DNA of 64,000 nucleotides, from the NCBI RefSeq assembly GCF_002277955.1, contig NZ_CP018477.1, positions 3,307,206 to 3,371,205 on the forward strand. Direction: 5' to 3'. This document shows positions 1 through 64,000 of the stretch, piece by piece. Below the pieces are notes generated by a model. It ran no database searches and was not told the origin of the DNA. It saw only the letters and a program-made list of their open reading frames with translations. A program made the position numbers and the translations under genes. Every line of letters starts with the position of its first letter. Position 1 is the first letter of the stretch. The DNA is from Thermogutta terrifontis. GTDB taxonomy: Bacteria; Planctomycetota; Planctomycetia; Pirellulales; Thermoguttaceae.

Positions 1-2
1 AA

Positions 3-2633
3 GCACAGGAAGCAGTAGCCAACGCGCAATCCCTGGCGTCCGAACGAGGGCATCCGGAGATCGACCCGGTGCACCTGCTGGCCGCTCTGGTGAGCGAGAC
101 GGATGGGTTGATCAAGCCGATTCTGGAGCGGATCGGGGTCAACCGGTCGCAACTTGAACGGATCATCGAGGGCGAGCTCAATCATTTTCCGAAGGTTTCT
201 GGCGGTGCCCAGCCGCAACCGTCTTCCTCTCTGATGAAGGTCCTTGAGCAGTCTCAACGCGAGGCTGACGCCCTGCGTGACGATTTCATTTCGACCGAAC
301 ACCTGCTCCTGGCGCTGGCCAAGGTGGATTCCAAGGCCCGCAACATTCTTAAACTCAACGGCATCACTGATCAGGAGATTCTACAGGCGATGCGGGCGGT
401 GAGGGGCACAGCGCGTGTGGAGGACCAGAACCCGGAGGCCAAGTTCCAGGCCCTCGAGCGGTATGGGGTGGACCTTGTGGAGCGGGCCCGCAAGGGCAAA
501 CTCGACCCCGTCATCGGTCGGGATCAGGAAATCCGCCGCGTCATGCAGGTTCTGTCACGACGTACCAAGAACAACCCTGTGCTGATTGGTGATCCCGGAG
601 TGGGCAAAACGGCGATTGTCGAGGGGTTGGCCCAGCGAATTGCCGATGGGGACGTTCCGGAGAACCTGAAAAACAAACGGGTGATCGCCCTCGACATGGG
701 GGCTTTAATTGCGGGGACGAAATATCGCGGCGAATTCGAGGAACGTCTCAAAGCCGTTCTGAGAGAGGTGGAAGCGGCCGGTGGGAACATCATCCTCTTC
801 ATCGACGAGCTTCACACGGTGGTGGGGGCAGGAAGGGCGGAGGGTGGCGCGGACGCGGCGAACCTGCTCAAACCCGCTCTTGCCCGGGGTGATCTGCGGT
901 GCATTGGCGCGACCACTCTCGACGAGTACCGCAAATACATCGAAAAAGATGCGGCTCTGGAGCGTCGGTTTCAACCGGTGTATGTGGGCGAGCCTTCTGT
1001 CGAGGACACAATCGCCATTCTCCGTGGTCTCAAGGCCCGCTACGAGGCCCATCACGGCGTGAAGATCAAGGATTCGGCTCTCGTTGCCGCGGCGAGGTTG
1101 TCGCACCGCTACATCACCGATCGCTATCTTCCCGACAAAGCCATCGACCTGGTGGATGAGGCGATGAGCCGTCTCGCCATGGAGCTGAAAAGCGTGCCGG
1201 TGGAGATCGACCAACTCCAACGACGAATTGTGCAACTGGAACTGGCCGAGCGCCAGCTTGCTGATGAGACCGAGGAACACGCCAAGGAGCGCCGTGCCGA
1301 GATCCAGGAGGAGATCAACAAGCTGCGTCAGGAATTGCAAAAACTTCGTGATCAATGGGAGAAAGAGAAAGCCGCGATCGAGCAGATTAGGCGTCTCCAG
1401 AATGAACTCCAGCAGGCCGAGCATGAATTCAATCAGCTTCAGGCCGCCATCAAAGAAAAGCAATCCTCCGGCATGCTGGTGCGGGAAGAAGATTACCAGC
1501 GGCTTTACGAATTGGATATCAGACGCCGCGAGCTGGCAAAACAATTGGAGCAGGCGGAGAATTCCTATCCGGTCCCGGACGACAAACGGCTGTTGCGGCT
1601 GGAAGTGGGTCCGGAAGAGATCGCCGAAGTCGTCAGTGCCTGGACCGGCATTCCCGTGTCCCGCATGATGGAGACCGAACGGGCCAAGCTGCTCGTGCTC
1701 GAGGAACGCCTCCACCAGCGAGTTGTGGGGCAGGACGAAGCGGTGGAAGCAGTGGCCAACGCCGTGCGCCGCAGCCGGTCAGGGCTGCAGGATCCGAAAC
1801 GCCCCATCGGTTCGTTCATCTTCCTGGGCCCGACCGGTGTCGGGAAGACGGAGCTGTGCAAGGCGCTCGCCGAAGTCCTCTTCGACGACGAAAACGCCCT
1901 GGTACGGCTCGACATGAGCGAGTTTATGGAACGGCACACCGTCAGCCGACTGATCGGCGCCCCGCCCGGGTATGTGGGCTATGAAGAGGGTGGTGTGCTC
2001 ACCGAGGCCATTCGCCGGCGTCCCTATGCCGTGATCCTGCTTGACGAAATTGAAAAGGCTCATCGCGATGTGTTCAACATCCTGCTCCAGGTGCTCGACG
2101 ATGGTCGGCTCACAGACAACCAGGGTCACACGGTCGACTTCACCAACACGATCATCGTGATGACCTCCAACATCGGAAGCCAACTCATCCAGGAGATCAC
2201 TCAAGCAGGCGGCACGGAAGATGAAATCCGCGAGGCCGTTATGCAGGCCCTCAAACAGCATTTCCTGCCGGAGTTCCTCAACCGCATCGATGAAGTGATC
2301 ATCTTCCATCCGCTTCGCAAGGATCAGATCAAGAAGATCGCCGAAATCCAGATCCGGCGGCTCAAGGATCGGCTGGCTTCCAAGGGAATCACTCTGGAGG
2401 TTACCGATCGGGCAATCGAGGCCCTGGCCGAGCTCGGCTACGACCCCACCTACGGCGCTCGACCGCTCAAGCGGGTCATTCAACAGCGGATCGAGAACCC
2501 GCTGGCTATGGAGCTCCTCAAGGAAACCGATTGGGAAGGCGCCACCATACGGGTGGATTACGACGATCGGACGGAGGAGTTCACGTTCGAGCGGATCGCT
2601 CCCGAGCCGGCCACCGTGGGCAGTTCGCGGTGA
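3..2633 (+). CDS. clpB: ClpB disaggregase (AAA+ chaperone), 5' truncated
   Basis: Hsp100 hexameric ATPase that works with DnaK/DnaJ/GrpE in the cytoplasm to pull polypeptides out of aggregates. The reading frame is already open at base 3, with A-Q-E-A-V-A-N-A-Q reading into the Clp N-terminal repeat, so only about a dozen codons lie outside the window; the GTG at 69 is not the start. Visible in order: Clp N domain, first Walker [10 protein letters not shown] (about 590-620) and Walker [11 protein letters not shown], the long charged M-domain coiled coil (about 1200-1570) that separates ClpB from ClpA/ClpC, second Walker [10 protein letters not shown] (about 1830), [14 protein letters not shown], and the C-terminal small domain. 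Length is typical for ClpB. A strong terminator follows the stop. The neighbouring M28 gene is convergent. Confidence 0.97.
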
Positions 2634-2683
2634 CAAGCAAGGGCAAAACAGCTCACATAAACCGTGTTATTGACAGCAGATTC

Positions 2684-2720
2684 AGAGTTGGGGTGAGAAG
2701 CAGCTCGCCCCAACTCTTTT
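2684..2720 (+). terminator. Rho-independent terminator of clpB
   Basis: A perfect 10-bp stem, AGAGTTGGGG at 2684-2693 paired with CCCCAACTCT at 2708-2717, is followed by a T-rich tract (TTTTCTTTC). It lies about 50 bases after the clpB stop and before the convergent M28 peptidase gene. The stem plus T tract fits an intrinsic terminator on the plus strand. Confidence 0.85.
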
Positions 2721-2803
2721 CTTTCTTCACGTCCAGCCGTCGTGCAGGAGCTAAGAACCCTGTAGATCCGCGGAGTCAAACCGAGCCTCTCTAATTCCGC
2801 AGA

Positions 2804-3865
2804 TCAACCGCCCTGCGGTTGCGGTAGAGTGTTTACATCCAGCGACCGCAACCATTCCAGCACCACCCATCCCACTTTGGCCAGGCTTAACGGAGAGCAC
2901 TGGGCGGGGACATCATTCTGAGTATGCCAGGCGGGATAGTCAAAATCGATGAGCACGCAGGAAGGAATTCCCCCAATATTGTGAAGGGCCAAATGATCGT
3001 CCCGAATCTCATACTTTTTTTGGGGGATGAATTCGAGGACTTTGAGTCGGGCGGCCGTTTTCCAAATGCCATCCACGATCCAACGGGAGTCCCGCCACCA
3101 CGCACTGTTACGCTCCTGATAGATTTGGAGGTCCGCGTCGCCCACCATGTCGAACAGGACGGCCGCGCGATACCGCCAGCGGCGTTGGGGCGCGGACTCG
3201 ACGTATTGCTGGGCAAAGTATTCCGAGCCCTGGAAGTAGGGATCCCATTCCGAGAAGATGAACTCTTCCCCATCGAAGCACACCATATCAACGCCCATAT
3301 CCGGTGGCAACTTGCTGACGTGGTGTGCCATCTCCATGAGCACGGCAACCCCGCTGGCGCCGTCGTTGGCTCCGATAAAACGGCCTCGCGGGTTGACCCG
3401 ATCGCGCAGAGGGAACGGAAGGGTATCGTAATGGGCACAGAGAAGAATACGTTCCGTCCGCTCTGGGAAAAACCTGGCAATCAGGTTAGCCATCGGCACC
3501 GGATCACCAGTGCGAGGATCCCGCCCGGAAAATCGCTGCAATTCCACTTCGGCTCCCAGCTCAGCAAAATGTTTGAGAAGGAGCTCCTGCTGCTTGGCCA
3601 TCCCAGGCGAGCCGCTGGGTCGAGGTCCTATCTCGCACAATTGCTCGAGATACCGAAATGCCCGCGCGCCGTCAAAAGGAATCTGCTCAAGTCGCCAGTG
3701 AGACACCCTGCCGGTCCCGCGGGGAAGAAATTGCCACAAAAGCAGGCCTGAGCCAAAAGCAAATAGAAGAAAGACACCTGCGCCTCCGATCAACCGCGCC
3801 AAACTGGCTTGATGCCGGAGCCGAAAAAAATAACCAGAGTGCTCACCAGCAACCAGACGCGCCAA
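2804..3865 (-). CDS. Membrane-anchored M28-family zinc peptidase / glutaminyl cyclase-like
   Basis: M28 metallopeptidase fold, closest in motif pattern to the glutaminyl-peptide cyclotransferase-like branch. About 353 residues from a TTG start; the start is uncertain because no ATG lies upstream of the catalytic domain. Residues about 25-48 form one hydrophobic segment, so the catalytic domain is probably anchored and periplasmic. Likely zinc ligands and catalytic residues: CAHYDT (about 142), the Asp of GANDGASG (about 167), DGEEF (about 200), and a late His in PAWHTQNDV. The substrate cannot be told from sequence; aminopeptidase and glutaminyl cyclase activity both remain possible. It lies downstream of rpsR on the same strand with a 108-base gap. 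Confidence 0.8.
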   Translation of the reverse strand: MARLVAGEHSGYFFRLRHQASLARLIGGAGVFLLFAFGSGLLLWQFLPRGTGRVSHWRLEQIPFDGARAFRYLEQLCEIGPRPSGSPGMAKQQELLLKHFAELGAEVELQRFSGRDPRTGDPVPMANLIARFFPERTERILLCAHYDTLPFPLRDRVNPRGRFIGANDGASGVAVLMEMAHHVSKLPPDMGVDMVCFDGEEFIFSEWDPYFQGSEYFAQQYVESAPQRRWRYRAAVLFDMVGDADLQIYQERNSAWWRDSRWIVDGIWKTAARLKVLEFIPQKKYEIRDDHLALHNIGGIPSCVLIDFDYPAWHTQNDVPAQCSPLSLAKVGWVVLEWLRSLDVNTLPQPQGG

Positions 3866-3973
3866 ACCTGCGTTCGGCTCCTCGACCGAAGGTACTCCGA
3901 AACAGAAGCCACCCGTCTGCCCGAGGGGCTGTCTTTCTCCCGAGAGAATACACGACCCGCTTTCCCCGGGGTG

Positions 3974-4216
3974 TTATTCCCCAACAAAGGGCAGCAGCGC
4001 CATGATCCGCGCCCGCTTGATAGCCTTGCTAATGGCGTGCTGGCTCTTCGCAGCACAACCGGTCTTGCGGCGGCCCACGATTTTACCCTGTCGGTTGGTC
4101 AGCTTTTTCAGCAGTTCCACGTCCTTGTAGTCCACATAAAGAGGGCGTGGGTACTGCCCGTCCACCATCAAGGGGTCACGCTTTCGACGCTTTGCTCGAA
4201 TTCTCTTCTTCGCCAT
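3974..4216 (-). CDS. rpsR: Small ribosomal subunit protein bS18
   Basis: 80-residue basic protein with the complete bS18 core: [23 protein letters not shown] and [19 protein letters not shown]. It binds the 30S platform beside bS6 and 16S rRNA. In most bacteria rpsR sits between rpsF/ssb and rplI; here none of those genes is adjacent. The upstream side is a repeat-filled intergenic region and the downstream gene is an M28 peptidase, so it appears to be a stand-alone copy. The ATG start gives the expected [12 protein letters not shown] basic N terminus. Confidence 0.95.
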
Positions 4217-4391
4217 ATCGATTCGCCAGTCAAATCACCGCATGGATGTCCGAAAACAACTGGTTTTTCGCTTTTTCAGTCCCAAGAGGTTCGCCAAAGC
4301 TCCAGTATAAAGCGGAGGACCGCACAAGCCAAGGGAAGGGGCAACCTTAACCATCCCCACTCTTTGAGGAGCCGCGACATGCAGGATATGG

Positions 4392-4697
4392 GGGCAATTC
4401 ATGAATTGCCCTTTCTGGACTCCGATGCATTTGGGTCTGACAGATGTGTTGCCGGGGGATTCGTGAATCACCCCGGCTGTTTAAGTTTGACCAGCAACTG
4501 AGCCCAGCAACTGGAACGCGATCGATGAAGTGGATGATCCCAAATGCGGACCTGACAAGCAGGTCCCTCCGAAGAGTCCCTCCGAAGAGTCGGAGGGGCA
4601 CGCTTGTCGTGCCCACTGAAACGTAAGAGAGAATCCAGCGGTGGAAAGCGGACGTGACAAACACATCCCTCCCGAAGCGGACGTGACAAACACGTCG
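4392..4697. repeat. Intergenic palindrome cluster 1 (rpsR / HEAT gene gap)
   Basis: Occupies the gap at 4217-4783. It contains the palindrome GGGCAATTCATGAATTGCCC (4392-4411); the hairpin GGACCTG-ACAAG-CAGGTCC (4548-4566) followed by CTCCGAAGAG twice; GGGCACG-CTTGT-CGTGCCC (4596-4614), whose loop is the complement of ACAAG; and two GGACGTG-ACAAA-CACRTC copies (4650-4668 and 4679-4697). The stems vary but stay complementary. Related copies occur near 27.4-27.6, 42.7-42.8, 45.2-45.7 and 54.9 kb. Short frames across these repeats are not credible genes. Confidence 0.85.
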
Positions 4698-4783
4698 CGC
4701 CGGACTGAAACTCGCTCCCGCCCCCAGCCTGATTAAGCTCCGCACCCCTGCGCTGCGAATCGCGAAACGGTGGCGATGGGCGA

Positions 4784-6064
4784 CTACGGGCACGGCGTAG
4801 CGCTCTGGCGGGCCGCTCGCAGCTCGGCCAAAGTCTGCTGAATGTTGGCGAGCTCTTCCTCTTCGAGAGGTTCCAGCTTTTTCGCTCCGAGTGCCCTGGC
4901 CAGGGCCTCCAGCTCCTGAATGACCGGCTCGGCATCGCGGCCCATCGTGAGGAGTATTTCCGTGGCCTCCTCGCGGTAAATGCCTCCACGGATGTCAGAA
5001 ATGAGGCTGTTCTTGAGGGGTTCGAAGGAGCCGCCGAGACGCCAGATCGCCCAACAGGCAGCCGATGCCGGATAAATCGGCCGACGAGCATGGGATTTTT
5101 CGATCGCCTCGCGCGCAGGCCCGGCCACATCAGGTCCCAACCGACCCAATGCCAGCACGGCCTGTTCGCGGACAGGTTGCACCACATCATCGACCGCTTC
5201 GGTCAATGCCTGAACGGCGTCGGGGCCGATTTTCGGGCCAATCTTGCCGAGAGCAGCAGCAGCGTTGCGTTTCACCGAAGCGGCCCCATTTTTCAGCCGA
5301 TCAACGAGGTCCGGTACGGCGGGAAGGGCCGGTTCACCAATTGCCCCCAGCGCGCGACACGCCCAATACTGGGTGTGAAAATCCTCATGGTAGAGGGCCT
5401 TGCGAAGCACCGGGACAGCCGGGGCCGCCGCCGGACCGATTGCCATGAGAGCCCCCACGGCCTGCCGGCGATTGACCACATTATCTTCCTGGATCAGCTC
5501 AATCAACTTAGGAACAGCCGGTGCTGCGGCCGACCCCAGCTCCGAGTACGCCACGCAGAGCACGGCCTTTTTCTCCGGCGAGGCGTTCGTCCACTCCGCA
5601 TCGAGAATCGGTAGCGCCTGTGCGCCGAATTTCCCAATTGCCTGAAAGGCAAGGATCCAGTTGGGCAGGTCGTCCACCTGCGCCCCATCTTTCTGCGCCA
5701 GTTCCAGCAGCTTGGGGACCGCGACGTCGGCATGTGCGGGTGCCAGCTTGCCGACGGCCACGATGGCCCTGGTTCTCACTGTGTCACGGGGATCACCAAG
5801 AGCTGTGAGAAGCACGGGTACCGCGTCTTGCCCCAGGGATTTCAGCGCCGCAACCGCCTGGAGTTTGCTGGCTTCGTCTCCCTCCGTGAGCATTCGTCGG
5901 CACTCCTCAAGGGAAGGCCGCGCCTGTCCAGCGGGTGCCGGTGAGGGCGATTCCTCGGCCCCGGCTACCGTGGTGGTATCGGCAAATCCCCACAAACTCA
6001 GCGCCAGGATGGCCGCCAACACTGATCGCCACGACCATAAACGGGTATCACATACATTTCTCAT
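4784..6064 (-). CDS. Exported HEAT-repeat protein
   Basis: 426 residues from the ATG at 6064, chosen because it begins directly at a signal peptide: a basic start (MRNVCDTR) and hydrophobic core VLAAILALSLWGFA, with likely cleavage after VAGA. The longer frame upstream adds a non-secretory, low-quality extension. The mature part is an array of about 30-residue helical repeats of the HEAT/PBS-lyase type, recognisable from recurring motifs such as AVPVLLTALGD, AVPKLLELA, ALPAVPDLVDRLKNG and VREQAVLALGRLGPD. Such solenoids are protein-binding scaffolds and are abundant in planctomycetes; no catalytic motif is visible. The C terminus is a predicted helix rich in E and L. Partner and function are unknown. 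Confidence 0.8.
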   Translation of the reverse strand: MRNVCDTRLWSWRSVLAAILALSLWGFADTTTVAGAEESPSPAPAGQARPSLEECRRMLTEGDEASKLQAVAALKSLGQDAVPVLLTALGDPRDTVRTRAIVAVGKLAPAHADVAVPKLLELAQKDGAQVDDLPNWILAFQAIGKFGAQALPILDAEWTNASPEKKAVLCVAYSELGSAAAPAVPKLIELIQEDNVVNRRQAVGALMAIGPAAAPAVPVLRKALYHEDFHTQYWACRALGAIGEPALPAVPDLVDRLKNGAASVKRNAAAALGKIGPKIGPDAVQALTEAVDDVVQPVREQAVLALGRLGPDVAGPAREAIEKSHARRPIYPASAACWAIWRLGGSFEPLKNSLISDIRGGIYREEATEILLTMGRDAEPVIQELEALARALGAKKLEPLEEEELANIQQTLAELRAARQSATPCP

Positions 6065-6350
6065 CAATGGATTGGGCCAAGGAGGAGAAATTCTAACACC
6101 ATGCGCACCCAGACGAGCCGAAATTCTCATAACCAGCCTTTCATAAAGAGTTGAGCGAGCCTGTACTACCTCCACCTTTTTTCCGGCGGAGCAAATCCTC
6201 CGCACTCGGCCGGTGGGCTGTGCTCATTATTTCCCAGGACCCGCGTGATGCCAAGCGCCAAAAGGCAAATTTCGCAAATTACCTGCGATGGCCCTTTTAC
6301 CCGCATACGGTTACAAGCCAGAAAGCCCACAACGGGAAAGATATGCAGAT

Positions 6351-6698
6351 TTAGGGTGCAGGGCTCGCATCCCCAAGCGCCGCACTCAACCACTTCAGGT
6401 AATCCGCGCTTCCCAGTGAAATGGGCACCGCGATGATTTCTGGCACCTGATAAGGATGCATCTGGCGGATGCGTTGCTCAAGTTGAGCATAGCGAGATGC
6501 CGCGGTCTTTATCAAACACAGCCATTCATCGGCCGATTCCACTTTACCCTGCCATTGGTACACGCTGTGGATCGGACCGGCAATTTGGACACAGCCTGCC
6601 AGCGCCTCCTCCACGAGAGTCTGGGCCACTCGCGCGGCTGACTCACGATCGGGAAACGTTACAAAGACCTGGAGAAAAGAGCTTAGCTGCTCCGTCAT
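6351..6698 (-). CDS. cutA: CutA1 family divalent-ion tolerance protein
   Basis: 115 residues, the normal length for the trimeric, PII-like CutA1 fold. Family hallmarks are visible: VFVTFPDRESAARVAQTLVEE at the N terminus, AGCVQI, the YQWQGKVE strand, and HPYQVPEIIAVPI, which is the most diagnostic block. CutA1 was linked to copper and other divalent ion tolerance in E. coli, but its biochemical role is unresolved, so the name describes the family only. It starts at an ATG at 6698 and lies alone on the minus strand between a HEAT-repeat gene and a small planctomycete-type hypothetical. Confidence 0.93.
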   Translation of the reverse strand: MTEQLSSFLQVFVTFPDRESAARVAQTLVEEALAGCVQIAGPIHSVYQWQGKVESADEWLCLIKTAASRYAQLEQRIRQMHPYQVPEIIAVPISLGSADYLKWLSAALGDASPAP

Positions 6699-6827
6699 GG
6701 ACTAAGCACCCCCCATCGCAGAAAACGCTGTTGGTCCTTTTCCCCTCCTCCCGTAACTCGGCAAGGCGACTTGCGGCATCCCGCGAAAGAGAGAATCAAC
6801 CAATACAGGTCACGATTGCGCTGTCTC

Positions 6828-7229
6828 TTAGGAAGGACTCTGGGTATCGCTCGGGGCGCCACCCTGCCCAGAGGGCTGCGCATGCGTTTTGTCCCGGGCC
6901 TGTCGCGCTACCTCCAAAGCCGACGGCTTGTACTCCACGTGCTGAGGGCCCTCTTTGGGGACCGAAGCCGGAGAAGCCGCCCCTTCGGGCGTTTTGGAAG
7001 CAGGCGGATCAACCACCCGCAAGTCATCCAGGTCAATATCGTACCAACCGCGATCGGCACCAGAATCGAACTGGACAAGCGCCCGCCCATTCCAGTTGAT
7101 TGTGATAACCCGGCCGATTTTCCCTTTGAATCGAGCAAGTTCCGGGCGCGGGCTATTCACGGTGACGTACTGGTCCGTGTATTCCAGTCGCAAGTTCTGG
7201 ATGCGGTCGTAGTCCATATCGGCCGCCAT
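6828..7229 (-). CDS. Small hypothetical protein with SH3/KOW-like core
   Basis: 133 residues from the ATG at 7229, preferred over a GTG two codons upstream because GAGAGGTGA lies just ahead of it at proper spacing. The first half alternates hydrophobic and charged residues (YVTVNSPRPELARFKGKIGR, VITINWNGRALVQFD, WYDIDLDDLRVVD), as expected for a small beta barrel of SH3/KOW type; this is an inference from pattern. The second half is Pro/Ala/Ser/Gln-rich and probably disordered. No signal peptide or catalytic motif is seen. It lies about 100 bases downstream of prfB on the same strand and may be co-transcribed. I do not recognise a function. Confidence 0.65.
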   Translation of the reverse strand: MAADMDYDRIQNLRLEYTDQYVTVNSPRPELARFKGKIGRVITINWNGRALVQFDSGADRGWYDIDLDDLRVVDPPASKTPEGAASPASVPKEGPQHVEYKPSALEVARQARDKTHAQPSGQGGAPSDTQSPS

Positions 7230-7324
7230 GTTCACCTCTCACTTCATGCAGGGATCGGTCACCTCGGAGCCGGCCAACGGACCCCACAATGGGGGTCTCC
7301 TCTACCGGACCGTCTTCGCTTACC

Positions 7325-8456
7325 TCAATTGGACTTCACCGGTGAACGGAAACGGGCGGCGTCTTCCGCGGCTTTCCACCGAAGGTAGGCGTCAAGGAAT
7401 CCCTGAATTTCACCATCCATGACCGCCTGGAAGCTGGTTTCGGTATGACCCGTGCGGGCATCCTTGATCCGCTGTTCCGGATGCTGGAAGTAACTGCGGA
7501 TTTGCGAACCGAACCCCACTTTGGGAGCCGCCTCGTATTTGGCCGCCATCTCGGCTTCACGCTTTTCTTCTTCCAGACGCGCCAGTTTTGCGCGAAGCAT
7601 CTTCATCGCCATGGCGCGATTCTGGTGCTGACTCCGCTCACTCTGGCAGGCCACGACTATGCCTGTGGGGATGTGCGTAATCCGTACCGCGCTGGACGTT
7701 TTATTGACGTGTTGTCCGCCGGGACCGCTTGCCCGGAACACATCCTCCTCGATGTCCTCTTCCCGAATTTCGATTTCCGTATCGTTTTTCACTTCGGGTG
7801 TGACGTCCACCGCAGCGAAGCTCGTTTGTCGTTTGCCTTCCGCGTTGAAGGGGCTGATCCGCACAAGACGGTGAATGCCCGTCTCGCCTTTGAGATACCC
7901 ATAGGCCATCGGTCCGCGGATCGCGATGGTGGCACTGTTGATACCGGCTACGTCGTTATCCACGCGATCCAGCAATTCCACTTCGTAGCCGTTGGCTTCC
8001 GCCCAGTTGATATACATCCGCAAGAGCATTTCTGCCCAATCATGGGCATCGGTTCCACCATCCCGGGCATTGATGCTCACGATGGCATTGCACGAGTCGT
8101 GAGGCCCATTGAGCAGGGACTTGACTTCCAGCTCATTTACCAGCTTTTCCAAACGCTGGAGCGCCTCAGGCAACTCCGCGGCGATTTCCGGAGATTCTTC
8201 GCCCAGTTCGATCATGGCGTCCACGTCCTCAAGCTCCTTGAGCGCCTGATCCATCGGCTTGAGGACCGCGCGGAGTTCCTTCAGCTCGGAAACCAGGGCC
8301 TGGGATTTCTCGGGATCCGCCCAGAAGGAGGGCTGGCTCATCGCCTGTTCGATCTCAGTCTCCCTAGCTTTGCGATGAGCGTAGTCAAAGGGAGTCCCGA
8401 AGCTGCAGCAAACGTTCCCGAATAGCCTCTGCACGATTGACAAGTTCTCGTTCCAT
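7325..8456 (-). CDS. prfB: Peptide chain release factor 2 with programmed +1 frameshift
   Basis: Class I release factor for UGA/UAA codons. The main frame carries the RF2 blocks: GGTDAHDWAEMLLRMY, the GGQ catalytic loop in RASGPGGQHVNKTSSAVRIT (peptidyl-tRNA hydrolysis), and a RIKDARTGH region near the C terminus. The N-terminal 23 codons are in a different frame. An ATG at 8456 reads M-E-R-E-L-V-N-R-A-E-A-I-R-E-R-L-L-Q-L-R-D-S-L and then meets an in-frame TGA in the context CTT TGA C. A +1 shift there continues as D-Y-A-H-R-K, exactly the arrangement of the autoregulatory site in E. coli prfB. The product is 376 residues (E. coli 365). A single unshifted reading gives a meaningless Cys/Arg-rich N terminus, which supports the two-frame model. 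Confidence 0.95.
8384..8390 (-). promoter_or_regulatory. prfB autoregulatory +1 frameshift site CTTTGAC
   Basis: On the minus strand CTT (8390-8388) is followed by TGA (8387-8385) and C. This is the classical slippery heptamer of prfB: when RF2 is scarce, tRNA-Leu slips from CUU to UUU and translation continues with GAC. The upstream stimulator is weak here. Instead of AGGGGG there is only CGGGAC, four to five bases before CTT. Confidence 0.92.
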
Positions 8457-8850
8457 CGGCGATCTCCGCAGATCTTCTCCAAAAACGGGATGGATGAAGA
8501 TTGTTAATCAAATTCTTCGCTGCAAAGTTTGCGCCACCGAAAGGACCGCGATAACTGACTGCCGTCCTTTGAAATTGTAGGCACACCGGAGCAACACGAG
8601 AACCTTTTCTCTGACCCTGTCTCTTGCCGCGCCCCCCCACCTCTGACAATTGCAGAGCGATTGCCGTCCGGTCGCGCGAATTTGGCAAGCGGCCAGGTCG
8701 ATTATTTCAAGTTTAACATGCCTGACAAGATTGGTACACTCGGCCTTTCGGAACCTCTACAATCATGGAGAACCAATGGTGAACCGAACTCGCGGGCTGC
8801 TCGTGGGAGCCCCAGTGGCCACTCAGATTGCCACAATCCAAGGGGATTCG
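8457..8850. other. Divergent intergenic region prfB / queA, no feature seen
   Basis: About 390 bases separate the divergent prfB and queA starts, so it must hold both promoters. I could not pick out a convincing -35/-10 pair, operator or RNA structure. The open frame that runs through it into queA is poor coding sequence. Confidence 0.4.
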
Positions 8851-9897
8851 ATGATTGACATTAACGAGTACGATTATGAGCTGCCGAAACACCTGATTGC
8901 CCAGCGGCCTCTGCCGAACCGGGCCGACGCTCGGCTTATGGTCGTGGATCGGCGGTCGCAGACCATCGAGCACCGCCACGTGCGGGATCTGCCCGAGATC
9001 CTCCAGCCGGGCGACATCCTAGTCTTAAACAACACTCGGGTGGTTCCGGCACGGCTGGTGGGTTACCGGACCGAGACCCGCGGTCGCTGGGAAGGCCTAT
9101 TCGTGGAGGCCGATCCCAGTGGCGTCTGGCAGGTGATTGGGAAAACCCGCGGTAAGCTCCGGCCGGGTGAGACCATCACGCTTGTCAATCGGGAAGGGCG
9201 GGACGATATCAAGCTCTTTGTTATCGGCAAGATTGCAGACGGGGGCTGGCTGGTCAGTCCCGATACCAGTGAGGACACCTGGCAGACCCTGGAACGCCTC
9301 GGTCGGGTGCCGCTTCCCCCCTACATTCGCGGGGGCCAGATGATGGAAGAAGACCGAACCCGCTACCAAACGGTCTACGCCCAGGTCCCCGGATCCGTAG
9401 CCGCTCCCACAGCCGGGCTCCATTTCACCCCGCAACTTTTGAACAGCCTTCGCACACAGGGGGTCAAGATCGTTTTCGTGACCCTCCATGTGGGGTTGGG
9501 AACCTTCGTCCCGATCAAAACCTCGCAAATCGAAGAACATAAAATGCACTCCGAATGGGGTGAGATCGCTCCGGAGGTGGCGGAGGAAATCAACGCTGCC
9601 CGTAAGGAAGGGGGCCGGGTGGTGGCTGTGGGCACGACGGTGACGCGACTTCTGGAAACGGCTGCCGCCAGTGGTGAACTGAAGCCATTTGCCGGGCGAA
9701 CCGACCTCTACATCCGCCCGCCGTATCAGTTCAAAATTGTGGACGCCCTGATGACCAACTTTCATCTTCCTAAAACCACCCTGCTGGTTTTGGTACGGAC
9801 CTTTGGAGGAGATGAGTTAATTAAGCGTGCCTATGACGAAGCAATTCGAGAGGAGTATCGGTTTTACAGCTACGGCGACGCCATGCTGATCCTGTAG
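8851..9897 (+). CDS. queA: S-adenosylmethionine:tRNA ribosyltransferase-isomerase (QueA)
   Basis: Transfers and isomerises the ribose of AdoMet onto preQ1 at tRNA position 34, giving epoxyqueuosine. 348 residues from the ATG at 8851, close to the usual length of about 350. This start is chosen because it opens with the family N terminus (YDYELPKHLIAQRP) after AGGGGATTCG; the longer frame upstream is unrelated. Conserved blocks: DARLMVVDR, GDILVLNNTRVVPARL, AAPTAGLHFT, VTLHVGLGTF, LYIRPPYQFK, TNFHLPKTTLLVLV and YSYGDAMLIL at the C terminus. It heads a plus-strand run with a Nudix-like gene (80 bases on) and a cysteine desulfurase. Confidence 0.97.
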   Translation: MIDINEYDYELPKHLIAQRPLPNRADARLMVVDRRSQTIEHRHVRDLPEILQPGDILVLNNTRVVPARLVGYRTETRGRWEGLFVEADPSGVWQVIGKTRGKLRPGETITLVNREGRDDIKLFVIGKIADGGWLVSPDTSEDTWQTLERLGRVPLPPYIRGGQMMEEDRTRYQTVYAQVPGSVAAPTAGLHFTPQLLNSLRTQGVKIVFVTLHVGLGTFVPIKTSQIEEHKMHSEWGEIAPEVAEEINAARKEGGRVVAVGTTVTRLLETAAASGELKPFAGRTDLYIRPPYQFKIVDALMTNFHLPKTTLLVLVRTFGGDELIKRAYDEAIREEYRFYSYGDAMLIL

Positions 9898-9977
9898 AAT
9901 TCTCGTTCAGCGAGAGAATAGGGTGCGGTTTTCGATAATCCATCGCTTTCATCAGGAAGAAAGTGAGGTTTCCCAGT

Positions 9978-10628
9978 ATGCCGCGGGATCCGATGGATGA
10001 AGAAGTTCTCGTCATTCCCACTAGCTACTTTCACGAGTTAGGGTATTTCCAGGGCTTCACCAATCGCGTGGAACGTTATGTTCCCCGCATCTTTTCACCG
10101 GAAAAGACATCCTTCCGGGCCCGCCGGTTGGTGGAGCCGGATCCGTCCTTCAAGCAGATCATCCCGTATGCCATCCTTGCCTGGCGAAACGGTGCAGGAT
10201 GGGAAGTTTTTCACTACACCCGGGGAAGCGGCCAGGGAGAAAGCCGCTTGCGGCGAAAGCGAAGCATAGGGATTGGGGGCCATATTGCTCGCGAGGATGC
10301 AGCGAATGGCACGGATGCATTTCACCATGCGTTGCTGCGAGAAATCAACGAAGAGGTGATCATCGGCTCGCCCTATATCCTGGAGTGCGTCGGACTCATC
10401 AACGACGACCAGACCGAGGTCGGAAGGGTGCATCTCGGCGTGGTCTATCGGCTGTCGCTGGAAGAACCGGTGGTAACTCCGCGTGAAGTCGATGTGGTGG
10501 GGCACGGATTTGCCCCTCCCCAGCAACTCGCGAACAATTGGACAGAGTTCGAAACGTGGTCCCAAATCGCGTTGGAGGGTGTTTTTGGAGTGGTCCCTCC
10601 CGGGCAAGCAGATCAGCGCACAGCGTGA
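9978..10628 (+). CDS. Nudix-like predicted phosphoesterase
   Basis: 216 residues from the ATG at 9978, with GTGAGG about nine bases upstream; a GTG at 9963 is an alternative. The protein carries a Nudix-box-like segment, starting GGHIARED and ending ALLREINEEV, with the Gly, Arg-Glu and Glu-Glu positions that bind the metal in MutT-type hydrolases. The N terminus (EVLVIPTSYFHELGYFQGF) and SFKQIIPYAIL resemble the uncharacterised MutT-like phosphoesterase group COG4112; that link is from memory. The substrate is unknown. The stop lies 10 bases before the cysteine desulfurase start, so the two are probably co-transcribed. Confidence 0.75.
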   Translation: MPRDPMDEEVLVIPTSYFHELGYFQGFTNRVERYVPRIFSPEKTSFRARRLVEPDPSFKQIIPYAILAWRNGAGWEVFHYTRGSGQGESRLRRKRSIGIGGHIAREDAANGTDAFHHALLREINEEVIIGSPYILECVGLINDDQTEVGRVHLGVVYRLSLEEPVVTPREVDVVGHGFAPPQQLANNWTEFETWSQIALEGVFGVVPPGQADQRTA

Positions 10629-10638
10629 GTCGCGCTTA

Positions 10639-11862
10639 ATGGTGCAAACGCCCATCTATCTTGACAACCATGCCACGACCCGGTGCGATCCCCGGGTGCG
10701 GGATGTGATGCTGCCATATTTCTGTGAAGAATTTGGGAACGCCGCTTCCATCACCCATGTGTTTGGAGAAAGGGCTAAAGACGCGGTCGAGAAAGCAAGG
10801 GAAACAATTGCAGCAGCGGTGGATGCTGATCCCCGGGAAGTGATTTTCACAAGTGGGGCCACCGAAAGTAACAATCTCGCCATTTTAGGAGTCGGTCGCT
10901 GTCTTCCGCCTGGGTCTCACCTGGTCGCCTCCTCAATCGAGCACCCCTCTGTTCTGGAACCTTTGCAGAAGCTGAGCGAGGAAGGCCATACCGTCACCCT
11001 GGTCCGCCCGGTCCAAAACGGTGATCCTCAGGCGGGGCGGGTCTTGGCCGAATCTGTGGAAGAGGCTTTGAAGCCGAATACGCGGCTGGTTTCAATTATG
11101 GCGGCCAACAACGAGATAGGCTCAGTCCAGCCGATTCGAGAAATCGCCGCTCTCTGTCGAGAGCGCGGCATTATTTTCCATGTGGACGCCGTGCAGGCTC
11201 TTGGCAAAGTACCCCTCCGCGACGAACTTCGCGAGGTGGACCTGATCAGCCTTTCGGCCCATAAAGTTTATGGCCCCAAAGGCGTTGGGGCCCTCATCGT
11301 CCGGCGACGCCAGGCTGGGTTCAAAATTCAGCCCCTCATCTACGGTGGAGGACACGAACGAGGCCTGCGTAGCGGCACGCTCAACGTTCCCGGGATTGTC
11401 GGATTTGCCCATGCTGTGGCCCTTGCCCTGGCGGATCTGGAAAATGAAATGGTGCGATTGCAGCAACTCCGCAATCTGCTGTTCCATTTGCTCAAGGAAC
11501 AACTGGGAGAGCGGGTGCAACTGAATGGGCCGGATCTATCCCGACCGGATTGGCGACTCCCGGGCAATCTCAACGTCCGCTTCCCCGGAATCGAGGGCGA
11601 GACGCTGCTCCTCCACGTTCCGGAGCTGGCTTTGAGCTCGGGATCGGCCTGCAGCTCGGCGGATCCCCGACCCAGCCATGTTTTGCTGGCTCTGGGGCTG
11701 AGTGAAACGGAGGCTCGGGCGAGTATCCGCGTGGGAATCGGGCGTTTCAACACGGAGGAAGAAATTCGGTACGCGGCCGACGTTTTGTGTAGCGCCGTCC
11801 GTCAGCTTGTCGATCTTCAATCGGCCCTCGAGGGTTGGTCGAGAGGTCCTGGAGAACGTTAA
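10639..11862 (+). CDS. Cysteine desulfurase (NifS/IscS family)
   Basis: PLP enzyme that takes sulfur from cysteine as a protein-bound persulfide, for Fe-S clusters or tRNA thiolation. 407 residues from the ATG at 10639. Motifs: N-terminal YLDNHATTRCDPRV, FTSGATESNN, SIEHPS (PLP-stacking His, about 101), the PLP Lys in SLSAHKVYGPKGVG (about 207), RSGTLNVPGIVG, and the catalytic Cys in SSGSACSSADPRPS (about 337) within a long mobile loop typical of group I. No iscU, iscR or sufE homologue lies next to it; its neighbours are queA and a Nudix-like gene. The context would fit tRNA modification but does not prove it. IscS versus NifS cannot be decided from sequence. Confidence 0.93.
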   Translation: MVQTPIYLDNHATTRCDPRVRDVMLPYFCEEFGNAASITHVFGERAKDAVEKARETIAAAVDADPREVIFTSGATESNNLAILGVGRCLPPGSHLVASSIEHPSVLEPLQKLSEEGHTVTLVRPVQNGDPQAGRVLAESVEEALKPNTRLVSIMAANNEIGSVQPIREIAALCRERGIIFHVDAVQALGKVPLRDELREVDLISLSAHKVYGPKGVGALIVRRRQAGFKIQPLIYGGGHERGLRSGTLNVPGIVGFAHAVALALADLENEMVRLQQLRNLLFHLLKEQLGERVQLNGPDLSRPDWRLPGNLNVRFPGIEGETLLLHVPELALSSGSACSSADPRPSHVLLALGLSETEARASIRVGIGRFNTEEEIRYAADVLCSAVRQLVDLQSALEGWSRGPGER

Positions 11863-11933
11863 ACAGATAACCCTGTCAACGCTCGGGCCGTTGTTCTCAC
11901 CCCACCCGCATACCGAACCAAGGGCGGTCGTCG

Positions 11934-13292
11934 TTAATGGGCGAGCCACTTCCACAGGAGAAAGACCGTCACAACAAGGCCCAGCGGAATCAGAAGGAAA
12001 AAGATAAGTGGGGCCAGCAGACTTTGCCCGCTCGGCGTCGATCGGCCTTCGGGTTCCGCCGGAATGCCGATAGGGTCGTCGGTGCGGGCGGTGGTCTGGC
12101 TTACCCCGGTGGACTGGTTGTCCATGGCCACCTGAAGGAGCATGTTGGAAAAACTCGGTTTTGTATCGGGAAGCGGGATTGGCGGCGCAGTCAGCGGCTT
12201 CGCCACATAAAGTCGATGCCTGTTCCCTGATTTCGAGCGGATGAAGCACGTCTCGTCGATAGGACAGGGGGTGATAACCCAAGGAGCCAGTCGCCGCACG
12301 ACCTCTGCCGCGGTCGGTATACGCTCCTTGGGATCCTTGGCCATCATTTCGGCCATCACATCGACAAAGGCTGCATCCAGTTCGGGGTTCAGTCGGCGGG
12401 GATCGAGCGGACGCAGCTCGCAGTGCGCCCGCACTTTATCGGCCGTGGTTCCGCCGGGAAACGGGACTTTGCCTGTAACCGCGTAATACAGGGTGCAACC
12501 GAGAGAGTAAATATCCCACGCCGGTGTTGGTTTATGCGGTTCGCGAATGTGGTCCGGGGAGAGATAGTCCACGGTACCCACGATCCGTCCATAGCGGGGA
12601 TCGTTGACCGCCTCCTGGCCGAGCGGACCAGCAAGCCCGAGATCCAGCAATTTGGCGGTTCCATCGTTGGTGACCAGGATGTTGCCCGGTTTGACATCCC
12701 GGTGAATCAGCCCCTGCTCGTGAGCGTGCTGGAGGGCTGAAGCGACCTGAGAGATGATCGAGGCCGCGGCATGCATCCGCATGGGTCCGCGCTGGCGGAT
12801 AAGTTTTCGCATATCGACGCCGGGGACGTATTCGGTCACGAGGTACACGACGCTCCCATCCATCCCGGCATCGTAAGCCCGTACCAGATTGGGGTGATCC
12901 AGTTTGGCCTGCGCCCGAATTTCCCGAAGAAAATTCTGCACTGCCTCGGGATTAGACTTGTGTCGGGGGAGGACCTTGACCGCCACAACCCGCCCGAGGA
13001 TCATATGTTCCCCTTTAAAAACCTGCCCCATGCCCCCGCGACCGATGGAATCGATAATTCGGTAAGGACCGAGGGTGAACTTCGTGCGGCCCTCGAGGAG
13101 CTGTTTGGCCTGCCAGGCATTGATGTAACCGAGTTCGACGAGCGTTTGCGCGAGCCGCTCCTCCAACGGAACGTCGATGGAGAATCCCGCTTTGGCACGG
13201 AGCGTTTGCCAGGCCTCTTCAAGCTGTTCCCGTGTTACCAGGCCGCTGGCCAGGGCACAATGCTCGAAGCTTGTGCTGCCGGGAACAGTCAT
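11934..13292 (-). CDS. Membrane-anchored Ser/Thr protein kinase (PknB-type, planctomycete form)
   Basis: 452 residues from the ATG at 13292; a GTG ten codons upstream is an alternative. The N-terminal 80 residues form a helical module (LVTREQLEEAW, LVELGYINAWQAKQLLEGRT) that in planctomycetes commonly precedes a Hanks-type kinase. The kinase domain has the Gly loop GRGGMGQVF, VAVKVLPRH (catalytic Lys), HRDVKPGN (catalytic Asp), DLG in place of DFG, a GTVDYLSPDHI activation/APE-like segment and WDIYSLGCTLY. After a Pro/Ser/Thr-rich linker a C-terminal hydrophobic helix (LIFFLLIPLGLVVTVFLLW) anchors the protein with a very short tail. No extracellular sensor domain is present, so the signal is probably read in the cytoplasm or by a partner. 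Convergent with the cysteine desulfurase. Confidence 0.92.
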   Translation of the reverse strand: MTVPGSTSFEHCALASGLVTREQLEEAWQTLRAKAGFSIDVPLEERLAQTLVELGYINAWQAKQLLEGRTKFTLGPYRIIDSIGRGGMGQVFKGEHMILGRVVAVKVLPRHKSNPEAVQNFLREIRAQAKLDHPNLVRAYDAGMDGSVVYLVTEYVPGVDMRKLIRQRGPMRMHAAASIISQVASALQHAHEQGLIHRDVKPGNILVTNDGTAKLLDLGLAGPLGQEAVNDPRYGRIVGTVDYLSPDHIREPHKPTPAWDIYSLGCTLYYAVTGKVPFPGGTTADKVRAHCELRPLDPRRLNPELDAAFVDVMAEMMAKDPKERIPTAAEVVRRLAPWVITPCPIDETCFIRSKSGNRHRLYVAKPLTAPPIPLPDTKPSFSNMLLQVAMDNQSTGVSQTTARTDDPIGIPAEPEGRSTPSGQSLLAPLIFFLLIPLGLVVTVFLLWKWLAH

Positions 13293-13912
13293 ACGTCCAG
13301 TCCATCTCTTGGCAGTTGTCACCCGATGCGACGCTCAAAGTGGTCGAGACTCGCCAACTGGGCTAAGGACCTCCGTACAACCAGCGTTTCTTCGCGTTAC
13401 GCCCGCCGAACGCGGCCAACAACGTCTTCCTCCAGTAAAACCTAGCACCACGTGGGCCGATCTAAAGTCCATGGATGCTGTGTGGAGGTGCCTGCTCACT
13501 TGAAAATTATAATGCTCTTCAGCAACGGTGTCGCCGATATGACATCGAAGTGACGGCGCATTTCAGCAGAAAGGCAAAGTTCCCTTGCAGGGCCCAGCAT
13601 CCGTTCACGGCTGTTCCGCGCCCGAATTCAGCGAAGCTTCGCTAATTGGGGTCTCGTAGAGAAGCTTGTTAGTCGTCTGCTTTTGTAAAGAGGAACACGC
13701 CTGTCCCGGCCCCGCTTTCCGAACCTCCATGATCATGCCCGCCCGGCAGACACCACCGCCCTGCTTCGCGGAGTATCCGTAACTCAACTGACATGCGTGA
13801 TGCCGTCAACCCGCCTATCTCGGGTGCGGCGCAAGGTCGTTTCTAGGAGTAGTTTGCCGGTAAAATAGGCAGAGGGTGATTTTGCCGTTTGTTCGGACTT
13901 TGAGGGACGAAC
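13293..13912. other. Divergent intergenic region kinase / thioredoxin-like gene
   Basis: About 620 bases without a credible gene. The only structure I noticed is the 14-base palindrome AGCGAAGCTTCGCT at 13630-13643. Promoters for the kinase (minus) and the thioredoxin-like gene (plus) must lie here but no convincing -35/-10 pair was found. Confidence 0.4.
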
Positions 13913-14638
13913 ATGGTATCGCCGAACCACGAGAATCAGCAATCGCTGGGTAACCCCCGGCAGACCGAGGGACCTCCACCGTCACGGACGCTGGCTGTGG
14001 CCAGGGTCATGGGGAAGGGCTTTCAGATCGTGGCGATGCTGTGCCTGCTGGGGCTCTTCACGCTGGTGGTCATCAAATACTCACCCTTCAGTCCCGAGAA
14101 GGTCCCGGTGGGTGAAAATCACCCAGCGGTCGGCCGCGCCCTGACGACGCTCGCCCTGACTCCGCTGACCGGCAGCAGCACGGCCATCACGTCTGCCGAT
14201 CTTTCAGGACGGGTGACGCTGATTAATTTCTGGGGAACATGGTGCCCACCCTGTCGCCGGGAATTTCCTCACATGAAAGCCCTTTTCGAGGAGTTCAAGG
14301 ATCATCCGGCGTTTCTTTTCCTTTCCGTGTCCTGCGCGGGAGATCGCCAGGAAAATCAAGAAAATATCGATGAACTCCGCCGGAGCACACTTGCCTTCTT
14401 GAATTCTTCGGATGCAGAATTTCCCACTTACGCTGATCCCACCTTCCAGACTCGGAGTGAGATCGACCGAATCGCAGGTTTTCAGGGGTATCCCACGACA
14501 ATTCTCGTCGATGGGAGCAGAACAATCCGGGCGATGTGGGTCGGTTACTGGCCGGGAATTGAAAAAGAAATTGAGCGCATGATCAAAAAGCTGCTCGCCG
14601 AATCACAAAACTCTCAGCCCGACGTTTCAAACCGCTAG
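13913..14638 (+). CDS. TlpA-like membrane-anchored thioredoxin-fold protein
   Basis: 241 residues from an ATG preceded by GAGGGA. A charged, Pro-rich cytoplasmic N terminus is followed by one membrane helix (about residues 38-57, IVAMLCLLGLFTLVVIKY), so the rest faces the periplasm. The domain has the redoxin/AhpC-TSA pattern: SGRVTLINFWGTWCPPCRRE with the CPPC active site near residue 110, LFLSVSCAGD, and the cis-Pro loop GFQGYPTTILVDG. WCPPC is typical of TlpA/ResA/CcmG reductants that act on cytochrome c apoproteins or other exported thiols. No cytochrome maturation gene is adjacent, so the substrate is open. A hairpin after the stop probably ends the transcript. Confidence 0.9.
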   Translation: MVSPNHENQQSLGNPRQTEGPPPSRTLAVARVMGKGFQIVAMLCLLGLFTLVVIKYSPFSPEKVPVGENHPAVGRALTTLALTPLTGSSTAITSADLSGRVTLINFWGTWCPPCRREFPHMKALFEEFKDHPAFLFLSVSCAGDRQENQENIDELRRSTLAFLNSSDAEFPTYADPTFQTRSEIDRIAGFQGYPTTILVDGSRTIRAMWVGYWPGIEKEIERMIKKLLAESQNSQPDVSNR

Positions 14639-14708
14639 TGCTCCCCAAACCTGGGGGCGGGTCAATTTGCGTCGGACGTCGGCTTTCCCCAAGCGCCCGC
14701 CCGCAAGC

Positions 14709-14750
14709 GGCGGACGTTTCCTGAAGATGCAGGAAACGCAGTCGCCTTTT
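14709..14750 (+). terminator. Probable terminator after the TlpA-like gene
   Basis: A perfect nine-base stem CGTTTCCTG (14715-14723) / CAGGAAACG (14730-14738) sits on a short lower stem GGCG (14709-14712) / CGCC (14743-14746), directly followed by TTTT. It lies between two convergent genes. The T run is short, so efficiency is uncertain. Confidence 0.55.
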
Positions 14751-14796
14751 CGACTTTATCAGCCGCCGAGCTTTCCTGGGGACGGCTTACCCCCAA

Positions 14797-16704
14797 TTAG
14801 GAAACGTAGGGATTGAAGGGAATCAGTGACTCGAAACTGCTCAGCGGGGCACGCTCCAAACATGCCCGAATTATCCGTCGGCCGAGGGGATCCAGCCCCG
14901 GCATCGACACCAATTCCTCCAGATGCTTATGGAAGAACCGATAAAGAATCTCCGCACCCTTGTCGTAGGTCTCCGGTCCTACTTCCGGCTGAGAGTCCAC
15001 TTCCAGGAACCAACTGGGAATCTGAGTGCCTTCGATTTGCATGAAGGAGAGAGCATATCCTAGCAGGGGACACCGGGCCGGTTTAAGCTGTTCAGGCCGA
15101 AATCGGGCGCCACCACGTCGCGCCAGATATTCCCGCATGAGCCACTCCGGCATAAAGCCAACTTCCCAGCATCCGATATGCTGATTGGGCACGAGGACAA
15201 ATCGCGTATCCGGCGTCTCCAGAATTTGCCTGAGCAGGAGGTTGGCCTGATCAACTTTACACCCCGTCGCAAAAGGCCAGTATGATCCCACACCTTCGCT
15301 CTGGAGCGAATCACTGTCCACGATACTGGGATTGGAATGTCCTCGGGGCGCCACCAATCGCCACAACCATGCCAACGCCGGCGGCAGGACGTGCATCATT
15401 CCCAAAATGCCGTAGGTGGGATTTTCTCGCGTGCAGGGCGGCGTGCGGACTCCAAAACTCCGCACATCCACGGACACCGGCTCATTAATCACATTCGGAA
15501 CCAGCCGCCGTGGCAAAATCACACGCGGGTTCGGACACGGTTTTCCGGGAGCATCTTCGATGTGTTCCCAAATCAGACACGTCGCGCGGGGCACCGCATG
15601 AATATTGAGGAAAATGATGGGCTCCTTCGCCATCGTGCAAATTCGTTCAAGATAGGGATCCGTTCCATATTCCTTGATGTGGTCCACCCGCACGAACCAC
15701 GCCGTTTCCGCATCGGAGACCACCAGTTTTCTACCCTTGGAGTTTTGAAAACCCGGGTGACACAGGGCCATGTCATCGGTAACAGGAAACAAAGTGCAGC
15801 CCTGAACCAGGGAGATGTAGCGTTTTTGACCTGTGATAATGTTTCTTCCCAAGAGAAGCCGGCCGTCGGGTTCCCGATGCGGATATTCGAGCATTTCACT
15901 CTTTCCACCACCGCTGGCCCCTTCATGCATGATGGTCATGATGTTGTCGTAAGGCGTCATGACCTGAACGGTGGAACCATGCAGCGTCACCCAACCCTGC
16001 TCCTCTCCCAGGGAAAGAAGCACACCGTAAACGCCCTTCTTGGCGCTGGGTCCCGGATAGAGATTGAGCGAAAAGACCTCATACACCGGAGGACCACGGT
16101 GGTGAATGACCACCTGTTTGCCGTCGCAAAGAGTGTGTCGGAACGGGGGTGCAACAAACACCACGGCCTCCGGAGAAAACTCTTCCGGAAGTTCAACTGC
16201 CGGGATCATCTCCTGAAGAAGCGCAAGGGCACCCGCAAAGAAACTGGCGTTGAGAGGCGCGACGAGAGCCGCCTGAAACCCCCACCGCCTTCCACCTGCG
16301 TAAAACGGCAGAATGATCAGTTCCTGTTCAGCCAGCCAGTCCAGAATCTCCTGCCGAACCTGCTCAAACGGAACTGAAAACCGCTCATGAAATCGGGGCT
16401 TGTCGGAGGGACGATCGTCGGCCACCACCATGCAGTCCGGGTCCCGCCGCCGCATGTAGGGCTCTGTGTAATTGACCGCAATGCCATTGCGGCACCGGAC
16501 CACCGTAGCCTCCTTGAACGGTCCTTTGCCGGGAATGTCATAAACGACTTCAAAGTAATCCCTGTCCGGACCTCCGACAGCCAAATCGAAAAGCTCTTGC
16601 GGCTTTTCGGGAATAATCACCCGCCGCGCCGATTGGAGGACACGGAGCAGACTTTCTGGTCCAACGATCCGACTTCCTACCGCACTGTTCAAATCGACCG
16701 CCAT
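14797..16704 (-). CDS. DUF4914-like protein with PEP-carboxykinase-type P-loop
   Basis: 635 residues from the ATG at 16704, preferred over a GTG at 16797 because it begins at a compact MAVDLNSAVG and matches the roughly 630-residue family length. A glycine-rich loop HEGASGGGKSEMLEY (about residue 260) resembles the kinase-1a loop of PEP carboxykinase, and FGVRTPPCTRENP and GCKVDQANLLLRQ resemble nearby PEPCK-like regions. I match it to Pfam DUF4914, a family of unknown function; this assignment is from memory. No signal peptide or membrane segment. A nucleotide-dependent enzyme with a PEPCK fold is a reasonable inference, but classic PEPCK activity should not be assumed. It stands alone. Confidence 0.7.
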   Translation of the reverse strand: MAVDLNSAVGSRIVGPESLLRVLQSARRVIIPEKPQELFDLAVGGPDRDYFEVVYDIPGKGPFKEATVVRCRNGIAVNYTEPYMRRRDPDCMVVADDRPSDKPRFHERFSVPFEQVRQEILDWLAEQELIILPFYAGGRRWGFQAALVAPLNASFFAGALALLQEMIPAVELPEEFSPEAVVFVAPPFRHTLCDGKQVVIHHRGPPVYEVFSLNLYPGPSAKKGVYGVLLSLGEEQGWVTLHGSTVQVMTPYDNIMTIMHEGASGGGKSEMLEYPHREPDGRLLLGRNIITGQKRYISLVQGCTLFPVTDDMALCHPGFQNSKGRKLVVSDAETAWFVRVDHIKEYGTDPYLERICTMAKEPIIFLNIHAVPRATCLIWEHIEDAPGKPCPNPRVILPRRLVPNVINEPVSVDVRSFGVRTPPCTRENPTYGILGMMHVLPPALAWLWRLVAPRGHSNPSIVDSDSLQSEGVGSYWPFATGCKVDQANLLLRQILETPDTRFVLVPNQHIGCWEVGFMPEWLMREYLARRGGARFRPEQLKPARCPLLGYALSFMQIEGTQIPSWFLEVDSQPEVGPETYDKGAEILYRFFHKHLEELVSMPGLDPLGRRIIRACLERAPLSSFESLIPFNPYVS

Positions 16705-17168
16705 GATGGTAAGCTCGTGTCTCGTATTGTCTCTGTCCGCGAACTGGCCTGATATCGCTTCACCAACACTCCCGTTATGGTCCACAGCTGGACACACGGC
16801 CAGCGCAGAAGGGCACCCACTGAATTACCTCTCAAAACGCCATTTTAACCAGACCGAAGTGCCGCCACACCAATGCGACAAAGGCCAACTGCCCCCTCTG
16901 CTGAGGCATTCGTTCCCTGGCACCACTCCTTATATCTTACCGCCCAAGCGACGCGCCGAAATGGCGGCGTCATCAGTAGTACATCGTAATTGGCAAGAAG
17001 TGTTAGCAAAGTGCCATATTAACGCAATCAGGACCTGCTGGGAACGCAGTTGCTCCGGATCCGCCCCTACTGCGCCCGACCGGCATAGACACCGAACTTT
17101 TCCTTAAGGTTCGCAGTGCCACCCCCAGGAATTCGGCCGTCGAGTGCTCGGCTTGCCAATCTTTTGCC
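16705..17168. other. Intergenic region, nothing recognised
   Basis: About 460 bases upstream of the DUF4914-like gene and downstream of the TIM-barrel gene, both on the minus strand. I saw no gene, strong hairpin or repeat. It presumably holds the DUF4914-like promoter. Confidence 0.35.
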
Positions 17169-17990
17169 CTACTGCACCCCGGCAGTCTCGCCCAGAAGCC
17201 GCGCGTAGGCTGCCTTGGCATGCTCAAGCAGGTCGTCGTACGAGTAGGCTTCGACGTCTTCGCCGATCAGTTCCACGTCGAAAAATCCGTCGTAGCCGTT
17301 GTCGCGGAGTGCCCGCACAAGTTCAACAATCGGCAGCGACCCCTCCCCAAGGAGGCAACGGTTAACCTCGCCATTGGGGGGCGATTTGGCATCGCCAAGT
17401 TGGACCAATGCGATATGCGGAATCAATTGCGGAATTCGCGACACGATGTCCGGAACAGCGCCCAAATGGTAGACATCGAAGATAAGCTTGACCTGGTTGG
17501 AGCCGATCGCATCGACGAGCTTGAAGTATTCGTCAAGATCGGTGATGAACGTGAAATCGCCAGCGCAACCGGGATGCATTGGTTCCACGCCCAAAAATAC
17601 TCCCAGCTCCTGGGCGAGGGGAATCATTTCCTTGAGGGCCTCCCGAAACAACCGTCGGGCGTGGTTATGGGTGTGGAGCCCCCGAGCACCACTGTACACC
17701 AGAAGGCACCGGGTTTTCAGCTCCGCTGCCGTGCGGACGGCTTCCAGGGCATCTTCCACTGCTCCCCGGAATGTGCGCCCGTCTGTGCCGGTAAATCCCC
17801 CAGCCCAGAACAGATGTGACACCTGCATCCCCGTTTCGCTGAGCAGTTCCGCCCCTTTCTCTTCACCAAAGTCGGAGAGCTTTTGCCGCCACACACCGAT
17901 GGCAGGAATCCCCGCCGCTTTGTACCGCAGGACATCTTCCTCGAAAGACCAGCGGAACGTCGTGGTTTCGGATACGGATAAACATGCCAT
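17169..17990 (-). CDS. Sugar phosphate isomerase/epimerase (xylose isomerase-like TIM barrel)
   Basis: 273 residues from the ATG at 17990; a TTG eight codons upstream is less likely. The AP-endonuclease-2/xylose isomerase-like barrel is recognised from VEPMHPGCAG (metal Glu, about 137), LIFDVYHLGAVPD (metal Asp and His, about 170), VQLGDAKSPPNGEVN, and the C-terminal strand GFFDVELIGED (last metal Glu). The protein is cytoplasmic. Members act on many sugars, inosose, hydroxypyruvate and similar compounds, and the substrate cannot be assigned. It lies 140 bases downstream of the FAAL-ACP-oxoamine synthase gene on the same strand, which could mean co-transcription but no obvious pathway link. 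Confidence 0.83.
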   Translation of the reverse strand: MACLSVSETTTFRWSFEEDVLRYKAAGIPAIGVWRQKLSDFGEEKGAELLSETGMQVSHLFWAGGFTGTDGRTFRGAVEDALEAVRTAAELKTRCLLVYSGARGLHTHNHARRLFREALKEMIPLAQELGVFLGVEPMHPGCAGDFTFITDLDEYFKLVDAIGSNQVKLIFDVYHLGAVPDIVSRIPQLIPHIALVQLGDAKSPPNGEVNRCLLGEGSLPIVELVRALRDNGYDGFFDVELIGEDVEAYSYDDLLEHAKAAYARLLGETAGVQ

Positions 17991-18130
17991 CCGTGTTCGC
18001 CTCCCAGGTTTCAACCGTGATCAGGCAGAACGCTGTCGCGGATTTGCCAACGTCCAGTGTAACCAGTATGTCGCAAACCTCCAAACACGTAAAGATGCAC
18101 ACAACCGTGCAGGCGGATAGGTTTCCGTCT

Positions 18131-21100
18131 TCACGTGCTGGGGGACGCGGACGCCGGTCTGGAGAGACGATAGCGAGGATCGATGCGGTCAATCTCCTCC
18201 GTCATGACGTCGATCGTATAACGGATTTGTTCCTCCGTATGCCGTGATGTGAGGAAAAACCGTAACCGCGCGGCTGACTCCGGTACAGCGGGATAGACAA
18301 TCGGCTGGACGTTGATGCCGCGCCGGAAAAGGGCCTGCGAGAGCTGCATGGAATGGAGCGAGTGACCGAGGATGATCGGCACCACTGGAGAATCCCGGCT
18401 GGCGCCTGTATCGAAGCCTCGTTCCCGAGCAAGGCCGAGGAAAAGTGCCGCCCGCTCCCGGAGGCGACGAACACGCTCCGGCTCTTTTTGAAGCAAACGG
18501 AGCGAAGCGAGAGCCGCCGCGGCGTTGGGCGGGGACAACCCCACGCTGAACACGAATCCCGGCGCCGTGTATTTGAGATACTCCACGAGGGCCTTCTTAC
18601 CGGCGATGTAACCGCCGCAACTTCCAAACGATTTGCTGAGCGTCCCCATCCAGATGTCAACACCGTCGCGCGGAACGCCGAAGTACTCGCCGATACCGCG
18701 CCCGGTTTCTCCAATTGTCCCCATCGAATGGGCTTCATCCACCATAAGAAGCGCCTTATGCCGCTTTTTCACCTCGATGAAGTGCGGCAAATCCGGAATG
18801 TCGCCGTCCATGCTGTAGACACCCTCGATCACGATGAGCACCCGGCGGTATTCCCTCCGGAAGAGGCTTAACAGGCGGTCCGCCGTTCGCCAGTCATTGT
18901 GAGGGAAGGGTCGACGACGGGCACCGGAGAGAATGGCCCCCTGGAGAATGCTGTTATGAGATAGCTCATCGTGGAGAATAAGATCCCCCGGCTTGAACAG
19001 GTGGCCGATCACCGTTTCGTTGGTTGCATGACCGCCCACGAACACCACGGCGGCCTCTGTCCCCAGGAACCGGGCCAACTCTTCCTCCAACTCCCGATGA
19101 ATCACCTTTTCGCCGGACACAAGTCGGCTCGCGGAGACGCTTGTCCCGTAGCGCTCCACGGCCTCCTGGACAGCGCGAATGACCACCGGATCCCCCGACA
19201 TCCCGAGGTAGTTGTAGCTGGAAAAGTTGATCATCTCGCGGCCCCCAATGACCGTTCGGTCATTGGTGATGCCCTCGTGGACCGTAAAGAACGGATTTCC
19301 CAGACCACTTGCCTCCAGCACCCGCAACCGCTCTTGAAGGGCGACGTACTCAGGGAATTTCTCAATGTTGTAGAAGTCCTCGGGGATTTCCTGCCCGGCG
19401 GGAATGATGACGCGGCGTTCCTGCTCTACACCGCCAAGATATTTTTCCACCGCTTCCACAACCTGAGCGCAGGTTTCCAGCTCCGGCAGAATCTCGGCCG
19501 GGAAGCGGCCGCCGAAACGCTCTTCCAGCGAGGCGAGAATCTCCATACGTTCCAGAGAATCGAGCCCGATCTCGGTAATGGCCGTATCCAACGTCAGCCC
19601 TTCGGCACGATCTCGCGCCACCCGCCGTACTTCCGCCAGAACCGCCTCAATGATTTTTTCACGACTGGGGCGCGTCGATGGCGTTCCGCCCGATACCCCG
19701 CCCGATGGCGCACTCCGACTCCCATCGCCCGAGGAGGACGAACTGCTCCCGCCCCCTGCTGCCTGCCATGCCGGACCGAGATCGGCAGTTTGGGCCAGTC
19801 GCTGGACAAGATCGCCGTCCCCATTTCCACCGGAAAAGGCTGCTAAAGCAGGCTCCGGCTTCTCGACCGCTTGAACCGATTCCGAAGTCTTTGCAGCCGG
19901 GCTGAGCGCCGAGAGGGGCTCCTCCTCGACGGATGGCTCCCTGTGCCATGCCGCCACGACTTCCAGCGTTCCCTCCAGATAGGCCTGACGACAGGCGAAC
20001 CGTTGAATCTTGTTGCTGGATGTGCGCGGAATACTGCCGGGCTTGATGAGGACAATCGCATCCACCGCCAGTTCATGTTCCAGTGCCACGGCCCGGCGGA
20101 TTGCCTGAAAGATTGAATCAAACCCCTCTTTGACCCGGCGCTCCACTTCCTGCACGATGACCAACTGTTCTCGCCCGTCGCGCTCCACGGCGAAACACGC
20201 CCCAGCGTTCGGCCGAAGGCGATCGTCGGCCTCCTGGACTGTCCTCTCGATGTCCTGGGGATAGACGTTCACGCCATGGATGATGATCATGTCTTTGATC
20301 CGACCGGTTACAAAGAGTTCCCCCCGGTCTAAAAACCCCAGGTCGCCTGTCCGCATAAAGGGGCCTTCCCCATCGGCGAGATGCGCGCGGAACGTGTGTT
20401 GCGTGGCCTCCTCGTTCTCCCAGTAACCGACGGCCACGCTGGGGCCTTGGACCCAGATTTCGCCGATCTGACCTTCCGGAAGACGTTGGCAGGTCTCGGG
20501 ATCCGCGATCACGATTTTGCCATCCGGGAGTTGCTGACCACATCCCACAAGGGCCCGGGCGTGCGGCGCCTTGGGATGACACTCCACGGCCCGCCCCCGG
20601 GCGATTTGCTCGCCGTCAAATAGCCGGATGATCGGTGGCTCTTTGACAAATCCGCCGGATACCATCAGCGTGGATTCGGCCAAACCGTAGCAGGGATAGA
20701 AGGCCTCCCGTCGAAAACCGCAGGGAGCAAAGTACTCGGAAAAGCGTTCGATTGTGTCCGCGCGGACAGGTTCCGCACCGTTGAACGCCACCTCCCAGGA
20801 GCTGAGGTCCAGTGTGTCCCGCTGCTGCGGAGTGATCGCCCGAACGCACAGATCATAAGCAAAGTTCGGCCCGCCGCTTGTGGTTCCGCGGTACTTGGTG
20901 ATCGCTGCCAGCCACCGATAGGGCTTTTGAAGAAACGCCATCGGAGCCATCATGATATTGGGACGGCCGACAAACACGGGCTGAATGATGCCCCCAATCA
21001 GGCCCATGTCGTGGTAACTGGGCAACCAGTACACCCCCGTGCCACTCCGACGGTGCTCAAATGCCCAACAAATGAGCGCCGAGTTGTGAAGCAGGTTGGC

Positions 21101-21679
21101 ATGGGTCAGCATGACACCCTTGGGTGTCCCGGTGGAGCCCGAGGTGTACTGGAGGAAGGCAAGGGTCTGACTGTCGATCTCCGGCTCTTCCCAGCGATCT
21201 TCCATGTGGGGTTCGATTTCCGTGGTGGTCAGCCAAGAAAGTTCTTTCAGATGGGGCGTTTCATCGATCAGGGTGTCCACACGATCTCTCACCGCCCGCG
21301 TGGTGAGGGCAACCCGAGCTCGCGCATTGTCGGATATGGCCTGGATCCGCTCCATGGATCGGTTTCTTCGCGGTGGATAAACCGGCACCGCGACAACGCC
21401 GGCATACAGGCAGCCAAAAAATGCAGCGATGAAATCCAGCCCCGGCGGGTACAGCAAGAGTGCACGTTCGCCCACCAAATCGTGCGTTTGCAACCAGGCC
21501 GCGATGGCCCGCGCCTGCCGATCGAGTTCCCGATACGTGATCGGTTGCTCTTCCGTTTCGCCATCCACCAGATAAATGAAAGCGATGTCGTCAGGCTGAT
21601 ATGTGGCGCGATGCCGCAACAGCTCGACCAGAGTGGTCGGTCCAAAAAAACGACCGGGCAGTTTCTCCGACTTATTCAT
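18131..21679 (-). CDS. Tri-domain fatty acyl-AMP ligase - acyl carrier protein - alpha-oxoamine synthase
   Basis: 1182 residues from the ATG at 21679 (MNKSEKLPGRFFG). Residues 1 to about 600 are a fatty acyl-AMP ligase: TLVELLRHRATYQPDDIAF, the ATP loop YTSGSTGTPKGVMLTHAN (about 175), TGDLGFLDRGELFVTGRIKD. A low-complexity Gly/Ser linker leads to an acyl carrier protein with the phosphopantetheine Ser in GLDSLERMEIL (about 705). Residues about 790-1170 are a fold-type I PLP enzyme of the AONS/KBL/serine palmitoyltransferase group: SSYNYLGMSGDP, DELSHNSILQGA, VDEAHSMGTIG, and the PLP Lys in TLSKSFGSCGG (about 1013). The order implies a fatty acid is adenylated, loaded on the carrier, then condensed with an amino acid with loss of CO2 to give a long-chain alpha-aminoketone. 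That reaction is inferred, not shown. Confidence 0.93.
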   Translation of the reverse strand: MNKSEKLPGRFFGPTTLVELLRHRATYQPDDIAFIYLVDGETEEQPITYRELDRQARAIAAWLQTHDLVGERALLLYPPGLDFIAAFFGCLYAGVVAVPVYPPRRNRSMERIQAISDNARARVALTTRAVRDRVDTLIDETPHLKELSWLTTTEIEPHMEDRWEEPEIDSQTLAFLQYTSGSTGTPKGVMLTHANLLHNSALICWAFEHRRSGTGVYWLPSYHDMGLIGGIIQPVFVGRPNIMMAPMAFLQKPYRWLAAITKYRGTTSGGPNFAYDLCVRAITPQQRDTLDLSSWEVAFNGAEPVRADTIERFSEYFAPCGFRREAFYPCYGLAESTLMVSGGFVKEPPIIRLFDGEQIARGRAVECHPKAPHARALVGCGQQLPDGKIVIADPETCQRLPEGQIGEIWVQGPSVAVGYWENEEATQHTFRAHLADGEGPFMRTGDLGFLDRGELFVTGRIKDMIIIHGVNVYPQDIERTVQEADDRLRPNAGACFAVERDGREQLVIVQEVERRVKEGFDSIFQAIRRAVALEHELAVDAIVLIKPGSIPRTSSNKIQRFACRQAYLEGTLEVVAAWHREPSVEEEPLSALSPAAKTSESVQAVEKPEPALAAFSGGNGDGDLVQRLAQTADLGPAWQAAGGGSSSSSSGDGSRSAPSGGVSGGTPSTRPSREKIIEAVLAEVRRVARDRAEGLTLDTAITEIGLDSLERMEILASLEERFGGRFPAEILPELETCAQVVEAVEKYLGGVEQERRVIIPAGQEIPEDFYNIEKFPEYVALQERLRVLEASGLGNPFFTVHEGITNDRTVIGGREMINFSSYNYLGMSGDPVVIRAVQEAVERYGTSVSASRLVSGEKVIHRELEEELARFLGTEAAVVFVGGHATNETVIGHLFKPGDLILHDELSHNSILQGAILSGARRRPFPHNDWRTADRLLSLFRREYRRVLIVIEGVYSMDGDIPDLPHFIEVKKRHKALLMVDEAHSMGTIGETGRGIGEYFGVPRDGVDIWMGTLSKSFGSCGGYIAGKKALVEYLKYTAPGFVFSVGLSPPNAAAALASLRLLQKEPERVRRLRERAALFLGLARERGFDTGASRDSPVVPIILGHSLHSMQLSQALFRRGINVQPIVYPAVPESAARLRFFLTSRHTEEQIRYTIDVMTEEIDRIDPRYRLSRPASASPST

Positions 21680-22155
21680 GGCAGGATACAAATATCCGTT
21701 TTTGAAGAGGCCGATTCCACGGCAGCGGCCCTCGACCAAAATCAGTGCCGGACGGCAGGAGACGAATCCGTCAATTCGTCAAGCCACTGCGATCAATCTT
21801 GCGGCCTCCAGAATCGTTGTTTTCAAAAAAGCACTTCCGCCGGAAGCCTCACACCCCAACCTTGCTGAGGTTTCTTCATGTTGCACGAAGGGCGCTTTCG
21901 AGACTCGGGCCCCTGGGAACGATGGAGTCATGGAGTCCTTCACCTATTTCGACCCATCTTAGCCTATGTTACGCTTTTTCTCTGGAATCCGCAAAGGCGG
22001 TCGCATTGCCACCTTCAGTGGGGTGATAATCCCCGCGATAGGACAGTTCCCGTTGAATCTGAGCCAGCGGCGGCCTCAAACCGGTTCTTGCACGGCCACG
22101 CGAAAAGAGCGACCATTGAATGCAGGGCGGTACTTATGTTCTGGAGAATGGTTCG
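21680..22155. other. Divergent intergenic region, no clear feature
   Basis: About 475 bases between the divergent FAAL-ACP-oxoamine synthase gene and the zinc-ribbon gene. I saw only a minor dyad CTTCCGCCGGAAG near 21834 and no convincing promoter. Short frames here look like chance. Confidence 0.35.
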
Positions 22156-22827
22156 ATGCTCGTGGTCACGTGTCCTTCCTGCCAAGCGCGTCTGAAGGTC
22201 AGTTCCCAGTTCACAGGTCGGGCGGGAAAATGCCCCCGCTGTGGGGAAATCGTCCCCATTCGCCAGAGCGAACAAACACCACCCAGCACGGCTCCGACCG
22301 GTGCTGCCGGGAGTTCCCCGCCACCGGCAGAAGATGAAGACTTGCCGCATATCGAGCATCCCGATCGTTTGGTCCGTCACTTCCACTATCTTGTGTGTGA
22401 CCGACAGGGCCTGGTCGCCACGTGGGAATCCAACGGTCAGGGGTGGATGATTCGGTCGGGGACGACGTTCGTGCGGGCTGTCCGCAATGCAGACAAGTTA
22501 CCGGCCCAGGGTGATTTCAAACTTGTCGAACTCCAGATCGTACCGCATCCGGACGGTTCGCACCGGCTGGAAGGCCTGCACGTCTATCAACTGGCGTCCC
22601 GCTACGCGCTAACAAGGATCGAACGCGGGGAAGACGCCATCCTTGGCGCCATCCGCGGACCGGGTTCCCTCAACCGCGATCAGAAAGCGGCCGTGTTTCG
22701 GTATATCCGGGAAAAATTCATGCGCCCCATGTGGGAAGACAACCAGGCGCTGATCGATTACCTGACCAACCAGGATTATCACTCCCCGGGCATTTCCCCA
22801 CCCACCCATCCAGCCAGCCCGGCGTGA
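22156..22827 (+). CDS. Zinc-ribbon hypothetical protein
   Basis: 223 residues from the ATG at 22156, chosen because it begins straight into a zinc ribbon: MLVVTCPSCQARLKV followed by GKCPRCGEIVPI, two CxxC knuckles about 17 residues apart. The same ribbon is a frequent N-terminal tag in planctomycete proteins. A Pro/Ser/Thr-rich linker follows, then a compact domain of about 150 residues (LVRHFHYLVCDRQGLVATWE, GWMIRSGTTFVRAV, LNRDQKAAVFRYIREKFM) that I do not recognise. No signal peptide or membrane helix. It is convergent with glgB, whose stop lies 30 bases after this one, so the 3' ends are close. Function unknown. Confidence 0.72.
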   Translation: MLVVTCPSCQARLKVSSQFTGRAGKCPRCGEIVPIRQSEQTPPSTAPTGAAGSSPPPAEDEDLPHIEHPDRLVRHFHYLVCDRQGLVATWESNGQGWMIRSGTTFVRAVRNADKLPAQGDFKLVELQIVPHPDGSHRLEGLHVYQLASRYALTRIERGEDAILGAIRGPGSLNRDQKAAVFRYIREKFMRPMWEDNQALIDYLTNQDYHSPGISPPTHPASPA

Positions 22828-22857
22828 AATCCAAGGAGAGATCCCGCCTGGGAGCGA

Positions 22858-25107
22858 TCACCGCTCTGGTGACTTTTCCGCCAGCGTGTTGGACGGCCGA
22901 TCTCTTCGCGGTTTGAAGATGACGCCTGCCAGCGGCGGGAGCACAATTTTCATCGAAGCCGGAAACCCGTGCCACGGGATCGGTTCGGAGACCGCGCGGC
23001 CACAATTGCCAATGTTGCCGCCCCCGTATATTTCGGCATCACTGTTGAAAATCTCTTCAAACTCGCACACCTCAGGAACGCCAATACGATGCTCCCACCG
23101 GGGCACGGGTGTGAAGTTGAGCGCGATCACCAGGTAGTTGTTGGGGTCTTTGCCCCGCCGAATGTAGCTGAGTGTGCTTTCCTCCCAATTGTGGCAGTCG
23201 ATCCACTGGAAGCCTTCCCAGCGGAAATCGACCTCGTGAAGGGCCTTTTCCCTTCGCAGAAGTTTATTCAGATCCGCCACACACCGCTGGAGTCCGCGAT
23301 GCGTCGGCCAGTCGAGAAGCTCCCACTGCAACTGGGCGTCATAATTCCATTCGTGCCATTGCCCAAACTCGCTGCCCATGAAGAGCAATTTTTTGCCGGG
23401 GTGTGTCCACATGTAGGTGTACAGCAGTCGAAGATTCGCAAACTTCTGCCACCAATCGCCCGGCATTTGGGAAATGAGCGAGCCCTTTCCGTGAACGACC
23501 TCGTCGTGCGACAGCGGAAGGACGAAATTTTCGTGGAAGGCATAGATTAGGCTGAAGGTGAGCTCATTGTGGTGATACTTCCGGTAAATGGGGTCCTTGT
23601 GCATGTAGCGGCGGGTGTCGTTCATCCAACCCATGTTCCACTTCATGCTGAAGCCGAGACCGCCCTGGTACGTGGGATGCGAAACCCCTGGCCAGGCCGT
23701 CGATTCCTCGGCAATTGTCAGAACCCCCGGAAATTGCAGGTGCACCTGTTCATTGAGCAGTTTGAGGAAAGCGATGGCCTGGAGATTCTCCCGGCCGCCA
23801 AATTCATTGGGAAGCCACTCGCCCGGCCCCTTGCTGTAATCCAGGTACAGCATGGAGGCCACGGCATCCACGCGGATGCCATCCACGTGATATTTGTCGA
23901 ACCAGAAGAGCGCATTAGCAATCAGGTAGTTACGGACCTCGTACCGGCCGTAATTGAAAATATGCGTTCCCCAGTCGCGATGCTCACCCAGGCGGGGATC
24001 TTCATGCTCATAGAGGGCGGTCCCATCGAACCGGCGGAGCCCATGGCCGTCTTTCGGAAAGTGGCCGGGCACCCAGTCGATAATGACACCGATGCCGTTC
24101 TGATGGCAGTAGTCGACAAAGTATTGAAAATCCTCGGGCGTCCCGTACCGAGAAGTGACCGCGTAGTAACCCACCACCTGGTATCCCCAACTTGCTGTGA
24201 GAGGGTGCTCAGCGATGGGCAAAAGCTCGATGTGGGTGTAGCCCATCTTTTTAACGTAGTCCACAAGCTCGTGGGCAAGCTCGCGATAATTCATCCAGCC
24301 AGTGGGGTTGTCCTTTGGCCGCCGCCAGCTTCCCAGGTGGACTTCGTAGATGGAAATGGGTTCTTCCAGCCAGTTCCGCTTCTTCCGCTGTTCCATCCAT
24401 TCCTGGTCGTGCCACTGGTAACGATTGATGTTGAAAACGCGGGAGGCACTCCGCGGCGGCACCTCGGCCCAGAACCCGAACGGATCGGCCTTCTCAAAAA
24501 CCTGGTCATGATAGCGGATCTGAAACTTGTACAGGTCGCCCTCTTTCAGACCGGGGATGAAGATTTCCCAAAATCCATTGGGGATGTGTTTCCGCATGGG
24601 ATGGCAGCGGCCATCCCAGCGGTTGAAGTCTCCGATAACACTGACGCTTGTGGCGTTAGGTGCCCAAACGGCAAAGTTCACGCCCTCAACTCCGTTAACC
24701 GTACGGAGCTGCGCGCCCAGTTTGTTGTAGCATCGCCAGTGGCGTCCCTCGCCGAGTAAATAGAGGTCGTAATCCGTCAAAAGCGGAGGAAAAGTGTACG
24801 GGTCGTGCATGATCACCTGTTTGCCATCTTCCTCGGCCACCCGAAGCAAATACTGAGGTTGCTGGCCATTTAGTGGGCAGAGGGCCTCGTACAGGCCGGC
24901 AGGGTGAATCCGGCGCATCGGCCGGGGCACGCCCTCGTGCGCCAGATCGATGACCCAGGCCTGCTTGGAATGGGGGAGGAACGCGCGAATAGACAGGAGC
25001 TTTCGCCCGTCTTCCTCCACCACGTGGGGTCCCAGCACTTCGAATGGATTCTCGTGTTTTCCCTCCAGAAGCCGACCTAAATGCTCCAAAGGAATATGCG
25101 TCCGCAC
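22858..25107 (-). CDS. glgB: 1,4-alpha-glucan branching enzyme
   Basis: Adds alpha-1,6 branches during glycogen synthesis. Domains: N-terminal CBM48-type beta domain ([11 protein letters not shown], later [20 protein letters not shown]), GH13 barrel, C-terminal beta domain. Catalytic residues: Asp nucleophile in [10 protein letters not shown] (about 407), Glu acid in [11 protein letters not shown] (about 462), Asp in [11 protein letters not shown] (about 532). The start is set at the GTG at 25107 because a perfect AAGGAGGT sits five bases upstream and the protein then begins [20 protein letters not shown], matching the usual GlgB N terminus; ATGs at 25137, 25128 and 25191 would add a poor extension. 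Length is 749 residues. No glgA, glgC or glgP is adjacent. Confidence 0.95.
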
Positions 25108-25458
25108 GGTCACCTCCTTGTCTCCCATGTCACCCATGACGCAGCTTATTTTACCCAAGTTTTTCGAATTTCTCACGCAATACGGTTTCAAAGAACCGGC
25201 TTTGTAATGGCATCGTCAGAAAAGCACGCCATTCATCCAGATTCTCTATATTGCCAACATTGTCACTAAAACCCAAACAATACACATGGGCACACTTTTC
25301 AGATCGATTTGACAGCCCCGGCTTGGCAAAGGCGTGAAAATTATTGAGGCGGGATTCGCCCCTTTTGCTGACCTTCTCAAAAAAATTTTACGGCCCAATT
25401 TTCTCCGGAAAGCCGCCCGACTCAAAAAATCGCGGCCACCCACCGAACACCGACGAGA
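25108..25458. other. Intergenic region upstream of glgB, nothing firm
   Basis: About 350 bases between the RNase H-like stop and the glgB start. Apart from the glgB ribosome binding site I saw no gene, strong hairpin or repeat. The run TCAAAAAAATTTTACGG near 25378 is AT-rich but gives no clear promoter. Confidence 0.35.
25112..25119 (-). promoter_or_regulatory. Strong Shine-Dalgarno site that fixes the glgB start
   Basis: On the minus strand AAGGAGGT is followed by GACC and then GTG at 25107. The GGAGG-to-start spacing is five bases. It lies inside any longer reading frame from the upstream ATGs, so it argues for initiation at the GTG. Confidence 0.7.
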
Positions 25459-26106
25459 TTACCAACTCGCTTTCAGCGAGCTCGCCATACGGGCTCGCCA
25501 ACTTGAGGGCCGGATCCATCCCACAAGCCACCTCAGTCTTTGACCAATCAGCGACGACTTCATCACAGGATGATGCTCTCCGGGACCTTCCCTTCGAGCA
25601 GACCTCGCGGCAGAGACAGTCACCCCGTCGGAGACGCAATCTCCCTCTCGCCAGTGGGGAGGATCAATACGCCACACTCGGCATTCGATTTCGTGGAACC
25701 TGGTGGCCCGGGCTATCCGCTGCCACAAATCCCGGTTTCGTACCGGAACCCGCTGGTCGTAGTAATCCCAGTGCCAACCTGACTGAGGCCACTCATGCAG
25801 TCCAAACAGGAGGCCCTCGCGAACTGCCGGACTGTGCGTCCAGATAATCACCTTAGCCGACTGGTTGAGGGATTCGAGAGCCCGGGCAATCGTGAGAAGC
25901 TCGAGTCGCTCGCCACAAACGCCGGGCTCCTCGTCCTCGGCTATAAACTCGTCGTGGCCCTCTTCCGAACGAAGGATGAACCGCCAACGGAAAGGATTCC
26001 CGTTGATGCCGGTTTGATACAGCAACGTAAAAGTGAGTCGCGGGACGGAAAGATCATCATCCCTGCCGGCCGCGACATCCTGCGCGCGATCCACGTGCAA
26101 AGCCAT
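25459..26106 (-). CDS. RNase H-like fold protein lacking the canonical catalytic Asp
   Basis: 215 residues from the ATG at 26106 (MALHVDRAQDV); the longer frame upstream looks non-coding. The middle matches RNase HI order: GERLELLTIARALESL (Glu 69, equivalent to E. coli Glu48 by motif), the strand AKVIIWTHSPAVREGLL where RNase H has TDS (Asp70 is His91 here), then HEWPQSGWHWDYYDQRVPVR and RDLWQRIARATRF like the PVKNxDLW segment. The N-terminal DG strand and the final catalytic Asp are not evident. A non-nucleolytic RNase H-fold protein is the best reading. It lies 168 bases downstream of the aldo/keto reductase on the same strand. No GlgB relation is implied. Confidence 0.6.
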   Translation of the reverse strand: MALHVDRAQDVAAGRDDDLSVPRLTFTLLYQTGINGNPFRWRFILRSEEGHDEFIAEDEEPGVCGERLELLTIARALESLNQSAKVIIWTHSPAVREGLLFGLHEWPQSGWHWDYYDQRVPVRNRDLWQRIARATRFHEIECRVWRIDPPHWREGDCVSDGVTVSAARSARREGPGEHHPVMKSSLIGQRLRWLVGWIRPSSWRARMASSLKASW

Positions 26107-26273
26107 TGATGACACTCCGCCGATGTCCTGCTCAGGCAAACAGACCTGCAAAGTCTTCCTGACCGATCTTATTACCGGATATCGGCAAAAGCTATCTATC
26201 CTTTGCAGATTAACAGAAAAATTTTGCGGGACATCTGCGGAATGGAGACCGTGCCAATCGGTTGTGCGGCGCG

Positions 26274-27269
26274 TTACGCGCGTTTGGCCAGATTGTGCCA
26301 CCAATCGCAGCCGTAGTTGCCCACCTTGTACTGCTCGATTTGACCGCTGGCCGCGGGCCCTGCCGCTTTCGCCAGGAGTTCCTGGACTTCCTCATCAGAA
26401 AGCGGGCGGAAATTCCTGGCCATCTCGATGTCTTGCCGCAGGTTCTCCCCCGATTGAATGCCACAAATGAGGCTGGAAATGGGCAGCGAAAGGGCAAACC
26501 GTCGGAGCAGGGGCGCTGGTATGCCCAGCTCCCGCGGCAATCGGCCGCCCTGCGAAGCAAGGGCCTTCATGCCGATGGCGCCAATCTTACGTTCCACACA
26601 CACCGGCAATACTTGCTTTTGGAAACTTTCGTAATGCGCATCCAGGATGTTGATGGGCATTTGAACAGTGTCCCATTCGAAAGGTTTGGCGAGCATCGCC
26701 AGATGAAACCGCGGATTTTTGTGGCCGGTAAAACCGATATAACGAACCTTCCCCGCCTTGCGGGCCTCGAGGGCGCACTTGAGGGCCCCATTTTCGGCGA
26801 AGATGAGATCCGGATCGTCGTTCCATTGAATGCCGTGAAACTGCCACAAATCGATCCGATCCGTGCGAAGACGGCGGAGGCTGTCCTCGAGATTTTGCCG
26901 GGCGGTTTTGTAATCCCGTCCACACACTTTGGTCATGAGGAAAACCTTGTCGCGATATCCATTCTGCGCAAGGGCCTTTCCCATGCGTTCCTCGCTTCCA
27001 CCGTTGTGATAGTCCCAGCAGTTATCGAAGAATGTCAGGCCATTGTCGATGGCTTCATGCATGATCGCGATGGCTTCCTTTTCATCACGAATGGCTCCGA
27101 TGTCCCAGCCACCCAGCCCGATGATGCTCACACGTTCGCCGGTCTTGCCCAACGGACGCGTGGGTAGCCCGGCGGGACTGGACTCCTGAGCCAGTAGCAT
27201 GCTGCGGCCAAGTGCCAAACCGGCAATAACTGTTTGCAGGAACTCGCGGCGTGTGGATTCGACGTTCAT
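26274..27269 (-). CDS. Tat-exported aldo/keto reductase
   Basis: 331 residues from the ATG at 27269. The N terminus (STRREFLQTVIAGLALG) is a twin-arginine signal, so the folded enzyme is probably exported. The mature part is an AKR barrel: TRPLGKTGERVSIIGLGGWD, FFDNCWDYHNGGSEERMG (catalytic Asp and Tyr), VFLMTKVCGRD (Lys), IDLWQFHGI (His), then KVRYIGFTGHKNPR. All four tetrad residues are present. Tat-exported AKRs with this RREF leader are common in planctomycetes and are usually annotated only as oxidoreductases. Substrate and cofactor source in the periplasm are unknown. Upstream is repeat cluster 2. Confidence 0.88.
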   Translation of the reverse strand: MNVESTRREFLQTVIAGLALGRSMLLAQESSPAGLPTRPLGKTGERVSIIGLGGWDIGAIRDEKEAIAIMHEAIDNGLTFFDNCWDYHNGGSEERMGKALAQNGYRDKVFLMTKVCGRDYKTARQNLEDSLRRLRTDRIDLWQFHGIQWNDDPDLIFAENGALKCALEARKAGKVRYIGFTGHKNPRFHLAMLAKPFEWDTVQMPINILDAHYESFQKQVLPVCVERKIGAIGMKALASQGGRLPRELGIPAPLLRRFALSLPISSLICGIQSGENLRQDIEMARNFRPLSDEEVQELLAKAAGPAASGQIEQYKVGNYGCDWWHNLAKRA

Positions 27270-27380
27270 TGCGGCATCTCCTCGCAAGGGGGTAACGGGA
27301 CGATACTCACACCAACAGGAGGCGCACAATTTTAGCGCCGCGAAATTGTTGGAAAAGCCCGGCAAGATCTGACTCGTCCC

Positions 27381-27581
27381 CAGTTTTGGTATGGAGCTGT
27401 GAGAGGCCAAAGGCTGAATGTGTCGGTCGTGGGGGCTGTTCATGAATTCCCCCTACTGGAATTCAGTCCATTTGGCGGCGCGGGATGCTTTGTGGATCTT
27501 TTCGGAGGGACACGCTTGTCGTGCCCGGTGATAGAGGAATGGATGATCGAACGTCGAACCGCGGACCTGACAACCAGGTCC
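27381..27581. repeat. Intergenic palindrome cluster 2
   Basis: Fills much of the gap at 27270-27838. It includes a degenerate GGGGGCTGTTCATGAATTCC-type palindrome (27431-27453), GGACACG-CTTGT-CGTGCCC with one mismatch (27508-27526), and a perfect GGACCTG-ACAAC-CAGGTCC (27563-27581) followed by CTCCGGG. The stretch TATGG.GC.GTGAGA.GCCAAAGG just before the first palindrome is also found before the 42.7 kb copy, so the repeat unit is longer than the palindrome itself. No gene is credible in the gap. Confidence 0.82.
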
Positions 27582-27838
27582 CTCCGGGAGAGATCCCTCC
27601 GGGCTGAATCTCACCCGTCTAACCAGCTTGCCGAAGCTCACACGCCTTTGCCGGACCGAAGACAAAGCGAGAATGGATCAGCGGCAAACCGGGTGCGAGC
27701 TCCGCAAAGATGCCCTCAAGGCGAATTGCACGCTGGGACGAAAAAACTAGGGCGCGCCACTGGTAATCCATTATTGCTATTCTGTTTTTGCGAATTGTGG
27801 TTGGTTGAGACATCCAACAGCAGATATTCTGGGGTGTC

Positions 27839-28801
27839 TCAGCCTCGATCGCGGGCAAGTGCGGCCGCCAGATTATCTCCCAGGGCCAGAGTGCGAACAT
27901 GCCCGTTGATCTCCAGATTTACCTCGCGAACTCCGATTTTGAGAACGCGCCCGCGGACTTCGCCGACCTCGAACGTATCGTTTTCACCCAATCGGAGTGT
28001 TTTGTTTTCCGTCCGTATGTAAAGCCACACTTCCCGCTTGCCATTGACCTCAACGATGCCGTTCACGTAAGCAAACTGGCTAGGATCAAGAACCGGCTCC
28101 GGCGGTGGCGTAGGCGGTCGCACCGGCCGCGTTGGTCGCGGTGGCGAAGGCGGAGGCGGGGGTGGAGGCGGAGTGTACGCCACAAACACGTTCCGATCCA
28201 CGATAGTCTTGACATACTCCTTTAAATCCGGCAGCTTTCGCTCCACGAGGGGCCCGCTCGGCAAACTATCTTTCGCCACTGCATCATCAAGGGCGATCGC
28301 CTCGATACTGATCAACAGGTCAATGCGTTTTCCTTCTTTCACCGGCGTGATCGATAGTCGCTGAATGGCATGCAGATAGTCCCGCGAATAGAAGGCGTAA
28401 AGAAATCGCGTGAGTGATTCGAGGGTGCCCTGTCCGCGGACAGTAAATGGCATGCGGTAGAACAGATTCTTTTCCCGCCGTACTTCCCCGCTGTCCACCT
28501 GGATGGCTTCCAACCGGGCATTTTGGGCACATTCAAGAAGCCAATTTTGATAAAGGCGACGTGCGACGGCGGGATCGGCCGGCAGGGAGCGTGCCGCCCA
28601 TTCTTTGAGCTGCTCTTTGGCCTTTTGGATATCCTGAAGTTGTCTCTCTTTAGCCCAAATCGAATTGATGAGCGTTGCCCGAGCCGTTTGCCGGATGCGG
28701 AACGGAGTTGAAACGATTGCCCAAATCGTCCGCCCCGCGACAAACGCGATCAGGACGGCTGCCACAAGTGCCAGTATGCGTTCCCTTTGCCCGAGTTTCA
28801 T
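27839..28801 (-). CDS. PilO/GspM-like protein fused to a PilP/GspC-like periplasmic domain
   Basis: 320 residues. A short cytoplasmic start (MKLGQRER) and one membrane helix (ILALVAAVLIAFVAGRTIW) are followed by a coiled-coil and a PilO/GspM-like ferredoxin fold (LTRFLYAFYSRDYLHAIQRL, RIDLLISIEAIAL). A long Pro-rich linker (about residues 212-242) leads to a C-terminal beta domain (FAYVNGIVEVNGKREVWLY, DTFEVGEVRGRVLKI, VNLEINGHVRTLALGD) resembling the PilP or GspC HR domain that contacts the secretin. This would put the inner platform and its secretin link in one chain. It is the last gene of the minus-strand operon, four bases after the PilM-PilN fusion. Confidence 0.75.
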   Translation of the reverse strand: MKLGQRERILALVAAVLIAFVAGRTIWAIVSTPFRIRQTARATLINSIWAKERQLQDIQKAKEQLKEWAARSLPADPAVARRLYQNWLLECAQNARLEAIQVDSGEVRREKNLFYRMPFTVRGQGTLESLTRFLYAFYSRDYLHAIQRLSITPVKEGKRIDLLISIEAIALDDAVAKDSLPSGPLVERKLPDLKEYVKTIVDRNVFVAYTPPPPPPPPSPPRPTRPVRPPTPPPEPVLDPSQFAYVNGIVEVNGKREVWLYIRTENKTLRLGENDTFEVGEVRGRVLKIGVREVNLEINGHVRTLALGDNLAAALARDRG

Positions 28802-28805
28802 GGCG

Positions 28806-30374
28806 TCACCTCACGGTTTGTCTCGGGGCCGCGGAACGGGGAGCCGCGGTGGGAGTCAGGCCCGGCGTGCGGGCAGCCGGCGCGCGGCCGGAGCGGGCCG
28901 GCGCCGGAGGAGTGGACCGAATCACGACGGACGTTCCAAAGCGAAGCGTGTACGGTTTTTGAGAATCGTCTTCCGCTTTTCCTTTGGAAACGACCCGGTG
29001 GGTTTCATCCTCAAGAGCCTGCTCCATTTTCTGGACGCTTTCACTCGTGGCGGCGAAGCCTTCCAGCGAAATTTCGCCCGCCTTCGATCCAGCAGCCAGC
29101 GACACCTTGGTGAGCATCACCTCTTTTGCAGAAGGGATTTTCTCGTTTAAACGCTTCAGTTCTTCCAGCCAGTCCACCCGGGAACCGAGCCACCCGCGAA
29201 CAGCCTGGGCGAGCTGCGCCACTTCGGCTCCTGCCTTCAATTCGCGATCCAGTTCCGATTGCCGCGTGCGGAGCTGCGCTATTTCCTGATCGAGCTGCGC
29301 CAATTGCCACCACCCGTAACCGACCCCGAGTGCCACGAGAACGGCTGCACCGACACCGGCCACCAAAAGCTGCCGCTTCTTAGACGGCGGCTCGGGACGG
29401 CGGTGCGGATGGAGGAAATCGAGCGGTGGCGTGATTTTTTCCTTCTCGTCCGCAAGAACTCCCAGCAGTGCTGTGTACTCTCCGGGATGGTCGGGAAGCG
29501 ATTCCGCCAGCTGGGGACTGAGCACGAAGGGCTGGAAAGGATTGAAACAACTGGCAGAGAGGTCCAGTCGCTCGTGGAGCAACCCAACAAGATGCTCGTG
29601 GGCCGGCGTATTCCCGCAGAGAACAAGGTGATTCGCCCGGCCACCACCCAATTGATTCTGGGCCGCCATCATTGTCCGGCGAATTTCGCCCACCAGCGTC
29701 TCGGCCGAGGATGGATCACGAAGCGGATCACCGACCAGACGGGCGGTCCGCATGAACACCAACCGCCCCTCCACGATCACCGAAAGATCCACCTCATCTC
29801 CGACCAGGTCAATAACCAGCCGGATTTCTCCTTCCGAAAGAGGCAGACAACGGCGAGCCAACGAGGCCGAGGCGCACGGGCGCAGAAGCAGGCGTTCCGG
29901 GCGGAGTTGGGCAACCCGGCATGTGTCCTGGATTTGACTTAAAAGCTGGGGAGAAAGCGCTGCCACCAGTACATTTCTCGGCTGAGTAGGATCTCCGTCC
30001 AGCGGCAGATAATCGATGCTCCAGTCTTCAGTAACGTGCGTGAACTCCCGCAGCGCTTGAAGTTTGACAACCTCCGGCAGATCGTCGTCGGACACCGGCG
30101 GCACCGAGAGTTGACGGAGTTCCACCAGCGAACGGCTGATGGTCACGAACGTGGTCGGACGCCGGATATTGCGGGCGGCTAATGCAGCGGCCAGGCAACG
30201 TCCGATATCCTCCGCGCTCGGCCGGAACGGCTCTTCACCCGCCGGCGCTCCACCCAACGCATCGCGTAGATTGACATCGAACAGATGCTCCAGGATGAGA
30301 CGATCCGACCGAGACGTGGCAACTGCCACCCTCAATTCCCGATCGTTCCATTCGTAGGCCAACCAGCGTGCCAT
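28806..30374 (-). CDS. PilM-PilN (GspL-like) fusion protein
   Basis: 522 residues. Residues 1 to about 320 resemble the actin-like ATPase fold of PilM/GspL (WLAYEWNDRELRVAVATS, DIGRCLAAALAARNI, VIDLVGDEVDLSVIVEGRL, NHLVLCGNTPAHEHLVGLL). One membrane helix (about 333-353, LLVAGVGAAVLVALGVGYGWW) is followed by a coiled coil and a PilN-like periplasmic ferredoxin domain (LEELKRLNEKIPSAKEVMLT), then an Arg/Ala/Pro-rich tail. In most systems PilM and PilN are separate, while GspL joins both parts, so this is GspL-like architecture. It recruits the ATPase to the membrane platform. It lies between gspK (11 bases) and the PilO/PilP-like gene (4 bases). Confidence 0.82.
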   Translation of the reverse strand: MARWLAYEWNDRELRVAVATSRSDRLILEHLFDVNLRDALGGAPAGEEPFRPSAEDIGRCLAAALAARNIRRPTTFVTISRSLVELRQLSVPPVSDDDLPEVVKLQALREFTHVTEDWSIDYLPLDGDPTQPRNVLVAALSPQLLSQIQDTCRVAQLRPERLLLRPCASASLARRCLPLSEGEIRLVIDLVGDEVDLSVIVEGRLVFMRTARLVGDPLRDPSSAETLVGEIRRTMMAAQNQLGGGRANHLVLCGNTPAHEHLVGLLHERLDLSASCFNPFQPFVLSPQLAESLPDHPGEYTALLGVLADEKEKITPPLDFLHPHRRPEPPSKKRQLLVAGVGAAVLVALGVGYGWWQLAQLDQEIAQLRTRQSELDRELKAGAEVAQLAQAVRGWLGSRVDWLEELKRLNEKIPSAKEVMLTKVSLAAGSKAGEISLEGFAATSESVQKMEQALEDETHRVVSKGKAEDDSQKPYTLRFGTSVVIRSTPPAPARSGRAPAARTPGLTPTAAPRSAAPRQTVR

Positions 30375-30385
30375 CGGCTGTTACC

Positions 30386-32023
30386 TCAAGGGGACACGAC
30401 CGTCCCTGCACGACCAAGACCAGCCATCTGCCCGGAAGATCCCAGGACGTCTAAAGGAAATCCGCGTCCAAGATGGCTCATATCTCTCCAGAATAATAGC
30501 CGGGCCGGGCGAACGGTAGCGTCAACAATCGCCTCCACCCGACAACTCGGTCCCCCACCGGCGAAATATCCAACCACCTGCGCCCGGTAAACATTACCCC
30601 CGCACGTGATGAACGGCATGAGGGCTTTCATTTCGTCAAGCGTCACCAGGCCGTCCGCAAGAATCCAGGTCTCATAACGGTAATTCTCGTCGTCGATGAG
30701 AGTGGGGTCTTTGGGTCGGGCTTGAATGATCATCTCGGCCACACTGGGATCCAGCGTGGGAATTCCGTACAGGATGGACCGTGGCGCAAGGTTAATGTTG
30801 ATGCGCCCCGGGATCACTTTGCTCGAGGTGGCCGTGAGATTCGCCATGATCAGCGGTAAGATGGTTCGCAGCAGTGCCGGGTCATTGGGAAACACGGGGT
30901 CAATCACCCGCGGCTCATTCTCACCTGCGAATTGCATCCGGACTTTTGCACCAATGAGATCGAGCACGGTACTGAATTTGACGCGGGAAGGCCGCGAGAA
31001 GTCAATCTGGGCGTCCGCGGGCATCGGTTCGGACTGCTCCGTCCCCTCATAGGGCCCATTCTGGCGGTAGCCCACAATAAACGTCGCCACGTCGTGGCCA
31101 AATTCTTCTTCCAGTTGATTATAGAGAGCCTCGAGGTCGTCCTGATTGATGTTGATCTTGGCTCGGCCATCGGGACGAACGTTCAGTTCCATGCTGTACA
31201 GGGTGAGATACGCGGACCAGCCGCGATAAGCGACGGGATCGTCAGCGCTCAGCCCGGCAAAGGCTTCGGGAATGGTTTCATCCGCATCGATGATGCCGTT
31301 ACGATTGCGGTCTGCCCCGAAGAGCAGTTCGGGCGTCACCCCCCGCACAAGGAGCAACTCCTCGATGGTTTCCAGCGGGCCATTTTTCGTCGCGTAGGCG
31401 GGGGACAGCCCTGAATAGTATTCGATTTCAGCCCCAAACTCCCGCGGTTCGTCGTCGGCATCCAGCCAGTCCATGATCGCATCGGCGATGTCTTCCGTCA
31501 TGCCGGGCAACCCCATGAGAAGTTGCCGTCCTCCGTTCTCCGCGTATTGGTCGGCCAGGAGCAGACTGTTGACGTTGAGCTTGGCCGACTCGTTTTCCAG
31601 GCCATATCGGATGGTCGTGCCCATAGTGTCTTCCCAATCGGGTGCAATGACGGAGAAAAGCCCGGTATCAAGCGGATCGGCGGTTTGGTGCACAACCATT
31701 CCGGAGAACCACGCCGGATTGTTAAACCAACCGCCGTTGTCGTTTTGCCATTCCTCATCCATTGAGACAAAGAGGCGAACCGCTTCCACCCCGGAAGCGG
31801 CAAGGGCACGCGCTTGAGCCATCCGATTGGAGATATGTGCGCCTTCGCGCTCCGCCAGCATGAGATCTCCCAAAGTTAAGGCCGCCAACGAAAGAAGCGC
31901 GACCGTCACGAGCACCACAAGAAGCACCATCCCACGCCGCCGGCGCGAAGTACCGGCGTGCCTCACGCGCTGAGAACGGCGCTGGCCCTGTCGTTGATGT
32001 CCTCCCAGTTGATTCACAGTCAT
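30386..32023 (-). CDS. gspK: Type II secretion minor pseudopilin GspK
   Basis: 545 residues from the ATG at 32023, much longer than the roughly 330 of enterobacterial GspK. After a basic leader (RRRRG) comes the class III signal and helix GMVLLVVLVTVALLSLAALTLGDLMLAE, with helix E replaced by a small polar stretch as is common in GspK. Family signs: LYGIPTLDPSVAEMI and other helix-hairpin-helix-like loops (LLMGLPGMTEDIADAIMDWLDADDEP, ELLLVRGVTPELLFG). GspK caps the pseudopilus tip with GspI and GspJ. The extra length is in the central region. It sits between gspJ (67 bases) and the PilM-PilN fusion. Confidence 0.88.
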   Translation of the reverse strand: MTVNQLGGHQRQGQRRSQRVRHAGTSRRRRGMVLLVVLVTVALLSLAALTLGDLMLAEREGAHISNRMAQARALAASGVEAVRLFVSMDEEWQNDNGGWFNNPAWFSGMVVHQTADPLDTGLFSVIAPDWEDTMGTTIRYGLENESAKLNVNSLLLADQYAENGGRQLLMGLPGMTEDIADAIMDWLDADDEPREFGAEIEYYSGLSPAYATKNGPLETIEELLLVRGVTPELLFGADRNRNGIIDADETIPEAFAGLSADDPVAYRGWSAYLTLYSMELNVRPDGRAKININQDDLEALYNQLEEEFGHDVATFIVGYRQNGPYEGTEQSEPMPADAQIDFSRPSRVKFSTVLDLIGAKVRMQFAGENEPRVIDPVFPNDPALLRTILPLIMANLTATSSKVIPGRININLAPRSILYGIPTLDPSVAEMIIQARPKDPTLIDDENYRYETWILADGLVTLDEMKALMPFITCGGNVYRAQVVGYFAGGGPSCRVEAIVDATVRPARLLFWRDMSHLGRGFPLDVLGSSGQMAGLGRAGTVVSP

Positions 32024-32090
32024 ACCGCTGACAACATAGCAGTCACACAAAACACGTGCTCAAGTATTAGGGCCGGCCCAAACAGCCCCA

Positions 32091-33554
32091 TCATCGGGGC
32101 GGTCCTCCCGGTGGAAAGCCTCCGGGCGGGGGACCTCCTGGTCCTCCCGGTGGGCCAGAAGGCGGACCGCCAAAGCCAGACGGAGGTGGCCCAAACCCAC
32201 CCGGTGAGCCCCCTCCGGATGGCCCGGCGCCTGGTGGCGTGCCGCCCCGACCGCCCTCGCCAGCGCGCGACCCACCTTCATCTCGGCCTGAGTCACCACC
32301 GCGGCCTGAGTCACCGTCGCGGCTTGAGTCACCGCCGCGGCCTGAGCCTCCCGACCGACCACCTCCCGGTGCCGCAGCACCGCCACCTCCTGACGGTGTC
32401 TGCTCCTCAGGTGCTTCCTCCATTCCTTCTTCCTCGGGCGTCATTTGCTCGCCGGAACTCGATTCGCCGGTGCTTTCGGCCCCCGCTGTGGCACCGAGAG
32501 TTCCGGTTTCGTGCGCCGCCGGTAAGTACACCACCGTGCGATACACATGATAGGCACTTGTATCCAGCAAAAGTCCGGAACTGGTACTCGCCATTCCGCT
32601 CACGTCCTGGGAAGACAGTTCCGTGAGTGCACCGGAGGCACCGGCGAACGTCTCTTCAAGGCCGGTTGATTTCGGCCGCAGATACAGGCGAATTTCCACC
32701 GCTTTGGGAAGACATCCCTGCGAACCCGAATCCCACGAGTCGGTCCATCCCGAGCCGTCAAAGTAAGCAAATTGAATCGCTGCCACTTCGGGAGCGATGG
32801 GCTGCAGCTGCTGGTCAATCGTGTCGAGCTCACCGCTTTGTGATGCCCAGACCGTAACCGCCCGGTCTAGTTCCCGCCGTACCAGACCGCCTTGTTCCTC
32901 AAATCCGGTTACGCCCGGCATTGTGGTGAACGAATAGTTGATCGTTTCCTCCGGTGAAACGACGAAGTAGGCCACCGTTTTCACATCGCTGACACGGTCG
33001 ATGAAACGGCCTTCCGAGGACAACGTTATTTCCGAGGAGAGTTGATCCGGCCGCGGTAGTCGGCTGACATCCACCTCGATCCAGTCCGGCCCCCCATACA
33101 ACCCCGGGACCGACCGGGGAAGCGTGGTCATGGTCCAATCTCCCCCCAGTTCACTCATGTTGCTTTCCCCGGTTGATTCCCCCAGCAATTCGCTGTCCAA
33201 CCCTGAACTGCCGGCCAGCGACGCCAAATCACTTTGCGCCGCCTGGGTCACCAGACCGGGGATGAGCTTCTCAAAATTGACCGGATCATATGGCACCGCC
33301 CCACGGATGTCCTGGGCAATGCGTTCCAGTAGCGTACGGGCGAGTTGGGCTTCCTCCACCTGGGCCCGGGCCTTTTGAACTACCCGATAATGGAAGTCCA
33401 CCGCAGCGCCCAGTGCAGCGAGAAGAATCGCGACCAACCCCAGGGCCACAATCACTTCCAGCAGCGTGAAGCCGCGGTTTCCCTGCACCCGGCCGGGACA
33501 ATCCCGGTCGGGCCTGCCTTGTCTCACTCGAAGGATGCCACTTGGTTTAACCAT
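32091..33554 (-). CDS. gspJ: Type II secretion minor pseudopilin GspJ with Gly-rich tail
   Basis: 487 residues. The prepilin signal is NRGFTLLEVIVALGLVAILLAALGAAVDF, cleaved by a prepilin peptidase before FTLLE, with the pilin Glu5 present. The body has GspJ-type features (LARTLLERIAQDIRGAVPYD, IQFAYFDGSGWTDSWDS, VEIRLYLRP). The last roughly 120 residues are an unusual low-complexity tail of Gly, Ser, Asp, Arg and Pro, encoded partly by an 18-base tandem repeat, and are not part of a normal GspJ (about 200 residues). The tail may be extracellular or may have expanded by replication slippage. Neighbours are gspI (42 bases upstream) and gspK. Confidence 0.85.
   Translation of the reverse strand: MVKPSGILRVRQGRPDRDCPGRVQGNRGFTLLEVIVALGLVAILLAALGAAVDFHYRVVQKARAQVEEAQLARTLLERIAQDIRGAVPYDPVNFEKLIPGLVTQAAQSDLASLAGSSGLDSELLGESTGESNMSELGGDWTMTTLPRSVPGLYGGPDWIEVDVSRLPRPDQLSSEITLSSEGRFIDRVSDVKTVAYFVVSPEETINYSFTTMPGVTGFEEQGGLVRRELDRAVTVWASQSGELDTIDQQLQPIAPEVAAIQFAYFDGSGWTDSWDSGSQGCLPKAVEIRLYLRPKSTGLEETFAGASGALTELSSQDVSGMASTSSGLLLDTSAYHVYRTVVYLPAAHETGTLGATAGAESTGESSSGEQMTPEEEGMEEAPEEQTPSGGGGAAAPGGGRSGGSGRGGDSSRDGDSGRGGDSGRDEGGSRAGEGGRGGTPPGAGPSGGGSPGGFGPPPSGFGGPPSGPPGGPGGPPPGGFPPGGPPR
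32284..32350. repeat. 18-base tandem repeat coding the GspJ Gly/Ser/Asp tail
   Basis: About 3.7 copies of an 18-base unit, consensus CGGCCTGAGTCACCGCCG on the plus strand, in frame with gspJ and read on the minus strand as repeats of the type G-R-G-G-D-S. Copies differ by one or two bases. The multiple-of-three unit keeps the frame, so copy number can vary without breaking the gene. Confidence 0.85.
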
Positions 33555-33596
33555 AACTTTGCGAGACTTTCAACGTGCCAATACACGCCGCCGCAA

Positions 33597-34118
33597 TCAC
33601 TCGTTCAATGTTTCCGAGGACGCGGCGCCGCTCTCGCCGGAGCTGGTTGACGTCGCTGCCGCACTTTCCTCTTCGCCAGGTTGAGTAAACTCCATGGTCG
33701 GATCGAGCATCCATTGAGTCAGGCTGTACTGAACCGGATGGGCCACCACGCTCGGGTCCTGGGCCACGATGACCTGCACGCCAAGCAATCCATCCAACTC
33801 CAGGGGAGCAATGTCCACAGTGTACAGCCATCCCGGTTCGACCGTATCGTCGATGTCTTCCACGGGAGCATCGGCCACGGTTTCCAGCGGCAGGGCTCCG
33901 GCGTTAAGTTGCGCCAGAATCGCCTCCGCGATCAGCTGCGCCCGTGTGAGATCCCGCACACGAGCAGCGTTTCGATAGGCGTTGTAAACCAGTTGCCCGA
34001 TCGCTGCCAGCGACGTCAAGAGAATGGCCAGGGCGAGGATTACTTCCAGGAGCGTGAAGCCCCAAGGGCCCCGCCTGCGGTAAGGCTTTCGGGCAATCGT
34101 TTTCACTGTGGCGCTCAT
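33597..34118 (-). CDS. gspI: Type II secretion minor pseudopilin GspI
   Basis: 173 residues. A basic leader precedes the class III signal GPWGFTLLEVILALAILLTSLAAIGQLV, with cleavage after Gly and Glu at +5. The Glu/Thr-rich region GWLYTVDIAPLELDGLLGVQVIV and the size suit GspI, which nucleates the pseudopilus tip with GspJ and GspK. The C terminus is Ser/Glu-rich. The start overlaps the gspH stop by four bases (ATGA), showing translational coupling. It is followed by gspJ after 42 bases. Confidence 0.85.
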   Translation of the reverse strand: MSATVKTIARKPYRRRGPWGFTLLEVILALAILLTSLAAIGQLVYNAYRNAARVRDLTRAQLIAEAILAQLNAGALPLETVADAPVEDIDDTVEPGWLYTVDIAPLELDGLLGVQVIVAQDPSVVAHPVQYSLTQWMLDPTMEFTQPGEEESAAATSTSSGESGAASSETLNE

Positions 34119-34933
34119 GGCGAAGAGCCCTGTTGCCCGACCAATGTGGTGGTCCCTTCATGCTCTCCGTTGTAAGGATCTCCGACCAGCACGGAGCCGG
34201 TCAGTCCCCGCAGGGAGATGTCAATTCGCCGTCCGTACTCGTTTTGCAGCGTCAGAAGGGCCGAACTGGTCGATCCATCGGGAAAGAAAAAGATGGTTGT
34301 GCCAGATGAACTGCCACCTAAGGGTGCCGCTATACCCATCACCGATGCAGCAATTCCCAAACCGGTGACGCTTTCGGAAAAGGTTGCGCTCAGATCGGAG
34401 TCCATCACCTGGAGGTCGGCAAATGTGATCTTTTCCGGCAACTCTTTGCGACCAGCGATCACCGTCCCCAGCCCCGTGTCAGTACCCTGGGAACCCGGCA
34501 AGGGCAGAGCACCAGTGCTTCCACTATCAAGAGGCGGCAGCGACTGATCCACTTCCGTCACGCCACCCGATTGGATTCCCGCCTCACTCCACGGCTGGAC
34601 TGCGTATCCGCTCCCTCCCAGTTCGCAGACGAAGCAGTAGATTTGACCACTGGCCATGGCTCGAGCGCGGGCTCGGGCCCATTCCGCCCGAATTTGATCG
34701 GCAGCCAACTGAAGTCGTCGGCCCGCCATTGGCTTCTGAATGGCCGTCAGGACCAATCCACCGATGATCACGACAAGTCCCAGAACGATGATGATCTCGA
34801 CAAGCGTGAAACCCCGCCGTACTGGTCGCTCCCAACACGACTTCAGTTTGCGCCCTCGCCGTTGACTCTTTTTTCCTGCCAGAAGCGCACGGGCAAGTTT
34901 ATCGACCAGTGAAACGGGGTCGCAAAGCACCAT
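34115..34933 (-). CDS. gspH: Type II secretion minor pseudopilin GspH
   Basis: 272 residues from the ATG at 34933; a TTG ten codons further upstream is less likely. The leader is unusually long (about 40 residues, Lys/Arg-rich) before RRGFTLVEIIIVLGLVVIIGGLV, the prepilin signal with Glu5. The next part (RLQLAADQIRAEWARARARAMASGQIYCF) is typical of GspH/FimT N-terminal helices. The C-terminal region (TTIFFFPDGSTSSALLTLQ, GRRIDISLRGLTG) matches the GspH beta domain. Overlaps gspI by four bases and lies 51 bases downstream of gspG. Confidence 0.83.
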   Translation of the reverse strand: MVLCDPVSLVDKLARALLAGKKSQRRGRKLKSCWERPVRRGFTLVEIIIVLGLVVIIGGLVLTAIQKPMAGRRLQLAADQIRAEWARARARAMASGQIYCFVCELGGSGYAVQPWSEAGIQSGGVTEVDQSLPPLDSGSTGALPLPGSQGTDTGLGTVIAGRKELPEKITFADLQVMDSDLSATFSESVTGLGIAASVMGIAAPLGGSSSGTTIFFFPDGSTSSALLTLQNEYGRRIDISLRGLTGSVLVGDPYNGEHEGTTTLVGQQGSSP

Positions 34934-34984
34934 GACGGCGGTCTCATTGTGATAAAGGACCAAGCCATTTCTGAAAATCCAGTA

Positions 34985-35434
34985 TTACTGGCCCCAATTT
35001 GTGATATCGTCCTCTGTTCCGTCCACGCCGTCGGGGCCCATCGACCAGATATCTGGCCGCCCTGTTGTGTTTCTCTGCGGCGGATACATGTACAAATACT
35101 CATGCTGCCAGGGATCCAGAGGCACGGCCTGCGCGTTGAGGTAGGGGCCATTCCATTTGGTAGGGTCGGGGAGATCCGCGGGTGGGGCGATCAAGGCATC
35201 CAAAGAGGGCGGATAGTCGTTGAGATCGAGATAGTACGCGTCACACGCCTGTTCAAACGCCTTGATCTGCGTCCGCGCGGCATTTTCGTATGCCCGACGC
35301 TGCATCGGAATGAGGTTCGTTACAGCCAGCGAGGCGATCACCAGGAGGATCGTCAACACGATGAGCACCTCGATGAGGGTCAAACCTCTCCGACGTTCCC
35401 GATTCATCCCTTTCCAAATGGTCCTTGGCTTCAT
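34985..35434 (-). CDS. gspG: Type II secretion major pseudopilin GspG
   Basis: 149 residues from the ATG at 35434, preceded by AAGGA; an ATG at 35407 directly before NRERRRG would leave the more usual short leader. The signal RRRGLTLIEVLIVLTILLVIASLAV is cleaved before LTLIE. The rest is classic GspG: FEQACDAYYLDLNDYPPS, LDALI, WNGPYLNAQAVPLDPWQHEY and the C-terminal Ca-binding loop region WSMGPDGVDGTEDDI. Major pseudopilin forms the piston. It lies between gspF (212 bases) and gspH (51 bases). Confidence 0.93.
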   Translation of the reverse strand: MKPRTIWKGMNRERRRGLTLIEVLIVLTILLVIASLAVTNLIPMQRRAYENAARTQIKAFEQACDAYYLDLNDYPPSLDALIAPPADLPDPTKWNGPYLNAQAVPLDPWQHEYLYMYPPQRNTTGRPDIWSMGPDGVDGTEDDITNWGQ

Positions 35435-35646
35435 CACAACGTTATCCTTTTCCCTTTGGTCTTCTTCTCTTCTCCGGCGGGAACACTCGTAGCGTCCCAC
35501 CGATCCCTTTAAATCATCCCTCCAAAGATACTAACGCTCGCCAAGCGAAAACGCTTCGCCCCATTACCGAAGGGGATAATCCCCCAAAATTGGAGGCTGC
35601 TTCGTCTAGGTCGTCGTTTTGCCCCGACTGACGCCGATTTTGCCCG

Positions 35647-36849
35647 CTAAATCGCCTGACTCATCTTGAAGATGGGCAGGAGCAGCGCCACGACCACCAC
35701 CAAAACGCCGGACGCCACCAGGAGCAACAGGATGGGCTCGAGTAACCGTACCCCCACGTCGAGCTGACGCCACGTTCTTCGCTCCAGGGCCTCCGCAATC
35801 TGAATGAGGACGGTTTCCAGGGTGTTGGCCTCTTCCGCCACCGAGATCATCTCGATAACCATAGGGGGAAAGAGCCGACAACTGGCCAGAGGCACAGCCA
35901 ATCGCTGGCCCTGAGAGATACTCTTGGCGGCTTTCTGGATTGCCTCGGCCAAAAGGACATTTCCCGTCGCCTCGCTGGCAATCTCCAGGGCTCGCAGAAT
36001 CTGAACGCCATTTCGCAGCAGGGTTCCAAGCACGCGACAAAAGCGGGCGACCGCGAAGTTGAGAACAATCGTTCCCAGAACAGGCACTTTAATGATGTAC
36101 TGGTCCCATAAGCGGCGGCCCGATTCACTTCGCAGCCAGGCGCGAAGTCCCATAATCACCACAATTAGTCCGCCCGCCACCCAAAGCCCCCATGATTGGA
36201 TGAAAGCACTAAACGAGAGCAGTCCTTCGGTTAACGCGGGCAACTCATTGCGGTTGCGGAGATTTTCGAAAAGTCCCTCGAACTTCGGTACAAGAAAAAC
36301 CAGGAGTGCACTCACCACGATCGTGCCGATGACAATCAGCATGACGGGATAGGCCATCGCCCCTTTGACACGCTTCCGCAAGTCTTCGGTGGCTTCGGTA
36401 AATTCCGAGACGCGGTAAAGGGCCTCTTCCAGAAAACCACCTTCGGACCCCGCCCGCACCATGCTCACCGCCATCTCGCTAAAGATGTGCGGAAAGCGGG
36501 CCATGGCGTCGCCCAGTCCGGCCCCGTCTTCCACCCGCCGGGCCACTTCACCAAGAACCTCTTTGAGAACGGGATGAATCGACTGCGCCCGCACGATTTG
36601 CAGCGCCTTTAACAGCGGAACACCACTGCGAAGAAGATCGGCGAGCTGACCGTACACGACGGCCATCGTTTGGGCGGGCACCCGACTTCGTTGAAAAAGA
36701 CGCCGGGGCGGAGCTTCCGCGCGGATCTCGACGGGATAAAGCTCCCGGCTGGCGATCGTGGCGAGCGCTTCCCGCTGGGTCGCTGCCTCAATCGACCCGG
36801 TCACTTTTTTGCCGCTGCTATCAACCGCGACGTAACTGAATTCCGGCAT
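35647..36849 (-). CDS. gspF: Type II secretion inner-membrane platform protein GspF
   Basis: 400 residues, the usual GspF/PilC size. N-terminal FSYVAVDSSGKKVTGSIEAAT and LFQRSRVPAQTMAVVYGQLADLLRSGVPL are highly conserved family blocks. Two copies of the GspF domain contain three membrane helices (about 170-190, 218-238 and 372-392). Other signs: VRAGSEGGFLEEALYRV and EEANTLETVLIQIAEALERR. The protein couples the GspE ATPase to pseudopilus assembly. It lies downstream of gspE by 178 bases and upstream of gspG. Confidence 0.95.
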   Translation of the reverse strand: MPEFSYVAVDSSGKKVTGSIEAATQREALATIASRELYPVEIRAEAPPRRLFQRSRVPAQTMAVVYGQLADLLRSGVPLLKALQIVRAQSIHPVLKEVLGEVARRVEDGAGLGDAMARFPHIFSEMAVSMVRAGSEGGFLEEALYRVSEFTEATEDLRKRVKGAMAYPVMLIVIGTIVVSALLVFLVPKFEGLFENLRNRNELPALTEGLLSFSAFIQSWGLWVAGGLIVVIMGLRAWLRSESGRRLWDQYIIKVPVLGTIVLNFAVARFCRVLGTLLRNGVQILRALEIASEATGNVLLAEAIQKAAKSISQGQRLAVPLASCRLFPPMVIEMISVAEEANTLETVLIQIAEALERRTWRQLDVGVRLLEPILLLLVASGVLVVVVALLLPIFKMSQAI

Positions 36850-37027
36850 CTTGTCCCCGCACGAGAGGGCCTGACGAGCCTCACCCGTAACGTCGATGAT
36901 TTACCGACAGTTTATTCCACTCAACTCGTTTAACATCCGCTGACGTCCAACAGCCCAGACGCTCCGTTTTGCGTAACGATCGGGATCTGCCATCCGTCCC
37001 ATTACGCTGCACGGAAGACGAAACGGC

Positions 37028-38833
37028 TCAATGCTCATCCGGACGGGTGACGCGGTCGATTTCCTCTATTGTAGTCCGGCCGCTCAAAACTTTCCGCCAA
37101 GCGTCCTGACGGAGCGTGATCATGCCTTCTTCGATGGCGGCCTGACGGATCGCCCAACTGCTCGCCCGATCGTGCGCCAGCTCACGAATCCGCTCGCTGC
37201 TGACCAGGAGCTCAAAAATACCGATTCGGCCTTTGTACCCCACGTGCCGGCACGCCCGACAACCTACCGCCCTGTACAGCAAGACGCCTTCCTCGAGAAT
37301 CTCCTTGGGGAAATCACGCGGCAGTTCCTCGGGTTTTGGCCGATATGGTTCCTTGCATTCCGGACACAGGGTGCGGACCAATCGCTGGGCCATCACCGCC
37401 TCGACGGTACTCGACACCAGAAAAGGCTCCACCCCCATATCGGTCAAACGGGTAAAGGCCCCCGCGGCATCATTGGTGTGCAGAGTGCTGAACACAAGGT
37501 GACCGGTGAGGGATGCCTGGATGGCGTTCTCGGCAGTCTCCAGATCGCGGATCTCACCCACCAGAATCACATCCGGGTCATGCCGCAGGATGCTCCGCAA
37601 GGAGTTAGCGAAAGTCAGCCCGATTTTGGGGTGCACCTGAATCTGATTGATTCCTTCCAACTGATATTCGACGGGGTCTTCAGTGGTGATGATCTTGATC
37701 GACTCGTCGCGAATCTCCAGCAGAGCGCTGTAGAGCGTGGTCGTCTTACCAGAACCCGTCGGACCGGTCACCAGGATGATGCCGTGGGGCAGGTTGATCA
37801 ATTCGTGGAATTTCTGGTAAACATCCTCTTCCATGCCTAGCTTGCGGAGGTTGAACTCCATCGCCCCTTTATCGAGCAGACGGAGCACAACCCCCTCGCC
37901 GTGGATCATGGGGATGACCGAGACACGCACGTCCACCTCGCGACCTGCCACCCGCAATTGGATTCGGCCGTCCTGCGGGAGACGACGCTCCGCAATATTG
38001 AGACGGGCCATGATCTTGAGGCGGCTGATGATGGCAGCCTGGAAACGGTTGATCTCCGGGGGAACCGGCTGCGGATGGAGAACGCCGTCGATGCGGTAAC
38101 GGATTTTCAGTCCCGAGGGCTGCGACTCGATGTGGACGTCGCTCGCCCGCAGTTCAATCGCCTCCAGCAGAATCTCGTTGACCAGGCGAACGACCGACGG
38201 TTCCTGGGCGAGCTGAGACAGCTCCGATCCATCTGTCTCAATTTCTTCCAGCAATTCGATCTGATTTTCTTCTTCCTGCTGACTCTGGGCGATCAGTTCG
38301 TCGATTGTCTCTCCGCCGACCCCGAGATAGGTCTTAATAAGCTTGGCGATTTCCGCCCGCGAGGCAAGGACGGGGACGACGGTTTTCCCCGTTGCGGTTG
38401 CTAGTTCGTCGAGGGGGTAAAGATTAAATGGGTCGCTCGTGGCAACCACCAGGGTGCCGTTTTCCTCCTTAATTGGGAACAGCGATTCCCGATAGATGAA
38501 TTTCACCGGGAAATTTCGCAGAATGCTGGGATCGATTTTGACTTCCGAAAGATCGACGTACTCAATGCCGAGCTCTTCCCCCAGCGCGCGGAGCGCTTCC
38601 TCTTCCGTGAGCAACCCCAGCCCAACGGCCGCCTGATCGAGACGCCGTCCTTCGCCCTGATTGCGCCGGGCAAGCTGCAACTGCTGGGGGGTCAAAAGTC
38701 CTTTTCGCACGAGAATTTCACCGGCTTCCATCGAAACGTCACTCTTCGTCAAACGGCTTAGCCCCTGGGTGTCCGATTGCTCGGACCGCTGCGGAGAAAA
38801 CGCGGACAACTCGTCGCCCTGACGAACCTCCAT
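37028..38833 (-). CDS. gspE: Type II secretion / type IV pilus assembly ATPase GspE
   Basis: 601 residues from an ATG at 38833; an alternative ATG lies 34 codons in. An N-terminal MshEN-type region ([41 protein letters not shown]) precedes the RecA-like motor. Motor motifs: [23 protein letters not shown], Walker [11 protein letters not shown] (about 355), Asp box EDPVEY, Walker [15 protein letters not shown], His box [10 protein letters not shown]. Two Cys pairs, CPEC (about 491) and CRAC (about 526), form the zinc site seen in GspE/PilB. It energises pseudopilus extension and is the first gene of the operon. Confidence 0.95.
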
Positions 38834-39253
38834 TCCCCGGATCTGCTGTCCGATCTCTCACCGTCTATTGCGGCGGTCGCTAAAAATGGCGACCGCCACC
38901 CGTTTGTTCCTCAGCAGCACGCCAACCAGGCAGGTCTAACCAAACGCGCTTCAGGTGGGACTGGCACGGAGGGGAATGTGAGCGAGCCCATTCGGTCACT
39001 GAGCCCGCTCATTTAACCATTGCTACCGAGCGAGCTCGCGCACTCGCCCCCACCACCACCCCATGCAATTTTACAGCCAGTCAAACCGCGAGGTTCCATA
39101 AATCCGAACTGAAACCTACTCCGATCACCGAGCGCCAAAGAATTGGGGCCCGTCCATTATTGCATTAGCATGATCACAATACTGATCATATCACTGATTA
39201 TGGATCGGGCCCCGTGGCTCACTCAACTCCAGGGAAACTTATCGACGAGCCGA
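38834..39253. other. Intergenic region gspE / Spy-like gene
   Basis: About 420 bases upstream of gspE and downstream of the Spy-like gene (both minus). It must contain the gsp operon promoter, which I could not identify. The clear structure is the hairpin at 39145-39213. Confidence 0.4.
39145..39213. repeat. Nested hairpin between gspE and Spy-like gene
   Basis: Outer arms GGGGCCCGTCCAT (39145-39157) and ATGGATCGGGCCCC (39200-39213) pair over 13 bases with one bulge. Inside, ATGATCA (39170-39176) pairs with TGATCAT (39183-39189). It lies just after the 3' end of the Spy-like gene, so it could be a transcript-end structure, but there is no good T tract. Confidence 0.7.
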
Positions 39254-40003
39254 TCAGGCTCCCCGGTTGCCGCCACCGCGACGGGCGCCCGGGCCACCCG
39301 GACCACCGGGGCCACCAGCCGGTGCCGGGAACAGTTCACTGAAGTCGATATCGATCTTCTCACCGATCATATCGTTCCACTTCTTCTTCTGTTCCTCGGT
39401 CAGCTGGCCCAGCACGGCTTCCTCCACCTTCTGCCGCATTTCACGGAATCGCTCGCGCATTTGGGCGGGATCGGGACGCTCGCCCTGTTGTGGCCGCTGG
39501 CCACGGAGTTCCTCACGAACTTTGTCCCGAGCCTCGCGAATCTTTGTGAGTTGCTCCTCGCTGATCCCCAACTCCTTCCGAACATCTTCCCGTTCCACGG
39601 CCAGGGCAATTCCACCCAACTGGAGCTGAATCTGGTTCAGCCGTTTCTGCTGATGGGGCAAAAGAACATTCTGGATGGCCTTGTTGGTCTCTTCCTGGAG
39701 CTGACGGAACCGCTGCGGGTCGCGCTGGCCACTTTGGAAGGCCTCCCGCATTTTCTCCCGTGCCTGCTCGCTGATCTTTTGCAACTGCGCCTTTTGGTCG
39801 TCTGTTAACTCCAGTTCCTTTTGGATTTTTTCAGACCGCAGGAGGAACTGGACGCCCATTCCACCGCCCGGGGCGAAACCGAAAGGTCCGCCCGGCCCCC
39901 GCTGCCCACCTCGTCCTCCCGGCGGCTGCGCGAGAGCCGTTCCCGCGACCAAAGCCAACCCCAAGCCAAAGACTAACACCGCTGTCCACGCGCGCATCCT
40001 CAT
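39254..40003 (-). CDS. Spy/LTXXQ-like periplasmic protein with Gly-rich ends
   Basis: 249 residues from the ATG at 40003, chosen because GGAGG lies eight bases upstream; a GTG at 40018 falls inside that site. The signal peptide AWTAVLVFGLGLALVAGTALA is cleaved before QPPGG. A Gly/Arg/Pro-rich stretch precedes an all-helical, Gln/Glu/Arg/Lys-rich domain with the LTXXQ-type motif twice: ELTDDQKAQLQKI and QLTEEQKKKWNDM, as in Spy/CpxP/ZraP periplasmic chaperones. The C terminus is again Gly/Pro/Arg-rich. It lies downstream of the ABC permease, separated by 197 bases. A role in envelope stress is inferred from the family. Confidence 0.78.
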   Translation of the reverse strand: MRMRAWTAVLVFGLGLALVAGTALAQPPGGRGGQRGPGGPFGFAPGGGMGVQFLLRSEKIQKELELTDDQKAQLQKISEQAREKMREAFQSGQRDPQRFRQLQEETNKAIQNVLLPHQQKRLNQIQLQLGGIALAVEREDVRKELGISEEQLTKIREARDKVREELRGQRPQQGERPDPAQMRERFREMRQKVEEAVLGQLTEEQKKKWNDMIGEKIDIDFSELFPAPAGGPGGPGGPGARRGGGNRGA

Positions 40004-40169
40004 CTGACAACCCTCCACATGTGCAACACGACACCTCTAAGAAGATCCTACGGGTCGGGTCTGATAGGTCTCTGCCGACCGGAGAGCGTCCACCGCTCTC
40101 CACTGGATATTAACCCGACCTCACCGTGAAAGTTCCGCACCGGTAACCGCGCAATTTTGTACCAATGAG

Positions 40170-40187
40170 ATGGGAATGCATTCCCAT
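40170..40187. promoter_or_regulatory. 18-base perfect palindrome upstream of Spy-like gene
   Basis: ATGGGAATGCATTCCCAT is a perfect 18-base palindrome in the 197-base gap between the ABC permease stop and the Spy-like start. It could be an operator for the Spy-like gene or a structure at the 3' end of the permease transcript. No T tract follows, which favours a protein-binding site. Confidence 0.45.
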
Positions 40188-40200
40188 ACCGGGGGAAAGC

Positions 40201-41517
40201 TTAGACGCCGGAAGCCAGTGCCCGGGCCACATCCGTCCGGTATGCGATAAGGGCAGGCAGATAACCCACAATTGAGGCGAGAATAATCAGCCCCGGGACC
40301 AGCACCAGCTCGATCGGCTGGAAACTGAGGGCGGAAATCTGGACACCGGTTTCTTCAAAAATGACGCCGGAAAAAGCGCCGATCAGGCCGTGGCCCAAAC
40401 AAACTCCGAAAGCCCCACCACCGAGTGACAGAAGGATCGACTCCAGGAGGATGACCGCCATCACCGTCGTCCGCTTGGCCCCCAACGCCCGCATGATCGC
40501 GATCTCCAGACGCCGCTCACTCATCGAGTTATAGATGCTCACCATCAGGCCAATTCCTGCCACAACCACAATGAGGACCGCGAAGATGAGCAGCACGGTC
40601 TGAATATTTCCGAGCAATCCTTCGAACAATTTGGCCACCTCTTCCGCGGGGATGACACACTGGACGCCTGGCTCTCTGCCAACAAGTTGCGGGAGAGCCA
40701 GCGCTTTGGCCGTGTTTGTCCAGTCACGCTTGACCAGAACCGCCGTCAGCAGCTTTTCGTTTTCGGTGTGAGTTGCCTCGGATTCCTCGTGACTCGAACC
40801 TGTTGCGGTGTTCTGTTCTTCGCCCTGGGTTTCCTCTTCAGAGCTTGCTGATGAATGCTGGTCGTGGAGATGGAGCTTCCAAAAGCCCTCGATATTGACA
40901 AAAATTCCCCGGTCATTGGGAGTCCCTGTTGGCTTCAGCACCCCCACGATGGTGAACTGTTCGGGGTGCTCGTGGCCACCCTGGCCGCCGAAGCCATGAG
41001 TAATGCGAAAAGTGTCTCCCACTTTGAGGCCCGCCTTCCGTGCCACAGTTGCCCCGATGACGGCCTCAAAAGGGGCATCATCCCGAAAGTTCCGCCCGTT
41101 TTCTTCGAACTCGTAGGGATGATCGCCCAGGTATCGGAATTCTTCAAACATTTCAGGAACCGTGGCGATCACCGGATAGCCTGCGTAGCTCCCGCCGATG
41201 CACACCGGAATGGCCGCCGCGACTTCGGTGGCGAACTGGCCGTGGTGAAGCTCCTCGTAAACCTGATACGGGATAGTCCCCCGCGGAGGCTGAAGGTAGT
41301 AAACGGTACTGAGTACCAGTTCCAAAGGCCCTCCCTTGGCGGAGCCGACGATCATGTCGTAGCCCTGAGAGCTGCGGCGGAACGAACGATCCAATACGTG
41401 GTAGATCACCAGGACCGCCACCACCAGGGCTACGCCCAGGGCCATCGAAAATGCCGTGAGCACCGACGCCACCGCACGATGTTGAATGCTTCGCCAGGCA
41501 ATTTTCCAGAGAGGCAT
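40201..41517 (-). CDS. MacB/FtsX-type ABC transporter permease with His/Glu-rich loop
   Basis: 438 residues. Topology of the MacB/FtsX/DevC group: one N-terminal helix (VASVLTAFSMALGVALVVAVLVIY), a large periplasmic domain (about 50-300), three C-terminal helices (VLLIFAVLIVVVAGIGLMVSIY, VILLESILLSLGGGAFGVCLG, LVLVPGLIILASIVGYLPALIAY) and the SERRLEIAIMRALGAKR coupling loop. Inside the periplasmic domain is an acidic, His-rich insert (HLHDQHSS, SHEESEATHTE, about 217-255) plus GGQGGHEHPEQ, which could bind metal ions. The ATPase gene lies 76 bases upstream on the same strand. Substrate unknown; lipoprotein, peptide or metal-linked export are all possible. Confidence 0.88.
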   Translation of the reverse strand: MPLWKIAWRSIQHRAVASVLTAFSMALGVALVVAVLVIYHVLDRSFRRSSQGYDMIVGSAKGGPLELVLSTVYYLQPPRGTIPYQVYEELHHGQFATEVAAAIPVCIGGSYAGYPVIATVPEMFEEFRYLGDHPYEFEENGRNFRDDAPFEAVIGATVARKAGLKVGDTFRITHGFGGQGGHEHPEQFTIVGVLKPTGTPNDRGIFVNIEGFWKLHLHDQHSSASSEEETQGEEQNTATGSSHEESEATHTENEKLLTAVLVKRDWTNTAKALALPQLVGREPGVQCVIPAEEVAKLFEGLLGNIQTVLLIFAVLIVVVAGIGLMVSIYNSMSERRLEIAIMRALGAKRTTVMAVILLESILLSLGGGAFGVCLGHGLIGAFSGVIFEETGVQISALSFQPIELVLVPGLIILASIVGYLPALIAYRTDVARALASGV

Positions 41518-41593
41518 ACCCGATGGATCTCTCCTCGATTTGTTTTCTCAACTGTCGGCTTGAACGAATTATGTGAAGTTTTTCGCCTGCTTC

Positions 41594-42298
41594 TTAGCGC
41601 CGCCGGTGGGAAAGAACCAGGTTAATATCGGGAAGATGAACAATGCGGGGGAACTGGCGGGCCACCTCGGGACTGTGCGTCACAAGGATGAGGGCCACAT
41701 TTTCTTCCCGGCAACCTTCCCGCAACAAGTCCAGTACCGCCTGTTGGTTGCTGGAGTCCACATTAGCTGTGGGTTCGTCCGCGAGGATCAGTTTTGGGCG
41801 ATTGGCAAGCGCCCGCGCCACCGAAACGCGCTGCTGCTCCCCAACTGAAAGCTGGCGCGGTTTGTGATGCAGTCGGTGACCCAGTCCGACGCGTTCCAAG
41901 AGCTGTTTGGCTCGTTTGACATCCGGCTTGCCCCGCCCGAACGTCATGCCCAGCAACACATTTTCCAGGGCGGTAAAAGCAGGCAGAAGATTAAAGGTCT
42001 GGAATACGTAGCCGATATTCTCAGCCCGAAATCGGTCACATTCCGCCTCGGAAAGGAGGGTGATATCCCACCCAGCGATACGGACCTGACCTTCATCGGG
42101 ACGACTGATTCCCGCGATGATGTGGAGGAGCGTTGTCTTCCCGCACCCGCTTTCTCCCACGATGACAACCTGTTCCCCCGCTTCGACGGTGAACTCGGGA
42201 ATATCCAGGATGGGGAGTTCCCCGCCGTCCGGCTCTCGGAACGACTTGCGGACATCCTGGAGGAGCAACAGAGGTGCTTGGTCTTGCGGAAATGTCAT
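41594..42298 (-). CDS. ABC transporter ATP-binding protein (LolD/MacB type)
   Basis: 234 residues, a stand-alone nucleotide-binding domain. Walker A GESGCGKTTLLHIIAG, Q-loop in NIGYVFQTFNLLPAFTALENV, signature LSVGEQQRVSVARALANRP, Walker B LILADEPTANVD and the switch His VTHSPEV. The sequence clusters with the LolD/MacB/FtsE group by motif. It is the first gene of a pair with the permease 76 bases downstream, and the Spy-like gene may follow in the same transcript. Start MTFPQDQAPLLLLQDVRKSF is the only reasonable one. Confidence 0.93.
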   Translation of the reverse strand: MTFPQDQAPLLLLQDVRKSFREPDGGELPILDIPEFTVEAGEQVVIVGESGCGKTTLLHIIAGISRPDEGQVRIAGWDITLLSEAECDRFRAENIGYVFQTFNLLPAFTALENVLLGMTFGRGKPDVKRAKQLLERVGLGHRLHHKPRQLSVGEQQRVSVARALANRPKLILADEPTANVDSSNQQAVLDLLREGCREENVALILVTHSPEVARQFPRIVHLPDINLVLSHRRR

Positions 42299-42721
42299 AA
42301 GGCCTACGCCTGTCGCTAGAAAGCCGCAAATTGAGCATCAGCTAACTAGACATTCTCACCCACCGATACGGTGACTCGACAAGGATGGTTCATTTCTCGA
42401 GCACACGGCCGGCGGGCGACGCCTGCCTCCGGACAAATTTTGCTGAGTCCGCCCCGGTTGCAGCACGTGGGGCCTCGATTAGGCCGATTTTACTCTCGAC
42501 GAGGCAGCTTCGGAAACCCAGCCAGAACCACGGTTACCAGAATACCAAAAACAAACGACGACACGGCGGTTTCTACCAGGTGCGTCAGCCGAACACTCGC
42601 CGAAGGCATCAACGTGCAGCATACTTGGCGTAATGAGCTTCCGTTGTGGCCAACCCCGAACCGATTTCGACCCATTCCCACCTTAGTATGGGGCGGTGAG
42701 ATGCCAAAGGTTCGATGCATG
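42299..42721. other. Intergenic DNA before palindrome cluster 3
   Basis: About 420 bases upstream of the ABC ATPase gene. No gene is visible, and the ATPase promoter could not be picked out. From about 42670 the sequence TATGG.GC.GTGAGA.GCCAAAGG announces the repeat family described next. Confidence 0.35.
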
Positions 42722-42837
42722 GTAGGGGCAATTCATGAATTGCCCCTACGGTTGAAAGAGAGTTGATACGAGCAGCTAAAGATCAGTCCGCGAATTGGAG
42801 TATCCAACGTCGACATGTGGACCGTACAAGCAGGTCC
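42670..42837. repeat. Intergenic palindrome cluster 3
   Basis: Contains a perfect 28-base palindrome at 42722-42749 (core GGGCAATTCATGAATTGCCC) and a decayed hairpin GGACCGT-ACAAG-CAGGTCC at 42819-42837 followed by CTCCGAG. The preceding stretch is shared with cluster 2. It lies between the ABC ATPase start and the 3' end of the MsbA-like gene. Confidence 0.83.
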
Positions 42838-42980
42838 CTCCGAGCTGAAATGTCACTCCCGCGGAAGGTCTCGGCAAAGTCTGAGATTCTTACTGGCGGT
42901 AGAGAACAAGGGGAAGAGTCAGCGGACCGAGTTCGTTGTCCGGGCTACCATGCCTCGATCATCTGTCCACTCAAGAGGGA

Positions 42981-45014
42981 TCACGCAGCACGGAGATCTT
43001 CGTATTGCAGCGAATGAAAACGCCGGTAAATGGCCGATCGCGCGAGCAACTCGTCATGGCTGCCAATGTCCACGATTTGGCCGTCTTGCATGAGCATCAC
43101 GCGATCGGCGAGACCGATCGAGCTGAGCCGATGAGTGATCATGATCGTGGTCCGACCAAGAATGAATTTCTCCAGTGCCTCCTGAATGAGTTGCTCGCTT
43201 TCCACGTCGATCTGGCTGGTGGCCTCATCGAGGATAAGGATGGCAGGATCCCGAAGAATTGCCCGGGCCAGCGCGATCCGCTGGCGCTGTCCCCCGGACA
43301 GGCCTACCCCCATCGGACCAACAACCGTGTCGTAACCGTTGGGAAGTTGCTCGATGAAATGATGAGCATGGGCTGCCCGTGCCGCATCAACGGCCTGTTC
43401 ATCGGTGGCGTGGGGCGAACCGTATTTGATGTTGTTGAGGATCGTATCGTGGAAGAGAACCGGCTCCTGGGTTACCAGGCCAATCTGCTTGCGGAGGGAT
43501 CGCAGGCGGATATCCGGAAGCGGGACGCCGTCTAATCGAATTTCTCCCTGCTGGGGATCAAAGAACCGGGGAATAAGCCCCACGAGCGTGCTCTTCCCAC
43601 ACCCGCTTCCACCCACGATGACCAGGGTCTCCCCAAACGGAATCGTGAGGTTAATATCGCGAAGGACTGGCCGACCCGGCACATACCCAAACCAGACGTG
43701 GTCAAACACGAGGTGCTTCCGGTGCCGCGGGATCGATCGAGCGCCCGGCTTTTCCCGAACATCCGGGGCTTTTTCCAGAAGTGCGTAAACGCGATCGGTC
43801 GCCGCAAAGGCGGCCTGGAGGCCCGAGAAGACATCCGAGAGTTTTCGCACCGGATCAGCGGCTCCCGCCAGAAGGGCATAGAAGAGCACGAGTTCCGGCA
43901 TGGACAGCGGTTGTGCGGAAATGGTGATCCCAAGAAAGGTCGTCTTCTGATGGAGAACAAGGTAGGCCCCGGCAATCATGGCGAGGCTGATGATGGTAAT
44001 TCCGAGAACCTCGGTGACCGGATTGGTCAGCGCGTCGTACATTGCAATCTTCATGCCCTTGACATAGTAGCGCCGACACGTATCGAAAAAGCGACGCCGC
44101 TCATAGGGCTCCATGGTGAAGGCTTTGACGATCGGGAGGGCACGCAGTGCCTCCTCCAGGGTTCCATAAAGCTGGGCCATCTCCTCCATCGCCTTGCGAT
44201 TGGCCTTTTTGAGAAGCCGGCCCAGACGCCAGATTGCCCAGCCCGCCGGCGGAACCACCAGCAAAGAGAAGACCAGAAGCGGCCAGCAAATGTAGGCTGC
44301 CGCAGCCAGACAGGCAAACATTTTCAGCGGCTCGCGAGTCATCTTGCCGAGCAGGATTGTCAATCCGCCGTGGATAGCGTTCATGTCGTGCGTGAATCGG
44401 CTCATCATCTGGGCGGCACTTTCCTGGCCTGGCCGATTGAGCTCCAATCGCAGCGCATGGGCAAAGAGCTGACGGCGGAGCTGAAGGATTGTTTGATGAG
44501 CAACTCGAGCCACCAAAATGGAGTTGGTCACCAGCGCAGCACTCTTCAAAACAGTGCCCAGCAGGAGTAAACCGAGAATAAAACAGAGTGTCGAAAAGGG
44601 ATCTCGTGGAGTCAGACGCTGGATCCACGGCCGCAACCACTCGTACTGCCGTTGCCTAAGCTGGACCTGAGCCAGCTCCGCTTCAAGAGCCCGCGTTTGT
44701 TGGGAGAGCCCGCTTTGCGGAGCTTGTCGCGACCCCTGTGACCAAGCTTCCTGATTTGGGGTCGCCTCGCCCCGGGAGTGGGCAATCGCGGCAAGCTGCT
44801 CCTGGATGGCCTGCTGCGCCTGGCGGCATTCTTCGATTTTCAAGTCCACCCAGTAGTGAAGCGATTCCCCGCGGAATGCAACCTCCACAATGGGATAAAT
44901 GGCCGAGATGTTGCCTCCCCACAGGACCCCCACGACCAGGGCTGTGACACTCACGCCCAAGAGCGCCAGGGGCTGTCGCAGGACCAAGCTCAGAATTTTC
45001 CCGAAGTTCTTCAT
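42981..45014 (-). CDS. MsbA-like ABC exporter (fused permease and ATPase)
   Basis: 677 residues from the ATG at 45014 (MKNFGKILSLVLRQPLAL); an upstream start at 45071 adds a poor N terminus. The first membrane helix is followed by an unusually long loop of about 110 residues (Gln/Glu/Arg/Ala-rich, coiled-coil-like) before the remaining helices, which is longer than in typical MsbA. The C-terminal ATPase has Walker A GGSGCGKSTLVGL, Q-loop IGLVTQEPVLFHDTI, signature LSGGQRQRIALARAIL, Walker B ILILDEATSQID, and His switch ITHRLSSI. A half transporter that dimerises to flip lipids or drugs is the usual role. It lies between palindrome clusters 3 and 4. Confidence 0.9.
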   Translation of the reverse strand: MKNFGKILSLVLRQPLALLGVSVTALVVGVLWGGNISAIYPIVEVAFRGESLHYWVDLKIEECRQAQQAIQEQLAAIAHSRGEATPNQEAWSQGSRQAPQSGLSQQTRALEAELAQVQLRQRQYEWLRPWIQRLTPRDPFSTLCFILGLLLLGTVLKSAALVTNSILVARVAHQTILQLRRQLFAHALRLELNRPGQESAAQMMSRFTHDMNAIHGGLTILLGKMTREPLKMFACLAAAAYICWPLLVFSLLVVPPAGWAIWRLGRLLKKANRKAMEEMAQLYGTLEEALRALPIVKAFTMEPYERRRFFDTCRRYYVKGMKIAMYDALTNPVTEVLGITIISLAMIAGAYLVLHQKTTFLGITISAQPLSMPELVLFYALLAGAADPVRKLSDVFSGLQAAFAATDRVYALLEKAPDVREKPGARSIPRHRKHLVFDHVWFGYVPGRPVLRDINLTIPFGETLVIVGGSGCGKSTLVGLIPRFFDPQQGEIRLDGVPLPDIRLRSLRKQIGLVTQEPVLFHDTILNNIKYGSPHATDEQAVDAARAAHAHHFIEQLPNGYDTVVGPMGVGLSGGQRQRIALARAILRDPAILILDEATSQIDVESEQLIQEALEKFILGRTTIMITHRLSSIGLADRVMLMQDGQIVDIGSHDELLARSAIYRRFHSLQYEDLRAA

Positions 45015-45203
45015 GGACGAACAAAGAATTGGCTGGTATCGAAAAAGACGGAGCCGCGATAGGAACGGCACTTCTCCGCTGGGATTTTGGTCGGCAAGTC
45101 TTTCAAATCAGAGGTGTTTTACCAAATTCGCCGAAATCTCAAAAGATCAAACATCGAGAGGGTACCAGCGCGAAAGAGTCCCATAGGCCAGGTGCAACCG
45201 AAC

Positions 45204-45668
45204 CCTCGGAGGGACGCCTCCCACAACGTCCGTTAAACTCGGAGGGGCACGCTTGTCGTGCCCCGGGGAGGTGGCATGGTTGATCCAACATCGGAAGAGC
45301 GGGCCGTGCAACGCCTTCGTCCATCGCAGGGATTGGAGGGCCCGGTTCCACCCAGATCAACGGCAAGGTGGTGAAGGCTAAAGCCTTCACGAAAAAGCGG
45401 CGATAAATCGCCGCACTCCATGGAGTGCGGAGCTTTAGCCCCGCATTCCGCGCGGGACTTCAGTCCCCGTGGAAAGGCGAGGGATGATCGAACGTCAAAC
45501 GGCGGACCCGACGAGCGGGTCCCTCCGACGTTGTAGGGGCAATTCATGAATTGCCCCTACCGGAATGGGAGTGAATTCGGATGGATCATCGAAGGTTGAC
45601 AAGCGGACGTGACAAGCACGTCCCTCCGGAAGAGGTCCCTCCGTTGTGTGGACCTGACGATTGGGTCC
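45204..45668. repeat. Intergenic palindrome cluster 4 (densest array)
   Basis: Most of the gap at 45015-45723. In order: CCCTCGGAGGG (45204-45214); GGGGCACG-CTTGT-CGTGCCCC (45244-45264); GTGAAGGC-TAAA-GCCTTCAC (45371-45390); GCGGCGATAAATCGCCGC (45397-45414); GCACTCCATGGAGTGC (45413-45428); GGGACT-TC-AGTCCC (45454-45467); GGACCCG-ACGAG-CGGGTCC (45505-45523); a perfect 28-base palindrome around CAATTCATGAATTG (45534-45561); GGACGTG-ACAAG-CACGTCC (45605-45623); and GGACCTG-ACGAT-TGGGTCC (45650-45668). Three perfect ACRAG-loop hairpins with different stem sequences occur here side by side. Confidence 0.88.
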
Positions 45669-45723
45669 CGCCCGATTTCGAGAAGCCGGGCCTCAAGGCA
45701 CCATGAGAAATCGCGTGAGGTCT

Positions 45724-46608
45724 TCAGGTTCGCGCGGCGGCCCTCAGCTTGGCACTCCGTGCCCGCGGATTGGCCGCCACCTCTTCTTCGCTCGGCGTAA
45801 TCGGTTTTTTGGTGAGAACCGTGTACCGGGGATCAGATTTGAACGCCTCTTTAACCAACCGGTCTTCCAGCGAATGGAAACTGATCACCACAAGGCGTCC
45901 TCCAGGTCGGAGCACGTCGGGATAACGCCGTAGGGCCGTTTCTAACGCGCCCAGCTCGTCATTAACCGCAATCCGCAACGCCTGGAAAGTGCGAGTTGCG
46001 GGGTGGATGCCACCGGACCGATGCCGAGGCACAACGCGGCAGATGAGTTCCGCCAGATCGCGTGCTGTTTTGATCGGGCTCTTTTTGCGTTCTTCCACAA
46101 TTCGGGCAGCAATCCGCCGAGAAAAGCGTTCCTCCCCATACCGGTAGATAAGGTCGGCGAGGGCTTTTTCCCCCATCCGGTTGATGAGCGTCCACGCGGG
46201 TTCCCCGGAGGTTGGGTCGAACCGCAGGTCGAGCGGTCCATCCGCCTGAAAGCTGAAGCCGCGGCTGGCGTCGGCCAATTGATCGCTCGACATCCCCAGG
46301 TCGAGCAAGATACCGTCCACCGTTTCTACATCCAGTTCGTCTAATATTTCTGGCAAATCACGGAAATCACCTTGCACAATCCGGACCGGCAGGGCCGCCA
46401 AATTCTTTTCCGCGCGATGCACGGCTGCCGGATCGCGGTCCAAAGCGATGACGGCGCCCCCCGGCCAAACCCGCTGAGCGATTAGGCGTGTGTGGCCACC
46501 CCCTCCTAAAGTAGCATCCACGATGACCTGCCCAGGTTGCGGATGCAGAAATTTCAGAACTTCCTGAGGCATCACCGGAATGTGGCAACTTTGGGCAGAG
46601 ACATCCAT
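45724..46608 (-). CDS. rsmH: 16S rRNA m4C1402 methyltransferase RsmH
   Basis: 294 residues, usual length about 300. Uses AdoMet to N4-methylate C1402 in the ribosomal P site. Conserved blocks: HIPVMPQEVLKFL at the N terminus, VDATLGGGGHTRLIA (AdoMet loop), LDRDPAAVHRA, DGILLDLGMSSDQLADASRGF, RTFQALRIAVNDEL, and the C-terminal RPGGRLVVISFHSLEDRLVK. In many bacteria rsmH follows mraZ and heads the dcw cell-wall cluster; here neither mraZ nor ftsL/ftsI is adjacent, in line with the reduced or scattered dcw cluster reported for planctomycetes. It is 205 bases downstream of the BMC-T gene. Confidence 0.96.
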   Translation of the reverse strand: MDVSAQSCHIPVMPQEVLKFLHPQPGQVIVDATLGGGGHTRLIAQRVWPGGAVIALDRDPAAVHRAEKNLAALPVRIVQGDFRDLPEILDELDVETVDGILLDLGMSSDQLADASRGFSFQADGPLDLRFDPTSGEPAWTLINRMGEKALADLIYRYGEERFSRRIAARIVEERKKSPIKTARDLAELICRVVPRHRSGGIHPATRTFQALRIAVNDELGALETALRRYPDVLRPGGRLVVISFHSLEDRLVKEAFKSDPRYTVLTKKPITPSEEEVAANPRARSAKLRAAART

Positions 46609-46813
46609 GGCTCACTGAAATCAGCAAAGGTTCAACGCGGTGGCGGGAAGCGGGGCCTGGAGCTGCGGGAAATGAACAAGGTGCGATCTCCCTTGGGCCT
46701 TCACCTTCCCGGTTCCATTGTAACGCGGTCTTTGAGTGGGAAAACGCCAGCCCGTTGGACGCCGACTCGTGGATAAGAAAGCCTCCCCCAGAATTCTAGC
46801 GGTTCTGGACGTA

Positions 46814-47386
46814 TCAGAGGTAATCGGCGAAGAGTTCTCGCGATGGCCGTGGGATGACCACCTCTGACACCAACAGCCCTCTGGATCGGGCTTCCTCCGC
46901 TCCGGCCGATACTCCCGCGCGAACGTCGGCCACCGAGCCCGTCATGAGAACCAGGCCTTTTCCTCCCAAAGCCATGGCGACGTGAATTCTGAAGAGGGTG
47001 ACGCGAGCGGCCTTGGCTGCCCGATCGGCGGCCGCCAGAGCTGCTGTGCCACTGAATGTTTCGATAACCCCCAGAGCCCCCGCGTGATCGCGATCAAGAA
47101 CGACCGATTGCCCCAGGGCCGGAAATACCGATTCGTGCACGTTCGGGATCAAAAGTTCGTCGATGACGGAATCCCGCGCTGCGGCGAGCCCCGCCTGCAA
47201 AGCCGCCTGGACGTCGCTGACCAACCCACCAACGATGATGAGGTATTTACCTGAGCAAATGGTCCTAGCGATGAGAAGGTCCACAGAGGCTGCCTTCAGC
47301 ATCACGTCTTCCACTTCGTAGCCAACGCCGACGCTCGACAGTTCAACGGCCGCGATGGCTCGCCCGGTGGGTTGAATTTCTGCCAT
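46814..47386 (-). CDS. Tandem-domain microcompartment shell protein (PduT-like BMC-T)
   Basis: 190 residues with two BMC domains: the first from AIAAVELSSVGVGYEVEDVM, the second from ALGVIETFSGTAALAAADRA. The pore loop of the first domain is ARTICSGKYLIIVGG with Cys44, the position where PduT holds a [4Fe-4S] cluster at the three-fold axis. That suggests an electron-conducting shell tile. RBS AAGGAGA lies before the ATG. It is 65 bases downstream of a PduS-like gene, the known partner of PduT. No BMC-H, BMC-P or encapsulated enzyme is in the window, so the main shell locus must be elsewhere. Fe-S binding is an inference from the Cys. Confidence 0.9.
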   Translation of the reverse strand: MAEIQPTGRAIAAVELSSVGVGYEVEDVMLKAASVDLLIARTICSGKYLIIVGGLVSDVQAALQAGLAAARDSVIDELLIPNVHESVFPALGQSVVLDRDHAGALGVIETFSGTAALAAADRAAKAARVTLFRIHVAMALGGKGLVLMTGSVADVRAGVSAGAEEARSRGLLVSEVVIPRPSRELFADYL

Positions 47387-47451
47387 CGTTGTCTCCTTTT
47401 CCTTTCTATATTCCGATGCTGTGGCGGCAGGGCGATTTCAAACCGAATATG

Positions 47452-48780
47452 TTACTCACTTTCAATCCAGATAATTCCATCGGTGATCGCACTCACCCGT
47501 CCCGCAATGGAGGCGTGCACAGGGGCGCCCAGCGCTGGTTTGCCATTGGCCCGGGGCGGACGTCCGATCATCTGACCTCGTTCCACCCTGTCACCAACCT
47601 GCACGATTGGCTCGCAGGGTACTCCTACGTGTTGCTTCAGCTTGATTCCCACACGCCGCGGCGTAACAGTCCGTTCCACAAGCGGTCCCACGTTGGGATA
47701 GACTGTTAACCCCAGCTTCCGCATCAGTCTGGCGGTAGGGGCGCGGCGGTTTTTGAGCAACCGGTCCGCTCTCTCGGGAACGAACGGCGGGTTTTCCCAT
47801 CGCCGTTTCTCCGCAAGGATCCGACGTTTGTTCTGCGCGCAGACGTTCTTTGGGTCAAGGTCTTCGGGGCAGGAGTACAGGCTGCACAGATTGCATTCGC
47901 AGCAAAATGCAGTGCCCTGGACATTCGCTTCTCCCACCAGAGTGAAGCCCAGGCTGCGCATGGCCCGGTGGGGTTCGATGGGATGCCCGAGGAGCCAGCG
48001 CGGGCACAATTCCGTGCAAAAACTGCATTGATCACAGGCCGACCGGCCAATCCTGGCAATTTGCTTCCAGTCCTGACGGCGCCGCCGAATGACGATGTGA
48101 TCATGAGGAAGAACGATAACACCCCCGGTCGTTTTATCCACGAGAGCCTGGGGGTTCTCTTCCAGATACCCCATCATCACCCCACCCACCATCAACTGAG
48201 GATTCGCCACCGTTGCACCGCCAGCCAGCTCGAGGCATTCCGCAAGTGTCACCCCTACCGGCACGCGGAGGGTCACAGGCTCCCTCACCGCCCCCGCAAT
48301 CGTCAGATATTTTTCCACGACCGGCTGTGAAGCGGCCTGGGCGACATTGAACGCCGTTTCCACGTTAATCACAACCGCTCCCACATGCAGGGGAATTCCC
48401 CCAGGCGGAATGACGCGTCCCAGGGCCTCGTACACGAGAATGAATTCGTCACCGGACGGGTATGCGTCGGGGAGAGGGACGATCTCCACACGCGGAGGAA
48501 TCAATCGTTCCAGCTTTTCGATGACATCGTGGTACTTGCCCTTGATGCCGATGACGCCGCGCTCCGCTCCCACAAGCTGCATAGCGATCTGAAGGCCTTC
48601 CAGCACCGTCTCCGTGTAATCACGGAGGATCTCTTTGTCTTTATGCAGGAGTGGCTCGCATTCCGCCGCGTTGATGAGCACTGTATCGGCACGCGCGGAT
48701 AACTTCACGTGCGTAGGGAACCCGGCCCCTCCGGCCCCCACCACGCCGGCCTCAAAAACGTGTTCCACCGTGACCTTCAT
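47452..48780 (-). CDS. PduS-like flavin/Fe-S electron-transfer protein (RnfC-related)
   Basis: 442 residues. N-terminal GAGGAGFPTHVK (nucleotide/FMN binding) and AECEPLLHKDKE belong to the RnfC/PduS/Nqo1 flavoprotein group. Two ferredoxin-like Cys motifs follow: CDQCSFCTELCPR and CCECNLCSLYSCPEDLDP, each able to hold a [4Fe-4S] cluster. The C terminus has an SLBB/HlyD-like hairpin (QVGDRVERGQMIG). PduS passes electrons from NADH for reactivation of cobalamin inside a propanediol microcompartment. Here it heads a two-gene run with a BMC-T. Whether the compartment is B12-dependent is unknown; the more general reading is redox transfer across the shell. Confidence 0.88.
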   Translation of the reverse strand: MKVTVEHVFEAGVVGAGGAGFPTHVKLSARADTVLINAAECEPLLHKDKEILRDYTETVLEGLQIAMQLVGAERGVIGIKGKYHDVIEKLERLIPPRVEIVPLPDAYPSGDEFILVYEALGRVIPPGGIPLHVGAVVINVETAFNVAQAASQPVVEKYLTIAGAVREPVTLRVPVGVTLAECLELAGGATVANPQLMVGGVMMGYLEENPQALVDKTTGGVIVLPHDHIVIRRRRQDWKQIARIGRSACDQCSFCTELCPRWLLGHPIEPHRAMRSLGFTLVGEANVQGTAFCCECNLCSLYSCPEDLDPKNVCAQNKRRILAEKRRWENPPFVPERADRLLKNRRAPTARLMRKLGLTVYPNVGPLVERTVTPRRVGIKLKQHVGVPCEPIVQVGDRVERGQMIGRPPRANGKPALGAPVHASIAGRVSAITDGIIWIESE

Positions 48781-48954
48781 GGGCTTCGCGCCTGCATCGT
48801 CGAGGATTGCTAGCCGAGGTTGGTTTCCCGGCGAGAGAAAATTGATGGGAACAATTGAACAAAACTATTGGATGGCTCTTTCCAATCTTAGCTTAAAGCA
48901 GAATCGTGATGAACTCCTGTCTTTTTCCGTCAAACTTCGCCTTTGCCGATAAGC

Positions 48955-48971
48955 TGTGCAGAAATTGCACA
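48955..48971. promoter_or_regulatory. Inverted repeat upstream of the sigma-54 promoter (candidate activator site 1)
   Basis: TGTGCA-GAAAT-TGCACA is a perfect six-base inverted repeat with a five-base spacer, about 155-170 bases upstream of the -24 element at 49126. That is a usual distance for an NtrC-type enhancer. Binding by the ZraR-like regulator at 51.5 kb is inferred only from position. Confidence 0.5.
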
Positions 48972-49070
48972 CCGCAACCGATTGGGTCGCGAGCCATTCT
49001 CTGCAAAAATTTCCCGGCCGGCGGGCAAGTCAAAGGGTAACTCATGTCTACCCGGCCGCCGCACAGGTGG

Positions 49071-49120
49071 CATTTCGCGGCTTTTCCCGCGGGTTTTTCC
49101 GGGCAGCGCCGCGAAAAATG
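49071..49120. promoter_or_regulatory. GC-rich dyad just upstream of the sigma-54 promoter (candidate activator site 2)
   Basis: CATTTCGCGGC (49071-49081) and GCCGCGAAAAATG (49108-49120) are inverted copies with a two-base length difference; the middle holds CCCGCGGG (49086-49093). It ends six bases before the -24 element, which is close for an enhancer. A repressor or architectural protein site is also possible. Confidence 0.45.
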
Positions 49121-49125
49121 CGTTT

Positions 49126-49141
49126 TGGCATCGCTTGTGCT
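49126..49141 (+). promoter_or_regulatory. Sigma-54 promoter of the ZraP-like gene
   Basis: TGGCATCGCTTGTGCT matches the sigma-54 consensus TGGCACRNNNNTTGCW, with the essential GG (49127-49128) and GC (49139-49140) at the required spacing. Mismatches are few. Transcription would start near 49152, leaving an 85-base leader to the ATG at 49237, which is preceded by GAGGAGG. A sigma-54 activator gene (51531-52907) lies in the same locus. Confidence 0.72.
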
Positions 49142-49236
49142 TCATAAAGACGCCAGGTCGGCGCCGGCCTGAAGGTCGAAAGTGAATGTCGAGGTGTATC
49201 ACACACAAGTAACCCTGTAATGAGGAGGACACGACC

Positions 49237-49794
49237 ATGCGTGCTCAACGACTCTTGACGATTCTAACTGGACTGGCTCTTCTGGTACTTCCCGCGATTG
49301 CGTGGGCCAGCGAGCCTGCGGCAGCCAATACCTCCGCCCCGGCTGCTGTCCCCGCACCGGGCGCCACAGTTTCTAAGTTGGCGGAAATCCGCGCCGAGTG
49401 GTTCCGCACCATGGCAGCTTTGGCCGAAGAACAGACCAAGCCCCAGCCGGACAGCCAGCGCATTGCAGAACTGCAGGCCAAGCTTCGTGACCTGCGTGCG
49501 GAGTGGGTCAAAGCTGGTCCTGCCCCAATCGGCAATCCGGCCATGGGCGTCTGCCCGTGGGGTGGGCCCGGTCTCGGGCTGGGATTGGGACGCGGTCCTG
49601 GATACGCGATGGGGATGGGCCCCGGTCGTGGACCTGGTCCTGGTTTTGGACCAACGTCTCCCGGTTTTGGCCCACGACGGGGCCGGGGATACGGCATGGG
49701 TGGTCCCGGCCGTGGAATGGGCCTTGGGCCCTATTACGTGGACCGCAACGGCAATGGCATCTGTGACTACTACGAATTCCGCTGGGGCTGGTGA
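49237..49794 (+). CDS. ZraP-like exported Gly-rich protein with EF-hand-like C terminus
   Basis: 185 residues from an ATG eight bases after GAGGAGG. The signal peptide RLLTILTGLALLVLPAIAWA is cleaved before SEPAA. A helical segment of about 60 residues (LAEIRAEWFRTMAALAEEQT, IAELQAKLRDLRAEWVKAG) resembles the ZraP/Spy periplasmic helix. The rest is Gly-Pro-Met-Arg rich. The protein ends YYVDRNGNGICDYYEFRWGW; DRNGNGICDYYE has the D-x-N-x-N-G and final Glu of an EF-hand calcium loop. ZraP of enterobacteria is a zinc-binding chaperone that represses its own sensor; identity here rests on signal peptide, helix and locus (sigma-54 promoter, kinase and ZraR-like gene). Direct homology should be tested. 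Confidence 0.72.
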   Translation: MRAQRLLTILTGLALLVLPAIAWASEPAAANTSAPAAVPAPGATVSKLAEIRAEWFRTMAALAEEQTKPQPDSQRIAELQAKLRDLRAEWVKAGPAPIGNPAMGVCPWGGPGLGLGLGRGPGYAMGMGPGRGPGPGFGPTSPGFGPRRGRGYGMGGPGRGMGLGPYYVDRNGNGICDYYEFRWGW

Positions 49795-49845
49795 AATAGG
49801 TCCGGAAGACCGTGGTTGACAGCGGCAAGTTCCTGGTCTTACAAC

Positions 49846-49878
49846 GGCGGGAGATTGAACGGATCTCCCGCCTTTTTT
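49846..49878 (+). terminator. Strong intrinsic terminator between ZraP-like gene and kinase
   Basis: GGCGGGAGAT (49846-49855) pairs perfectly with ATCTCCCGCC (49863-49872) around a seven-base loop and is followed by TTTTTT. It is 52 bases after the ZraP-like stop and 30 bases before the kinase start. It should end most transcripts, so the regulators would be made by read-through or from an unseen promoter. Confidence 0.92.
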
Positions 49879-49907
49879 CACACGCATTCGGGGAGTCCAC
49901 AAGCCTA

Positions 49908-51434
49908 ATGAAGGACGCGCTCGTTTCGCCGCCGACAACTGTGGTTTCGCCTTCCCCCCCATTCGAAACCCGCTCGCGAGGGCACGGAGGAAGGTTCAAA
50001 GTCCTTCGGGAAGCAGGTGGAATATTGGCAATTGGATTTCTCCTGGCGGTGGCCCTGCTTTTTGTAGCCTGGCAGTGGCACGAGTGGCAGACGGACCGAA
50101 TGGGTGCGGAGGAAATTGTCCGTGGCCAGGCCGAAGCCCTCGCCAGGGCTGTCATCGGAGCCATCCGCTCGCATCGTCGGCTGGGGGCCTTTTTCGATCA
50201 GCAAATCCAGGTGGCCCTTGATGAACTCGTCGATTCCCACGATGTGCTGGCTGCAGGAATTGCCGATAAAAATCACCGGTTTTTACTTCGAGCCGGAGCA
50301 AACCTCCCGGAAATTCCGCCGGGCGATTGGGCGAAACTGCCGGAAGGTTTTCTGATCCAAAAGGCCTTCGAGCTACCGCCACTCCCACCGGAGGGGCCGG
50401 GACGCGGTCGAGGCTTCGGCTGGGGACGTTGGTTCCGCGATGCGATGGAACAGGAGAATCCCAGCCACTTCGCCAATGGAGGAAACTTCCTTGTGATCCT
50501 GCTGCTGGATCGTTCCGGTTACGACGCCCAGATGCGGCGGGCTGCGATCAGTCGTCTCGTGGCGGTGGCAACCGGTTTGGGATGTCTCGCGCTGCTTGCT
50601 CTCGTGTGGGGCCTTGCCACCAGAGCTTTGACCGCCGAACACGAGCGTCGATTGGCTGAATTGCGGGCGAAACACTATGAGGAACTCGGACAGGCGGCAG
50701 CCGGCCTCGCCCATGAAACCCGCCATCCCCTGGGGCTGATCCGGGGTTGGGCTCAGAAGATCGCGCAGAGTGCGGAACCCCAGTCGCCGGTTGCAAGGGA
50801 AGCCCGCCTGGTCATGGAAGAATGCGATCGGCTGGCCGCGCGTTTGACACAGTTTCTCACTTTTGCAAAACCCTACCGGCCACGATGGGAGCTTGTCCAC
50901 CCAGAGCCGATTATTCAGGAGCTTCTGACACTGCTGGAACCGGATTGCGAGGCCAGAGCCGTTCGCTGTCACTTTGAGCGGCCAGACCGCCCGATCGCTT
51001 TTTGGGCCGATCCCGAACTATTTCGTCAGGCACTCTTCAACCTGTTGCACAACGCAGTCAAGTTCACACAGCCGGGGACGTCGGTCGAGGTTAGCACGCG
51101 TGTGTCTTCCAACTGCAGTACAATTGAGGTGAGAGATCACGGGCCTGGGGTCAAACCGGAACAGCTTCCCCGTCTGTTTACACCTTATTTTTCAACCGAT
51201 CCTCAGGGGAGTGGTCTGGGGTTGGCACTGGTTCGCAAGGTTGTGGAGGCCCATGGCTGGGACATTCAGTACGAGCCGCTGCCGGAGGGCGGTTCTGTGT
51301 TTCGCATAGTCATCCCGATGAACAAACGGAAGCCTGCGCCCACTCCTGAGAGGCCGACAGGCAGAGGGGCCGGCACTCTCGCCCCGGGAAATCTGGAACC
51401 AGCTCCCGACGCCCCTGGCGGGGATGGACCATAG
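49908..51434 (+). CDS. ZraS/NtrB-type membrane sensor histidine kinase
   Basis: 508 residues from the ATG at 49908, the first good start after the terminator; a GTG/ATG frame from 49812 would begin inside the terminator leader. Two membrane helices (about 36-60 and 213-236) bracket a periplasmic sensor of about 150 residues that contains a Gly/Arg-rich patch (GPGRGRGFGWGRW). There is no HAMP domain. The H-box is AHETRHPLGLIRGW (His about 268). The ATPase has NLLHNAVKF, DHGPGV and GSGLGLALV. The N-terminal 35 residues are Pro/Ser-rich and cytoplasmic. The C-terminal tail is Pro/Gly-rich. Partner regulator is 96 bases downstream. ZraS-like assignment rests on architecture and locus. Confidence 0.9.
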   Translation: MKDALVSPPTTVVSPSPPFETRSRGHGGRFKVLREAGGILAIGFLLAVALLFVAWQWHEWQTDRMGAEEIVRGQAEALARAVIGAIRSHRRLGAFFDQQIQVALDELVDSHDVLAAGIADKNHRFLLRAGANLPEIPPGDWAKLPEGFLIQKAFELPPLPPEGPGRGRGFGWGRWFRDAMEQENPSHFANGGNFLVILLLDRSGYDAQMRRAAISRLVAVATGLGCLALLALVWGLATRALTAEHERRLAELRAKHYEELGQAAAGLAHETRHPLGLIRGWAQKIAQSAEPQSPVAREARLVMEECDRLAARLTQFLTFAKPYRPRWELVHPEPIIQELLTLLEPDCEARAVRCHFERPDRPIAFWADPELFRQALFNLLHNAVKFTQPGTSVEVSTRVSSNCSTIEVRDHGPGVKPEQLPRLFTPYFSTDPQGSGLGLALVRKVVEAHGWDIQYEPLPEGGSVFRIVIPMNKRKPAPTPERPTGRGAGTLAPGNLEPAPDAPGGDGP

Positions 51435-51530
51435 CCACGTCAACATCCGAATAAGGCGATAGAAAGGGCGGTTTTGGGGATCTCCTGGCAAACTCAAATG
51501 GGGAACAAAAACTCGTGACATCCGCTTCCG

Positions 51531-52907
51531 ATGCCCATGCGTTCTAAACCCGGCAAGCAGCCCTTGATCCTGATCGTGGATGACGACGAGGCCCACCGTA
51601 AGCTCTTTGCAGAGGTGGTGCACTCGCTGGGGTTGCGCGTCGCCGAAGCAGGATCCGCCGACGAAGCCTGGCACCGCATTGCGGATGAGCACCCCGGTCT
51701 CATACTTCTGGACGTCCGTTTACCGGGCAAATCGGGGCTGGAGATTCTACCGGATCTGAAGAAAAAGTATCCTGACATCCCAATTATTCTCATCACCGCT
51801 TATGGAGACGTGCGCGAAGCGGTGGAAGCGATGAAGATTGGGGCCGTCGATTATCTCCTTAAGCCCGTCGATCTTGAGGAACTGGAAACCGTTATTCTTG
51901 ACCACGTGGGCCGTGGCGAAGAGCTGGCCACGAAATCGCGGTTACCGCCCCTGCCTCCCCACGTGGTGTGCGTAAGTGCCGCTTTTCAAAAAGTTTTGGA
52001 AACAGCTTATCTCGTGGCACAATCCGACGCCCCGGTTTTGATCCTCGGCCCAAGCGGCAGTGGGAAGGAGGTGGTGGCACGGCTCATTCGCGACTGGAGT
52101 TCCCGGCGCGAAGGCCCATTTGTTGCCGCCAATTGCGCAGGCTTGCCAGAATCACTCATTGAGAGCGAGCTTTTTGGACATGTCGCGGGGGCGTTTACCG
52201 GCGCCACGGCGGATCGGATGGGGTATTTTCGCGCAGCGCACGGGGGTACCCTTTTCCTTGATGAAATTGGGGAATTGCCCCTCAGCGTTCAGGCAAAGCT
52301 GCTCCGAGCTCTGGAAACGGGGGAGATCATCCCCGTCGGTAGTGAGAAACCTGTAAGGACAGACTTCCGGCTTCTGGCAGCCACCAACCGCAATCTTGAG
52401 GAATTCGTCAAAACCGGCCGATTTCGCGAAGACCTCTATTATCGCATCAACGTGGTGGAACTCACCGTCCCGCCGTTGAAGGAGCGACGTGAGGATATTC
52501 TCCCGCTGGCCGAGTTTTTCGGCCGTCAGTTTGCACGTCAACCCGTGCGTTTTTCACCCCAGGCGATGGCGGCTCTCCTCTCGTATCACTGGCCGGGAAA
52601 TGTGCGGCAACTGCGAAATGCCATCCAGCGGGCGTGTTTGCTGGCGCAGGGAAATATCATCCTTCCGGAGCATCTTCCGCCCGAGGTGGCGGCCCTGGCG
52701 TCCTCGGGGCATGAAGCAACCCAAGAATGCGAGGAAGGGCGTCTCTCGGCGGTGGAAAGGGCGACAATCCTCTCCACCCTTGCCGAGTGCGGCGGCAACC
52801 GAACGCTGGCCGCCAGAAAACTGGGTATTAGCCGGCGAGCGCTTATCTACAAGCTCAAGGCTTTGGAAGCCCTATCTCCCCCAAGCGGTGGCGACCAATC
52901 TCGTTGA
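51531..52907 (+). CDS. Sigma-54-dependent response regulator (ZraR/NtrC type)
   Basis: 458 residues. Receiver domain: DDDE acidic pocket, phospho-acceptor Asp61 in LILLDVRLPGKSG, LITAYGD, YLLKPVD (Lys). AAA+ domain: Walker A GPSGSGKEV (about 173), ESELFGHVAGAFTGATAD with the complete GAFTGA loop that contacts sigma-54, Walker B GGTLFLDEIGELPL, FREDLYYRINVVEL and YHWPGNVRQLRN. C terminus: Fis-type helix-turn-helix GNRTLAARKLGISRRALIYKL. All parts needed to activate a sigma-54 promoter are present, and one such promoter lies at 49126. Cognate kinase is directly upstream. Confidence 0.95.
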   Translation: MPMRSKPGKQPLILIVDDDEAHRKLFAEVVHSLGLRVAEAGSADEAWHRIADEHPGLILLDVRLPGKSGLEILPDLKKKYPDIPIILITAYGDVREAVEAMKIGAVDYLLKPVDLEELETVILDHVGRGEELATKSRLPPLPPHVVCVSAAFQKVLETAYLVAQSDAPVLILGPSGSGKEVVARLIRDWSSRREGPFVAANCAGLPESLIESELFGHVAGAFTGATADRMGYFRAAHGGTLFLDEIGELPLSVQAKLLRALETGEIIPVGSEKPVRTDFRLLAATNRNLEEFVKTGRFREDLYYRINVVELTVPPLKERREDILPLAEFFGRQFARQPVRFSPQAMAALLSYHWPGNVRQLRNAIQRACLLAQGNIILPEHLPPEVAALASSGHEATQECEEGRLSAVERATILSTLAECGGNRTLAARKLGISRRALIYKLKALEALSPPSGGDQSR

Positions 52908-52927
52908 AGCCACGCCTTGTCGCGCGC

Positions 52928-52957
52928 AAAAAAGGAGGGGTGATTTTTCTCACCCCT
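52928..52957 (-). terminator. Intrinsic terminator of the alkaline-phosphatase-superfamily gene
   Basis: AGGGGTGA (52936-52943) and TCACCCCT (52950-52957) form a perfect eight-base stem. On the minus strand the hairpin is followed by CCTTTTTT (52933-52928), a good U tract. It lies between two convergent genes, 20 bases after the regulator stop and 77 bases after the minus-strand stop, so it may serve the minus-strand gene mainly. Confidence 0.75.
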
Positions 52958-53033
52958 ACCCACGGAATAAGTTTACCTGCAGCGGGCGGATGTGCCCGAT
53001 GTCATCCGACCGCGGAGCAACGCCTGAGGGGCC

Positions 53034-54299
53034 TCATGGAGCCTGGGTGGCCGGTGCCGCCTGACCCTGCCGCGCACGCCGCTGCCCCGCTCGCCCCTGT
53101 GCAGCCGCCGCCTGGGGTTTGGCGGGAGGCGTTTCCGGAGCCTTTAAGACCGGCTTTGTGGCGGGCTGGGTTAACGGTTCGCCGTCAAGCGGCGGCTGAA
53201 GTTTGCTCAGATCCACTCCAAACCGAGCGAGGATGGTGGGGGCGATGTCCTGCCGCATACCATCCCGCTTCACCAGGGGATCATTGGTCGCTAGGAAGAC
53301 ATAGGGAGCATAGCTGTGGCCGGTGCCGCCCTCATTGAAGCCGTGGTCGGCCGTCACGTAAATGAGGGTCTTATCATACAGTCCAAGCTCTTTTAGCTTT
53401 TCCACAATCTTGCCCAGCCAGGCGTCGTTGGAAATGAGGGCATCGTTGTACTCCTTGGAGTTTTCTCCGAAGCGATGCCCCTGATGATCGACCGAAGCGA
53501 AATGCACAAAGAAGAAGAAGGGCTTGTCGCGATACTTTTCCAAAAGCTCAATGGCCCGGGAGCCAACTTTTTCGTCTTCCATCAGCCCATATTCCCACAC
53601 ATCGCAGGCCTTGTGCATGGTGTAATACGGCGAGCCTTCAAAGACGAGATACTTGACGCCGTTTTCTTCCACAATCCGGCCAAGGACCTGTCGGCCGGCG
53701 CCGGGCTGGGCCGGTTGCCCGGCTTTCTGCTGAGCCCGTCTCTGAGCCGCCTGATTGCCCTGAGCCCGCTGCTGTTGCCGGGCCTGCCCCTGCTGCTTGG
53801 CCTGGGCTTGCCGCTCGGCCTGAATCTTGGCTGCTTCCTCGTCCGTGAGCTGTCGCTTGAACGGCTCCCGGATTTCTCCGCAGTGTTCCCGCTTGCCGAT
53901 CACCGCAACACATACAAAATCAGGACCAAAATGTTCCTTGAGACGCTCAAAGACGCTCAAGCCCTTGGGAACGTCCCGGTACCGCCCGTTGCTGTATACC
54001 CCTGTGACTTCAGGATTGTAGCCAGTGAGTATCTGTGTCCACCCCGCTTTGGTGTCGGTTGCGCCAGTGACGACATCGATGTTAACGAGAGCCCCCTCTT
54101 TTGCGAGCTTCTGGAGATTCGGCAGCTCCCCGCGCTGCAAACACTCCATCACGTGTGCCCGCTGAGCACCATCCCATCCGATAAGGATGATGTTCTGGGG
54201 TTTTGCCGCTTTCCCGGCCTCTTCCGCAAAAACCGGGCGGCCCGACAATAGCATGAGTGCCAGGGCCAGGAGTACCAGAGGTCGAACCAACCGCTTCAT
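53034..54299 (-). CDS. Exported alkaline-phosphatase-superfamily (NPP/sulfatase-like) hydrolase
   Basis: 421 residues from the ATG at 54299, preceded by GGAGGTGATC at good spacing; a longer frame lacks such a site. Signal peptide PLVLLALALMLLSGRPVFA. Metal-site motifs: IILIGWDGAQ (first Asp), TGATDTKAGWTQILTGYNPE (nucleophile Thr), VHFASVDHQGHRFG (Asp and His), TADHGFNEGGTGHS (Asp, His, His). About 50 residues of Gln/Ala/Arg-rich low complexity (about 162-210) are inserted in the fold, and the C terminus is also Ala/Gln/Pro-rich. Members hydrolyse phosphodiesters, phosphonates or sulfates; the substrate is not predictable. A T-tract hairpin follows the gene. Confidence 0.87.
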   Translation of the reverse strand: MKRLVRPLVLLALALMLLSGRPVFAEEAGKAAKPQNIILIGWDGAQRAHVMECLQRGELPNLQKLAKEGALVNIDVVTGATDTKAGWTQILTGYNPEVTGVYSNGRYRDVPKGLSVFERLKEHFGPDFVCVAVIGKREHCGEIREPFKRQLTDEEAAKIQAERQAQAKQQGQARQQQRAQGNQAAQRRAQQKAGQPAQPGAGRQVLGRIVEENGVKYLVFEGSPYYTMHKACDVWEYGLMEDEKVGSRAIELLEKYRDKPFFFFVHFASVDHQGHRFGENSKEYNDALISNDAWLGKIVEKLKELGLYDKTLIYVTADHGFNEGGTGHSYAPYVFLATNDPLVKRDGMRQDIAPTILARFGVDLSKLQPPLDGEPLTQPATKPVLKAPETPPAKPQAAAAQGRAGQRRARQGQAAPATQAP

Positions 54300-54917
54300 A
54301 GGATCACCTCCCGAACTGCTGAGAACCATCCAGTCACCACTTTGAAAACCTGCCAACGAGCAGCCAGTATTGCCCGCAAAATGACCCGAATCCTGTCGGA
54401 TGAAGAGCCTTCGCCAACTCTATTGCGCCAGTGCGATAAAGCGCACAGTGGGACGAAAAACTCCTGACTGGCTAGCGTCATGCACATTTGCATCTGGCGA
54501 AACTGGCAGCGTATCCGTATAAAGACTTCCAGTGGATACGGACTGAGATTGGCAATCCTCAGGCCACCGAGCACGCTTCTGGCAGGGCGCCCCCAGCTTC
54601 GACCCTTCCCTCAGCCTGGCCCCCAGCGATCTCCCGAGTAGACCCTGGCGCTTGGGTGCTTTTTTATCCTAGCTTTTTGAGGTTAAATAACACTTTTTGC
54701 TCCCCGTTTCATGACGTGCCCCGGCACCGGGTGAGTAAGCTCGCGGAAAGAGGCACGCCACCCCAGACGGCGGGGTGCGGCTTGATTTTTCCGAGATCGA
54801 TTTGCAAGAGGCGCCGAGCCAGGGTGTTCGACAATATCCCTGGTTTAAGGTTTGCCTGAGCAATTGACGCCGGATAGGTTGAAGTTTTCATGGTAGGGGC
54901 AATTGACGAATTGCCCC
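54300..54917. repeat. Intergenic region with palindrome cluster 5 (single copy)
   Basis: About 750 bases separate the divergent hydrolase and deoxyhypusine synthase-like genes. Most of it shows nothing. At 54896-54917 GGGGCAATT-GACG-AATTGCCCC is a diverged copy of the CAATTCATGAATTG palindrome, with GACG in place of CATG... at the centre, preceded by GGTA as in cluster 3. No ACAAG hairpin is near. Confidence 0.7.
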
Positions 54918-55051
54918 CAACAGGCGCTGCGTATTTCGGTCCGAAAACCATACACAAGACCCCGGTCTGGGCGATTCGTCAGACCAATTGTGCAGGGCTC
55001 CCTTCAGTCTTTGAAAACAGCCGAATAAGAAGATCTTTGGAGTTTTTCGCC

Positions 55052-56197
55052 ATGAATAATTGTCCCCGACGCAACCATAAATCTGAGCACGACATGCTGC
55101 TTTCCGGCCGACGGATCCTGCCGCCCGGGATCAAAGGAAATGAGTCCGCCGCCGACCTCATCGATCAGTGTTTCCTGGCGTACAACGCCGGAAGGTTGAG
55201 AGAGGCAGTGCAGCTCTTCACCCGAAAAATGCTTGCGTCAGACGTCACGGTGGGTATATCATTGGCCGGAGCACTGACCCCCGCTGGCCTGGGGGCTTCC
55301 TGCATCGTCCCGCTGATTGAGGCCGGCTTCGTGGACTGGATTGTAAGTACGGGCGCCAACCTCTACCACGACCTTCACTTTGCGTTCAATTACAAATTGG
55401 TGGCCGGCGACTTCCGCTACGACGATCGCCACCTCCATGAGGTGGGCGTGGTGCGGATTTACGATGTGCTCCTCTCCCTTGACGAGTGCCTGATTGAGAC
55501 GGACCGCCGGGTCCAGGAAATGCTTGTCCGCCCAGAGTTCCAGGGCCGACTCACCACTGCCGAACTGCATCATTACATGGGGAAGTACGCGGCAGAAGCC
55601 GAGGAGCAGTCGGGGCTTCCCCACGTGTCCGTATTGGCCGCGGCCTACCGCTGTGGCGTGCCGGTTTACACCAGTTCTCCGGGAGACTCGACCATCGGCA
55701 TGGTGGCCGCCGCTGAGCGTTTTCGCAACTCCCAGCTTGTCCTCGATCCCCTTGCCGATGTCAACGAGACGGCGGCCATTTATTACTGGTCGAAGCAGGA
55801 AGGACGCCGCTCGGCGGTGGTCATTTTCGGTGGAGGAAGTCCCAAAAACTTCGTGCTTCAGACCGCTCCCCATGTGACCGACATCCTCGAAATCGAAACA
55901 AAAGGTCACGATTACTTTCTGCAATTCACCGACGCGCGACCCGATACCGGTGGGTTGTCGGGGGCTACCCCCCAAGAGGCGGTGAGCTGGGGAAAGGTCG
56001 ATCCCGATCGCGTGCCAGACTCCGTGGTCTGTTACATCGATTCCACGGTGGCCATGCCCCTTCTGACGTCGTATGCCCTGACGCGGTGCTCGAAACGCCC
56101 CCTCAAACGGTTGTTTGAAAGGCGGGAAGAGTTTGTCCGACAACTGCGAGACGAGTTCCTCCGGCGGCACGGCTCCTCGCCGCAGGCGAGCGAGTGA
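55052..56197 (+). CDS. Deoxyhypusine synthase-family protein
   Basis: 381 residues from the ATG at 55052; a longer frame from 54890 runs into the repeat and is unlikely. The protein follows deoxyhypusine synthase: GISLAGALTPAGLGASCIVPLIEAGFVDWIVSTGANLYHDLHF (NAD site, shortened here to its key words ALTPAGL, STGANLYHD), SVLAAAYRCGVPVYTSSPGDS, VVIFGGGSPKNF, and EAVSWGKVD whose Lys equals the catalytic Lys329 of human enzyme. Bacteria lack eIF5A, so the substrate is not the usual one; related bacterial proteins make homospermidine or other polyamines. The active Lys and NAD-binding region are present, so it is probably an active aminobutyl transferase. The IS element begins 30 bases downstream. 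Confidence 0.88.
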   Translation: MNNCPRRNHKSEHDMLLSGRRILPPGIKGNESAADLIDQCFLAYNAGRLREAVQLFTRKMLASDVTVGISLAGALTPAGLGASCIVPLIEAGFVDWIVSTGANLYHDLHFAFNYKLVAGDFRYDDRHLHEVGVVRIYDVLLSLDECLIETDRRVQEMLVRPEFQGRLTTAELHHYMGKYAAEAEEQSGLPHVSVLAAAYRCGVPVYTSSPGDSTIGMVAAAERFRNSQLVLDPLADVNETAAIYYWSKQEGRRSAVVIFGGGSPKNFVLQTAPHVTDILEIETKGHDYFLQFTDARPDTGGLSGATPQEAVSWGKVDPDRVPDSVVCYIDSTVAMPLLTSYALTRCSKRPLKRLFERREEFVRQLRDEFLRRHGSSPQASE

Positions 56198-56228
56198 GCT
56201 CAGACTCACGCTCGTTTGATACAAAAGA

Positions 56229-56249
56229 CAGACTGATCTTCCGCAAGGG
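56229..56249. repeat. Left terminal inverted repeat of the IS
   Basis: CAGACTGATCTTCCGCAAGG reads inward from the left edge; the reverse complement of the right edge reads CTGACTGATCTTCCGCATGG. Two mismatches in 20 bases. It starts 31 bases after the deoxyhypusine synthase-like stop. Confidence 0.85.
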
Positions 56250-56301
56250 ATGGCGCACAGTCTGGGTTGGAAGTTATTAAAAGGATTCAAGTTAGAGGAG
56301 A

Positions 56302-57975
56302 TTACCGGGTTGAACGCGGCTGACTACGCCGCCGGGATCGGGGGGATTTCTGGGTGGGCTTCTTCAGACGGGACGGTTGGAAGGTGGGCAGTCGGACCCC
56401 CAACGCCTCGAGGATCTTCTGTTGCTGGGTGTCCGGTTGCGGTAGTCGCGTCAACTCAATCCGCCCGTTCACCTGGTAGTACTCCAAACACAGCCGCCCC
56501 AAGGCTGTCAACGCATCCTCCAGCGTCACCGTGTGTTCGTCCTCGGCGGTGGTCCCAAACACGGCACGCAACCGTTCCTCGAGCACCATCTGCAGCTTCA
56601 ACGCCAGCATGCACACCAACGCGTGGGCTTGCGTGCGATCCGCCCGCCGCAGGTACACCGGCCGAATCTCCAACCCGGTCGTCTTCATCCTCCGAAACGC
56701 CCGCTCCACCACCGCCAAGCCCCGATAACACCGATCCACCGCCGCCGCATCCAAAAGCTCGCCCCTCACATCCGTCTCCAAAACGTAGCAGCCAGCCAAG
56801 GCCAACGCCTCCTCCCGCGCCGCTGCATCCACCTCCAACACCAGCCGCCGACCCACCAACCGCACCTGCACCCAGTCCTCTATACCGTAGCGCTGGATCC
56901 ACTCCCTGATCCGCCGCAACCCCACTTCCGGCCGAGCCCGCTCGGAGTTCTCCACAAACCGGTTGCGGGCCTCCACCCGCGCTTCCAGTTTGGCCAGCTT
57001 GTCCGCCACCCGCCGCCGCTCCCGCTCCGCCACCAGCGGATTCCGCCGCAACACGTAACGGCGGCCCTCGGCCTGGACCTCGGCCACCGCCTCGTCGAAC
57101 AGACTCCACTCCAGGGTCCCCTGGCCCAACAGACGGCGAACCTGGGGCGTCGTGAGCGCGGTGATGTAACGCAAACCGGCGGCCGTCAGCGCCTCCTTGC
57201 CCGCCAACTTCACCATCCCCCGGTCCCCCACCAAGACCGTCTCCTCAACCCCAAACTGCTCCTTCAAAATCCGCACCTGTTCACCAACCGTGGTGGGATC
57301 CGCCTGGTTGCCAGCAAAGACGCGAATAGCCAGCGGCTCGCCCGCCGGGTCGGTCAATAACCCCACCACAATCTGCAGCTTGCCACGCTTGCCGTCCCGG
57401 CTATACCCATAGGCCCCCAGTTCGTGACAGCGACCTTCCAAGTAAGCACTGGTCACGTCGTAGAGCACCAACACCGGCGGCCGACCCCCGTGGCGACGCA
57501 GATAATCCCGGTAGAGGGCCCGCTCGATCCGGGCCTGGCGGGCAGCCAACTCGTCCAGGGTCCGGTACAGATCGTCCTCGGTGAACGGCTCCAGCCCGAG
57601 GACTTCCCCCACCGCTTGCTGAGAAGCCCACCGCACCGCCGACAGACGGGAACCTTGACACAACAGGCGCGCCAAGACCAAAAACAGGGCCAGCTTGCCG
57701 CGGCGGCTCGCGCCCAAGACGCGGCTCAGGCCCAACTGGTCGGCAACCTGCTTGGCAGCAAACAGGGCGCCAAAGGAAGGACCGCAAACGGGCTCTCCCA
57801 AGACCAGATTGTCGAATTCGCCGCGGAGGGCTCGGGCGAGGGCTTCGACGCGTTCGGCGGGCCAGTGGGTGAGATTCGCCAAGGTGCGGTTTTTGACTTT
57901 GCCATCCTCGCGGTAGCTTTCCCGGAGGAGGACCGTGGGACGCGAGCCGTGGTTGGGGACAGTGGTGATGTACAT
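56302..57975 (-). CDS. IS1634-family (IS4-group) DDE transposase
   Basis: 557 residues, an uninterrupted transposase of the right length. Catalytic triad in an IS4-type RNase H fold: Asp in VLVLYDVTSAYLEG, Asp in VLVGDRGMVKLAG, Glu in VVERAFRRMKTTGLEIRPVY (the Y-R-E-K-like signature region). The C terminus is Lys/Arg/Ser/Gln-rich. N-terminal YITTVPNHGSRPTVLLRESYRE is typical of IS1634. The start is the ATG at 57975, seven bases after a strong promoter, so translation is nearly leaderless. Nothing else is coded by the element. GC content and codon use are similar to neighbours by eye. Confidence 0.93.
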   Translation of the reverse strand: MYITTVPNHGSRPTVLLRESYREDGKVKNRTLANLTHWPAERVEALARALRGEFDNLVLGEPVCGPSFGALFAAKQVADQLGLSRVLGASRRGKLALFLVLARLLCQGSRLSAVRWASQQAVGEVLGLEPFTEDDLYRTLDELAARQARIERALYRDYLRRHGGRPPVLVLYDVTSAYLEGRCHELGAYGYSRDGKRGKLQIVVGLLTDPAGEPLAIRVFAGNQADPTTVGEQVRILKEQFGVEETVLVGDRGMVKLAGKEALTAAGLRYITALTTPQVRRLLGQGTLEWSLFDEAVAEVQAEGRRYVLRRNPLVAERERRRVADKLAKLEARVEARNRFVENSERARPEVGLRRIREWIQRYGIEDWVQVRLVGRRLVLEVDAAAREEALALAGCYVLETDVRGELLDAAAVDRCYRGLAVVERAFRRMKTTGLEIRPVYLRRADRTQAHALVCMLALKLQMVLEERLRAVFGTTAEDEHTVTLEDALTALGRLCLEYYQVNGRIELTRLPQPDTQQQKILEALGVRLPTFQPSRLKKPTQKSPRSRRRSQPRSTR

Positions 57976-57981
57976 GCCTAT

Positions 57982-58010
57982 AGAATATCACCACCAAACC
58001 ATTCTGTCAA
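57982..58010 (-). promoter_or_regulatory. Transposase promoter
   Basis: On the minus strand TTGACA (58010-58005) and TATTCT (57987-57982) are separated by exactly 17 bases, a near-consensus sigma-70 promoter. The transcript would begin at or next to the ATG at 57975, so no ribosome binding site is possible. Confidence 0.85.
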
Positions 58011-58093
58011 GAGGAAAATTGAGATATACATGACTACATTCCTGGCCCCGAACATGTCCTAAGTTCTTCCCGCCACGCTACTTAACCCCAAAA

Positions 58094-58114
58094 CCCATGC
58101 GGAAGATCAGTCAG
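58094..58114. repeat. Right terminal inverted repeat of the IS
   Basis: Inverted partner of the left repeat, CCATGCGGAAGATCAGTCAG read on the plus strand (58095-58114). It is 40 bases upstream of the DUF58 start. Confidence 0.85.
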
Positions 58115-58138
58115 AAACCTCCCAGCTCTCGGGCCGGC

Positions 58139-58144
58139 TATAAT
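58139..58144 (+). promoter_or_regulatory. Possible -10 element directly upstream of DUF58 gene
   Basis: TATAAT at 58139-58144 ends nine bases before the ATG at 58154, suggesting a leaderless start. No good -35 is present at 17 bases; the position falls across the IS right end, so the insertion could have removed it or supplied new sequence. Confidence 0.4.
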
Positions 58145-58153
58145 TGATGCGTG

Positions 58154-59407
58154 ATGAGCGCGCAATCCAAAGTGACAGTCCGTCTCACGCCGGTGGGGCG
58201 TTATTACGCTTTCCTGGTGGTGGGTATCTTTCTGGCCGCCATGGTGCGGCAGGTCAATCTGTTGCTTCTTTTGTCGGGGCTGATCGCCGCCCCTTTATTT
58301 TTGAGTTGGCAAATGGCGCGGCGGAATATTCGCCGCCTCTCCATCCGAAGACGTGTCCCCAGCCGGGTGTGCGCGGGGGACCTGATGGTCGTGGACCTCG
58401 AATTGGAAGTCTCTTCGCGCCGGGGCAAAGCGTGGATGGTGTCTGTCTCGGATCGTATTCAGCGTGATGGCTGCTCGTCAGACTCAGGTGGCGAGTCCGT
58501 TCGCGTGTTTTTCCCCTATGTGGACGGCACGGGTGCCCGAGCGCTGGCCTATCGCGGGAGGATCGCGCGGCGTGGATGCTACACGCTCGGACCAATTGTT
58601 CTGGCCACTCGATTCCCCCTGGGATTGTTCGAAGCGCGTCGCCAGGTGGACCTCCGCGACCAGATCATTGTGTGCCCCCGGCTGGGAAGGCTCACCGAGA
58701 ATTGGAATCGGCGTCACCATTTCACGTACGACGGCGGCAGCCGCTCCGAACGGTGTGCAGATCGGGTATCCGGCGATTTTTACGGACTGCGAAGCTGGCA
58801 AATCGGCGATAGTCCCCGCCTGGTCCACTGGCGGAGCTCGGCCAGGCACGGGGAACTCCTGGTGCGGCAGTTCGATCGGCCCCGTCAGCAACATCTGACC
58901 GTCCTGCTCAATCTGTGTTGTCGTGCCGGTCAGCACATGAACCGTGATGCGGTCAAAAACGAACAGGATGTGGAAAAGGCGATCAGTTTCGTCGCCACGG
59001 TGATCCACGATCTCTGCCGGAAAGGCGGCCGTTCCCTCCTCCTCGGCGTCAGCGCGGAAGACATCACCTGGTTGGGGGGACCGGCCTCTCCCGGTTTTTT
59101 GCAGCGGGCCATGGACCTTTTGACGAGGGTTGAACCATCAGAGGGGGATCACCTGGTCACTCTGTTTGCGGAGGCCCGCCGGAGAAGCCCCCAACACGCC
59201 GATTTTCTGCTGGTCACCACAAGTCCCCTGCGCTTTCGACCGGAGTTATCCGCGAATTCCGGGGACCATGCCGCGAGGGGCGAAACCTCGGGAAAACGTC
59301 CTGGGCAAGCCGGTGCCGTTGCCCGAGATTTTCGGGTGGAAGTCATTGATGTTACTTCCGGGAACCTTGAAAACATTTTCGAATACCAAACCGTCGCCGG
59401 GTCATGA
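58154..59407 (+). CDS. DUF58 domain membrane protein
   Basis: 417 residues from the ATG at 58154. The N terminus has two hydrophobic segments (YYAFLVVGIFLAAMV and LLLLLSGLIAAPLFLSW), then a beta-rich region, and the DUF58 signature SGDFYGLRSWQIGDSPRLVHWRSSARHGELLVRQF (positions about 210-245 in protein; key words YGLR, GDS, HWRSSAR). A VWA-like region follows. DUF58 proteins are usually encoded with a MoxR AAA+ ATPase and a transglutaminase. Here the transglutaminase overlaps the 3' end but no moxR is upstream; instead there is an IS element. The role is unknown; a link to envelope protein assembly is inferred from the family. Confidence 0.87.
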   Translation: MSAQSKVTVRLTPVGRYYAFLVVGIFLAAMVRQVNLLLLLSGLIAAPLFLSWQMARRNIRRLSIRRRVPSRVCAGDLMVVDLELEVSSRRGKAWMVSVSDRIQRDGCSSDSGGESVRVFFPYVDGTGARALAYRGRIARRGCYTLGPIVLATRFPLGLFEARRQVDLRDQIIVCPRLGRLTENWNRRHHFTYDGGSRSERCADRVSGDFYGLRSWQIGDSPRLVHWRSSARHGELLVRQFDRPRQQHLTVLLNLCCRAGQHMNRDAVKNEQDVEKAISFVATVIHDLCRKGGRSLLLGVSAEDITWLGGPASPGFLQRAMDLLTRVEPSEGDHLVTLFAEARRRSPQHADFLLVTTSPLRFRPELSANSGDHAARGETSGKRPGQAGAVARDFRVEVIDVTSGNLENIFEYQTVAGS

Positions 59408-61892
59408 CGGACTGAGCCTGACAAATGCGCAGGCCCGCCACCGGACCGCCAGCCGCCGGCTCATGCGCTTGCTGCAGGTCAACATGGCGGCCCTGGCCGC
59501 ATTGGGGACGTTCCTGCTGGCGATGGGCCAGCAATCGCGCTGGCTGATGGGGCTGGCCCTGGTCTCCTCGCTTATTAGTCTGCTGCTGGTGGATCTGACC
59601 AGGATCTTTTCGCTCCCCAGATGGGTGACCAATATCCTTTTGATTGCGGCCCTCGTGGTCACGGGGTTCGACGTTCTTCGCTATTCGGGCCCCCTCCACG
59701 TGCTCATCGTCGCCAATCTTCTGGTGTATATTCAGTGCGTTTTGCAGTTCCAGCAGAAAGACGCGCGGATTTACCGTTACTTGCTCATGCTGAGCATTTT
59801 TCAGGTCGTCTCCGCCTGTGCGTTCTTTCATGGAGTCATTTTCGGACTGCTGCTCGTCGTTTACCTGATACTGGCCCTTACCGCACTCCTGCTGGTGACA
59901 TACTTTGGCGAATGGGACGCACAGGAAACAAACTGGCAAGTGGATTGTCGGGCCACACAGGAGAGCCGATCATCTCCGCTGTTCATCAGTGTGACGAGCG
60001 ATCCGCCCGATCCGCGTGCGCCGCTGGGGATTAACGGGGCATTGCTCGGCAGACTTGCCCGCGTGGTGGTGAGCTCCGCCTTGTTTAGCGGGGTCGTGTT
60101 TCTTGTGGTCCCCCGTCTCAGCACCCGTCCCTGGCCTGGAATCGCCCCCGCCCCTGTGCGCACGGTGGGATTCGACGCTGCGATCACTTTGGAAGAAGTC
60201 GGCGACCTCCTGGATGACCCCACCCCTGTCATGCGGGTGGAGGTGGCAACTCTCGACGGAGAACCTCTGGGTTACGTGGGTCCGCTCTATTTGCGAGGCG
60301 GATCCCTCCAGGTCTACTACGAGAAGCACTGGTCCCTGAATCCCTTTTTCATCCAGAATGAGATTCGTCCTCTTCAACCGCTGTTTCGCGGACCGGGGCA
60401 ATCGCTTTTTTTGCAGAGAATTGTGCTGGAGAGGACACAAGGTCCAGAGGTTTTCGCCATCTGGCCGGTAGGCAAATGGGACGATTCCCCCTTGCTCTAC
60501 GACGTCGATCGGACGCGCGTTTTGCGGGTTACAGAAGATAACCGGCGAACCACCTATGAAATGACCACATCAGCCCTGGAATTTGGACGCCTGGCCGATC
60601 TTGTCCCGGCTACGGAACCGGTGCGGCAAGCCCCTTTTCTGCAACTTCCTTGGGTCATCTTTCAGCCGGACTGGTGGGGTGGTCGTTTCGTGTTCCATCG
60701 CGACTTGTATCACAGACGGGGTTGGAATCGCCTGGAGGAACTCGCGGCTCAATGGGCCAAAGAGGCGCCCTGGCCCGAAGATGATCATTTTCATCTCGCC
60801 AAGCATTTTGAGCAAATTCTGGCGTTTTCCGGTGAGTTTCAGTACTCCACCGAGGCAGTCTCACGTGACCCCGACCTCGATCCAGTGGTGGATTTTCTCA
60901 CCAAGTCCCGGAAGGGGCACTGTGAGTATTTTGCCACAGCCCTGGCCCTCCTTCTTCGTTGCCGGGGGATCCCCACGCGGATCGTCATTGGGTACAAAAC
61001 GGAAGAATTCAACACGTTGGGCGGTTTCTATCAGGCCCGACAGCGGGATGCCCATGCCTGGGTGGAAGCCTATCTCAGCCCCGACAAGCTCTCTCCTGAA
61101 TTGATGGGAAGCAGACCTTCGGAACTGTGGCAGTACGGGGCTTGGCTTCGCCTCGATCCCACGCCGCCGTCGTCCAGTCGTGCAGGCGCAAACCAAACTT
61201 TCTGGCAACGCCTCTGGACTACCTACACGTTTCTTGACTACATTTGGCTGAAATACGTGATGCAACTGGACAAGGTCACTCAGCAGGCAGAGGTGTACCA
61301 GCCGGTCCGCCGGCGGGTTCAGGAGGGAGTGGAAACTCTTGTCCGCCCAGAGCGGTGGCGCCAGACCCTCAGCTCTGTTGGTGCAGCGATACGCAGATCT
61401 CTAGGGGAGTTTTCCCAGTGGCGCACGATTGGCGGCAGCTTGGTGGTTGTCGGATTGGTCGCGATCGGAATTTTTTGGCTGTGGCGGGATCCGCTGCGCC
61501 GGATCTGGATCATGAAGAAACTACCGCTTCGCCGCAGCTGGCCTCCGCTAGCCGATCATGTGGTCGTTCAGGTACACGGGGAACTCCAACGGCTGCTTGA
61601 GCGAACACATTCGCCACGATTACCCGGTGAAACGCCCCGAGCCTTTGTGGAACGCGTTGCGCAACTTCAGCTCGCCAGCGGAAGTTGTGAGTGCGACGGT
61701 TGGACTGCATCGGCCCGGCGGATTGTCGATCTCTATTACCGATTCCGCTTCGGCAATCACACACCCACCGCACTCGAGGTCGAGGACATGGCCGCCGCCT
61801 TGCAAACTGTGCGATCCGCGCTACGCGGCCGTCGAACGATCAACCGTCGAAACAATCACGTTCACAAGATCGACAATCCGGAAACACGTTAA
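59349..61892 (+). CDS. Membrane transglutaminase-like protein (TgpA/DUF3488 type)
   Basis: 847 residues from the ATG at 59349, which overlaps DUF58 by 59 bases; an ATG at 59463 directly before the first membrane helix is an alternative. Several N-terminal helices (LALVSSLISLLLVDL, ILLIAALVVTGFDVL, GVIFGLLLVVYLILALTALLL, VVVSSALFSGVVFLVV) precede a large domain with the transglutaminase-like core: KGHCEYFATALALLLRCRG (catalytic Cys), RDAHAWVEAYL (His), WLRLDPTPPS (Asp). Another helix (about 760-780) and a DUF4129-like C-terminal segment (LERTHSPRLPGETPRAFVER) follow. All three active residues are present. It works with DUF58 in typical clusters; substrate unknown. Confidence 0.88.
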   Translation: MLLPGTLKTFSNTKPSPGHDGLSLTNAQARHRTASRRLMRLLQVNMAALAALGTFLLAMGQQSRWLMGLALVSSLISLLLVDLTRIFSLPRWVTNILLIAALVVTGFDVLRYSGPLHVLIVANLLVYIQCVLQFQQKDARIYRYLLMLSIFQVVSACAFFHGVIFGLLLVVYLILALTALLLVTYFGEWDAQETNWQVDCRATQESRSSPLFISVTSDPPDPRAPLGINGALLGRLARVVVSSALFSGVVFLVVPRLSTRPWPGIAPAPVRTVGFDAAITLEEVGDLLDDPTPVMRVEVATLDGEPLGYVGPLYLRGGSLQVYYEKHWSLNPFFIQNEIRPLQPLFRGPGQSLFLQRIVLERTQGPEVFAIWPVGKWDDSPLLYDVDRTRVLRVTEDNRRTTYEMTTSALEFGRLADLVPATEPVRQAPFLQLPWVIFQPDWWGGRFVFHRDLYHRRGWNRLEELAAQWAKEAPWPEDDHFHLAKHFEQILAFSGEFQYSTEAVSRDPDLDPVVDFLTKSRKGHCEYFATALALLLRCRGIPTRIVIGYKTEEFNTLGGFYQARQRDAHAWVEAYLSPDKLSPELMGSRPSELWQYGAWLRLDPTPPSSSRAGANQTFWQRLWTTYTFLDYIWLKYVMQLDKVTQQAEVYQPVRRRVQEGVETLVRPERWRQTLSSVGAAIRRSLGEFSQWRTIGGSLVVVGLVAIGIFWLWRDPLRRIWIMKKLPLRRSWPPLADHVVVQVHGELQRLLERTHSPRLPGETPRAFVERVAQLQLASGSCECDGWTASARRIVDLYYRFRFGNHTPTALEVEDMAAALQTVRSALRGRRTINRRNNHVHKIDNPETR

Positions 61893-61925
61893 CATCGTGG
61901 AATCCCACCCGCTCATGAAAGGCGT

Positions 61926-62285
61926 TTACTCTGCCGGTTCGATGGTGGCTGTCATCGAACCCCGACACTCTTTGACGAGTGGGTCGCGCCCAAAGGCGTG
62001 AATCTGGTCACGTTTGAGCTCCGCATGCTCCTTGGTGGTGGTGAGAACAATGCACCGGCCGGTCTTGTCCACTTCCTCGGCCATCAGGTAGGCCTTGGTG
62101 AAGGAGTAGCCGAAAAGCTGCATGAGCATGCGAATGACGTAATCGTACGTGTGGTCGTCATCATTCCAGAGGACGACGTGATACCGCGGAACATGCTGAA
62201 TGCGCGGTTTCTTGCGGCGCTTCTTCTTCGGAAGAACCTGGACCAGTGTCGTCACGGATTCTCCCGACTTTTCTTGGTTGCTCAT
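61926..62285 (-). CDS. clpS: ATP-dependent protease adaptor ClpS
   Basis: 119 residues from the ATG at 62285 (MSNQEKSGE). The ClpS core is clear: HVVLWNDDDHTYDYVIRMLMQLFGYS, KAYLMAEEVDKTGRCIVLTTTKEHAELKRDQIH. The N-D-D-D-H block forms the pocket that binds N-end-rule residues. ClpS delivers such proteins to ClpAP or ClpCP; the window has clpB but not clpA/clpC. A basic N-terminal extension of about 30 residues (KKKRRKKPR) is longer than in E. coli. It is convergent with the transglutaminase gene, 33 bases between stops. Confidence 0.95.
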   Translation of the reverse strand: MSNQEKSGESVTTLVQVLPKKKRRKKPRIQHVPRYHVVLWNDDDHTYDYVIRMLMQLFGYSFTKAYLMAEEVDKTGRCIVLTTTKEHAELKRDQIHAFGRDPLVKECRGSMTATIEPAE

Positions 62286-62429
62286 GGCTGCAGGTTTCCG
62301 TAGGATTCCGCAAGCAACCAATCCCGAACCACTTCAAGTTCGATTGGGGATGACGCTCCCCGTAGTCTTACCCGTCCTAGGAAATTATAGTGAGGATTCT
62401 TCCGCCCACAAAGTCAAGGAGAGATCGCC

Positions 62430-63818
62430 GTGCGCGACATTGATCGAGTTATTGCCTATCTGCAATCAGAACAGCAGGCCGCCGTTGATCGCCTCTGCCA
62501 GTTTTTACGAATCCCCAGTGTCAGCGCGGACAGCAAATATGCCAGCGATGTCCGTCGTGCCGCGGAATGGGTGGGCAGCTTCCTCCGCGATGCGGGTTTG
62601 AAAACGGAGACAATTGAAAACCATGGGCACCCCCTCATTTTGGCGGAAACCCCCCATCAAGACGGGCTTCCCATCGTCCTCATTTACGGCCATTATGACG
62701 TGCAACCAGCCGAAAACATTCATCTTTGGACCAGCTCGCCGTTCGAACCCACCATCCGTAACGGAGCGATCTACGCGCGGGGTGCCAGTGACGACAAAGG
62801 GCAGCTTCTGACACACATGCTGTCGGTGCAGGCGTGGAAACAGGTTACCGGAAGTTGGCCCGTTAACTTTAAGTTCATTGTCGAAGGTGAGGAGGAAACC
62901 GGCAGCCACGTGCTGCAGCGGTTTCTCGAACAGGCGGGCGATCGTCTGGCGTGCGATTGCGTGGTGATCAGCGATGGCAGCCAGTTTGGGCCGGATCAGC
63001 CCGCCATCACCTACGGTTTGCGAGGGATAGCCTATTTTGAGCTTCGAGTCTTCGGGCCTTCTCACGATCTGCATTCCGGGGCCTTCGGGGGCACCGTCAC
63101 CAATCCCGCTAACGCGCTGGCCCAAATGCTCGCCGGGTTGGTGGATGACCAAGGACGGGTGAATATTCCCGGCTTTTACGACGACGTCGAACCACCCACC
63201 CCTGAAGAGCGGGAGCGATTACGCCAGTTGCCTTTTGACGAAAAGGCGTTCTGGCAGAGTCTGGGAGTTGATTCGGCAGTGGGCGAGGTTGGCTACAGCG
63301 TCCTGGAGCGGCGGTGGATTCGGCCTACTTACGACGTTTGCGGAATCTGGGGTGGCTACCAGGGTGAAGGGGCCAAGACGGTCATCCCCGCCGAAGCGGG
63401 CGCCAAGATCAGTTTTCGCTTAGTTCCCAGGCAGCAGCCAGGTCGAGTACGGGAACTCCTTGAAAGACGCTTGAAGGAACTCTGTCCCCCAGGGGTCCGC
63501 TTCCAGCTCATCGATCTCCACGGATCACCAGCGGTGGTAACGCCGCTGGACAGCCCATTCATCAAAGCGGCCGAGAAAGCCCTTCGAGCGGTGTTTCCCA
63601 ATCCACCTGTGTTTACCCGGGAAGGAGGCTCGATCCCTATCGTCAGCAAGTTCCAGGAGCGGCTCCGGGCGGACGTTTTGCTTTTGGGCTGGGGGCAGTA
63701 CGACGACAACGCGCACGGCCCCGACGAGAAATTCCTCCTGGCCGATTTCCATCGCGGAACGCTTGCCAGCGCCTATCTTTGGGAAGAAATCCGCGAAATC
63801 GCGAACACTCGGAAATAG
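62430..63818 (+). CDS. M20-family dipeptidase (PepV/CNDP-like)
   Basis: 462 residues from a GTG at 62430 with AAGGAGAG nine bases upstream. Two-zinc M20 peptidase: IYGHYDVQPAE (His ligand and Asp), ARGASDDKGQ (bridging Asp), VEGEEETGS (catalytic Glu pair), VISDGSQ, and the dimerisation domain starting RGIAYFELRVFG with HDLHSGAFGG. NAHGPDEKF near the C terminus provides the final His. Length and motifs fit the carnosinase-like / non-specific dipeptidase group. It is divergent from clpS with 144 bases between and is followed by serS. Confidence 0.93.
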   Translation: MRDIDRVIAYLQSEQQAAVDRLCQFLRIPSVSADSKYASDVRRAAEWVGSFLRDAGLKTETIENHGHPLILAETPHQDGLPIVLIYGHYDVQPAENIHLWTSSPFEPTIRNGAIYARGASDDKGQLLTHMLSVQAWKQVTGSWPVNFKFIVEGEEETGSHVLQRFLEQAGDRLACDCVVISDGSQFGPDQPAITYGLRGIAYFELRVFGPSHDLHSGAFGGTVTNPANALAQMLAGLVDDQGRVNIPGFYDDVEPPTPEERERLRQLPFDEKAFWQSLGVDSAVGEVGYSVLERRWIRPTYDVCGIWGGYQGEGAKTVIPAEAGAKISFRLVPRQQPGRVRELLERRLKELCPPGVRFQLIDLHGSPAVVTPLDSPFIKAAEKALRAVFPNPPVFTREGGSIPIVSKFQERLRADVLLLGWGQYDDNAHGPDEKFLLADFHRGTLASAYLWEEIREIANTRK

Positions 63819-63934
63819 TGAAAGTATTGCACCCCAAAGCCGCTGTCCCAAACCGGGGGTGAGTAACCGTTGGTGACAGAACTGGCTTGGAATTCAGCGG
63901 GAAATATTCTTTCTCATGGGAGGTTAAGCAGTCA

Positions 63935-64000
63935 ATGCTCGACCGACGATTTGTGCTGGAAAATGTCGAAGCCGTCAAGCGGAATTGCGAAATCCGTGGC
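63935..64000 (+). CDS. serS: Seryl-tRNA synthetase, 3' truncated by the window
   Basis: Only 22 codons are in view: M-L-D-R-R-F-V-L-E-N-V-E-A-V-K-R-N-C-E-I then R-G. This matches the SerRS start (MLDxxFxxENxExVK), the first turn of the N-terminal coiled coil that holds tRNA-Ser. The ATG is preceded by GGGAGGT at 63918-63924, ten bases upstream. The enzyme charges tRNA-Ser with serine. The rest lies outside the window, so identity rests on this short but distinctive start. Confidence 0.85.
   Translation, partial: MLDRRFVLENVEAVKRNCEIRG

Follow-up and report, generated by a model that had tools for sequence, protein, structure and literature searches.

Sphingolipids have long been considered rare in bacteria. 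In Rhodobacteria a three-gene system places a fatty acyl-AMP ligase (FAAL)-family acyl-ACP synthetase, a dedicated acyl carrier protein (ACP) and a PLP-dependent alpha-oxoamine synthase (AOS) in series; AasR charges AcpR with the acyl chain, and serine palmitoyltransferase (SPT) prefers the resulting acyl-AcpR when it generates 3-oxo-sphinganine (Caulobacter CC_1165/CC_1163/CC_1162; E. coli BL21 ECD_02851/02853/02854; PMC9386255). In E. coli BL21 the cluster reads yghO, aasR, epimerase, acp, spt, and its AasR differs little in sequence from the FAAL of structure 3PBK. A single chain also couples activation of an acid to AOS condensation in BioWF of Corynebacterium amycolatum, which is described as accepting Ala, Ser and Gly (PMC9544090). 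Finally, AOS domains predicted to be supplied with acyl groups by a carrier domain on their own polypeptide terminate type I polyketide synthases (PKSs) on a Planktothrix plasmid (L280), in a Myxococcota MAG (L111) and in a planctomycete MAG (L113). SxtA and PigH are further examples of such PKS-terminal or ACP-fused enzymes.

Here we describe a single gene for a FAAL-ACP-AOS fusion in a window of 64,000 nucleotides, the whole stretch of DNA analysed, from Thermogutta terrifontis; the planctomycete host proposed by the first-pass annotation is borne out. The fusion resembles the AasR/AcpR/SPT system in its series of activities and in the presence of a YghO-type N-acyltransferase, which the genome encodes at another locus or, in one MAG, immediately after the fusion. 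It differs in being one chain rather than three genes, in having an AOS outside the SPT clade and in a FAAL that best matches other FAAL models. BioWF, in contrast, combines a pimeloyl-CoA synthetase with a CoA thioester to make a biotin precursor (PMC9544090), whereas the fusion has a FAAL and a built-in ACP; in the PKS-terminal enzymes the chain is built by KS-AT modules, whereas that of the fusion would be activated by the FAAL. The predicted ACP route is also unlike that of LCB2, the catalytic subunit of eukaryotic SPT, which is reported to use acyl-CoA within a membrane heterodimer (PMC5519370).

The domain order itself is not new, having been catalogued in 2013 as A-CP-PLP2, which Table 2 of that survey lists for A3ZWL3 (Blastopirellula marina) and A1ZVW4 (Microscilla marina); the survey's entries treat these as assembly-line domains with specificity and product unassigned, and give neither an order-wide distribution nor a link to ceramides (PMC3870968). 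The B. marina DSM 3645 locus (L091) encodes a 1145-residue member of the fusion clade, which is presumably A3ZWL3. In a Black Sea study Spt-like proteins were counted in 138 Planctomycetota MAGs; some of the matches, as its account has it, were parts of longer proteins (PMC11334938). In the open-licence PMC literature searched, the fused protein was nowhere given a function, and we came across no report of sphingolipids in a Pirellulales isolate.

Domain anatomy of the fusion

The gene lies at 18131..21679 on the minus strand, the plus-strand frame across this interval being interrupted by stops, and encodes 1182 amino acids from the ATG at 21679, the interval including the stop. The first-pass annotation had ended the gene at this same ATG, and its coordinates are correct; the longest open reading frame (18131..21739, 1202 residues) opens with TTG, and 21679 is its first ATG. 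In the numbering of the 1202-residue frame, Pfam assigns AMP-binding to 42-440 (E 1e-68), a C-terminal AMP domain to 483-594 (E 7e-13), PP-binding to 699-763 (E 6e-9) and Aminotran_1_2 to 835-1177 (E 2e-50), and AMP-binding, carrier and Aminotran_1_2 domains in one chain constitute the A-CP-PLP2 architecture (PMC3870968). The FAAL-ACP-AOS anatomy that had been proposed is confirmed, and the order reflects neither chance nor misassembly. An AlphaFold2 model (mean pLDDT 79) was compared with solved structures by Foldseek. From 93 sequences with a reading frame above 1000 residues, 40 full-length fusions, the window protein included, were selected for alignment; their identity to the window protein is 50-75%. 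Residues below are numbered from the ATG.

The activating domain comprises a large N-terminal part (residues 22-420; 20420..21616, minus strand; Pfam AMP-binding) and a C-terminal subdomain (residues 463-574; 19958..20293, minus strand; Pfam AMP-dom_DIP2-like), and by fold and sequence it is a fatty acyl-AMP ligase. The first part of the model resembles solved FAALs such as 7r7e (TM 0.95 by target length), to which it is 51% identical, and residues 246-251 are helical in the model at the aligned place of the FAAL-specific helix. Among the top-scoring NCBIfam models here most are FAALs, although the scores lie under the models' own cut-offs. W218, M225 and F273 align with W224, M231 and F279 of EcFAAL, which are described as the residues that reject CoA (PMC8460268), and are invariant in 40/40 aligned fusions. 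Since these residues are present and conserved, the acyl group is expected to go to the built-in ACP. A linker predicted to be disordered (residues 582-669; 19673..19936, minus strand; AlphaFold2 pLDDT below 50) leads to the ACP (residues 679-743; 19451..19645, minus strand; Pfam PP-binding), in which the predicted phosphopantetheine serine, S708, sits in GLDSLERME.

The AOS domain (residues 815-1157; 18209..19237, minus strand; placed by Pfam, residue tables and alignment) contains the complete alpha-oxoamine synthase set of stacking His, PLP Asp, His, Lys and substrate Arg, with H908, D981, H984, K1016 and R1140 corresponding to SmSPT H138, D210, H213, K244 and R367. These five residues and S708 are invariant in 40/40 aligned fusions, and the claim that all active-site motifs are present holds for the window protein, whose active sites are intact. 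In a wider check of the AOS clade (n=128), 121 sequences keep all six residues examined, three end before R1140 and four, from genomes of one genus (G182, G242, G246 and G286), carry D981N, so the function of the fusion may be altered in that genus.

Affinities of the AOS domain

In the AOS domain S851 is the equivalent of SmSPT Ser81, and serine at this position is compatible with the use of L-serine without deciding the substrate. The PLP motif is GTLSKS (K1016), that of SPT being GTFSKS. Two features are shared with LCB2, a Tyr at the position of SmSPT N52, found also in the Sphingomonas SPT, and GSCGG, as in AtLCB2a. The last part of the model resembles the serine palmitoyltransferase 3a2b (TM 0.90), while the best PDB match of the domain is 6m4n_B, the eukaryotic SPT catalytic subunit LCB2/SPTLC2. 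The NCBIfam SPT models score 284/312/237 bits against cut-offs of 500/640/670, which leaves the domain outside SPT as these models define it; bioF is the best-scoring AOS model (362 bits, cut-off 426) and Kbl reaches 310 bits (cut-off 460).

Two trees were built without LCB1 or PDB ALAS sequences, one plasmid hemA serving as the ALAS row; L226, a long branch, was included in tree 1 and omitted from tree 2. BioF and Kbl stand apart from the fusion AOS in both. The clade of characterised bacterial SPTs (support 99/94, tree 2) excludes the fusion AOS, and an AU test does not reject the SPTs and the fusion clade as one group (p 0.124). LCB2 groups with the fusion clade in tree 1 (99/93); this support falls to 91/54 in tree 2, to which plasmid and other AOS sequences were added, and SPT plus LCB2 as one group gives an AU p of 0.052. 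We regard kinship between the fusion AOS and eukaryotic LCB2 as no more than suggestive. Since related AOS domains sit on polyketide synthases, the clade is not restricted to sphingolipids; others are found in Pirellulaceae frames of about 2580 residues.

Spread through the Pirellulales and co-occurrence with YghO

Of 188 Pirellulales genomes with a completeness of at least 95%, 179 carry the fusion AOS clade, which makes it core to the order; the misses include G321, G322, G437 and G452. In a wider sample of the phylum it was found in 13/244 genomes, 11 of them Pirellulales. All of these 11 also encode YghO/bCerS (ceramide synthase) homologues, while G048, without the clade, is also without YghO. 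In G282 and G195, the sole clade members outside the order in this sample, YghO was absent at E 1e-25.

Among 60 genomes, the window's own included, YghO homologues occur in 55. Clade and YghO are both present in 52, the clade alone in two, YghO alone in three and neither in three (Fisher p 0.005, relatedness ignored). Scored as lacking the clade were G007 (a FAAL near a contig end, with no clade AOS found), G019, G037, G038, G041 and G048; scored as having it were G009 (a partial AOS at a contig edge), G030, whose fused copy has diverged, together with G005 and G032, where the clade AOS lies in reading frames of 519 and 526 residues. Three genomes from three families (G038, G041 and G048) have neither fusion nor YghO, and in G037, also without the fusion, a standalone SPT-like gene adjoins YghO. 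Counting against the association are G019, a MAG 81% complete that has YghO and in which the fusion was not found, and G005 and G014 (89% and 68% complete), in which no YghO was found despite the clade.

The window genome has two tandem YghO homologues (C1:692139-694539; E 6e-68 and 3e-67), while its matches to the CerR/epimerase reductase are all weak and partial (E 2e-13 and 2e-9). Among the loci retrieved, which do not cover all matches, an AOS gene lies within 1.5 kb of YghO in 16/20 non-Pirellulales loci as against 1/38 from Pirellulales, a separation that is expected if the SPT step has moved into the fusion. AOS genes were classified, by a quick tree with SH-aLRT support only, in 12 Pirellulales that have the fusion. 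YghO is present in all 12, and eight of them have no SPT-like AOS besides the fusion, any remaining AOS being BioF-like, Kbl-like or of a distant type; in G023 and G031 the fusion is the sole AOS at E 1e-25.

YghO is near the fusion in only 1/92 fusion loci, 43 of which are at least 12 kb long. In that locus, from a Phycisphaeraceae MAG (L110), the FAAL-ACP-AOS gene overlaps the start of YghO (E 5e-63) by 4 bp (ATGA), an arrangement as in a coupled operon. No clustering of the fusion with yghO or a reductase was seen at the Pirellulales fusion loci, and no conserved lipid-related neighbour was found across the fusion loci as a whole. When 36 further loci were probed with YghO and CerR, the sole match was the CerR of the Sphingomonas SPT cluster L290, a positive control; in the Myxococcota locus L111 a CerR homologue is divergent to the PKS-linked AOS. 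The divergent neighbour of the fusion in the window (22120..22827, plus strand) has a zinc-ribbon-like start (CPSC...CPRCG) and no Pfam family above cut-off; its homologues adjoin the fusion in 12 loci besides the window genome's copy, some duplicating one genome (two of the cluster's 14 entries, the window and L001, represent a single gene). The downstream neighbour (17169..18014, minus strand) is by Pfam a xylose-isomerase-like TIM barrel, near the fusion in 10 entries with the window counted, and a lipid role for it is not evident. The commonest neighbour cluster, in 24 loci, is BBP7-porin-like, judged from one scanned representative. Gene calling by longest reading frame is unreliable in the high-GC loci, and tblastn was used for the named references.

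Proposed function and its alternatives

The fusion is best read as a one-chain counterpart of the AasR/AcpR/SPT system. It is likely to be a self-loading synthase of sphingoid bases (aminoketones) that feeds N-acylation by YghO, most likely starting from L-serine, and it probably catalyses the first step in the synthesis of a sphingolipid-like membrane lipid. The FAAL domain would adenylate a free fatty acid and, as the family suggests, load the acyl group onto the phosphopantetheine arm carried by the chain's own ACP. Delivered by this arm to the PLP-dependent AOS domain, the acyl thioester would be condensed with an amino acid, most likely L-serine, with alanine or glycine possible; CO2 would be lost and a 2-amino-3-ketone formed, for instance 3-oxo-sphinganine. 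The YghO homologues would N-acylate this aminoketone, and its reduction would give a dihydroceramide-like membrane lipid. We infer the chain length of the acyl group, as we do the transfer in cis, the choice of amino acid and the reaction ascribed to YghO in Pirellulales. Acyl-AMP formation, acyl-ACP loading and decarboxylative condensation to an alpha-aminoketone, the chemistry that the first-pass annotation predicted, are supported as a class of reaction. The sphingoid-like product that it also suggested gains from the co-occurrence with YghO and the one overlapping gene pair, and loses from the position of the AOS outside the characterised bacterial SPT clade. Nothing was found that points to its other proposal, a lipid signal; a structural lipid fits better because the fusion is spread throughout the Pirellulales.

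It could be argued that the fusion makes a specialised alpha-aminoketone that is no sphingoid base and that YghO does not acylate, its amino acid being for example glycine, alanine or one that is larger, and that sphingolipids are served by a standalone AOS of the type found at C1:4604627 in the window genome. This AOS is orthologous, with support 100/100, to one in G004 that forms a cluster with YghO and CerR, and with it present the SPT of this organism is not necessarily the fusion. In G004, G054 and G059, which also have the fusion, a copy of YghO lies close to an AOS that is SPT-like or unresolved, and the PKS-terminal relatives and the long Pirellulaceae frames also speak for a specialised product. 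Near-universal presence in the order is, however, unlike a specialised metabolite, and this proposal does not sit easily with the 8/12 classified genomes in which the fusion is the only candidate AOS, with the three lineages that lack both fusion and YghO or with the overlap in L110. We consider it unlikely.

Two further alternatives concern the acyl donor. The AOS might draw acyl-CoA from the pool, with the FAAL and ACP serving another acyl transfer and the fusion acting merely as a scaffold. The solved relatives of the AOS domain are indeed mostly CoA-type enzymes or SPTs, and the Caulobacter SPT is reported to be able to use palmitoyl-CoA, but according to the same account the three-gene system prefers acyl-AcpR (PMC9386255), and both the CoA-excluding residues and the invariant ACP serine argue for carrier loading, making such a division of labour improbable. 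That the protein is a biotin enzyme, converting pimelate and alanine to 8-amino-7-oxononanoate, might be proposed from the top rank of bioF and the existence of BioWF fusions (PMC9544090). The bioF score, however, lies below its cut-off, which a separate BioF in the genome exceeds; in the trees the fusion AOS and BioF are separate, the activating domain is a FAAL rather than BioW, and the account of BioWF mentions no ACP (PMC9544090). This role is hardly credible.

If the fusion is the self-loading sphingoid-base synthase proposed above, a whole order of environmental planctomycetes would make sphingolipids, and surveys built on the known SPT clade may exclude the enzyme or leave it unassigned. 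The enzyme would also be a natural example of a free fatty acid and an amino acid being turned into an aminoketone on one polypeptide without CoA, and, coming from the thermophile Thermogutta, it could be useful as a biocatalyst. A bolder version, which we regard as doubtful, is that nearly all Pirellulales make sphingolipids through a single-chain, CoA-independent, self-loading SPT that replaced the separate enzyme and whose AOS is nearer to LCB2, in the sense that the two share a more recent ancestor than do LCB2 and the known bacterial SPTs. Were this last part true, the bacterial side of eukaryotic SPT would lie among carrier-protein-fused AOS enzymes.

The fused gene, its active sites and its acyl donor

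The gene on the minus strand at 18131-21679, which the first-pass annotation read as a FAAL-ACP-AOS megaenzyme, is confirmed as a single fusion of a fatty acyl-AMP ligase (FAAL), an acyl carrier protein (ACP) and an alpha-oxoamine synthase (AOS). It starts with ATG at 21679 and encodes 1182 residues in which Pfam detects, in order, AMP-binding and its C-terminal part, a phosphopantetheine domain and Aminotran_1_2. In NCBIfam the first part ranks with fatty acyl-AMP ligases and the last with BioF/Kbl/SPT-type alpha-oxoamine synthases (SPT, serine palmitoyltransferase); none of the best 25 of 118 families reached its curated cut-off. An AlphaFold2 model, built on a 40-sequence alignment, places a disordered linker between folded domains, and Foldseek matches the model to a FAAL fold and an SPT fold. 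Elsewhere in the window are a DUF4914 protein (14797-16797, minus strand; full-length match, 1014 bits) and a type II secretion or type IV pilus-like cluster (28806-33554, minus strand; PilM-like, GspK and GspJ-like matches). Next to the fusion gene, a BBP7-porin-like gene is found most often (24 loci, one representative scanned; for example L060:7312-8742 and L037:14323-15549); in most of these loci it lies downstream on the opposite strand.

The claim that all active-site motifs are present also held. Invariant in the alignment (40/40) are S708, the serine of the ACP, K1016, the lysine that binds PLP, and H908, D981, H984 and R1140; the aligned set includes the window protein and was picked from 93 proteins whose ORF exceeds 1000 aa. 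Among 128 sequences of the AOS clade, that is, AOS domains grouping with that of the fusion, 121 retain every one of the six AOS residues examined, three stop short of R1140 and four carry Asn at D981. These four fusions (L137-L140, from genomes G182, G242, G246 and G286) belong to one Pirellulaceae genus, and the changed residue is the PLP-binding Asp; as the same genomes also have an AOS in a ~2580-aa frame, the function of the shorter fusion may have changed.

FAALs keep CoA out with a FAAL-specific helix and with bulky side chains at the bottom of the canonical pocket, which in EcFAAL are W224, M231 and F279 (PMC8460268). The protein at the AasR locus of E. coli BL21 has almost the same sequence as EcFAAL (PDB 3PBK) from end to end. 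W218, M225 and F273 of the window protein align with the three EcFAAL residues and are invariant (40/40), and the model has a helix at 246-251 in the aligned place of the FAAL-specific helix. These features support acyl transfer to the built-in ACP, and speak against an oxoamine domain that accepts only CoA thioesters; the enzymatic transfer itself is a prediction. In Sphingobacterium SPT numbering, with residue roles from PMC10196870, the window protein keeps H138, D210, H213, T241, S243, K244 and R367, and has Ser at the S81 position, as in the bacterial SPTs compared. In our alignment S81 corresponds to V79 of ThAOS, which tunes amino acid choice, the V79S variant turning over glycine and L-serine rapidly (PMC11906848). 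Ser at this position would fit Ser, Gly or Ala alike as substrate. The F114 position is His in all 11 fusions and four PKS-AOS compared, and His is absent there from four deeper members (L132, L224, L282 and L283).

Distribution and relatives of the AOS clade

The fusion protein was matched at E 1e-150 or better by 58 of 60 genomes, its own included; because several of these matches were other FAALs only, counts were made on the AOS domain. Planctomycetota genomes sampled evenly (244) include 13 with the clade, 11 of them Pirellulales (12 members of the order among the genomes listed); the others are G282 (same class, 464-aa frame) and G195 (another class). Among Pirellulales genomes at least 95% complete it occurs in 179 of 188, own included, and was missed in nine (G437, G030, G037, G048, G321, G322, G041, G452 and G038), of which G030 has a diverged fused copy of 37% identity. 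Most AOS-clade matches listed lie in open frames of ~1120-1330 residues, and relatives on contigs of Thermogutta MAGs share 73% and 93% identity with the fusion. Extra ~2580-residue frames in some Pirellulaceae group with the PKS-AOS of L113.

Domain scans identified L111 and L113 as polyketide synthases (PKS) with this AOS at the end. Such type I enzymes (2283-2631 aa; L113, L111 and L280) occur in planctomycete and Myxococcota MAGs and on a Planktothrix plasmid, and the L125-L131 frames have a similar length. The fusion and PKS-AOS form one clade (100/98), separate from the bacterial SPT clade (99/94). Human and Arabidopsis LCB2, the catalytic subunit of eukaryotic SPT, joined the fusion clade in the first tree (99/93); with yeast LCB2 and further AOS added, support was 91/54, and AU tests leave alternative arrangements standing (p 0.124 and p 0.052). 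A possible kinship with eukaryotic SPT is a lead only. A second, distinct AOS type, in frames of ~1100 aa in G051 (L271) and G250 (L292) and of 528-549 aa with an N-terminal extension in L250, L252 and L255, groups with the AOS of a Streptomyces plasmid cluster (L284) in which AMP-binding and phosphopantetheine-binding are separate genes. On Paraburkholderia dioscoreae plasmid pII (L281), a clade AOS is annotated beside a type I PKS, a UDP-3-O-acyl N-acetylglycosamine deacetylase and a GNAT acyltransferase; this cluster could be a long-chain aminolipid pathway.

Association with the ceramide synthase YghO

In Rhodobacteria AasR acylates AcpR, and acyl-AcpR is the preferred substrate of SPT; the presumptive N-acyltransferase is yghO (ECD_02850, listed with CC_1154) (PMC9386255). 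Probed with the E. coli BL21 proteins (locus L115), the Thermogutta genome has two tandem YghO/bCerS-like GNAT acyltransferase genes (C1:692139-694539, L145:10008-12549; E 6e-68 and 3e-67) and only weak matches to the reductase CerR. Two YghO copies are common in this family, with one to five in other YghO-bearing Pirellulales. With a limit of E 1e-30, YghO was detected in 55 of the 60 genomes. Of the five in which it was not found, three from different families (G038, G041 and G048) also lack the fusion, and G005 and G014 are incomplete MAGs with the AOS clade. G037 has no fusion and an SPT-like gene divergent to YghO, and in G019, an 81% complete MAG, YghO is present and no fusion was found. 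The resulting table (both, AOS clade only, YghO only, neither: 52/2/3/3) gives a Fisher p of 0.005, uncorrected for relatedness. Across the phylum sample YghO occurs in 67 of 244 genomes, including all 11 order members with the clade, no same-class genome outside the order, and neither G282 nor G195.

Among the matches listed, an AOS gene lies within 1.5 kb of YghO at 16 of 20 loci outside Pirellulales, compared with one of 38 inside (G037); beyond these 38, a YghO copy with an AOS close by is present in G054, G059 and G004, likewise Pirellulales. Outside the order CerR joins some clusters (L205, L206 and L210), and the YghO-adjacent AOS group with characterised bacterial SPTs. It thus seems that planctomycetes of other classes follow the classical arrangement, whereas most Pirellulales keep YghO with no SPT beside it. 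Among 92 fusion loci probed with YghO and CerR there was a single telling fusion-YghO case. It is L110, a Phycisphaeraceae MAG contig whose fusion (4289-7504; Pfam AMP-binding, PP-binding, Aminotran_1_2) runs 4 bp (ATGA) into a YghO homologue (7501-8625, E 5e-63), across its ATG. Overlaps of this kind are a usual mark of translational coupling between genes. At L111 a CerR homologue (E 1e-34, NAD-dependent epimerase family) is divergent to the PKS-AOS gene. Although there is one locus of each kind, they link the AOS clade with the two subsequent steps in ceramide synthesis.

AOS genes found at E 1e-25 in 12 genomes that carry both the fusion and YghO were classified by a quick tree. In eight of these YghO has no candidate partner besides the fusion, which is the sole AOS found in G023 and G031; in G025, G053, G033, G055, G049 and G042 the other AOS are all BioF-like, Kbl-like or distant. 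The remainder have a PKS-type frame (G286), that frame plus the second fused type (G250), or an AOS in an SPT-like, ambiguous tree position (G059 and G040). Against the fusion as the only partner stands a rival SPT in Thermogutta, the genome's third AOS (C1:4604642-4605685; L003, L256), a long-branch sequence whose orthologue in G004 belongs to a YghO-CerR-AOS cluster (L320). In Thermogutta the step may therefore be shared or split between this AOS and the fusion.

Relation to known systems

Proteins of A-CP-PLP2 architecture, the domain order of the fusion, were already recorded for Blastopirellula marina (A3ZWL3) and Microscilla marina, with no product assigned, in a 2013 survey of assembly-line PLP domains (PMC3870968). 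The accessible text of a 2025 FAAL review (PMC11837247) lacks the terms oxoamine, aminotransferase, sphingo and planctomycet. BioWF, a natural fusion of activation and AOS, uses a CoA thioester (PMC9544090), in contrast to the built-in ACP here. A Black Sea study found Spt-like proteins in 138 Planctomycetota MAGs and considers that an AOS falling outside its clade B probably does not serve sphingolipid synthesis (PMC11334938). This analysis adds the order-wide core status of the fusion's AOS clade, the FAAL residues, co-occurrence and co-absence with YghO, the gene-order contrast and the L110 gene pair. Conversion of acyl-ACP to an alpha-aminoketone is very probably the chemistry class of the fusion, and a role in making sphingoid bases is the best single explanation, and a reasonably likely one.
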